A stretch of 34,509 nucleotides of DNA from a bacterium. GTDB lineage: Bacteria > Cyanobacteriota > Vampirovibrionia > Gastranaerophilales > Gastranaerophilaceae. The stretch spans positions 1 to 34,509 of the forward strand of contig JAAVBM010000081.1 in the NCBI GenBank assembly GCA_014803505.1. Direction: 5' to 3'. The notes beneath the pieces are model-generated. The model saw nothing but the letters and a program-made list of their open reading frames with translations. It ran no database searches and was not told the DNA's origin. Positions 1-34,509 of the stretch are shown here, piece after piece (the first letter of the stretch is position 1; every line of letters starts with the position of its first letter). A program made the translations under genes and the position numbers.

Positions 1-1
1 C

Positions 2-457
2 AGTGCTGAGGAACATGCTCAAGGCGCTGCTATTGCAATGAACCTTAGAGAAATGCAAAAATTGGGTGTTCCCGTAATTGCTATAATCTCTGGCGAAGGC
101 TGCTCAGGTGGGGCTTTAGGTTTGGCTGTTGCTAATAAAGTTTATTTATTAGAACACGCATATTATACTGTAATTTCACCTGAAGGTTGTGCGTCTATTT
201 TATGGCGTGATGCTTCTAAAAATCTTGAAGCAGCTACTGCATTAAAAATAACCGCTCCGGATTTGTTAGAACACGGTATTATTGATGGTGCAATTAAAGA
301 ACCTACAAGAGGTGCTCATACAGATTATGAATTTATGGCTGCCGAAATGAAGAAAACTATTCTTGAAGCTTTAAATGAGCTTTCCGGCATGTCTGCTGAT
401 GAACTTAGAAATCACCGTTATGATAAATTTAGAAAAATGGGTGCTTTCTTAGGCTAG
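2..457 (+). CDS. accA: Acetyl-CoA carboxylase carboxyltransferase subunit alpha (3' part)
   Basis: AccA forms, with AccD, the carboxyltransferase that moves CO2 from biotin-BCCP to acetyl-CoA, giving malonyl-CoA for fatty acid synthesis in the cytoplasm. Only the C-terminal part (about 151 codons) is in the window. The frame is open from base 2, so the ATG at 38 is internal and the true start lies upstream. Family hallmarks visible are GEGCSGGALGLAV, then VISPEGCASILWRD, KITAPDLL and GGAHxD-like (RGAHTDYE). A rho-independent terminator follows, so prmA downstream probably has its own promoter or depends on read-through. Function is secure from the conserved crotonase-fold motifs. Confidence 0.95.
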   Translation, partial: SAEEHAQGAAIAMNLREMQKLGVPVIAIISGEGCSGGALGLAVANKVYLLEHAYYTVISPEGCASILWRDASKNLEAATALKITAPDLLEHGIIDGAIKEPTRGAHTDYEFMAAEMKKTILEALNELSGMSADELRNHRYDKFRKMGAFLG

Positions 458-480
458 TAAAATTTTTTAGGTATTATAAG

Positions 481-504
481 GGTGGGTGTATTGCCCGCCT
501 TTTT
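481..504 (+). terminator. Rho-independent terminator after accA
   Basis: Six-base stem 481-486 (GGTGGG) pairs with 494-499 (CCCGCC, one G-T pair) and is followed directly by a T run. It lies 23 bases after the accA stop codon and just before the prmA ribosome binding site. Confidence 0.75.
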
Positions 505-519
505 ATTTGAGGTCAACTT

Positions 520-1443
520 ATGAATGCAAATTATTTTGAATTACAATTGAAAATTAATCCTCTAATGGAAGATATTATTTCTGAAATCTTTTTTGATAAT
601 TTTGATTGCGAAGGTGTTGTTCTTGCTGAAGAAACATACAAAGATCTTGAAATGGTGGCAACTACTGAAGGAACTTTAAAGATATTTATTCGCGCAGAAG
701 GTCAGGATTCTTATGAAGATTTAAAATATGATATTGAAAATATTCTTGATTTATCCCGAGAAGAGTTTTTGTCACGAGGATTGTCTGAGGAAGAATTGGG
801 ATCTTGGGATTTTGTATTGGAAGAAAAGAAAACTGAGGATTGGTCTCAAAAATGGAAAGAAAAGTGGGATGTAACTCATGTTACTGATAAAATCGCTGTA
901 GTTCCTGATTGGATCGAGTACGAACCTAAAGAGGGTGAAGTTGTTATTAAGCTTGAACCGGGTTGTGCTTTTGGTACCGGAACTCATCAAACAACCCAAT
1001 TATGTATGAAAGCTATTGAAAAATACCTAAAAGCCGGTGATAGAGTTGCTGATATAGGTATGGGTAGCGGTATCTTATCGATACTGGCAAAAAAATTCGG
1101 TGCAAGCTATGTTTATGGATGTGATAATGATGACACTGTAATTGACGTAGCACGTGAAAATGCGTTAAAAAATAATGTTGAATGCACTTTTGAACTGGGA
1201 ACAGCTGACAAAGTTGAAGAAAAATTCGATTTTATTTGCGCAAATATTCTACATTTTGTGCTTGCAGAAATTATGGGCGATTTGAAAAATCTTATGAAAA
1301 CAGGTGCTCTAATGTCATTGAGCGGAATTTTAGATGAAAAACGTGATATGGTAATTGAAGCATACAAAAGAGAAGGTCTGGAGTTAATAGAAGAAATTGT
1401 TCAAGACCAGTGGACATCTTTTGTTGTAAAAAGAGTGGATTAG
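520..1443 (+). CDS. prmA: Ribosomal protein L11 methyltransferase
   Basis: PrmA is a SAM-dependent enzyme that trimethylates lysines and the N-terminus of ribosomal protein L11. At 307 aa it has the usual length. The N-terminal ~120 residues match the L11-recognition domain in composition. The C-terminal Rossmann domain shows the PrmA signature FGTGTHQTT (~150-158), the SAM motif VADIGMGSGILSI, and the acidic DNDD after the second strand. CANILHFVL takes the place of the usual N-(I/L)-L-A motif. GAGG at 509-512 lies seven bases before the ATG. kdsB starts 19 bases after the stop, so the two are probably co-transcribed. Confidence 0.93.
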   Translation: MNANYFELQLKINPLMEDIISEIFFDNFDCEGVVLAEETYKDLEMVATTEGTLKIFIRAEGQDSYEDLKYDIENILDLSREEFLSRGLSEEELGSWDFVLEEKKTEDWSQKWKEKWDVTHVTDKIAVVPDWIEYEPKEGEVVIKLEPGCAFGTGTHQTTQLCMKAIEKYLKAGDRVADIGMGSGILSILAKKFGASYVYGCDNDDTVIDVARENALKNNVECTFELGTADKVEEKFDFICANILHFVLAEIMGDLKNLMKTGALMSLSGILDEKRDMVIEAYKREGLELIEEIVQDQWTSFVVKRVD

Positions 1444-1462
1444 TAATTAGAGGAGTAAAGTG

Positions 1463-2197
1463 ATGTCTAAAACAGCAATAATTATACCAGCCAGATATGG
1501 TTCTTCAAGACTTGAAGGTAAACCTTTGTTGAAAGTTATGGGTAAAAGCGTTATACAATGGGTTTATGAAAAAGCTGAGCAATCTAAACTTGCGGATATG
1601 ATTATTGTTGCAACTGATGATCAACGTATCTATGATGAGGTCAAATCATTTGGTGGTATGGTTGAAATGACTTCAGTGGAACACAAATGTGGTTCAGACA
1701 GAATAATGGAAGTTGTTAAAAGACATCCCGAAATTTCTTATATCTGTAATCTTCAAGGTGATGAACCGCTAATTAAACCGGAAAGTATTGATGATGTTAT
1801 CAGAAATGTCAAAGAAGATGATAACGCAGATATCTCAACTTTAATTAGAATTTTGACTGAAGAAGAAGAAATTAATAATCCAAATCTTGTCAAGTGTGTT
1901 ACTGATAAAAATGGATATGCGCTATATTTCTCACGTTCAAAAATCCCTTTTGAACGTAACACATCAATTGCTACTTTCTATGGGCATCTTGGAATTTATG
2001 GTTATAAACGTGCGGCTTTAGAAGCTATGACTACATTAGCTCAAACCCCTTTGGAAATGACGGAAAGCCTTGAACAGCTTAGAGCTTTAGAAAATGGTAT
2101 GCAAATAAAAACGTCAATCGTAGACTTTGTACCTGTAGGTATTGATACAAAAGAAGATTTAGACAAATTTAGACAAATCTTAGAATCTAAATTATAG
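1463..2197 (+). CDS. kdsB: 3-deoxy-manno-octulosonate cytidylyltransferase (CMP-Kdo synthetase)
   Basis: KdsB couples CTP and Kdo to CMP-Kdo, the activated sugar added to lipid A, so its presence implies an LPS-bearing Gram-negative envelope. The protein (244 aa) begins with the nucleotidyltransferase motif IIPARYGSSRLEGKPL and carries VATDD, CGSDRIMEV and LQGDEPLI, all diagnostic of KdsB. I chose the ATG at 1463 over the overlapping GTG at 1460, because AGGAG at 1451-1455 then lies seven bases upstream. It follows prmA closely and looks like the last gene of that short operon. A recognisable promoter begins soon after its stop codon. Confidence 0.94.
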   Translation: MSKTAIIIPARYGSSRLEGKPLLKVMGKSVIQWVYEKAEQSKLADMIIVATDDQRIYDEVKSFGGMVEMTSVEHKCGSDRIMEVVKRHPEISYICNLQGDEPLIKPESIDDVIRNVKEDDNADISTLIRILTEEEEINNPNLVKCVTDKNGYALYFSRSKIPFERNTSIATFYGHLGIYGYKRAALEAMTTLAQTPLEMTESLEQLRALENGMQIKTSIVDFVPVGIDTKEDLDKFRQILESKL

Positions 2198-2215
2198 AAT
2201 TTCCTAAAAACGTGC

Positions 2216-2244
2216 TTGCAATTTTTTGTAAATTAGTGTAACAT
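2216..2244 (+). promoter_or_regulatory. Promoter of the rpaB-like gene
   Basis: TTGCAA (2216-2221), a 17-base spacer and TAACAT (2239-2244) make a sigma70-type promoter about 100 bases before the regulator's ATG, giving a long AT-rich 5' leader. The spacer and -10 box are overlapped by an HLR1-like tandem repeat. Confidence 0.55.
2225..2242 (+). promoter_or_regulatory. HLR1-like RpaB binding site 1
   Basis: TTTGTAAATTAGTGTAAC reads, on the other strand, as GTTACACTAATTTACAAA. The cyanobacterial HLR1 consensus bound by RpaB is (G/T)TTACA(T/A)(T/A)NN(G/T)TTACA(T/A)(T/A). Only one position departs from it. The site overlaps the -10 box of the rpaB-like gene's promoter, a position suited to negative autoregulation. 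Confidence 0.55.
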
Positions 2245-2308
2245 AATGTTATAAAAATATAAAAAAATAAACATAACGTAATATTTTTGTGTTTTTGTGT
2301 AATGAATT

Positions 2309-2326
2309 TATGTAAGATTTTGTAAA
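2309..2326 (+). promoter_or_regulatory. HLR1-like RpaB binding site 2
   Basis: TATGTAAGATTTTGTAAA is a second tandem TGTAA repeat with the same 10-base period and two-base gap. It matches HLR1 (reverse orientation) with one mismatch. It lies in the 5' leader, 19 bases before the rpaB-like ATG. Confidence 0.5.
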
Positions 2327-2344
2327 GTAAGTAAGGAAAAGACT

Positions 2345-3094
2345 ATGTCAGAAAATGTTGAAATGACTAATGAAACAGAAGATCGTCAAAGGATTCTCTT
2401 GGCTGATGACGAATCAAGTATAAGACGTATTTTAGAAACTCGTCTTAAAATGGCAGGTTATGATGTGTATACTGCACAAGATGGCGAAGAAGCAGTAGCT
2501 TCATTCAATAAATATAATCCGGATTTAGTGGTATTAGATGTAATGATGCCTAAAATGGATGGTTATGGTGTAACAAGAGAAATCAGAAGATCATCAGATG
2601 TTCCTATTATCATTTTAACAGCTTTAGGTGATGTATCAGAAAGAATTACCGGTTTAGAACTTGGTGCTGATGACTATGTAATCAAACCTTTCAGCCCTAA
2701 AGAATTGGAAGCTCGTGTAAAAGCTGTATTAAGAAGAACTAATAACAGAGAAATGGTTACTCCATCAGGAAAGGTTACTAAGAATGTTATTACAACAGGA
2801 AATATTAAAATTGATACAGCACGACGTCAAGTTTATAGAAAAAATGAACGTATCAGATTAACTGGTATGGAATTCAGCTTGTTAGAATTATTAGTAAACA
2901 ATTCAGGACAAGCATTTTCCAGAAATGAAATTTTACAACACGTATGGGCATATCCGCCAGATCACAGAATCGATACTCGTGTAGTAGATGTTCATATTTC
3001 AAGATTACGTTCTAAATTGGAAACAGATCCAGCAAATCCTGAGTTAATCTTAACCGCACGTGGTATTGGATATATGTTTCAAAGAATTAATTAG
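2345..3094 (+). CDS. rpaB: OmpR/PhoB-family response regulator, RpaB-like
   Basis: This 249-aa two-component response regulator has a receiver domain (about 16-130) with acidic pair D21/D22, phospho-acceptor D65 in LVVLDVMMPKMDGYG and K114 in YVIKPFSPKE. A winged-helix DNA-binding domain (about 150-248) follows, with the usual DTRVVDVHISRLRSKL and TARGIGYMF. The stretch SIRRILETRLKMAGYDV and ITGLELGADDYVIKPFSPKELEARVKAVLRR closely follow cyanobacterial RpaB/Ycf27, which binds HLR1 sites and is phosphorylated by Hik33/NblS. Two HLR1-like sites precede the gene, suggesting autoregulation. No kinase gene is adjacent; the PAS-PAS kinase at 8.1-9.6 kb is a possible but unproven partner. AGGAAAA lies just before the ATG. 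Confidence 0.85.
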   Translation: MSENVEMTNETEDRQRILLADDESSIRRILETRLKMAGYDVYTAQDGEEAVASFNKYNPDLVVLDVMMPKMDGYGVTREIRRSSDVPIIILTALGDVSERITGLELGADDYVIKPFSPKELEARVKAVLRRTNNREMVTPSGKVTKNVITTGNIKIDTARRQVYRKNERIRLTGMEFSLLELLVNNSGQAFSRNEILQHVWAYPPDHRIDTRVVDVHISRLRSKLETDPANPELILTARGIGYMFQRIN

Positions 3095-3103
3095 GTAATA
3101 AAA

Positions 3104-3129
3104 AGTCATCGTTTATCGGTGACTTTTTT
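3104..3129 (+). terminator. Terminator after the rpaB-like gene
   Basis: Stem AGTCATCG (3104-3111) pairs with CGGTGACT (3117-3124), loop of five bases, followed by five T. It ends ten bases before the next gene's ATG. Confidence 0.8.
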
Positions 3130-3139
3130 AGGAGTAATT

Positions 3140-3619
3140 ATGTTTTCAGCAGTTGAATATGATGATTTAATGAAGCAGATAGGTATAGTATCTCTTTGTT
3201 GTTTATTTGTATTTGTAGCTTGGGAAATAATTCAAGATTGTAATACAATTAAGTCAGAAGTTTTGACTTGCAGTAGTGGTAAGTTCTATTGTGAATCTAG
3301 TGCTACAAATATATATAATAATACTTCTGATATGAGATTACCGGATTCAAATTTAATAAAAAATATAAGAATAAAGAAATCTTCAAAAGTATTTATTCAT
3401 TCGAAACGGAGACCTTCGTATCATCGGCGCTCTCATTTACATTGGGATTTAAAGGATCGCGATGTGTATGTTCTTTATTATGTTACTTCAAGTGGTAAGT
3501 CAGGAAAATTATTAAAAACTGAATTTTCTAATAAGCTAGAGGCAGAACGAGTTAGTAAAGAATTAAAACAATTATTTTTAGAAAATAAAAAAACAATAAT
3601 ATATAAAGTTGAGCAATAG
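3140..3619 (+). CDS. Small single-pass membrane protein of unknown function
   Basis: I do not recognise this 159-aa protein. Residues ~10-30 (IGIVSLCCLFVFVAWEII) form one likely transmembrane helix without a clear signal-peptidase site. A polar C-terminal part follows, with a basic patch (SKRRPSYHRRSHLHW) and an end rich in Lys and Glu that resembles a small alpha/beta domain (DVYVLYYVTSSGKSGKLLKTEF). ATG 3140 is preferred to a GTG at 3119, because that codon lies inside the upstream terminator and AGGAG at 3130-3134 serves 3140. With the terminator only ten bases upstream, expression would come from read-through or an unseen promoter. Confidence 0.7.
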   Translation: MFSAVEYDDLMKQIGIVSLCCLFVFVAWEIIQDCNTIKSEVLTCSSGKFYCESSATNIYNNTSDMRLPDSNLIKNIRIKKSSKVFIHSKRRPSYHRRSHLHWDLKDRDVYVLYYVTSSGKSGKLLKTEFSNKLEAERVSKELKQLFLENKKTIIYKVEQ

Positions 3620-3621
3620 AC

Positions 3622-3649
3622 TAGACAAAAAATATTTTCGTGGTACGAT
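3622..3649 (+). promoter_or_regulatory. Promoter of tRNA-His
   Basis: TAGACA (3622-3627), a 16-base spacer and TACGAT (3644-3649) lie 16 bases before the tRNA. Confidence 0.6.
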
Positions 3650-3664
3650 GGAAAAGTAACAAAT

Positions 3665-3741
3665 GGCGCCTGTCGTCAAGCGGTTAAGACCTCGGATTGT
3701 GGTTCCGATATGCATGGGTTCGAATCCCATCAGGCGCCCCA
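3665..3741 (+). tRNA. tRNA-His (GTG)
   Basis: The full cloverleaf is present: acceptor GCGCCTG paired with CAGGCGC, anticodon stem TCGGA/TCCGA around loop TTGTGGT (anticodon GTG), and T-arm with GGTTCGAATCC. The extra G(-1) at 3665 pairs with discriminator C73, the identity element of histidine tRNA, and CCA is encoded. A promoter and a terminator flank it as a single-gene unit. Confidence 0.96.
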
Positions 3742-3753
3742 TTTAAAGAAATT

Positions 3754-3773
3754 GCACCTTCGGGTGCTTTTTT
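3754..3773 (+). terminator. Terminator of tRNA-His
   Basis: GCACC (3754-3758), TTCG tetraloop and GGTGC (3763-3767), followed by six T. The remaining stretch to the next gene (3774-3995) is AT-rich. I see only the HLR1-like repeat in it. Confidence 0.85.
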
Positions 3774-3907
3774 ATTAGGTATGATAAAGGTTTTGATGGC
3801 TAGAACAAGTAGTTATTGTTGAATTTTATTCATACTTTAAATATTCGTATTTTATATTTTTAATCATTTTTATATTATGAAACTTTGTTTTTCATTGAAG
3901 GATTGTT

Positions 3908-3925
3908 GTTACTTATTGTTACAAA
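3908..3925 (+). promoter_or_regulatory. HLR1-like site upstream of the EF-hand/transglycosylase gene
   Basis: GTTACTTATTGTTACAAA matches the HLR1 consensus in the forward orientation with a single mismatch (T for A at position 6). It lies 70 bases upstream of the next ATG, in otherwise featureless AT-rich DNA. I could not place a convincing -10/-35 pair beside it. Confidence 0.4.
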
Positions 3926-3995
3926 TTATACGTTTATATTAAAGCTTTCTGTATAGCCTGCCGTAAATATTTTTGTGATATGAGGTTTAGTAAAT

Positions 3996-5297
3996 ATGGA
4001 AATTAATGGTAGAAACTATAATTTTAAAGAAACTAAAAATGATATAAGTTATAATGATTTCGGTGTCAAAGATAAAAAATTGAAAAATATATTTGATCAC
4101 TTTGACGCAAATAAGGATGGTAAGCTTTCGGCTGAAGAGCTGGATACTGCTTTTAAGATTTTTTCTGATATGGACAATACTGGAGGCTTTTCGAATAAGA
4201 AACTCTCAGATGAAGAAGTAACTGCAGGAATATTGGCACTCCCTAAATCTGCAAGAATTTCAGTTGACGCGATGAAAACTTTTATTACTCGATTGGTTAC
4301 AATAAACAATGGTAAAAATGTTGCACAAGATATTTATAAACAAATTGATGGTATTAGTTGGTATAAAAATACAATTGAGAAGTTAAAAAGTATAAATAAA
4401 GATAATGTAATTGAGGTATGGAAATCCTATTCAAACGTAAGTAAGAATGATGAATCTTTGGCTTCTGCTATTGATAATGAAATCAAGCTTGATGTTGAAG
4501 AAGTAAAAATTTATATTTGTAAACCTCTTGTTGCCAGAGCACAACAGGCGGGTGTTGCTTGTGGTGATTATTCTAAGTTTAAAAATATTGATGAGGTAAA
4601 TAAATTTATTGAATTTACAATTCAGAGAATTGAAAATGTAGAAAATAAAAAATTAGTAAATGACTTTAAAAAAGAAACACCATTTGATTCTACAGATTAT
4701 CCACAATATGAAAATGTTTTATCATATGTAGAAAAAGCTGCCAAATCGCATAAAAACAATCTTAACGAAAATCAGATGAAAGATATTACAAAAATGGTTG
4801 TCCTTGCATGTAAGAAGTATAATATTTCTGAAATATCCCCTATTATAGCCCAAATGTTGGGTACTGAATCCGGCGGATTTGTCTTCGATGAACGGTCTAT
4901 GGATCCGGATTTGATTTATAAAGGTGTTATGCAAGTTGATTATGAAACTTGTTGCTGTGTTTTGAATAAGAGAGAGCCTATGCAAATTGGTAAGACTATT
5001 TATGGTAAGAAGTCTGATGAGGTTTATAATGCTTGGCATGATGCTCATTTTAGTCAAGATGAAGCTTTAATTGAAAAGATTAGAGCTAAATATCCTAATC
5101 CAAGTGATCTTTATGAAGCTATTAAAGCTGATGTTGAGTTAGGACTTGAAATAGGTATATTAGCTTATAAAGCAAAATTAAGTCAGGCTAAAGGTAATGT
5201 TAAAGAAGCCGTAGCTTTGTATTGCGGAGCAAATTATTCATGTGATTTTAGTACTGTTCCTGCAAAATTAGATATAAAACCAAAGGAGAAAAAATAA
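3996..5297 (+). CDS. EF-hand protein with lytic-transglycosylase-like C-terminal domain
   Basis: The 433-aa protein starts with a canonical calcium-binding EF-hand loop at residues 37-48 (DANKDGKLSAEE: D37, N39, D41, S45, E48). A second, degenerate Asp-rich segment around 57-70 follows. Residues ~265-420 resemble the SLT lytic transglycosylase fold: E291 in GTESGGF is the candidate catalytic acid, followed by YKGVMQVDYET (compare G-L-M-Q-V) and ALYCGANY (compare A-Y-N-A-G). The family cleaves peptidoglycan glycan strands. I see no signal peptide, which is odd for a wall hydrolase, so export by another route or a phage-like use is possible. GAGG at 3981-3984 is a weak ribosome site. An HLR1-like repeat lies upstream. 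Confidence 0.7.
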   Translation: MEINGRNYNFKETKNDISYNDFGVKDKKLKNIFDHFDANKDGKLSAEELDTAFKIFSDMDNTGGFSNKKLSDEEVTAGILALPKSARISVDAMKTFITRLVTINNGKNVAQDIYKQIDGISWYKNTIEKLKSINKDNVIEVWKSYSNVSKNDESLASAIDNEIKLDVEEVKIYICKPLVARAQQAGVACGDYSKFKNIDEVNKFIEFTIQRIENVENKKLVNDFKKETPFDSTDYPQYENVLSYVEKAAKSHKNNLNENQMKDITKMVVLACKKYNISEISPIIAQMLGTESGGFVFDERSMDPDLIYKGVMQVDYETCCCVLNKREPMQIGKTIYGKKSDEVYNAWHDAHFSQDEALIEKIRAKYPNPSDLYEAIKADVELGLEIGILAYKAKLSQAKGNVKEAVALYCGANYSCDFSTVPAKLDIKPKEKK

Positions 5298-5399
5298 TCT
5301 TTGGAGGTAAGTGCAGTAAGCTCTCTAGAGTTGCCAATACATTGTAATATGATTGGTACAAGATTCTTTTATTAAAAATGAAATTTGGAGATGATTTTA

Positions 5400-5717
5400 A
5401 TGAATAAGTATTTAGTTAGTATTGTATGTATATTGTTATTTTCAGCACAACAAGTTTTAGCGAATCCTATCTCGCCAAGTTGTTCATATAAGGGAATTCC
5501 ATTATATGGTCGTGTGAAAGTTGTGGATAGTCTTGCGGATTTCAATGTAAGACGGGTTTCTTCAATGGAAGATTTAAAAGTAAAACAAGTTTCATCTTTT
5601 GCCAACAGCTGTGGACGCTGGCAATTTGTAGATTCTTTCCCTGATTTTACTATTAAATATGTAGATTCAATTGCTGATTTTAGTATAAGATTTGTTGATT
5701 CCCTAGAAGGTATTTAA
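5400..5717 (+). CDS. Small secreted protein with ~11-residue repeats
   Basis: This 105-aa protein has a clear Sec signal peptide (MNKYLVSIVCILLFSAQQVLA, cleavage near A21). The rest is built of a degenerate 11-residue unit with pattern V-D-S-x-A-D-F-x-I/V-x-x: VDSLADFNVRR, VSSMEDLKVKQ, VSSFANSCGRWQF (with an insertion), VDSFPDFTIKY, VDSIADFSIRF, VDSLEGI. Alternating hydrophobics suggest a small beta-helix or stacked-hairpin fold in the periplasm or outside the cell. I do not recognise the function. ATG 5400 is chosen because GGAG at 5387-5390 lies nine bases upstream; TTG 5385 and ATG 5391 overlap that site. It converges on the mutase gene with a six-base gap. Confidence 0.75.
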   Translation: MNKYLVSIVCILLFSAQQVLANPISPSCSYKGIPLYGRVKVVDSLADFNVRRVSSMEDLKVKQVSSFANSCGRWQFVDSFPDFTIKYVDSIADFSIRFVDSLEGI

Positions 5718-5723
5718 CTAATC

Positions 5724-7154
5724 TTAGCCTGTAATTTTAGCATTAACGCATTTGTCTAAGAATGATGTCATTACATTTTTGAAATTTTCGCATTCTGTTT
5801 TATTGCAAGCTTCAAATCTCAATGTGAAAACTGGTTCAGTGTTACTTTGTCTTATTAGAGCAAAACCACCATCAAATACGATTCTCATACCGTCTAGTGT
5901 TACAATTTCTTTTATTTGAGAGCCAAACATATCAGGATTTGTTTGAACTTCATTTTTCATTGCCTCAAGAACTTCTTTTTTTAAATGATTTGGACAAGGA
6001 AAACGAACTTCATCACTTGTATAAACTTTATTGAATGGTTCTAGGATATCTTCAAGCTTGAAATTTGGATTTTGCTTTTTATTTTTAGCAATAATTTCAA
6101 TAATTCTGCAGCCTGCATAAATAGCATCATCAAATCCGTAGTATCTGTCTTTGAAGAATGTATGACCACTCATTTCTCCGCCTAATACAGCGTTAGTTTC
6201 TTTCATTTTTTCTTTGATATATCCGTGTCCGGTTTTAGCCATTACAGCATTACCACCTGCATTGTTGATTGTGTCGTAAAGGACTTGTGAACATTTTACT
6301 TCAGATACAATGGTTGGTTTTGAATCAATTATATCCATAGCGTAAATCAAAAGAAGTTTGTCTCCGGTAAGAGGAGTTCCGTTAGAATCTACAAGCCCGA
6401 TTCTGTCGCTATCTCCATCATATGCGATACCAACATCGGCATTGTTATCAAGAACTGTTTTAGAAAGAGTTTCAAGAGTTGATAATACGCTTGGATTTGG
6501 GTGGTGATTTGGAAATCTTCCATCAGGTTCAGAGAATAGTTCTATAACTTCGCAGCCAAGCACTTTGTATAATTGAGGTCCTACAATTCCGCCTGTTGCA
6601 TTTGCACTGTCTACAACAACTTTAATGCCTTCTCCTATCTTTCCGAACTTCTCTTTCATCTCTTGAATATATTCCGGAATTATTTCGGTTGAATAATCTT
6701 TTACTTTAATGTCTTCAGGCAAAGATTTCCAGTTAGCGAACGTTAATTCTTTAACTTCTTTGATTTGTAGTTCATTTAATGTTTGTCTGTTGTAAGTCAT
6801 CTTTAATCCATTGTATTCACTAGGATTGTGGCTGGCTGTGATAATCATTGCTCCGTCAAGGTTATGTGCAACTTCAGAATAATATCCGATAGGTGTTGGA
6901 GCAAGTCCAAGGTCTTCAATATGTTGAACTCCTGAATCTTCAAGTCCTTTTATTAAAACTTTTTTTAAAGATGGAGAATGTAATCTTGCATCCATACAAA
7001 CACTAATGTATAAATCTTTTGATTCTTTTCCGTTTTGAGCTGAAAGCCAGTTTACATAGCTCAAACCTATATTATAGAAAAGTTCTTCTGTAATATCATC
7101 ATTATAAATTCCTCTAATATCATTTTTACCAAAGGCGTGTTCATATTTTTGCAT
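5724..7154 (-). CDS. Phosphomannomutase/phosphoglucomutase
   Basis: This alpha-D-phosphohexomutase (476 aa) interconverts hexose 1- and 6-phosphates, supplying GDP-mannose or UDP-glucose precursors for surface polysaccharide. All four active-site loops are visible: phosphoserine loop TASHNPSEYNGLK with S108, metal loop DGDSDR with D246, D248 and D250, sugar-specificity loop GEMSGH (326-331) and phosphate-binding loop RQSNTEPVFTLRFEA near 440-455. The GEMSGH form is typical of the PMM/PGM (AlgC/ManB-like) group, so either hexose is possible. GGGAGA precedes the ATG. The gene is divergent from the ABC permease with only 42 bases between them, and the permease's -35 box lies just ahead of this gene's start codon. 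Confidence 0.9.
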   Translation of the reverse strand: MQKYEHAFGKNDIRGIYNDDITEELFYNIGLSYVNWLSAQNGKESKDLYISVCMDARLHSPSLKKVLIKGLEDSGVQHIEDLGLAPTPIGYYSEVAHNLDGAMIITASHNPSEYNGLKMTYNRQTLNELQIKEVKELTFANWKSLPEDIKVKDYSTEIIPEYIQEMKEKFGKIGEGIKVVVDSANATGGIVGPQLYKVLGCEVIELFSEPDGRFPNHHPNPSVLSTLETLSKTVLDNNADVGIAYDGDSDRIGLVDSNGTPLTGDKLLLIYAMDIIDSKPTIVSEVKCSQVLYDTINNAGGNAVMAKTGHGYIKEKMKETNAVLGGEMSGHTFFKDRYYGFDDAIYAGCRIIEIIAKNKKQNPNFKLEDILEPFNKVYTSDEVRFPCPNHLKKEVLEAMKNEVQTNPDMFGSQIKEIVTLDGMRIVFDGGFALIRQSNTEPVFTLRFEACNKTECENFKNVMTSFLDKCVNAKITG

Positions 7155-7156
7155 AA

Positions 7157-7185
7157 TTCACATCTCCCAATTTTTTCAATATAAT
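7157..7185 (+). promoter_or_regulatory. Promoter of the ABC permease gene
   Basis: TTCACA (7157-7162), a 17-base spacer and a perfect TATAAT (7180-7185). The predicted transcription start is about 7192, only some five bases before the ATG at 7197. Confidence 0.6.
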
Positions 7186-7196
7186 AGAATCATACC

Positions 7197-8078
7197 ATGA
7201 AAAAAATGATTTCAAAATTTATGAACAATCAGAATTTCGCCGGATATATTTTTGTGTTACCGGCAATTTTAGGTGTTTTTATTTTTATAATAATTCCTGT
7301 TATTTGTTCATTTGGGCTCAGTTTTGCTAAATGGGATTTGTTGAATCCTATTGAGTTTGTCGGGGTTCAAAATTATGTAGAGATTTTTCATAGTAATTTA
7401 TTTTATAAAATTTTGGTAAATACAATAGTTTTTGCCTTATCAACGTCAATATTCGGGGTTATAATCCCATTAGCTCTGGCTGCGATACTAAATTCTAAAA
7501 TTATTGGAAGTGAGTTTTATAAAACTGCATATTTTTTGCCATTTATAACTCCGATGGTTGTTGTTGGAATAGTATGGGCGTGGATATTTGACCCTAATAT
7601 CGGATTGTTAAATCAAGTTTTGCATATTCATATAAATTGGCTTTATGATTCGAAATATGCTATGCCTGCTCTGATTATTGTTTCTGTTTGGAAGTTAATT
7701 GGGTATAATATGATAATTTTCTTGTCTTCATTATCTTCTGTTTCAAAAAGTTTGTTTGAAGCTGCAAAAATAGATGGTGCAAATAGTTTCCAAGTATTTA
7801 AAAATGTAACTGTTCCAATGCTGTCACCTACGATATTTTTCGTAGTTATTATTACAACAATAAGTTCTTTTCAGGTATTTGATTTGATTTATTTGATGAC
7901 CCAAGGCGGACCGTTTGATAGTACTAATGTACTTGTTTATGCAATATATAAAAACGCATTTGAGTATTTTAATATTGGTAGAGCAAGCGCGATTGCATAT
8001 GTGTTGTTTATAATAATTCTGGTTTTGACATTGGTTCAATGGAGCTTAAGAAAGAAGCTTGTGTATAATGAAGAGTAA
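7197..8078 (+). CDS. Sugar ABC transporter permease (MalF/UgpA type)
   Basis: This inner-membrane permease of a carbohydrate-uptake ABC importer (CUT1 class, 293 aa) has six hydrophobic segments. The first is GYIFVLPAILGVFIFIIIPVICSFGLSF and the last ASAIAYVLFIIILVLTLVQWSL. The EAA motif that contacts the ATPase is EAAKIDGANSFQVFKNVTVPML. The usual neighbours (binding protein, second MalG-type permease, ATPase) are all absent, so its partners must be encoded elsewhere. No Shine-Dalgarno sequence precedes ATG 7197, and the alternatives at 7206 and 7221 are no better. The predicted leader is extremely short. Substrate cannot be read from the sequence. Confidence 0.88.
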   Translation: MKKMISKFMNNQNFAGYIFVLPAILGVFIFIIIPVICSFGLSFAKWDLLNPIEFVGVQNYVEIFHSNLFYKILVNTIVFALSTSIFGVIIPLALAAILNSKIIGSEFYKTAYFLPFITPMVVVGIVWAWIFDPNIGLLNQVLHIHINWLYDSKYAMPALIIVSVWKLIGYNMIIFLSSLSSVSKSLFEAAKIDGANSFQVFKNVTVPMLSPTIFFVVIITTISSFQVFDLIYLMTQGGPFDSTNVLVYAIYKNAFEYFNIGRASAIAYVLFIIILVLTLVQWSLRKKLVYNEE

Positions 8079-8094
8079 ATGATTTGTGTATTGT

Positions 8095-9573
8095 TTACCA
8101 ATCAATAGTATTTTCTACTTCTGTTTCATTCATTAGAGGAAGTTCAAATATAAAACTGTTGTTTGTTCCGTTAGCTTCCAAATAAATGTTTCCACTATGA
8201 GCTTCTACGATTTTTTTGCAAAAATATAATCCTAAACCTACGCCAAATTTTTTATGTAATTTTGCACCTGAGGCATATTTATTAAATAGTTGTTTTTTGA
8301 TTTCTTCCGGAATTTCCGGACTGGAGTTTTGTATTTTGAATATTATATTATTTTTTATTTTGCTAAGACTTAATGTAATGGTAGAATTCCTGAATCCATA
8401 GTTAATGCTATTATTTATTAAGTTAGAGAGTACTCTTCGGAGTTGGAATTCATCTGCAAAAATTTTACATTCGATATCCGTTAGGTTTGTTGTAAATTCT
8501 AAATTTATATTTTTTTCTTTTCCTAAGGAATGAGTTTCTTTTATACAGGTATTTATTAGTTTATCAAATTGAAAATAATCTTTGCAAAGTTCCACGATAC
8601 CATTTTCGTATTTGTAGATTGTAAGAATCGAATATAACATTTCATTCATGAATGTTCCCGATTCTATAATCATATTTATAATATCTTGCTGTTCTTTATT
8701 TAGTTCTCCGTAACTTCCGTTTAATAGCATTTTTAGGCTGCTAATCTGGGCTTGAAGCGGATTCTTTAAATCGTGGGTTAATGTTGATAGGTAAGTTTCT
8801 TTTTGTTTTTCCCGCAGTTTCTTTTCGTCAATATTATGAGCTATTGTGATTAAACCTTCTGCAGTGTTACTGTTAGAAATAATTGGAGTTTTGCTGACGC
8901 TGTACCAATGTTCGTTTCCTTGATGGTCAATTGTTAATTTTTCTTTTGTTATGCTTTTTTTATTTTCTAATACATATTTATCCTCAAAATTAATCATAGG
9001 AAGAGCTTCTTTTAAATCGAGGTGAATATTTTTTATATGATCTTTGCCTTGTTTAACAAAATCCTCTGCGTGTTTGTTTCCTATTATGTAGTTGTTGTTT
9101 TTGTCTTTCATATAAACATGCATTTGCAGAGTGTTTAGTATTGTATGAAGCTGGTTATTTTGAATTATAAGATTCTTTTTTATATTTTCTTCAGATGTAA
9201 TATCTTTTGAAATTGATAAAATTCCTTTTGGCTCATTATTTTCAATTATAGGAATCAATGTTTGTTTTATTATTTTTTCTTTTTCTTTGATGAGTATTTT
9301 GAATGTATGTGTATATGTTTTCTTATTTGTTAAAATATTTTTTGTATGATTATTAATTGTTTCTATGATAATTGGATCAATATTAAGAATTTCTTCTAAT
9401 GATTTATTAATTATGTCAGATTTTTTTGAAATGCCGAAAGCTTTTAAGAAAGCGCTGTTGCAGGTAACATATTTGTTCTCTAAATTTTTTACTGTGATAA
9501 TATCTTCACAATATTCTAGGACCGAACCTGACAAATCAGTCATAGTTTTTGAAGATGGGAACGTTTTAAACAC
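8095..9573 (-). CDS. Soluble PAS-PAS sensor histidine kinase
   Basis: The 492-aa protein has no transmembrane segment, so it should sense a cytoplasmic signal. Two PAS-like domains lie at about 12-125 and 140-252. HisKA follows with H267 in STLTHDLKNPLQAQ, then the HATPase_c domain with N-box LRRVLSNLINNSINYGF, a G1-type region at SGAKLHKKFG and G2 GVGLGLYFCKKIVEAHSG. It would autophosphorylate H267 and pass phosphate to a response regulator; none is adjacent. The start is GTG (9573) with AAGGAG eleven bases upstream; the in-frame ATG eleven codons in is the alternative. It converges on the permease gene with 16 bases between the stops and no visible terminator. Confidence 0.88.
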   Translation of the reverse strand: MFKTFPSSKTMTDLSGSVLEYCEDIITVKNLENKYVTCNSAFLKAFGISKKSDIINKSLEEILNIDPIIIETINNHTKNILTNKKTYTHTFKILIKEKEKIIKQTLIPIIENNEPKGILSISKDITSEENIKKNLIIQNNQLHTILNTLQMHVYMKDKNNNYIIGNKHAEDFVKQGKDHIKNIHLDLKEALPMINFEDKYVLENKKSITKEKLTIDHQGNEHWYSVSKTPIISNSNTAEGLITIAHNIDEKKLREKQKETYLSTLTHDLKNPLQAQISSLKMLLNGSYGELNKEQQDIINMIIESGTFMNEMLYSILTIYKYENGIVELCKDYFQFDKLINTCIKETHSLGKEKNINLEFTTNLTDIECKIFADEFQLRRVLSNLINNSINYGFRNSTITLSLSKIKNNIIFKIQNSSPEIPEEIKKQLFNKYASGAKLHKKFGVGLGLYFCKKIVEAHSGNIYLEANGTNNSFIFELPLMNETEVENTIDW

Positions 9574-9638
9574 TAAAATATAATCTCCTTTTTTTGTTTC
9601 AATCCGTTGAGTGTATAATAAACGCTTATCGTTAACAA

Positions 9639-9677
9639 TTACCTAGTAGGGTAACTTTTAAGTAATAATCAGGGTAA
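9639..9677. promoter_or_regulatory. Possible operator: GGGTAA repeats upstream of the kinase gene
   Basis: TTACC (9639-9643) and GGTAA (9650-9654) form an inverted repeat, and GGGTAA recurs at 9672-9677. The cluster is 66-100 bases upstream of the kinase start. Weak, based on symmetry alone. Confidence 0.25.
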
Positions 9678-9697
9678 TAGACAACAAAAAGAAGATT

Positions 9698-9734
9698 CAA
9701 AAATTAATATCAAAATTAATATCAAAATTAGTAT
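9698..9734. repeat. 12-bp tandem repeat, three units
   Basis: Three units of CAAAATTAATAT (9698-9710 with one extra A, 9711-9722, and 9723-9734 with one change) lie between the kinase gene's 5' side and the stop codon of the next minus-strand gene. TCAAAAAT (9697-9704) and ATTTTTGA (9739-9746) bracket them as an inverted repeat, which could act as a weak terminator for the upstream operon. Confidence 0.6.
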
Positions 9735-9748
9735 CAATATTTTTGAAA

Positions 9749-10327
9749 TTAAGCTTGTTGATCAATATTTTGTTTAGGTTGAGGTTTTTCTAATCCTATA
9801 GTTTTTAAAATAGGGTGAATAAGAGGATGAGATGCAATAGGTGCTACAATAGCTAAACCTGTTACAGAACCAAGTATAGAGCTTCCTTCAATAATTCCTT
9901 TAGCAAGATTTTCGTTAATATTATCTTTAGTAAATTTAACTTTTGGTTTTATAAGATTGTTTAATTCTTCAAGTTTTGCAGCTTTATCAGCATCTTCAAG
10001 TTTGCAATATTTTACAAAGTCTTCAGGCTTTTTGAAAGCTTGTAGAACAGGTTCACTTTTTGTAAACATTCTTGCTATAGAGAATGCACCTTTTTTAAAT
10101 ACCGGAATAATAGCTGCAAGGTAAATACCAAGACAAATCATTTGATATAAAAATTCTTTAGTTGCAGAGAATCTTTTAGTTTCCGGGTCAATATTGTGAT
10201 CCATTAAAATAAATCCAGGACGACCAACTGCTTTAAGGCAAGTCTCAGTAGTAACCTGAGCTGCAGTACTTTGGGTCATGTTATATAGTGTTGTATTAGA
10301 TATAATGTTTTGAATTCCGCCTATCAT
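9749..10327 (-). CDS. Unknown membrane protein, paralogue of the gene upstream
   Basis: I do not recognise this 192-aa protein. It has two hydrophobic segments (around FLYQMICLGIYLAAIIPVF and ILGSVTGLAIVAPIASHPLI) and a Lys/Gln-rich end. The motif RPGFILMDHNIDPETKRFSATKEF matches RPLFTMMDKKESPETKKYTALREG in the preceding gene, in the same position before the first hydrophobic helix, so the two are ancient duplicates. It begins one base after the stop of that gene, with its ribosome site (GAGGGTCGG) inside the upstream coding end. This implies translational coupling and possibly a hetero-oligomer in the membrane. Confidence 0.75.
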   Translation of the reverse strand: MIGGIQNIISNTTLYNMTQSTAAQVTTETCLKAVGRPGFILMDHNIDPETKRFSATKEFLYQMICLGIYLAAIIPVFKKGAFSIARMFTKSEPVLQAFKKPEDFVKYCKLEDADKAAKLEELNNLIKPKVKFTKDNINENLAKGIIEGSSILGSVTGLAIVAPIASHPLIHPILKTIGLEKPQPKQNIDQQA

Positions 10328-10328
10328 A

Positions 10329-10874
10329 TTAACCGACCCTCATTCCTGAATTTGTAAATCCTGAGATGCTTACATTATGAATAGGTGTAAGCTGTTTTAC
10401 ATCACTTCTGCCAGTTTGAGTGATTTGGGTTTTTGTTGTGTCAATTTCTGCAGTTTTTGATGTAACATCAAGTCTTGCAGGTTCTTCTTTTTTATTTTTA
10501 TGAAAAATCTTATCTGTAAAAGGTTTAATAACCATAGAACATAGTCCTGGTATTGCGACAAGAGCTGCAGTACAAACGCCTATAAATTGCAGGTTGTGTT
10601 TTGCTATTTCAGCCATTTTAGGATCTTTAACAAGTTTTGCCCCTTTTCCTGCAAGTGCACTGCAGGTAATATAAGTAGGGATTGCGATAACTTCGGTTAA
10701 ACCTTCTCTTAAGGCTGTGTATTTTTTTGTTTCCGGAGATTCTTTCTTATCCATCATTGTGAATAATGGTCTAAAAATCCCTTTTGCAGTAGCGATAGCT
10801 ACAACAACGTATGCCGGATTGTTATCCCGTCCTAAAGATTCCAGTGCTCTTTTTACTAAGCTGCCTTTTGACAT
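10329..10874 (-). CDS. Unknown membrane protein, first of a paralogous pair
   Basis: This 181-aa protein is of no family I know. It has hydrophobic stretches around YVVVAIATAKGIF, VIAIPTYITCSALAG and LQFIGVCTAALVAIPGLCSMVI. It carries the shared R-P-x-F-x-x-M-D...P-E-T-K-(K/R)-(Y/F)-(S/T)-A motif near residues 34-56. A Thr/Ser-rich polar tail (~125-181) follows. It probably spans the inner membrane two or three times. The ribosome site ahead of ATG 10874 is weak. It is the first gene of a two-gene operon, divergent from the TPR protein across a 239-base AT-rich gap. Confidence 0.72.
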   Translation of the reverse strand: MSKGSLVKRALESLGRDNNPAYVVVAIATAKGIFRPLFTMMDKKESPETKKYTALREGLTEVIAIPTYITCSALAGKGAKLVKDPKMAEIAKHNLQFIGVCTAALVAIPGLCSMVIKPFTDKIFHKNKKEEPARLDVTSKTAEIDTTKTQITQTGRSDVKQLTPIHNVSISGFTNSGMRVG

Positions 10875-11050
10875 TGATCTATTCTTTCTACCTGCCGAAC
10901 TATTTTTTTACAATTCATGGTGATAAGTTCACCAACAATTATTTTAAATCAAAGAAAAAATAAAATTGCTAGGAAAACAACAAAACTTTACAAAAAATCA
11001 TATAAATGATGTAGAAAATAATTATTATTTTAAGTTATATTGTTTGGTTA

Positions 11051-11079
11051 TTCAATAATTAGTATTTCTATTGTATAAT
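11051..11079 (+). promoter_or_regulatory. Promoter of the TPR protein gene
   Basis: TTCAAT (11051-11056), a 17-base spacer and a perfect TATAAT (11074-11079), 34 bases before the ATG. I see nothing else in the 10875-11050 intergenic stretch beyond AT-rich sequence. Confidence 0.6.
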
Positions 11080-11113
11080 TTTGTCAGGATTTATTTAAAC
11101 GGGGTGAGTGTAA

Positions 11114-14100
11114 ATGAAAAATAAGAAGAAAATGTGTGTATTGTTGATGATTGCAGTACTTGGTGTTTGTTCGATTAAATCAGAAGTTTATGCAAATGAT
11201 GATGTTGAAAATGCTGCAACAGATGTTGTACAGGTGCAAAAAGATGATTCTCAAGAACAAGAAACTGAGGAAATTAAAGGTAATAGAGAGGCTTTAGAAA
11301 AAGCAAAAAGTCTAATGGCTAAAAAAGATTTTCAAGCTGCAATTACTTATTTGAATGCGTACATTACTTCTAAACCAAAAAAATACGAAGGTTATAAATA
11401 TAGAGGTGATGCTTTTTATGCATTAAGACAGTATTCTCTTGCTCAAAAAGATTATCAAACTGCAGTTGATTTGAAGGCTGATGATGATAAATTTGTTACC
11501 GGAACTAAAGTTATAAGTGCAGTTGTTCTTGGTGCTGATAAAGAAGAACAACTGCAAAATGCAGAATTGGGTAATTTGTACGGAAGATTGATGTATGCTC
11601 AAAAAGCATTAAATGATCCTGCTTATGAAGCTTCATATTCAAAAGCTGTAAAATATAATTCTCATATTTATCTTCCTCAACCTAAAAAGAATGATATAAC
11701 TAGAATTAATTGTCCGCAAAAATATGGTAAAGTTTTAAACCCATTAGGAGTTGATTCATATATTTATGGTGCAATCGAAGATATTGAAAATTCTAAGTTT
11801 AAAGATGCAGAACATAAGAGTCAGTATCTTATTTCGAATTATCCGGAATATTATATGGGATATTATTTAAATGGTGTTGCTTTATCTGGATTAGATAAGG
11901 ATGAGGATGCAATTCTTGCATTTGAAACAGCTTTAAAATACAATCCTTATGATTTTGAATCTTTGGCGAGTTTGGGTTTGATTTATTATAACAAGATTGA
12001 ACAAGCTTTTTCTGTTAGCGATTCCAAAAAGTCAATTGAATATTTTGAAAAAGCTTTAAAATATAATCCGAATTGTAATTCTTATTATTTGTATATGGGT
12101 ATGAATGCACTTCAGGCAGGTCGTAATACTTCAGCTATTGCAAGTTTTAATAATGCTATAAAATTGAAATCTAATGATTACAACAGCATGTACTATAAAC
12201 TTATTGCTCAATATCTTAATGAGGATTATAGTGATGTAACCGATGGTGCTGCAAATTTATTATATAAACATGTTTCTAACTATAATTCGGTATTATATTT
12301 GAGAGCTTTAGCTTATTATAAAATGGGGTCTTATGATTTAGCACTTGAAGATTTGGATATGATTTCAAATTCGGTAAATGATATTTTTAATATGGATTTA
12401 AAAACTCCTACTGATAGCGAAAAATCATTGGAAAGTTATGTTTACTATTTGAAAGCTCAAATTATGCAAAAGAAAGGATTTGGTGCAAAATCTGATCTTA
12501 TAAAAGCTTATGAAAATCCGATTATTGCAAAACTATCACAACTTGAAAAGGCAATAGTTCCTTATGTAAAACCTTTTTCTGGTAGACAAGTTTTAACAGC
12601 TGATTATGAAAAGTATAATAATTTTTATAATAATGAACTTCCGAAATTGCTTACCGGAAATATAGAATTTTCAGAAGATGATATTGAAAATCAATATGAT
12701 TATATAAGAACAACTTTTGCAAATGTAGGTATAGGGTTTAAGAAAGAAAATGACTCTTATAAATTGGCAATAATAGAAGGGTATCCTCAAGAAAGATATT
12801 TATCTAAACTTCAACAAGAAACTTCTGTAGTTGCAAATGCTTCTGAAACTATAAATTCTGAAAAACCTGTATTAAGAGCTAATTCTTTACAAGAAGAAGT
12901 CTTGCTTGAAGATAATCAAATGTCTATTGCTCAAATGCTAGCCACTAATTCATTAGCTGCGGTTTCATCAAAACAAACAGAAATTCCTGTTGAAAAAATT
13001 ATAAAACCTGTTCAAGAAGAAAAACTTCCGGAGAAAATTGTTGAAGTAGAAACTCTAAATGATACAGTTTTGGCGAAAGAGTCAGAAAGTATAGTTTTAA
13101 CTGAAAAAGATGTTGTTTCCGCAGTAGCGCCTATTAAAGAAAAAACGACGAAAAAAGTTGAAAAAAAATCTAAAGTTGAATCTGTTAAAATTATCGAAGA
13201 AACTGTTTCAGAAGCAAAAACTGATCTAACAGAAAATGTTGCAGATCATCCAGAAGTTTCTGATGTTGTAATACCTGCTGTTGAAGAAAAAACAAAAAGT
13301 ATTGTTGAAAAACATGCAAAAGTGGATTCTCCTAAAGTTGTTATCGAGAAAAAAGAAATTCCTGAAATAGATGACAGTATGGATGTTGTAGTGCTTGAAC
13401 CTCAAAATAGCTTGTTTATGGCTGCAAAAACTCAGATTCAACAGGAGTCTTTTAATATCAAATATCCGGCTGTAGAACAGGTTGTAACTAATAATGAAGA
13501 AGTTATTGCTAATAGTGATGATAATGTTATAACTTCCGATGATAGTCCGGTGATTCTTCCAGAAACTGAGTCGGAATTAGATAAAAAGCAAGAAGGTTCT
13601 GTTGCGGTTCCTATTGTTATTGTACCTGAGCTCGAACCAAAATCTTCCGAAGAAATTGAAGAAACTCAACAAATTCATATCACTGAAGTAAATAGTGAAT
13701 TAGAACAATCAAATGTTTTGGCTATGAGACCAACTATTGAACCCGAAAAATTTATAGAAACTTCAACCAAAGATACTATTGTTGTTTCAGAACCTGTTGA
13801 AACCAAAGCAGATAAGGTTAAGAAAGAGAAAAAAGTAAAAACAGAAAAGGTTAAAAAAGAAACAGAATTGAACCTTGTTGATGATGTAAAAGATCAACTT
13901 GAAAAGCCTGTTAAAATAAAAAAAGAAAAAACAATAAAGGAAAAGAAAACTACTCCAATTGAAGAAAAACCATTGAAGGTGAAAAAAGAAAAAGCTGTTA
14001 AACAAATTGAACCTCAAATAGTTGAAACGGATACTGATGCTATAGAATCTGTTGATGTTGTTTCTCAGAAGAAAGAGAAGAGAGTAAAACCTAAAAAAGA

Positions 14101-14704
14101 AAAAAAAACAACAGAAAAAGAAATGGCAATTGATTCAATTGTACAATCTGCATTAGGAACTGCTGAGGATTCTGTAGAAGATAAGCCTATCGTAGAACCT
14201 GAGGTTGTTCAAAATGAAGAAGAAAAACCTGTAAGTTTGGATAAAGCTGATTCTGAACATAAATCTTTTTGGGCAAAATTGTTTGGCAAAAAAGATAAAA
14301 ATGATGAACTTGCTAAAACTAAACCTGAAAAAGTAAAAAAAGAAAAAATAAAAAAAGTTAAAGAATCTAAATCAGATATTAAATCTGATATCGATTCTTT
14401 AGAACAATTTGTTAATACAGAAGATAAAGTTATTGATATCGTAGATGATTCTATAGAGCAAAAAGAGCTTCCGGTATCAGATGCGATTGTTCCGTTAGAA
14501 AAACCTGTAAAGGTTAAAAAAGAGCGTATAAAAAAATCAAAATCAAAAATAAAAGAACAAGTACTTGATGTTATTGAAGACCCTCTTCCAAATCTTCTTG
14601 ATTCTGAAAATAATATCGAAGTTGAGGAAATTCCTGTTTCTTTTGACGAGGATTCTGTTGAAACTAAAGTTAAAAATAAAAAGAAAAAAGTTCGTAATAA
14701 ATAA
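11114..14704 (+). CDS. Large exported TPR protein with a long Lys/Glu-rich tail
   Basis: This 1196-aa protein has a Sec signal peptide (MKNKKKMCVLLMIAVLGVC..., cleavage near YANDD). Residues ~55-115 and ~215-430 hold several TPR units, seen as repeated A-x-x-Y/F-x-x-A-I/L-x-x-N/K-P-x-x (for example AILAFETALKYNPYDFESLASLGLIYY, SIEYFEKALKYNPNCNSYYLYMGM, AIASFNNAIKLKSNDYNSMYY). From about 570 onward it is low-complexity and acidic/basic, with at least six KxKKEK-type blocks (KPVKIKKEK, KVKKEK, KVKKER). One isolated hydrophobic insert, SFWAKLFGKK, sits near 1050. GGGGTGAG gives a good ribosome site. TPR parts usually scaffold protein complexes; the tail suggests an extended, perhaps wall- or polyanion-binding, region. 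Function unknown. Confidence 0.8.
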   Translation: MKNKKKMCVLLMIAVLGVCSIKSEVYANDDVENAATDVVQVQKDDSQEQETEEIKGNREALEKAKSLMAKKDFQAAITYLNAYITSKPKKYEGYKYRGDAFYALRQYSLAQKDYQTAVDLKADDDKFVTGTKVISAVVLGADKEEQLQNAELGNLYGRLMYAQKALNDPAYEASYSKAVKYNSHIYLPQPKKNDITRINCPQKYGKVLNPLGVDSYIYGAIEDIENSKFKDAEHKSQYLISNYPEYYMGYYLNGVALSGLDKDEDAILAFETALKYNPYDFESLASLGLIYYNKIEQAFSVSDSKKSIEYFEKALKYNPNCNSYYLYMGMNALQAGRNTSAIASFNNAIKLKSNDYNSMYYKLIAQYLNEDYSDVTDGAANLLYKHVSNYNSVLYLRALAYYKMGSYDLALEDLDMISNSVNDIFNMDLKTPTDSEKSLESYVYYLKAQIMQKKGFGAKSDLIKAYENPIIAKLSQLEKAIVPYVKPFSGRQVLTADYEKYNNFYNNELPKLLTGNIEFSEDDIENQYDYIRTTFANVGIGFKKENDSYKLAIIEGYPQERYLSKLQQETSVVANASETINSEKPVLRANSLQEEVLLEDNQMSIAQMLATNSLAAVSSKQTEIPVEKIIKPVQEEKLPEKIVEVETLNDTVLAKESESIVLTEKDVVSAVAPIKEKTTKKVEKKSKVESVKIIEETVSEAKTDLTENVADHPEVSDVVIPAVEEKTKSIVEKHAKVDSPKVVIEKKEIPEIDDSMDVVVLEPQNSLFMAAKTQIQQESFNIKYPAVEQVVTNNEEVIANSDDNVITSDDSPVILPETESELDKKQEGSVAVPIVIVPELEPKSSEEIEETQQIHITEVNSELEQSNVLAMRPTIEPEKFIETSTKDTIVVSEPVETKADKVKKEKKVKTEKVKKETELNLVDDVKDQLEKPVKIKKEKTIKEKKTTPIEEKPLKVKKEKAVKQIEPQIVETDTDAIESVDVVSQKKEKRVKPKKEKKTTEKEMAIDSIVQSALGTAEDSVEDKPIVEPEVVQNEEEKPVSLDKADSEHKSFWAKLFGKKDKNDELAKTKPEKVKKEKIKKVKESKSDIKSDIDSLEQFVNTEDKVIDIVDDSIEQKELPVSDAIVPLEKPVKVKKERIKKSKSKIKEQVLDVIEDPLPNLLDSENNIEVEEIPVSFDEDSVETKVKNKKKKVRNK

Positions 14705-14712
14705 TTTTAATA

Positions 14713-14748
14713 TAAATAAAAAGAGCCTTTAAAGGCTCTTTTTATTTA
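14713..14748. terminator. Bidirectional terminator between the TPR and marR genes
   Basis: A perfect 36-base palindrome with 18-base arms centred at 14730/14731. Its core AAAAAGAGCCTTT/AAAGGCTCTTTTT gives a U tract in both directions. It serves both convergent genes, and the MarR stop codon lies inside it. Confidence 0.9.
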
Positions 14749-15218
14749 AGTTTTACATCTACTATTGAACTTAGAACTTTTCGGTATCGTTTCAGATAAG
14801 AAATAAATTGTTTAATATCTTCTTCTGAGAATTCTTCGTCCATTTTTGCTTGAATTTGTTGACCTTCTTTTGAACCTATTTTTATTATTTCAAGTCCTTT
14901 AGGTGTTATAATATTTCGTTTAATGATTATGTTGTCTTTAGTGTCAGCAATTCTTTTTATAAATCCTCTTTCTGCCATATCATTCAAGATTTTTCCAATA
15001 TGAGCCTTCCCTTTAAAAAGAAATTTTGCAATTTCGGATTGTGTTAAATACGGTTCAAAGTCTAAAATGAACAAAATTGCGAGTTCATCAGCTGTAAGTT
15101 CTGAACTGATATATTGAAGTTGATGTTCACGTCGGAATGACTTATTAAAGTTTGCAGTGTAATCAATTTGGTAAGGAAGATGGTTTTCTAATTTATCATA
15201 TGCCTCGTTGCTAATCAT
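14742..15218 (-). CDS. MarR-family transcriptional repressor of the efflux operon
   Basis: The 158-aa protein has the usual MarR size and architecture: an N-terminal dimerisation helix, and a winged helix at about 42-105 with ELTADELAILFILDFEPYLTQSEIAKFLFKGKAHIGKILNDMAERGFIKR followed by the wing DTKDNIIIKRNIITPKGLEII. C-terminal helices follow. MarR dimers bind palindromes and release on binding small molecules. It is divergent from a tripartite RND pump whose promoter carries the palindrome at 15317-15332. It therefore very probably represses the pump, and perhaps itself, through TTCTACC half-sites in its own leader. AAGGAAA precedes the ATG. Confidence 0.88.
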   Translation of the reverse strand: MISNEAYDKLENHLPYQIDYTANFNKSFRREHQLQYISSELTADELAILFILDFEPYLTQSEIAKFLFKGKAHIGKILNDMAERGFIKRIADTKDNIIIKRNIITPKGLEIIKIGSKEGQQIQAKMDEEFSEEDIKQFISYLKRYRKVLSSIVDVKLK

Positions 15219-15230
15219 ACCTGTTTCCTT

Positions 15231-15255
15231 TTCTACCTGTATGCTTTATTCTACT
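15231..15255. promoter_or_regulatory. TTCTAC half-sites in the marR leader
   Basis: TTCTACC (15231-15237) and TTCTACT (15249-15255) repeat the half-site of the 15317-15332 palindrome, 18 bases apart in direct orientation. They lie just upstream of the marR start, where binding would block marR transcription. Confidence 0.35.
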
Positions 15256-15284
15256 ATTTTTAGAGTATAAAGGCAAGTGTTTTA

Positions 15285-15313
15285 TTGACAAAAATTTTTA
15301 TATTAAATATGAT
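15285..15313 (+). promoter_or_regulatory. Promoter of the efflux operon
   Basis: TTGACA (15285-15290), a 17-base spacer and TATGAT (15308-15313): a near-consensus sigma70 promoter, expected to be strong unless repressed. Confidence 0.82.
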
Positions 15314-15316
15314 TAG

Positions 15317-15332
15317 GGTAGAAAATTCTACC
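15317..15332. promoter_or_regulatory. Probable MarR operator
   Basis: GGTAGAA-AA-TTCTACC is a palindrome with perfect seven-base arms. It begins four bases after the -10 box, over the expected transcription start, where a bound repressor would block RNA polymerase. Confidence 0.72.
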
Positions 15333-15366
15333 TTAAAATTATAAATAAGAATATATGGAGATAAAT

Positions 15367-16536
15367 ATGAAACTTAAATTGACAAGAAAAAAATTGGCAA
15401 TACTTATATTATTAATAATTATTGTTCCTATAATATATAATAAAGTATCAGGCTTTATCGGCGGTATGATTATGCAAAAAATGATGAAAATGCCGAAAGA
15501 AGTTGTTGTTGATACTCCGCATAATGAAGAAGTGTTTATTGAAGCTGAATCAACTGGACGTGTAGAGGCTAAATATTCTGTTGATGTTATAGCCAGAGTC
15601 TCAGGATTTTTGATAAAAAAATACTTTAATGAAGGGGATTTTGTACATAAAGGTCAGTTGATTTTCCAAATAGATCCAAAAGAATATCAATTAGAAGTTA
15701 ATAATTCTCGCGCTGCAGTTAGCCAATATTCAGCACTTTTAAAAAATGCTCAACAGGAGTTAGATAGAGCAAATGCTCTTGTTAAAGAAGATTTAATCAG
15801 TCATTCTGATGTGGATTCGAGCTTGGCTTCCAGAAACTCTAACAAAGCTTTGTTAGAAGCTGCAAGACAAAAATTTGAATTAGCAAAAGTTAATTTAAGC
15901 TATACTTCAATTAAATCACCAATTGATGGACGTATTGGTAAAATAAAAATTACAGAAGGTAACTATGTTAATGCAACATCAGGTCCTCTTGTAAATATTT
16001 CAAGTACAGATCCTGTTTATGTATCATTCAGTTTAAGAAGTCAGGATTTTGTAAAACTTTTAAAAGCCAGTGATAAATTTAAAGATGTAGAAGTAAGAAT
16101 TCAATCCAGTGAAGGTAAAGAATATCCTTGGATTGGTACAATTGATTTTGTAGATAATCAAATAGATCAAAATTCAGGTTCTGTGCCAATGCGTGCAACT
16201 TTTGACAATCCAAAAGGCTGGCTTGTTCCTGGAGATTATATGAAGGTTACATTGGTATCTCCACAAAAAGTTTCGTATATGACAGTTCCTCAGGCATGTA
16301 CTAAAGGGGATGCGATGAGTGGCTATTACGTTTGGACAGTTAAGGATGGAAAAGCTTACAGAAAAGATATTAAAGTTTCAGATGATATAAATAACAATTG
16401 GGTTGTAGAAAGCGGATTGAGTCCTAAAGATAACGTTGTTGTCGCAGGTATTCAAAATATTACAACTGATGGGCAGAGTTTAAAAATTCTTTCTGCTCAG
16501 GAGTATGAAAAACTTGAGAAAAAAGGTAAAAAATAA
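15367..16536 (+). CDS. RND efflux periplasmic adaptor (membrane fusion protein)
   Basis: This AcrA/HlyD-type adaptor (389 aa) links the inner-membrane RND pump to the outer-membrane channel. An N-terminal anchor helix ([15 protein letters not shown]) takes the place of a lipoprotein signal. The lipoyl half-motifs ([33 protein letters not shown] and [25 protein letters not shown]) flank the alpha-hairpin (~110-165), and beta-barrel and membrane-proximal domains follow. ATG 15367 is preferred because GGAG at 15357-15360 overlaps the earlier in-frame ATG 15355. Its stop overlaps the next start (TAATG), so translation is coupled to the pump. Transcription is from the promoter at 15285-15313. Confidence 0.93.
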
Positions 16537-19500
16537 TGAAAAAGATATTTGATAAAGAAAAATTGTTTTTCTTCATAAAAAAGCCTAGATTTGCACTGGT
16601 AATTTCGGTTTGTATAGTAATTGTAGGTTTGATTTCATATCTTGGATTGAAACAAGAAAGTTATCCTGACGTTACTCCTCCGCAAATACAAGTAACAGCC
16701 TCATATCTTGGTGCCTCAGCAGAAGTTATTGAATCTTCTGTTGCAACCGTTTTGGAAAATAAATTAAATGGTGTCGAAAATCTTACATATATGACTTCCA
16801 CTTCTTATGACGGAAGTTATACGTTAACAATGTATTTTAAGGTTGGTTCAGATAAAAATATTAACTTGATGAATGTTAATAATAGAATTCAACAAGTTCA
16901 ATCAAAATTACCTGAAGATGTTCAAAGAACTGGTGTAACCGCTGTTAGTAGAACTGCCGGTGCCGGTGCTTTATTGTTATCTCTGTATCCGGAATCAGGA
17001 GATTGGTCAAGATTAGATTTATCCAATTACGCATCTATATATATTAAAGATGAAATTAAACGTATTGATGGTGTAGCTGATGTTGATGTTTATGGTGCAG
17101 GTGATTACTCAATGAGGGTTTGGCTTGATCCTCAGAAAATGGCAGGATTGAATATTTCTTCTTCGGATGTTCGTGCTGCGATTTCTTCTCAAAATACTCA
17201 AGTTACAGCAGGAGCTTTAGGTGCTTTGCCTACAGATGATAATAATGCACTTCAATTAACATTAAAAACAAAAGGTAGATTGGATAATCCAAAAGATTTT
17301 GAAAATATTATACTTCGCTCTAATATGGATGGTTCAAATGTAAAAATTAAAGATATTGGTAGAGTTGAATTAGGGGCGGAATCTTATTCAAGATTAGGTA
17401 TGATTGATGGCAAACCTTCAACGGTAATTGCAGTTTCTCAACTGCCAGATGCAAATATTTTGAACATGGTTAAAGCTGTTCATGCAAAAGTTGATGAATT
17501 AAATGCCAGAATGACTAATGGTATTAAGATTGTTACAATTAAAGATGATGCTGAGTATATTCAAGAATCCATGAAGGAAGTTGAATTTACTATTTTATTA
17601 ACTGGTATTATTGTTGTATTAATTATTTACTTGTTCTTAGGTGATGGAATGGCAACTTTAGTACCTTGTGCAACAATTCCTGTATCGTTGATTGGTACCT
17701 TTGCTGCATTAAAGGCATTGGGTATGTCTATTAACTTGTTATCATTGTTCGCTTTAGTATTGGCAGTCGGAGTTGTTGTGGATGATGCAATTGTTGTTAT
17801 TGAAAATGTTAAGCGTCACATGGAAGAAGGTAAATCTGCGATTATAGCTACTCAATTAACGATGGAAGAGGTAGGAGCTTCTCTTGTCGCAATGGCGATG
17901 GTTTTGATGGCTGTATTCGTTCCTATTATATTTATGGGCGGTATGACAGGTGTTATGTATAAACAGTTTGCTGTTTGTATTGCTGTATCTATTGCAATTT
18001 CTGCAATATGTGCATTATCATTATCTCCCGCTATGTGTTCTCATTTTCTTGGTAGAGAAAAATCTGATTCTTCAAAGAAAATGCTTGGAAAATTTGGTGT
18101 ACGTTTTAAACATATAAAAGAAAGAATTATTCAAAGAACTCAAAGAATTGTTGAACGTTTTAACGCTGGTTTTAGCAAGCTTGAAGATTTTTATATGGAA
18201 TATGTTACTATGTTTGTATATAATAAAAAGCTTGTAATTATTTCGTATTTAATAATTGTAGTATTAACTTTGGGTTCATTTAAGTTTATATCAACAGGTT
18301 TTATTCCTGATGAAGATCAAGGGGTTCTAATTTCCAGTATAACACTTCCTGATGGTGCTTCTTTAACCAGAACAGAAGAAGTTGCGGTAAATTTTGTAAA
18401 CCAAGTTAAAGATATAGATGGTGTTGATGCTTCAAAATTAACTGTTTTTGGTGGAAATGGTGCAACAAATTCAGCATTTGCGATTATTTTACTTAAAGAT
18501 TATGCAGATAGAAGAGTTGGACCTATAGAATGGATAATAAGAAAAGTTCAAGGTAGGTCGACAGATTTACGTCATACTGCAATTTTATCTAAAGTACGAC
18601 AAATTGCAGGTAATACAAAAGAAGCATCAATTATCGTATTCTCACCTCCTGCTATTAATGGTATGAGTATGATGGGTGGTTTTGAATTCCAGATGCTTTC
18701 TCAAGGTGATTATACATCTCAAGAGATGGAAGCTTGGGCTCAAAAACTTATTGCTGCGGCAAATCAAGATCCGAACTTATCTAATGTTAATACAACATTC
18801 CAAGCGAATGTTCCACAATATATTCTTGATATAGATTATGCAAAGGCTTTAGCTCAGGATGTTGATTTGCAAGAATTGTATTCAACTTTATCTTCAATGC
18901 TTGGAACATATTATGTTAATGATTTTAACAAGTATGGTCGTGTATTCAAGGTTCAAATTCAAGCAGAAAGTAAGTTCAGAGATAAAGCAACCGATTTGGA
19001 AGGTATTTACGTTAAAAATAGAAATGGTGTCCAAGTTCCTGTTTTATCTGTTGTTAAGTTACGTCAAACTGTAGGTACAGCATCCATAACAAGATATAAC
19101 CAGTATGAATCTGTTCAGATTAATGGACAAGAAGCTGCCGGTAAAAGTTCTGGGGATGCAATGGCTGCAATGGAAGAAGTTGCAAGAAAAGTGTTGCCTT
19201 CTGATATGACATTTGACTGGTCCGGTACGTCAGCTCAAGAACGTGAGGCTTCAGGTCAAACAGCAATGATTGTTGCATTTGCTCTTGTATTTGTATATCT
19301 ATTCCTTGTTGCATTGTATGAAAGTTATACAATTCCTGTTGCTGTACTTTTGATTTCACCAATTGCAGCACTCGGTGCTTTGATATTCCAAATGATGATT
19401 AACCAATCATTTGATATTTATTCACAAGTGGGTATGATTACGCTTATTGGTTTAGCAGCAAAACAATCAATCTTAATTGTTGAATTTGCTAAAGAAGAAC

Positions 19501-19790
19501 ATGAAAAACACGGTTTATCAGTTAAAGAAGCGGCTGTGAAAGCTGCAAAATTAAGATTCCGTGCAATTATGATGACTGAACTTGCCTTTATTATTGGGGT
19601 TCTACCAATGATATTTGCTTCAGGTGCTGGTGCAAATTCCAGAATATCTGTTGGCTCTACTGTGTTTGGCGGTATGGTTGCTGCGTGTACATTGGGTGCA
19701 GTTTTAACTCCGGCATTTTATGTTTTAGTCCAGGAGTTTGTTGACAAATTCCCTAAAAGAGAAATTACTGATAAAGATTTGGAGATCTAA
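16536..19790 (+). CDS. RND multidrug efflux pump (HAE1/AcrB family)
   Basis: This proton-driven inner-membrane exporter (1084 aa, usual size ~1030-1080) has twelve membrane segments: one near the start ([20 protein letters not shown]), a block at ~345-500, one near 570, and a block from ~905 to the end. Two large periplasmic loops lie between them. The proton-relay aspartates are D416 and D417 in [17 protein letters not shown]. Other family marks are [20 protein letters not shown]-like [26 protein letters not shown] and [16 protein letters not shown]. The stretch between the two halves ([28 protein letters not shown]) is basic and longer than usual. Substrates cannot be predicted, but drugs or bile-like compounds are typical inducers of such MarR-controlled pumps. 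Confidence 0.95.
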
Positions 19791-19794
19791 TATA

Positions 19795-21321
19795 ATGAAA
19801 AAGATTTTAAATTTAATATTAATAGCTTCAGTTTTAGCAGTTGGTGCTGATTGTACTTTTGCAAAAAAAGTTAAATCTGCAGAAAATAATTTAGTAGTTT
19901 CTAAAAAAGAAAAAGAAATTAAAATTATTGAGACTGAGAAAGAAACTAAAGTTAACCAAAAAAGAGAAATAAAAAAGCTAAAATCAAATGCTAAAACTAA
20001 AGCGAAATCTTCAAAAGAAGCTGAAGGAATGTATGAAACTAAATTTCCGACTATCGATAGTCAAATTTCATACACTGATATGAATGGTGAAGTCGCATTG
20101 ATTGATTGTATAAAACTTGCAATTACTCATCATCCGACAATTATGTCTGCAATAAGTAATTCAGAAATTTACAAAACAAAAATCGGACAAGCTTGGGCTA
20201 ATTATTTCCCAACAATTAGTGCCGGTGTGAATTATTCAAGAAATGATATGTTTATGACTATGGGTGGAAATTTTGCAAGTATGATTCCTCAAAAGTATAA
20301 CATGTTTTATGTTCCAAATATTTCTGCAAATATGTTGTTATTTGATTTTGGCAAAACTAAATCTGTTGCAGATTCTGCTAAACGAACATATGAATCTACA
20401 AGATATGATGCTGAAACAAGTATTGAAAATGTTATTTATAATGTAAAAGTAGCATATTACAATATGGTATTTGCAAAGATTCAAAGAGAAGTTTATGAAA
20501 CTACTGTTCAGGATTATGAACTACAGTTGAAGCAAGCGAAAGCTTATTATGAAATTGGTAAAAAAGCTAAAATTGATGTAACTTATGCTGAATATAATTT
20601 GGGAAAAGCCAAACTGAATTTAATTAAAGCTAAAAATACTTTGGAACTTGCATCAGTACAACTTGCGAATGCTGTAGGTATTCCAGAATTGGCAGAAGTT
20701 ATATTAAAAGATGGTTTAAATACAAAAGAATACGAAGTTAGTTTTGCTGATTTAATTCAAACTGCAGAGGCTTCACGTCCATCATTATTGGCAGCTAAAA
20801 AGAGAATGGATGCTGCAGAGTTAAATGTTCGTAGTGCAAAACGTTCTTTTACTCCTGATATTGGAGCTTTTGGTTCATATCAATATGGTGGTAGAGAAAT
20901 TAATGCAGATTATGGTTATCAATTTGGTTTACAAATGCAGTATTCTAATATGAACCCTATGCTTTTGAAAAAACAGGTTGATGAAGCTAATGCAACTTAT
21001 AAAAAATCTGTAGCTGATTATGAACAAGAACGTCAGAATGTTTATTTGGATGTAAAAAGTGCATATATAAATTTGATGAATTCTCATGATAGTATTGGAG
21101 TTTCAAAACTTGCTCTTCAACAAGCAAAAGAACAGCAATATCAGGCGTTTAGAAGGTATCAAGTAGGTCTTGGTGATGCAATTGAATTCAAAGATTCGGA
21201 AAATACTTATTTGAATGCCCAGTTGGATTACTATCAAACTCTTTTACAATATAATATCAACGCTGCAGAAATTGAACGAGTTATTGGTGCTCCAATTAAA
21301 GAATCTGATAAAGAATTATAG
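19795..21321 (+). CDS. TolC-family outer-membrane efflux channel
   Basis: This 508-aa outer membrane factor completes the efflux complex. It has a signal peptide (MKKILNLILIASVLAVGADCTFA), a Lys-rich linker of about 60 residues not seen in TolC itself, and two OEP repeats. The first starts DCIKLAITHHPTIMSAI and the second SLLAAKKRMDAAELNVRSAKRSFTPDIGAFGSYQYGG. Long helices of the tunnel (YETTVQDYELQLKQAKAYYEIGKKAKIDV and QQYQAFRRYQVGLGDAIEFKDSENTYLNAQ) are evident. ATG 19795 is used since GGAG at 19781-19784 precedes it; this site lies inside the pump's coding end. Third gene of the operon. Confidence 0.93.
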   Translation: MKKILNLILIASVLAVGADCTFAKKVKSAENNLVVSKKEKEIKIIETEKETKVNQKREIKKLKSNAKTKAKSSKEAEGMYETKFPTIDSQISYTDMNGEVALIDCIKLAITHHPTIMSAISNSEIYKTKIGQAWANYFPTISAGVNYSRNDMFMTMGGNFASMIPQKYNMFYVPNISANMLLFDFGKTKSVADSAKRTYESTRYDAETSIENVIYNVKVAYYNMVFAKIQREVYETTVQDYELQLKQAKAYYEIGKKAKIDVTYAEYNLGKAKLNLIKAKNTLELASVQLANAVGIPELAEVILKDGLNTKEYEVSFADLIQTAEASRPSLLAAKKRMDAAELNVRSAKRSFTPDIGAFGSYQYGGREINADYGYQFGLQMQYSNMNPMLLKKQVDEANATYKKSVADYEQERQNVYLDVKSAYINLMNSHDSIGVSKLALQQAKEQQYQAFRRYQVGLGDAIEFKDSENTYLNAQLDYYQTLLQYNINAAEIERVIGAPIKESDKEL

Positions 21322-21343
21322 TTTTTATTTTTAATATGACTGG

Positions 21344-21366
21344 CTGCGAATGATTTTCATTCGCAG
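21344..21366 (+). terminator. Hairpin at the end of the efflux operon
   Basis: CTGCGAATGA (21344-21353) pairs perfectly with TCATTCGCAG (21357-21366) around a TTT loop. The T run follows only 12 bases later, so this may be a weak terminator or an RNA-stabilising hairpin. Confidence 0.5.
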
Positions 21367-21389
21367 TCTGCTTGTGTTAAACTTTTTTT

Positions 21390-21806
21390 ATGATATTTCT
21401 TGAATCTTTATATAATAATTGGTGTAAAATTCCTGATAAAATTAGGTTCTTATTTATTGGAGCTTTGAATGCTGGGATATCTTATTTGATTTTTGCTTCA
21501 GCGATATTTCTGGCAGGAGAAAAACATTATCAAGCATGTGTTATTTTACAGTGGACTCTATCTTCTGTATTTTCATATTTCAATCAGAAATTTTTTGTTT
21601 TTTGTACTAAAGGTAATTATGTTAAAGAGTATTTAAAATGTTGTTCAACTTGGGCTGTAAGTTACTGTTTGAATGTTGTTATTCTTGAACTTTTGGTTCG
21701 TTTTGCAATAAAAAATGTTTATATTTCTCAATTTATTTCGATATTTTTAGTTTCAGTAGTAACATATGTATTGTTTAAATATTTTGCATTTAAACCAAAA
21801 GTTTAA
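21390..21806 (+). CDS. GtrA-like membrane protein
   Basis: This 138-aa protein has four predicted transmembrane helices. It has the GtrA family signature at the first helix (RFLFIGALNAGISYLIFASAIFL) and the phenylalanine/tyrosine-rich S-x-x-x-S-Y-F-x-x-x-x-F-V-F at the second (SSVFSYFNQKFFVF), ending with YVLFKYFAF. GtrA-like proteins are thought to flip polyprenyl-phosphate sugars or take part in surface-glycan assembly. No glycosyltransferase is adjacent, so its substrate is unknown. There is no clear ribosome site before ATG 21390, only a T run. It is separated from the efflux operon by a hairpin and is probably not part of it. Confidence 0.82.
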   Translation: MIFLESLYNNWCKIPDKIRFLFIGALNAGISYLIFASAIFLAGEKHYQACVILQWTLSSVFSYFNQKFFVFCTKGNYVKEYLKCCSTWAVSYCLNVVILELLVRFAIKNVYISQFISIFLVSVVTYVLFKYFAFKPKV

Positions 21807-21852
21807 TATAATATATTTTTAGATTTCTAAGCAAAATAGCAAAAAAAATATT

Positions 21853-21881
21853 TTGAAGGTTTATATCTTATAAATTTATAA
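21853..21881 (+). promoter_or_regulatory. Possible promoter of the 239-aa unknown gene
   Basis: TTGAAG (21853-21858), a 17-base spacer and TTATAA (21876-21881), 21 bases before the ATG. The very AT-rich context lowers confidence. Confidence 0.35.
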
Positions 21882-21901
21882 AATGAAAGGATAGGATAAG
21901 A

Positions 21902-22621
21902 ATGGGAAATTTATTAACAGTTTGTAGAGCATTTGGGGCTAATAACATTTCAGAATTACAAAAATTGCGTAAAACTGTTCAAGCTGACGAACCGGGGAAA
22001 GCAATTGCAAGATTTGTATTTAATGGGAAAGAGCTTATGGATAGTTTCCAGTCTTCATTACCTAGTGTTCCTGAATCAGCTGAAATAAATCCTTTTAAAT
22101 CATTGCTAGAAAAGTTTTTTCCTAAAGGATTTTCTGAAAATTCAAGAACTTTTATTGATGTAATTTTACATAAATTTGGTAGGGAAAGTTATGCAAAAAA
22201 TGGTTCACTAACTGTATTTTCTCGGACTAAGAATGCAGGTGAGCTTGTTCATTCAAATGAAACCCGAGTGTTATCTAATAGCGCAGGAGCTATTATTGAT
22301 ATGGTAGATAAAAGTGAGGTTGGAACGGCTAATGTTTTTGCTCATTATTCTAGTATGGCAGATAAGTCTTCTAAGATTTCAGATTTGTTAAATAGTATAA
22401 CTTATAATGAAAATAAAGGTATTGCGCATGCCACAATCGATTATTCAGGACAAGGCAGTATAAAGGCTTTGAGAGGTGATGTAAAAGCTCCTGTTGAATT
22501 TGTTGATTCATATACTAGAATTATGACCGGAGGAGAATATCATAAATTACCCGAAATGATAGAAGCTACTAAAATTTTGTCTAAGTCTAATGATGCGGCT
22601 TTGGAAGTGTTTGATATTTAA
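21902..22621 (+). CDS. Protein of unknown function, 239 aa
   Basis: I do not recognise this soluble protein. It has no signal peptide or membrane helix. The N-terminal third is helical and charged (NISELQKLRKTVQADEPGKAIARFVFNGKELMDSF). The middle is Ser/Asn-rich (FSRTKNAGELVHSNETRVLSNSAGAIIDMVDKSEVG). The end has an alternating hydrophobic pattern with Gly (IAHATIDYSGQGSIKALRGDVKAPVEFVDSYTRIMTGG). AGGATAGGA lies just upstream of the ATG. It stands alone, ending at a bidirectional terminator. Base composition is like its neighbours, so nothing suggests recent transfer. Confidence 0.7.
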   Translation: MGNLLTVCRAFGANNISELQKLRKTVQADEPGKAIARFVFNGKELMDSFQSSLPSVPESAEINPFKSLLEKFFPKGFSENSRTFIDVILHKFGRESYAKNGSLTVFSRTKNAGELVHSNETRVLSNSAGAIIDMVDKSEVGTANVFAHYSSMADKSSKISDLLNSITYNENKGIAHATIDYSGQGSIKALRGDVKAPVEFVDSYTRIMTGGEYHKLPEMIEATKILSKSNDAALEVFDI

Positions 22622-22641
22622 GTAAAAGATTTTAAGTAATA

Positions 22642-22680
22642 CCAAAAGAACAACCATTTATGTTTGGTTGTTCTTTTTGG
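22642..22680. terminator. Bidirectional terminator
   Basis: AAAAGAACAACCA (22644-22656) pairs with TGGTTGTTCTTTT (22665-22677) across an eight-base loop, with T runs on both strands. It ends both convergent genes and holds the last codons of the minus-strand one. Confidence 0.85.
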
Positions 22681-23185
22681 TGAAGAAATTTTTTATTTTA
22701 GTAATAAATATCGATTCATATTTAAATAATTTCATTTGAGTAATTTTTCTGTTTATTCCATCTTGTAGACTTTTGTTTAGTCTGTTTATTTTATAGTTAA
22801 CATAAAAACTACCAAAAAATATCCAACCTAAAACATTATGGTGGATGTTAATATCAAATTTATATTTAATGTAGGATTCAATATTTTTGAGGATTTGCAA
22901 AGTTAGTATTAGATTTATGCAAAACCATGCAACATCCGCAATATTTATAATAAATTCTTTTTGAATGCCTTTTAAATCCAAAATGATAGAGATTACGTCT
23001 AATCCTATTAGTGTGCAAAACCAATTATATTTATGAATTCGTTTTTTAGGATAGAGTTTGTTAATGTCAGTAATAAGCTTCCATAGCCAAATATACCAGT
23101 ATATTCCTAAAGTACATATACTTAGCAAAATTAATTTTATGGTTGAAGTTTTTCTGATAGCTATATGCGAATTTTCAACGACCAT
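22658..23185 (-). CDS. DUF4234-like membrane protein
   Basis: The 175-aa protein begins with a short polar stretch and then TIKLILLSICTLGIYWYIWLWKLITDINKLYPKK, the typical start of DUF4234 proteins (a membrane helix ending L-G-I-Y-x-x-Y-W-x-x-x, then D-I-N). Two further hydrophobic segments follow (FCTLIGLDVISIIL and IADVAWFCINLILTLQIL), and a fourth around VLGWIFFGSFYVNYKI. The C-terminus is basic. The family's function is unknown. There is no good ribosome site before ATG 23185. It is divergent from the tRNA-Ser gene, with that tRNA's promoter some 60 bases upstream. Confidence 0.78.
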   Translation of the reverse strand: MVVENSHIAIRKTSTIKLILLSICTLGIYWYIWLWKLITDINKLYPKKRIHKYNWFCTLIGLDVISIILDLKGIQKEFIINIADVAWFCINLILTLQILKNIESYIKYKFDINIHHNVLGWIFFGSFYVNYKINRLNKSLQDGINRKITQMKLFKYESIFITKIKNFFTKKNNQT

Positions 23186-23245
23186 ATTATAATGTTATCA
23201 TTGTTGCACATTTTAGAAATCATACAATTAATTTAAAATAAGTCC

Positions 23246-23273
23246 TTGACAATTAATTTTGAATTGGTACAAT
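23246..23273 (+). promoter_or_regulatory. Promoter of tRNA-Ser
   Basis: TTGACA (23246-23251), a 16-base spacer and TACAAT (23268-23273), 25 bases before the mature tRNA. Confidence 0.75.
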
Positions 23274-23298
23274 AATAATACATTCGAAGCAATTGCTT

Positions 23299-23388
23299 GG
23301 AGGAGTGCCAGAGCGGTTGATCGGAGCGGTCTTGAAAACCGTCGTACGTGCGAGCGTACCGTGGGTTCGAATCCCACCTCCTCCTCCA
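23299..23388 (+). tRNA. tRNA-Ser (TGA)
   Basis: A class II tRNA: acceptor GGAGGAG pairs with CTCCTCC, anticodon stem GCGGT/ACCGT around CTTGAAA (anticodon TGA), long variable arm GTACG-TGCGAG-CGTAC, T-arm GTGGG-TTCGAAT-CCCAC and an encoded CCA. The discriminator reads T rather than the usual G for serine, which is uncommon. The putative transposon end lies 87 bases downstream, so this gene is the likely attachment landmark. Confidence 0.95.
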
Positions 23389-23391
23389 TTT

Positions 23392-23425
23392 AAAAAGCCC
23401 AAACCATAAAGGTTTAGGGCTTTTT
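23392..23425 (+). terminator. Terminator of tRNA-Ser
   Basis: GCCC-AAACC pairs with GGTTT-A-GGGC (one bulged A) around ATAAA, flanked by AAAAA and TTTTT. It remains intact upstream of the transposon end. Confidence 0.85.
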
Positions 23426-23528
23426 GTTTTAATAAGGGTTTGCTTAAAAAGAATATAATATTTACAGTAATAGCTGTACAATGACGGACATTTCAGGATA
23501 GTTATATTTTTTTGAGTAAATGTATTAT

Positions 23529-23554
23529 GACAGATGGTGCGATTTTTTCGGGCA
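23529..23554 (+). repeat. Transposon end repeat L1 (direct)
   Basis: Starts GACAGATGGTGCGATT and ends CGGGCA. Same length and layout as L2 and L3; probably a transposase binding site. The first copy lies 54 bases inside the proposed terminus. Confidence 0.75.
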
Positions 23555-23579
23555 AGTGGCTTTGTGAGCGAGTTTGAGG

Positions 23580-23605
23580 GGTAGGAAATAATCAAACCAT
23601 GTGTC
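23580..23605 (-). repeat. Transposon end repeat, inverted copy
   Basis: On the minus strand this reads GACACATGGTTTGATTATTT and then diverges (CCTACC instead of TGGGCA). Twenty bases match the L3 consensus with one change. It is the only copy in this orientation. Confidence 0.6.
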
Positions 23606-23640
23606 AAGCCAATCGGTCAGAACGGTCTTTTTCTGGTCTG

Positions 23641-23666
23641 GACAGATGGTGTGATTATTTTGGGCA
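23641..23666 (+). repeat. Transposon end repeat L2 (direct)
   Basis: Starts GACAGATGGTGTGATT and ends TTGGGCA, 112 bases downstream of L1. It differs from L1 at three positions. Confidence 0.75.
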
Positions 23667-23717
23667 AAGGCACTTTTCACTATAAGCCAGTTGCTTTTTA
23701 GGGTGTGTAGGGCGTTT

Positions 23718-23743
23718 GACAAATGGTTTGATTATTTTGGGCA
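23718..23743 (+). repeat. Transposon end repeat L3 (direct)
   Basis: Starts GACAAATGGTTTGATT and ends TTGGGCA, 77 bases downstream of L2. The central GATTATTTTGGGCA is identical to L2. Confidence 0.75.
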
Positions 23744-23802
23744 GTGACCGTTTTGAAATAGAAACATATGGGAATTAATTGATACAAAACCAACACAATG
23801 CT

Positions 23803-24115
23803 CGGAAGTGGTGTTCCAATTTGCTACCTTCAGATGTAAGATAACACTTAGTTTAATAACAGAAGAAAATAGTCGGAAATACAGACTACAAAGTCGGAAG
23901 CGTGAATTCTCAGATGTTAAAATTTTAGTCCATTTTAAAGATACGGAAGTTTTTATCCTAAAATACTATATATTTATTTTAATTTAATAGACAGAACGCA
24001 ACAATAACAATAATTTATGGAAATTTTTAAAAGTAACCCTTGGTTTGATAATACAACATTGAAGTATTACTAAAACGGAAGTAAAATCAAAATATCTTAC
24101 GGAAGTAGCGGAAGT
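23803..24115 (+). repeat. Cluster of CGGAAGT heptamers
   Basis: CGGAAGT occurs at 23803, 23944, 24076, 24100 and 24109, with near-copies CGGAAAT at 23874 and CGGAAGC at 23895, all on the same strand in about 310 bases. The spacing is irregular. The cluster fills the otherwise gene-free DNA between the end repeats and the Mor-like gene. No coding frame of merit is present in 23744-24123. The motif could be a second protein-binding array of the element. Confidence 0.55.
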
Positions 24116-24123
24116 AAATAAAA

Positions 24124-24423
24124 TTACAATGCATTTTTACCATTATATTTTTTCATGATTTTAAATATGTAACCTTCGGTAATTCCGCAAGCACGCACTA
24201 ATTTGAGTCTGGAACGTTTTGTTCCATCATAGTTATCTAAAATATATTGGTGTTTATATTTCATTAAGCTTGTTTTAGGAATAAAAAAGTCTCTCCCAGC
24301 ATAATGCAACATTATTTTCTTTGTTGCTTCAAAACCAACAATAGAAACAAGAGTTTGTAATTCCTCATTATCAATGGATTCTTCTGTAATATATTTTGCC
24401 CATTCAGGTTCACTGTAATTCAT
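24124..24423 (-). CDS. Mor-like transcriptional activator
   Basis: This small (99 aa) protein resembles the Mor/C family of phage Mu middle/late activators: LQTLVSIVGFEATKKIMLHYAGRDFFIPK (about 22-50) matches the dimerisation region ending in G-x-x-x-(F/Y)-I-P-K. The C-terminal helix-turn-helix is GTKRSRLKLVRACGITEGYIFKIMKKY (about 67-93). It would bind DNA as a dimer and activate a promoter. It is divergent from the transposase gene with a CATGTGACATG palindrome between them. It probably regulates the transposase operon or itself. ATG 24423 is chosen over an upstream in-frame TTG (24441); neither has a ribosome site, so the start is uncertain. Confidence 0.72.
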   Translation of the reverse strand: MNYSEPEWAKYITEESIDNEELQTLVSIVGFEATKKIMLHYAGRDFFIPKTSLMKYKHQYILDNYDGTKRSRLKLVRACGITEGYIFKIMKKYNGKNAL

Positions 24424-24489
24424 AAAAATATAATACCACAAATAAATATTTTACTAGAATTTTACTGTGTATTATTCTACTAAACAAAT

Positions 24490-24500
24490 CATGTGACATG
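24490..24500. promoter_or_regulatory. Palindrome between the Mor-like and transposase genes
   Basis: CATGT-G-ACATG is a perfect 11-base palindrome in the 150-base divergent gap, a plausible operator for the Mor-like dimer. No convincing -35/-10 pair could be placed for either gene. Confidence 0.4.
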
Positions 24501-24573
24501 TCTATTGTAGTTTGCATCTAGATTTTTCCATCCCAATTATATTTAAATTATTTTTAATAATTTGGAGGAGAAT

Positions 24574-26511
24574 ATGAATTATAATTGGATAACTACAAAT
24601 GAGTTAAGTGAAATATTAGATATTTCAACAAGTGCAATTCGTCAAAACATTCGAAAAGGGAAATACCAAGTTAGAAAAGTTTGCAAATGGTATGAGATAT
24701 TTATTCCTAGTTTAGATGTTGAAACTCAGAATAAAATAACGATTACTAGGGAGAATGCTTCAAAATCGTTAAAAGATATTCAATATTCTGAGGAGGATAA
24801 AAAACTAGCTTTAACTAAATTTGATTTAGTAATGCGATGGCGGAGTTTTACAATTAATTACAAGGGTGGAAAAGTTGAATCTGTAAAAGATTTTATGAAA
24901 ATTTATAATGTTCAATATAAGAACTCTCAAGCCTACATAAAAATAAATAATGTAAGTCCTTCTACAATGTTTAGATGGAATAAACAGCTAAAAGATTGCA
25001 ATGATAATTGGCAAGCTTTACTAAACAAGTATAAGGGTTTTACAAAAACAACACAATTATCTGAGATTGAGAAAGAAGTATTCTTGAAATTTTTACTTCA
25101 TCCTAACCAAACAAACATCGGAAAAGCGATAAAATTGACAAAATATGTTTTACAAGAAAAGGGTATTACTGATTTTTGTTGCGATATGACTTATCGTCGT
25201 TTTGCAAGAAAATATATTCAAGAACACTATGATTTATGGGTGTTTTCAAGAGAGGGAGGAAAAGCTTTAAAAGATAAAGTTATTCCTTATATAGAAAGGG
25301 ATATTTCACAACTTGAGGTTGGTGAGGTAATTATTGGTGACGGTCATAAACTTGCATTTCAAGTCATTAATCCTTTTGACGGTAAATTATGCAGACCTAC
25401 ACTTGTTGCTTATCAAGATTGGAAGTCAGGTGCCATAGTAGGGTTTGAAGTTATGTTAGAAGAAAATACTCAATGCATTGCTTCTGCACTAAGAAATTCT
25501 ATTATAAATCTTGGGAAAGTGCCAAAATATGTTTATCACGATAACGGAAAAGCTTTTAAAGCTAATTATTTTACCAATTTGGATGGTATATCCGGTTTAT
25601 TTGTCAGACTTGGAATAACACCTATTTTTGCTCAACCTTACAATGCAAAGGCAAAACCGATTGAACGATTGTTTAGAGAAATGCAAGATAGTTTTGAAAG
25701 ACTCTTACCATCTTTTGTCGGGTCTTGTATCGATAATCAGCCGGCTTATATGAAAAGAAATGAAAAAGTTCACAAAAAATATCACAATAATTATGTTCCA
25801 ACTATTGAGCAAGTTATTAAATTACTTAATTACTGGTTAGGATTTCATTATTCAAGACCTTGTAAAAATGTAGAGGGAAAATCTATTGGTGAAGTTTTAG
25901 AAAGCGGAAAAGGTGATGGTGTAGATTTATCAATACTTGATGACTTAATGATGGTATCCGAAATTAAAAAGATTGGAAGAAATGGTATTAGATTTTTAAA
26001 ATCAGATTATTATGACGAAAGCTTATACGGGTTAAGAATAAAAGTCGTTATAAAATATAGTTTATTTGATTTGTCTGAAATTAAAGTTTATGACACTAAT
26101 GGAAAATTTATCTGTATAGCAAAACGAATGGAAGCGATAAATCCACTTGCAAATTATACAGGTAATGCTAAGGATATTGAAGAATTTAAACAAAAGATAA
26201 AACAGCAAAAACGACTTGAACAGCAAACAGTTAAAGCATACTTTGCTGAACTTAAAAAAGATAAAATAGACATACCTCTTTTAGAAGAAAAAGACTATAA
26301 AGAATACAATTCGATTGATGATAAGAAATTATATCTTAGTGAATTTAAAGATTTTGAGGAAGATAACAGCCCACCGAAAATTTACAATAGATACGAAAAA
26401 TATGATTATTTAAAGAAAAAAGATACGTTAACTTTAGACGAAGAAAGTTGGATTTGCAACTACGAACGGTCGGATGAATTTCAGTTAATTTATAGTACTG
26501 AAGAAAGGTGA
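24574..26511 (+). CDS. DDE transposase, TnsB/MuA family
   Basis: This 645-aa strand-transfer enzyme has an N-terminal MerR/MuA-like helix-turn-helix (ITTNELSEILDISTSAIRQNIRKGKYQVRKV, ~6-36) and further helical DNA-binding regions to ~235. The RNase H-fold core carries D256 (IIGDGHK), D323 (YHDNGKAF) and E364 (AKAKPIERLFREMQ), spaced D-x66-D-x40-E. A beta-barrel domain follows (~470-525), with a charged helical tail (~530-645) that in this family contacts the ATPase partner. It cuts and joins transposon ends, binding the repeats at the left end. GGAGGAG precedes ATG 24574. The next gene begins six bases after its stop, giving a TnsB-TnsC-type operon. The MuA/TnsB split is not settled by eye. 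Confidence 0.9.
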   Translation: MNYNWITTNELSEILDISTSAIRQNIRKGKYQVRKVCKWYEIFIPSLDVETQNKITITRENASKSLKDIQYSEEDKKLALTKFDLVMRWRSFTINYKGGKVESVKDFMKIYNVQYKNSQAYIKINNVSPSTMFRWNKQLKDCNDNWQALLNKYKGFTKTTQLSEIEKEVFLKFLLHPNQTNIGKAIKLTKYVLQEKGITDFCCDMTYRRFARKYIQEHYDLWVFSREGGKALKDKVIPYIERDISQLEVGEVIIGDGHKLAFQVINPFDGKLCRPTLVAYQDWKSGAIVGFEVMLEENTQCIASALRNSIINLGKVPKYVYHDNGKAFKANYFTNLDGISGLFVRLGITPIFAQPYNAKAKPIERLFREMQDSFERLLPSFVGSCIDNQPAYMKRNEKVHKKYHNNYVPTIEQVIKLLNYWLGFHYSRPCKNVEGKSIGEVLESGKGDGVDLSILDDLMMVSEIKKIGRNGIRFLKSDYYDESLYGLRIKVVIKYSLFDLSEIKVYDTNGKFICIAKRMEAINPLANYTGNAKDIEEFKQKIKQQKRLEQQTVKAYFAELKKDKIDIPLLEEKDYKEYNSIDDKKLYLSEFKDFEEDNSPPKIYNRYEKYDYLKKKDTLTLDEESWICNYERSDEFQLIYSTEER

Positions 26512-26516
26512 TAATT

Positions 26517-27191
26517 ATGAAAAATATATTCGTTAAGACAAAAAATGTAAAAGCTTTTATAGCATTAGCAACTAATTTAAAACATACCCAAAAGAACATA
26601 CCAAAAATGGGGTTAGTATATGGTGATCCCGGTTTAGGTAAAACTAATGCGATTTTATGGTGGTCATTAAAACAGAATGCAATAATCGTTACAGCTAAAA
26701 ATGGAATGACAACAAGATGGTTTTTATCAGAACTGGTAGCTGATTTAGGAGAAACTCCTCAATATAATATTCCGGCTTTGTTTGAGCAAGCTACTCGTAA
26801 ACTTATTGAAAAACCACAAATGCTAATTATAGATGAAGTTGATTATTTAATAAACGAATCAAGAGCAATTGAAACCATTAGAGATTTACATGATAAGACC
26901 GGAATCCCTGTTTTATTAGTTGGTATGGGTGTAGTTGATAAGAAACTTCGTAGGTACAAGCATCTTTTTGATAGAATTATAGACATTTATAAGTTTGAAC
27001 CTTTTAATCTTGATGATGTAAAAGAAATCATAAGAACAATTTCCGATGTTTATATTGAGGATGAAGTCATTGAAGAAATACATAAGCGAGCCAATAGATT
27101 TCGTCAAATAGTAAAGATATTAACTAAAATCGAACATCTTGCCAAAAGTGAAGGTTATACAAAAATTACAAAAGAAGAATTGGGGTGGTAA
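26517..27191 (+). CDS. AAA+ ATPase, TnsC/MuB family transposition regulator
   Basis: This 224-aa ATPase has Walker A GDPGLGKT (36-43), Walker B MLIIDEVDYL (102-111), a sensor-1-like VLLVGMG and a C-terminal lid helix bundle (RFRQIVKILTKIEHLAK). MuB/TnsC proteins form ATP-dependent filaments on target DNA, recruit the transposase and give target immunity. It is short, closer to the compact TnsC of CAST and Tn5053-type elements than to Tn7 TnsC. It starts six bases after the transposase stop. Its own stop is one base before the next ATG, and its last codons hold the GGGGTGG ribosome site of that gene. Confidence 0.9.
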   Translation: MKNIFVKTKNVKAFIALATNLKHTQKNIPKMGLVYGDPGLGKTNAILWWSLKQNAIIVTAKNGMTTRWFLSELVADLGETPQYNIPALFEQATRKLIEKPQMLIIDEVDYLINESRAIETIRDLHDKTGIPVLLVGMGVVDKKLRRYKHLFDRIIDIYKFEPFNLDDVKEIIRTISDVYIEDEVIEEIHKRANRFRQIVKILTKIEHLAKSEGYTKITKEELGW

Positions 27192-27192
27192 T

Positions 27193-27963
27193 ATGGCAAG
27201 ACGAAAAAAGAGATTAATAGAAAAGCAAATAGAAGTTGTTGCTAAAAAAATGAGTATTTTTACTTTGAATGATCTTGAAGTTTTATTAGAAAAACCCCGA
27301 TTAGAACTTATACCAAGTTTGGAATTTTTGGTTTCAAAAAAGATATTAAAACATGAAGATAACTCATATATCTTTATACCTCCTAAAAATAAGGCAATTA
27401 AAGCTGAAGAACCTAATAAGCAAGAAAATTCTTTAGTTCATTGTTTACCTTTTAGACCTAAGAAACCAAAAGAAATTTATTTACGCAACATCAATGAAAT
27501 GGATGGGTTTGTAGATTATTTTTTTGCTCCAAAGTATGTAAAAGATAGAATTAAAACAATGTTTAAAGTTATAAAAGAAGCTCAAGGTAAAAAAGGAAAT
27601 AAATTAAAAGAAATTCTTGATAAAAATAATGTTTCTATGGATAGGTACAAAAAGTATAAATATGAATTTACTAATAACGGTTTAGTTAATGTGCTTGGAA
27701 AATCCACACATGAGCCGGGAGAAATTTTTTATTTTTACAAAGAATATTATCTTTCACCTAAGCAATTGAGTTCTAATGATGCTTGGGAACTAGCGATTCA
27801 GAGATTTGAAAAATTGATAAAATTGCGCTTGAATCGGAGTAAAATCACACCTCCAAAAACTATGTATGGTTGGTTAAAACAAGAATATACAACAGAGCAA
27901 ATTGAAAAATTTCGGAATTATAACTTTTCAGAATTTGATACCGAAAAATTATTTTATGAGTAA
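27193..27963 (+). CDS. Third transposition-operon protein, winged-helix-like, unrecognised
   Basis: The 256-aa product sits where TniQ/TnsD is found in Tn7-like, Tn5053-like and CAST elements, but it shows none of TniQ's cysteine/histidine zinc-finger motifs. The basic N-terminus (MARRKKRLIEKQ) leads into a probable winged helix (~8-62: VVAKKMSIFTLNDLEVLLEKPRLELIPSLEFLVSKKILKHEDNSYIF). A linker follows, then a helical region and a second Lys-rich DNA-binding-like segment (LKEILDKNNVSMDRYKKYKYEFTNNGLVN, ~137-165) and a helical end. It is translationally coupled to the ATPase gene and followed by a terminator. I infer a role in target choice or transpososome assembly; this is not proven. Confidence 0.78.
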   Translation: MARRKKRLIEKQIEVVAKKMSIFTLNDLEVLLEKPRLELIPSLEFLVSKKILKHEDNSYIFIPPKNKAIKAEEPNKQENSLVHCLPFRPKKPKEIYLRNINEMDGFVDYFFAPKYVKDRIKTMFKVIKEAQGKKGNKLKEILDKNNVSMDRYKKYKYEFTNNGLVNVLGKSTHEPGEIFYFYKEYYLSPKQLSSNDAWELAIQRFEKLIKLRLNRSKITPPKTMYGWLKQEYTTEQIEKFRNYNFSEFDTEKLFYE

Positions 27964-27987
27964 GAGGCTATATATTAGCCTCCTTTT
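27964..27987 (+). terminator. Terminator of the transposition operon
   Basis: GAGGCTA (27964-27970) pairs with TAGCCTC (27976-27982) around TATAT, followed by CTTTT, directly after the stop codon. Confidence 0.75.
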
Positions 27988-28028
27988 ATCTTTTTAATGA
28001 ATTTTGATGTGATATAACCTTTTTAACA

Positions 28029-28049
28029 TTTATACAGATTTTGAACACC
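28029..28049. repeat. Short direct repeat TTTTGAACAC
   Basis: Two copies of TTTTGAACAC one base apart, downstream of both the transposition operon and the TIR gene. Role unknown. Confidence 0.4.
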
Positions 28050-28073
28050 TTTTGAACACGCTAATAGGCTATT

Positions 28074-28892
28074 TTAATTCTCTGTCATAGTAACCTGAGA
28101 ATATTCCTTGATTTCTTTTAAGAATTTATCTCGATCTTGTTCCCAAACATTATAATTAATTACAGGCAAGTTAAAATTCCCCAAAAGTTGTTCTTTAAAA
28201 TCGTTTAATCTTGATTTATTAGAAATTTCAAACCCTGTAATATTTGGGTTTAAAAAGCCTTTCACTTCATTAAATGAAAAATCTGGAAGTATTATTGGTT
28301 GAAATGGTATATTTTTTATCCATATTGCTCCTGCTTCATTTAAGCAATATGGACTATTCATATAATTTTTTGAATACATAATAACAGCTAATACATTGTC
28401 TGTGGAATCCAGTTGAGATTTAATGTATTCAACATTATTTTCTCTAAGTGGAATTAAATATGCATCAGAAGAACTACAAAAAATTTTACCCTCATTACCA
28501 CTTGTTGGTTTTTGGACACCAATATCGTGCAATAAGGAAATAAAACTATCTACAATATCTTTATCTTTTTCAGAATGGCTAATAAAGATTTTGTCAAAGT
28601 ATTGAGGGAAAAAATCTCTTTTAATTTTTGTCAATGACTCAATAACAAATGATAAATCTCTCTCAGTACATCTTCGCTCATTTAGAACATCAAAATTACA
28701 ATAAAGTTTCCTAATGTATGGAGAACTATCAGATAATTGTAAGCTGATACCAATTAAATTTTTAATAATTTGTCTTAGTTTGTAACGATTACTATAACCA
28801 CTTGGCATGTCAAAGTTGGTCAATTCTTCTTTCGCCAAAGTAAGAACTTCGTTTAAATCTTGAAATTGTTCGTATGTATAAGTATCTGTCAT
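28074..28892 (-). CDS. TIR-domain protein (candidate NAD-consuming immune effector)
   Basis: This 272-aa protein has a helical N-terminal region (1-95) and a TIR domain (about 100-235): KIFISHSEKDKDIVDSFISLLHDIGV is the first strand/helix, and VLAVIMYSKNYMNSPYCLNEAGAIW carries the putative catalytic glutamate E186. Bacterial TIR domains with this glutamate usually cleave NAD+ or make cyclic ADP-ribose signals in antiphage systems, causing growth arrest on infection. The N-terminal part would be the regulatory or oligomerising part; I do not recognise it. It follows a 71-aa gene by 32 bases on the same strand, so the two are likely co-expressed. No ThsA-like or Argonaute partner is present nearby. 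The ribosome site is weak. Confidence 0.82.
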   Translation of the reverse strand: MTDTYTYEQFQDLNEVLTLAKEELTNFDMPSGYSNRYKLRQIIKNLIGISLQLSDSSPYIRKLYCNFDVLNERRCTERDLSFVIESLTKIKRDFFPQYFDKIFISHSEKDKDIVDSFISLLHDIGVQKPTSGNEGKIFCSSSDAYLIPLRENNVEYIKSQLDSTDNVLAVIMYSKNYMNSPYCLNEAGAIWIKNIPFQPIILPDFSFNEVKGFLNPNITGFEISNKSRLNDFKEQLLGNFNLPVINYNVWEQDRDKFLKEIKEYSQVTMTEN

Positions 28893-28924
28893 GTTTAAAG
28901 TATAACATAAGAATAATCTGGCAG

Positions 28925-29140
28925 TTATTCATTATCATCTAAATCAAGTAAATCTGCATACAAATTATCAGCTTCTCGTCTAAGATAATTTACAATAGGC
29001 GTAATATTGCATAATTCTTCAATCTCAGGCTGTTCATTACAAAAATATGACAGTACAACCACTATGTTATAAATACGTGCTGCGTTTTGGGTAAATTTAT
29101 CGATTTCTTTCTTTTCTAAACAGTAACTATTAACTTTCAT
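28925..29140 (-). CDS. Small helical protein upstream of the TIR gene
   Basis: This 71-aa product of unknown family is largely helical and acidic at its end (YLRREADNLYADLLDLDDNE), with two Cys (C31 region YFCNE, and LCNITP). A strong AGGAGG ribosome site lies just ahead of ATG 29140, much better than that of the TIR gene after it. As first gene of a two-gene unit it could be a regulator or an antitoxin-like partner of the TIR protein; that is only inferred from position. It has no membrane segment or signal peptide. Confidence 0.65.
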   Translation of the reverse strand: MKVNSYCLEKKEIDKFTQNAARIYNIVVVLSYFCNEQPEIEELCNITPIVNYLRREADNLYADLLDLDDNE

Positions 29141-29241
29141 AATCTATCCTCCTTTTCGCAAGCAACACACTATCAATGAAGCTTGAGAAAAGCTAGTAAA
29201 GAAACGAAAGAAGTTACATTTGGACATATTATTTTAAATAA

Positions 29242-30615
29242 TTATTTTTGTATTTTGACAGAGTAATATAAGTTACTAGTCAATTCAAATTTTTCTTTAT
29301 TGTGACTTTTAAAAACTTTATAATTTATAAGAATTGTAATATCATTATTCATATTAATTTTATTAATATAATCTTTATGTAAATATGTTATTACTCCAGA
29401 ACAGACAGTAGCATCTATGTAGCTAAATGTATTATAATTATCATACCAATATTGCATATATCCTATTATTTGACCATTACTTTTAAATATTAGTTTATCT
29501 TTTTCTATTTCTATTTCTAAAGTTTTTTCATTTGGTATAAATAAATCTCTTTCGATTGTATACATTCTTTGAATATAATTACAACATTTATGGAACAATC
29601 CAATAAAGTATTCTGGAATATCTTCGGGAATAATAATTTTTCTGATATTTGAATGCCAAGGTATCTTTTTCATTTTTTCCCAAAGTTTCCCTCGCCTAAA
29701 AAATTCAAAATAATTTTCTAATGATTTTGGAGTATAGCTTAAATGCACTGGATAAATATCTATTGCAATAATTTCTTTATCAAATAATGTATCAGATTTT
29801 ATTTTTAATGGACAAGATAAGTAAACTGGAATATAGTCATCTTCCCCAAAATTCCATTGTTTAAAATTATAATCTATTAACTTGTCAAGAAATATAGGCT
29901 TGGCTGTAGGCTTTAATTCCAATAAGCCAAAGTCAATTGGAATAAAATCTTGCAATAACAATAATACCAAATTGTCAGGTAAATTATATATATCTTTACA
30001 AAATGAAATTAATCTCAAGAATGCAGATATTTGAATGTCATCTTGGAGTAGTTTAATATTTGGTGAACCCGAGCATCCTATTTCACAAAAATAATCAATC
30101 TTTCCATAATAGGAACATTGCTCTTTATCTATAATTTTTTTTAGTTCAAACTCAAACTGTTTTTCTAAATTTAAATCTATATTGCATATTTTTTTTAAAT
30201 GCTCTAAATTATTACTTACTAGCCCATTTTTTTGATAATTAATAGTATCTATTTTAAAACCATTTGGCACTGGTTCCGAATGGTTTTTATGCCAGGGTCT
30301 ATTTTGTTTTTCAAATTTTATATTAAAAATTTCTCCTAGACATATATCTGATAAGAAAGAATGAGCTTTGATGCTTTGCTCTATTTCAGCCAAAGAAAAA
30401 TAACTTTTTTGTTTTTGATTAATCAAATAAACAATTGCTAAAATTTCTAATACTTTGCTTTCCAAATGTTGTTTCTCTAAAAAGATAAGAAAATTATTTT
30501 TAAAATTTGGATTTGCAATTAAAAAGTCTTTTACTGCGTGAAAGGTTTGTTCTCTAACTAACATATCTGGCCATTTAAGCCTAGCCAAAAGAATTTGAAA
30601 GATAACATTTTTCAT
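29242..30615 (-). CDS. Unknown 457-aa partner of the STAND NTPase
   Basis: I do not recognise the family. The start ATG (30615) overlaps the NTPase stop by four bases (ATGA), so the two are translationally coupled and probably act together. The first ~85 residues look like HEAT-type helical pairs (LLARLKWPDMLVREQTFHAVKDFLIANPNFKNNFLIFLEKQ). The middle holds a Cys-rich patch (YFCEIGCSGSPN). The C-terminal third is beta-rich (TLEIEIEKDKLIFKSNGQIIGYMQYWYDNY; ITILINYKVFKSHNKEKFELTSNLYYSVKIQK), like a small recognition or enzyme domain without visible catalytic motif. No signal peptide or membrane helix. Its composition is markedly more AT-rich than the chromosomal genes to the left. Confidence 0.75.
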   Translation of the reverse strand: MKNVIFQILLARLKWPDMLVREQTFHAVKDFLIANPNFKNNFLIFLEKQHLESKVLEILAIVYLINQKQKSYFSLAEIEQSIKAHSFLSDICLGEIFNIKFEKQNRPWHKNHSEPVPNGFKIDTINYQKNGLVSNNLEHLKKICNIDLNLEKQFEFELKKIIDKEQCSYYGKIDYFCEIGCSGSPNIKLLQDDIQISAFLRLISFCKDIYNLPDNLVLLLLQDFIPIDFGLLELKPTAKPIFLDKLIDYNFKQWNFGEDDYIPVYLSCPLKIKSDTLFDKEIIAIDIYPVHLSYTPKSLENYFEFFRRGKLWEKMKKIPWHSNIRKIIIPEDIPEYFIGLFHKCCNYIQRMYTIERDLFIPNEKTLEIEIEKDKLIFKSNGQIIGYMQYWYDNYNTFSYIDATVCSGVITYLHKDYINKINMNNDITILINYKVFKSHNKEKFELTSNLYYSVKIQK

Positions 30616-33600
30616 AACCAATCAACCTCTTTTAATGGTAAATCTGCCATATCATCTTCCAATAAATTAATAAATTTATACATTATTTGTTTTGCAAGTT
30701 TAAATTCATCCATTTGTATTAAAAAATATACAAGATGACTTTTACCTAATGAAAACTCATTACCATATTTATATTCCGAAGAATCAATTATAAAATCTTT
30801 CCACTTATTTTTATACAAATCTTTCACTATTTGAAATCTGTTTTTAGTATTTTCCCAACTGCTATAATGTTCTTCCCAACTAAGATTTTCGATTATGCTT
30901 CGTATTAGCCATATATAAGCAAAATCTTTGCCATTTAATGATAATGCAATATCAAAAATTTCATCTAAATATAAATTCTTAATAAAATTCTTTTTAATAT
31001 TATAAAATTTTTCGAAAAAATCTAAAATTTCCATATCATAACCTCGCCCCCTCCAATGTTTTAACCAATCTAATAAACAATATTCATTAGAATAATCTAG
31101 TTTACTAATAAAGTCATTTAATTTGTCAACTGGATATTTTTCATAATCAAATATTACATTTTCTTTATGCAAAAAGTTATCATTTGAAGAATATTTATTT
31201 TCCTCTTTTAATATAGGCCTTCCGACCAAATTTTTATGTTTTATAATTGTTTTGCTATCATGTGCATAATTAAAAAATGGATTATCTGATGTAATTGTTT
31301 CTAAAAGAAGTTCTACATCTTGATCATTAAAATTTATATTTTCTAAAACTTCGTTTAAGCATTCTTTCGCACTATGCCATTCTTCTTTATCTAATAAATA
31401 ATTATAATATTTGACAACATACTCGTATGAATATTTGCAAAATAACCTCATAAAAATTTTTTTTGCATAATTAGAATTTTTATCTGTTACGTATTCAATG
31501 TTAATAATTATTCTGGCTAATTTTTTTAAAATACCATCAAATCCGGTTTTTTCTACATCCATACAGTATTCTACAATTTTTAATACTTCAAACAATAGTG
31601 GATCTTTATGATAACCATACCCCATAGCCATACAAAATGCCTTATCTAGATATAATTTTGCATCATCTATTATTTCATGTATTTGGGCAAACTTCGCAAG
31701 AATCAAATATTGGTCTGTACGTTCTTGAGTATACTGTAAATTAGTATCTAAAATACCTTGTTCCTTTTTTAGATAAAATTTTACAGCATTTTCTGTTAAA
31801 TATTTAATATTATTCTCAAAATAATCTTCTATCCAATTAGCTTCATGAAAATGTTTAAAATTAATAAGAGAAGCAATATCTTTTTCGTCTAATTTTTTAT
31901 TATCAATTTTTAATAGTATTAATAAATCAGTTATAATTTTTGTTATACTTGAACAGACAATCCTGTATTTTGAATTCCATCTAACTTCGTTTAAAATATC
32001 ACTTTCTGAAAAGTTTTCAAAAAAAGCTAACAAATTATTTAAATTGATTTCTTGTGATTTTTTTATCATTTCAGCAATAGTATTAGAAACATCAATAAGT
32101 GTTATTACAAAATTTTCAAAACCATTGTAGGTTTCAAACTTGTGAATATACGTTCTCTTAGTAAGTTTATTATAGAGATTTTCAAAAAATAAAGAATGGA
32201 AATAATTTTCAAGATCGGGGCATCTACCTGAATATTCATAATCTTCATTTTTTCTTTTGTGTACAATTGAATTTTCTAAAGAGTTTACGTTAGTCTGAAG
32301 AAAATTCTTATCTAAATAAAGCATCAATGCTAGGTATGGATTTTTCAGTATATTTTCAGATAACCCCCAAGAAGTTAAATCAATTTTTTGTTCAATAGCA
32401 TATAAACATAACCTTCTAATTATTATATAATTAGAAGCATTTTTTGAAATAAAATTTTTTATAAGATGGGTTCTTTTTAATGCACATAGATGGTTAAAAA
32501 GAAATATTAATCCATTTTCATAATTTGCATCAATTAATTTTTCCTGTATCTCGCTTATATTACTAGAATTTGCTAAGACGTGTAGTAAATTGTTATCTTC
32601 TGTATCTTGTGAAACAGAAACTTTTTTATATTTTAATTTTATTTGTCGAAAAATTTCTTTAATTTTAATATCTTTATTTTGACAAAAATCACTCAACGAA
32701 ACTAATTCATATGAGCTTAAACTATTTAAGGAATCAAACATATAATTTATTGCATATTGATTTTTATATAGATTACAGTAAAGATGACAGAATAACTCAG
32801 CACGGTATGTATTAAATTCAAGTGAATTTCTAAGTCGATTTTTTAAATGTCTTAGCTCAATAGTTTTAACAAAATCGTTTAAATAAAAAAATGTAATTTG
32901 TTCTGCTCTAGTTAAAAATTTTATTATTAAAATAAAAGAATATCCTTTTTTAAAATATTCTTTTATTTTATCTTTGGAAATATCAAGTACATCTGAGTAT
33001 TCACCTAATCTAGCTTTTATAAGTGGTAAATATAAATCAGTAAAAATATTTTCTTTTTGTGTTGAAATCCATTTTTTTATATATTTTAAGCATTTTATTT
33101 GTTCTTCATTAGTTATGTGTTCTTTAATATATACAAATATACTTTCATGAAAAGCTTTTATAAAATATCCATTATTAAATAATAAATGTCGAATTTGGTT
33201 ATAATATTTTAAAGCATCCGAAATACCGTTTTGAGTCAAACATTCTTCCAAATCACTTTTCTTCCAAATATCAATTTCTGAAACAATATAAATATATAAA
33301 ACTAACTTGCTATATTCATCAACTTTGTTTAATAATTCTTTATAATATTCTCGTATATCATTCTGTGGACAAATAGGCATTTTTTCTATATCAAAAGGTA
33401 AAAGTCTTAGATTATTATTTAAGGCGGCTTCTATGGAATATATTAGATGTAGAGGATGTCCATTTGTAAGTTTATAAAATGCTTCTGATATATCAGTATA
33501 ATAATCTGAATAATAATTGTTAGGTACAGAAATTCGATTATCATTAATAAGGTAATTTCTAATACTTTCAATCGACATAAAAGGTAACGTATACCATTTT

Positions 33601-34508
33601 TCTCTTTCAATGTCTAATAATTTATATGGTAACATTCCAGAGTCTATAGGTTGAGTACCTACTATTAATTTAATATTATCAGGTAATGGAAAAAGATTAT
33701 TAAATAATGTATCTAAGTCATCTTTTTTTCCTATATCTCGCCATACATGATCTAAACCATCAATAATAATTACAATTAGCCTATCTTTATAATTTTTAGA
33801 AAGTTCGATTAATACCTTTTCTAATTCATCATTATTAGTGAATTTCATTGAAAAAATATTATTAGTTTGTTCTAAAAGAGAGTTTTTAATATCAAAATAT
33901 CTATATCTTTTTTCATTTTTACTTTCTACAGATATATAATAATGATGCCTGATCACAAATATATCATCTTTTTCTAGTTGAGTTTTTAAATAACTGATGT
34001 AAGTACTTTTTCCTACACCTGGGGAACCAGTTAGAATAAAGCATTTTTCATTACTGTTTTTTATTTGTTCAATGATATTTTTATGAAATTCCATATTCGG
34101 TGGAATATAATTTTGAGGAATAAAAAATTCTTGATCAAGAGGTTTTGGAGGTCGACATTGTAAAATATTTGTTAGAATTTCTAGTGTTATCTTGTTGTTA
34201 CTATATAAAGATGTGCTTCTAATAAATTCTTTAAAAAAACACCAATCAGCTTTTGCATCACTAAATACAGAATATTCATTAAACAAATCTTCATCTAGAC
34301 TTATTAAATCATAATTTAGAAACTCAAATGTACAATTATCAAAAAATAATTTACAATTTTCTTCTGAACCAATCTGATTAATTAAAATTGTTTTTTTATC
34401 ATTAGGAATATCATTCCAAGATATTTTATTATTTTTAATTATTTGTAAAATCTCATCAGAAGGTTGTTTGTTTGTAACAATTTTTGCTTCATAGAGTTTA
34501 TCCTTTAA
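30612..34508 (-). CDS. Giant STAND-type P-loop NTPase (N-terminus outside window)
   Basis: About 1298 codons are visible. The frame stays open through the window edge, and no ATG with a ribosome site is seen, so the N-terminal effector domain is missing from view. A P-loop NTPase domain has Walker A GSPGVGKST (34002-34028) and Walker B RLIVIIIDGLDHVWRD. A sensor-like IKLIVGTQP and a winged-helix-like region follow. The remaining ~850 residues are helical and repeat-like, without clear TPR consensus, ending VDWL. This order (effector, STAND, long helical sensor) and the size resemble Avs-type antiphage sensors, which oligomerise on binding phage proteins. A 457-aa gene overlaps its stop. The exact Avs class, or a new class, cannot be told without the N-terminus. 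Confidence 0.85.
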   Translation of the reverse strand, partial: LKDKLYEAKIVTNKQPSDEILQIIKNNKISWNDIPNDKKTILINQIGSEENCKLFFDNCTFEFLNYDLISLDEDLFNEYSVFSDAKADWCFFKEFIRSTSLYSNNKITLEILTNILQCRPPKPLDQEFFIPQNYIPPNMEFHKNIIEQIKNSNEKCFILTGSPGVGKSTYISYLKTQLEKDDIFVIRHHYYISVESKNEKRYRYFDIKNSLLEQTNNIFSMKFTNNDELEKVLIELSKNYKDRLIVIIIDGLDHVWRDIGKKDDLDTLFNNLFPLPDNIKLIVGTQPIDSGMLPYKLLDIEREKWYTLPFMSIESIRNYLINDNRISVPNNYYSDYYTDISEAFYKLTNGHPLHLIYSIEAALNNNLRLLPFDIEKMPICPQNDIREYYKELLNKVDEYSKLVLYIYIVSEIDIWKKSDLEECLTQNGISDALKYYNQIRHLLFNNGYFIKAFHESIFVYIKEHITNEEQIKCLKYIKKWISTQKENIFTDLYLPLIKARLGEYSDVLDISKDKIKEYFKKGYSFILIIKFLTRAEQITFFYLNDFVKTIELRHLKNRLRNSLEFNTYRAELFCHLYCNLYKNQYAINYMFDSLNSLSSYELVSLSDFCQNKDIKIKEIFRQIKLKYKKVSVSQDTEDNNLLHVLANSSNISEIQEKLIDANYENGLIFLFNHLCALKRTHLIKNFISKNASNYIIIRRLCLYAIEQKIDLTSWGLSENILKNPYLALMLYLDKNFLQTNVNSLENSIVHKRKNEDYEYSGRCPDLENYFHSLFFENLYNKLTKRTYIHKFETYNGFENFVITLIDVSNTIAEMIKKSQEINLNNLLAFFENFSESDILNEVRWNSKYRIVCSSITKIITDLLILLKIDNKKLDEKDIASLINFKHFHEANWIEDYFENNIKYLTENAVKFYLKKEQGILDTNLQYTQERTDQYLILAKFAQIHEIIDDAKLYLDKAFCMAMGYGYHKDPLLFEVLKIVEYCMDVEKTGFDGILKKLARIIINIEYVTDKNSNYAKKIFMRLFCKYSYEYVVKYYNYLLDKEEWHSAKECLNEVLENINFNDQDVELLLETITSDNPFFNYAHDSKTIIKHKNLVGRPILKEENKYSSNDNFLHKENVIFDYEKYPVDKLNDFISKLDYSNEYCLLDWLKHWRGRGYDMEILDFFEKFYNIKKNFIKNLYLDEIFDIALSLNGKDFAYIWLIRSIIENLSWEEHYSSWENTKNRFQIVKDLYKNKWKDFIIDSSEYKYGNEFSLGKSHLVYFLIQMDEFKLAKQIMYKFINLLEDDMADLPLKEVDWL

Positions 34509-34509
34509 A

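Follow-up and report, generated by a model that had tools for sequence, protein, structure and literature searches.

The locus and its mobile setting

The window analysed here is a whole contig of 34,509 bases (C81) from a 2.26-Mb MAG of 128 contigs; the host is a gut Gastranaerophilales bacterium that carries the gene pair under study on a mobile element (Table 1). The original prediction had described a STAND-like NTPase of more than 1298 residues, its gene joined by an ATGA overlap to that of a 457-aa protein (hereafter, the partner). Both the reading frames and the junction DNA bear this out: at the junction (...GATTGGTTATGAAAAATG...), the NTPase stop codon TGA occupies 30614–30612 and the partner start codon ATG 30615–30613. 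Since the window is a whole contig, the missing 5′ end of the NTPase gene reflects an assembly cut.

Table 1. Features of the window, in order of position
Feature	Position	Strand	Basis or remarks
tRNA-Ser adjoining the element insertion	23299..23388	+	
Repeats, presumed left element end, GACAGATGGTG.GATT.TTT.GGGCA	23529..23754	.	three direct copies and one inverted copy; common to L010
Transposition module	24562..27963	+	frames, PADLOC/Pfam matches
Mu-type transposase	24562–26511	+	
TniB/TnsC-like ATPase	26508–27191	+	
Third transposition gene	27139–27963	+	
TIR-domain protein, cargo of the element	28074..28892	-	PADLOC spbK profile, C-terminal TIR part only
Partner, 457 aa	29242..30615	-	predicted helical N-half and alpha/beta C-half; no known family found
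Open frame containing the partner	29242–30621	-	frame list
ATGA stop/start overlap, NTPase/partner	30612..30615	-	junction DNA
STAND/NACHT-like NTPase with long, predicted helical sensor	30612..34508	-	open frame, 1298 codons, runs off contig end
Walker B region, DGLDHVWR	33738..33761	-	invariant in 9/9 aligned NTPases
Walker A, GSPGVGKST	34002..34028	-	P-G-x-G-K-S-T invariant in 9/9 aligned NTPases

Four further genomes of the family (L009–L012) hold homologues of the pair at ~66–68% amino-acid identity. In L010, a 1416-aa NTPase (3760–8010) overlaps a 455-aa partner (8007–9374), and a type III restriction gene adjoins the pair. Relative to this copy, the window NTPase begins at about residue 118; the ~117 missing residues comprise most of the nuclease head, and a search for them elsewhere in the MAG returned only a 21-residue match at the contig end and one chance match of 14.4 bits. 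Between the window and L010, dN/dS was ~0.22 for the partner (0.197/0.899) and 0.21 for the NTPase (0.206/0.982). We consider both genes real because each has homologues in four genomes and a dN/dS of ~0.2, a value that also points to purifying selection on NTPase and partner alike. Their G+C contents are 23.4% (NTPase) and 24.5% (partner), against 31.0% over positions 1–28000 of the window.

The element has the make-up of a Mu/Tn7-like transposon, with a transposase carrying a Mu-type C domain, a TniB/TnsC-like ATPase and repeated end sites; the right end would lie beyond the contig. A small gene divergent from the transposase (24124–24441, minus strand) encodes what we take to be a Mor-type Mu activator. 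The placement of the pair in mobile cargo next to a TIR gene was correctly predicted from the start; that TIR gene matches the spbK profile at 1.4e-44, its first 97 residues lying outside the match. In L010, the counterpart tRNA and transposition region lies at 9906–13942, the element being just downstream of a tRNA-Met gene. Repeats of the same sequence lie ~140 bases from the tRNA-Ser gene in the window and ~110 bases from the tRNA-Met gene in L010, and the position of the element just downstream of a tRNA gene suggests tRNA-adjacent targeting; in L009, L011 and L012, ARAGORN found no tRNA. Window and L010 share 39% identity in the transposase and 49% in the ATPase, against 67% in the pair. 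The transposition proteins are thus far more diverged than the pair, which therefore probably moved between related elements. A transposon ATPase gene sits beside the partner in all six genomes of the family with a credible partner (the window, L009–L012 and G496). Between the pair and the transposition genes, L010 also encodes a 157-aa protein with a hydrophobic stretch (9426–9899, minus strand), present in L009 and L012 as well, for which neither PADLOC nor Pfam gave a match.

Other loci of the family were surveyed for defence genes. All ten neighbouring proteins scanned, from six loci, matched a PADLOC family (E up to 1e-5), these ten having been picked for defence-like annotation or position and not as a random sample. 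The matched families were a UG17 reverse transcriptase with SLATT, PD-Lambda-1, LeoA, LeoBC and two Avs2, together with the candidate families PDC-M01A, PDC-M01B and PDC-S13. At some of the loci viewed (for example L015, L016 and L019), neighbours with defence names were absent. The Avs2 genes lie in Moraxella (L033, 2396–6559, ~430 bases upstream) and in E. coli (L022, 17509–21636), where two STAND systems, Avs2 and the present family, thus share one island. Genes of the umuDC type (a Y-family polymerase and an SOS peptidase) were also noted near the pair or its remnant on the L018, L020, L033 and L035 plasmids.

Predicted domains of the NTPase chain and the partner

The predicted architecture of the system is a nuclease, a NACHT-like NTPase, a helical sensor of ~900 aa and then the partner. 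The original prediction had left the N-terminal effector to be identified from upstream sequence, and this succeeded in part: the head could be assigned in relatives, while the window's own piece lies outside the contig and did not turn up in the MAG. Residues 19–137 of the L010 NTPase match the PADLOC CBASS endonuclease effector profile (8.8e-11) and residues 20–134 the SAVED_PDDEXK profile (1.2e-10), so that in relatives the head is predicted to be a Cap4/DUF4297-type PD-(D/E)XK nuclease. In the alignment of nine NTPases, all eight rows that reach the head share G23, Y26 and Q27 (G-x-x-Y-Q), E51, D62, D63, and Q78, V79 and K80 (Q-V-K80); we presume that these residues form the catalytic set of the nuclease. 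A search by sequence found no solved structure related to the head, and neither of two structure models in which the nuclease fold was sought confirmed it.

Walker A and Walker B, the signatures of a STAND NTPase, were present in every one of the nine aligned proteins. The Pfam NACHT model scored 35.4 bits on the L010 NTPase and 23.8 bits on that of the window, above and below the cut-off of 26.7, respectively, and the L010 P-loop also matched AAA_22 (41.2 bits), ATPase_2 and NPHP3_N. The L010 protein follows the tripartite effector-NTPase-sensor layout, with the nuclease at 19–137, the NTPase at ~260–437 and, in a low-confidence model, a helical remainder. This model, built from four sequences (pLDDT 55.1, pTM 0.32), is all-helical from about residue 430, which would give chain 1 a sensor of ~900 residues.

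That the partner belongs to no recognised family was claimed at the outset, and our scans agree: no match was found for the window copy in PADLOC, Pfam, NCBIfam or PHROGs, for the L010 copy in PADLOC or Pfam, for three proteobacterial copies in PADLOC or NCBIfam, or for ten members in Pfam. Likewise, the claim that known Avs systems lack such a partner is in keeping with the PADLOC and NCBIfam scans, in which no Avs model matched it. A model of low overall confidence has a helical, HEAT-like N-terminal half, and the C-terminal half, modelled at a pLDDT of ~30, looks alpha/beta and not repeat-like. The ten-row partner alignment has 18 invariant columns, with no recognised catalytic motif; conserved polar residues include E52, E157 and D174 (L010 numbering). 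On plasmids, the partner is annotated as a 'multidrug DMT transporter permease' (L015, L035 and others), an annotation to which sequence searches lend no support.

Linkage, fusion and divergence of the two components

The pair is linked in Gastranaerophilales and in Alpha-, Beta- and Gammaproteobacteria. A tblastn search of 72,556 plasmid records with the Cupriavidus partner found 17 records, 16 of them with at least 80% of the partner. NTPase sequence was also present in all 16, and in 15 the partner adjoins it or is fused with it; five of the 16 hold identical Cupriavidus partner copies and are therefore not independent. In the Klebsiella record CP052288, the partner and the listed stretch of NTPase are far apart, which would fit a rearrangement; one Klebsiella copy is interrupted by an IS5-like element, and in Piscirickettsia just the last part of the NTPase is left. 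NTPase sequence was listed in 20 plasmid records, four without a near-complete partner match. Two Moraxella plasmids have an NTPase cut or interrupted by insertions, one of them with a separated partner remnant; a Pseudanabaena record matches just the core of the NTPase and a Nitrosococcus record just its first 179 residues. Several copies are broken by internal stops, frameshifts or insertions (L011, L012, L020 and L033), as might be expected of genes that carry a cost or experience fluctuating selection.

Among 386 genomes sampled across the phylum, the NTPase was found in four (E up to 1e-10) and the partner in five; the four NTPase genomes are exactly those with a strong partner match, the fifth partner match scoring 21.8 bits. 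Together with the 15 of 16 plasmid records, this confirms the co-occurrence of the two families that the original prediction had singled out for checking. In a sample of the family, seven of 383 genomes had a partner match, five being copies already described; of the others, the copy in G496 is diverged and truncated where its contig stops, and the 18.4-bit match in G044 was discounted. The fused gene (see below) occurs at 73.6% DNA identity in at least four of 5426 E. coli genomes, a lower bound because the search mode favours closer matches. No match was found in 50,697 phage records; IMG/VR yielded one contig with a fused form of 1940 aa.

The system was predicted to comprise two genes. This holds for the window, but relatives also encode it as a single fused protein. 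The genes overlap by 1–10 bases in the window, L010, Cupriavidus, Azonexus, Klebsiella E16KP0218 and Roseibium, and in Pseudomonas they do so when the partner start is taken from the open frame and not from the annotation. By contrast, Serratia, Klebsiella michiganensis, Pseudoalteromonas, E. coli and the IMG/VR contig encode a single protein of 1907–1940 aa; separate partners align to residues 1444–1921 of the fused forms of the first three.

Trees of the NTPase and the partner, built from 12 sequences each, have the same topology. Their mirror correlation of 0.97 was reached in none of 5000 permutations (12 taxa) and shows that partners have not been reshuffled, although shared ancestry of linked genes would give a high value anyway. 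The gammaproteobacterial fused proteins cluster together in both trees. The IMG/VR fusion falls instead on the side of Roseibium, where the pair is split (support 0.993 for the NTPase and just 0.386 for the partner), and its position apart from the gammaproteobacterial fusions suggests at least two events of fusion or fission.

Between clades, identity was 34% in the nuclease, 38% in the NTPase, 31% in the post-NTPase region, 17% and 25% in the sensor, and 27% and 18% in the N- and C-terminal halves of the partner. The least conserved stretches were thus sensor 681–1000 (17%) and partner 226–455 (18%), and the partner C-half was the least conserved region in the four proteobacterial comparisons. 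This pattern favours a recognition role for the sensor and the partner C-half, without proving it. Between the window and L010 the order within the partner is reversed, with 64% identity in the N-half and 71% in the better conserved C-half, which argues against a fast-evolving recognition tip in that lineage.

A possible two-chain receptor and its relation to known systems

Taking the observed domain order, motif conservation, linkage, fusion, purifying selection, defence neighbours and mobile context together, we favour, at a probability of roughly one half, a two-chain bacterial NLR-like (STAND) antiphage receptor in which the partner extends the sensor arm; we infer the antiphage role from context and architecture. 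Chain 1 would have a Cap4/DUF4297-type PD-(D/E)XK nuclease as its head, a NACHT-like NTPase as its switch and a long sensor arm made wholly of helices. Chain 2 is the partner, whose amount is probably tied to that of chain 1 by the ATGA overlap. The partner may extend the C-terminal end of the chain 1 arm as a detachable part of the sensor, its conserved helical N-half docking on chain 1 and its faster-evolving C-half sharing in trigger recognition. Upon binding of a phage component by arm and partner, the NTPase would bind ATP and oligomerise, and the clustered nuclease heads would cut DNA and stop the infection, probably via cell death or arrest. More tentatively, the family may represent a STAND receptor whose sensor is split in two, with nuclease and NTPase on a constant chain and recognition left to a separate subunit that has been fused and split several times in evolution; such a receptor would be a bacterial counterpart of paired or co-receptor NLRs.

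Somewhat less likely, the pair is an ordinary member of a catalogued bNACHT or Avs clade with an overlooked accessory gene. The NACHT score of the L010 copy above the Pfam cut-off fits this idea, as does the occurrence of the PD-(D/E)XK-NACHT architecture in bNACHT clade 6 (bNACHT25/32) (PMC12169576). An Avs1b profile also matches the NTPase region, but only locally and with NCBIfam scores of just 25.5, 27.8, 29.3 and 19.2 bits, the cut-off being 1500; PADLOC likewise gave a local Avs1b match of 24.1 bits for the Cupriavidus NTPase, and no Avs model match for the window NTPase, L010 or the two fused proteins scanned. We therefore rejected whole-protein membership of Avs1–Avs5, the Avs1b scores being far under the cut-off. 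Further points against this reading are that hhalign of the nine NTPases to two Avs2 proteins (identified by PADLOC) returned one hit of only 127 P-loop columns, and that the NTPase profile found no solved Avs chain by sequence (E up to 0.1). For the partner, no family was found, and its profile gave a probability of 0.1 and no alignment against Avs2 by hhalign. Membership of Avs2 was discarded on the same comparison, the effector and sensor regions giving no hit and only the P-loop core being detectably related.

A regulatory partner, which either keeps the nuclease receptor inactive in the manner of an antitoxin or aids its folding while the chain 1 arm senses phage proteins, appears unlikely. 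The overlapping genes do hint that both chains are made at a constant ratio, and chain 1 already has a helical sensor of its own; two papers portray STAND receptors as a single chain of three parts that includes a C-terminal sensor (PMC12169576, PMC12931631), and in one case sensing is mediated by a host chaperone and not by a dedicated subunit (PMC12169576). Fusion and linkage as such would look no different for a regulatory or chaperone-like partner. However, the partner is fused to the receptor at no fewer than two places in the tree, which a dissociating antitoxin would hardly tolerate, and from clade to clade the partner C-half has diverged as quickly as the sensor. More improbable still is a partner that acts as a second effector or as an enzyme in its own right, freed or activated by chain 1: the alpha/beta look of the C-half and the additional enzymes carried by multi-gene STAND systems such as Avs1 are in its favour, but no enzyme family matched in four libraries and the few invariant columns hold no catalytic motif that we recognise.

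Judged from sequence, the pair belongs to a real, conserved and widely scattered family of STAND receptors, for which a nuclease head is predicted and whose second component, as yet unnamed, occurs as a separate subunit or as a fused C-terminal domain. The bacterial NLR-like receptors described in PMC12169576 and PMC12931631 are single tripartite proteins, whereas here there is a dedicated second component. The coexistence of split and fused forms means that partner swaps between relatives could show what a separate sensor subunit does. A protein family that is uncharacterised and automatically annotated as a transporter gains a functional context, and gut Gastranaerophilales are seen to carry such STAND systems on tRNA-adjacent transposons. 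As to the prediction that the system is undescribed, neither text searches nor six protein accessions of the family retrieved a description of the pair from the part of the literature covered (including PMC12169576, PMC12931631, PMC13092281, PMC12839542 and PMC12724215), to which core NLR/Avs papers did not belong; the DefensePredictor paper among these tested 94 E. coli candidates (PMC13092281).

Among known systems, CBASS Cap4 (DUF4297-SAVED) has the same type of N-terminal endonuclease by PADLOC profile, but in the present family a STAND NTPase and sensor follow the nuclease instead of SAVED. Membership of CBASS Cap4 was rejected, since only positions 12–133 of 489 (PDLC00741) and 13–123 of 483 (PDLC02005) of the profiles were matched. 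HerA-DUF4297 is likewise a two-component set of a DUF4297-type nuclease and an ATPase. There, however, the ATPase is HerA and the nuclease a separate chain, whereas here nuclease and NACHT-type NTPase are predicted to share a chain, and no ATPase family matched the other; no HerA family was among the 25 Pfam families listed for the L010 NTPase (E up to 0.5). With bNACHT25/32, as described in PMC12169576, the family shares a nuclease head, a NACHT switch and a C-terminal sensor, and to these it adds the ~900-aa arm and a second protein or fused domain. Avs1–Avs4 (AVAST), for which recognition of terminase or portal is a further hallmark, are alike in STAND core, nuclease-type effector (PMC12931631) and large C-terminal sensor, and differ in that no Avs model matches the partner of the present family. 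The mode of action of the family most likely resembles that of Avs and bNACHT receptors, even though the Avs membership tests applied here came out against it.
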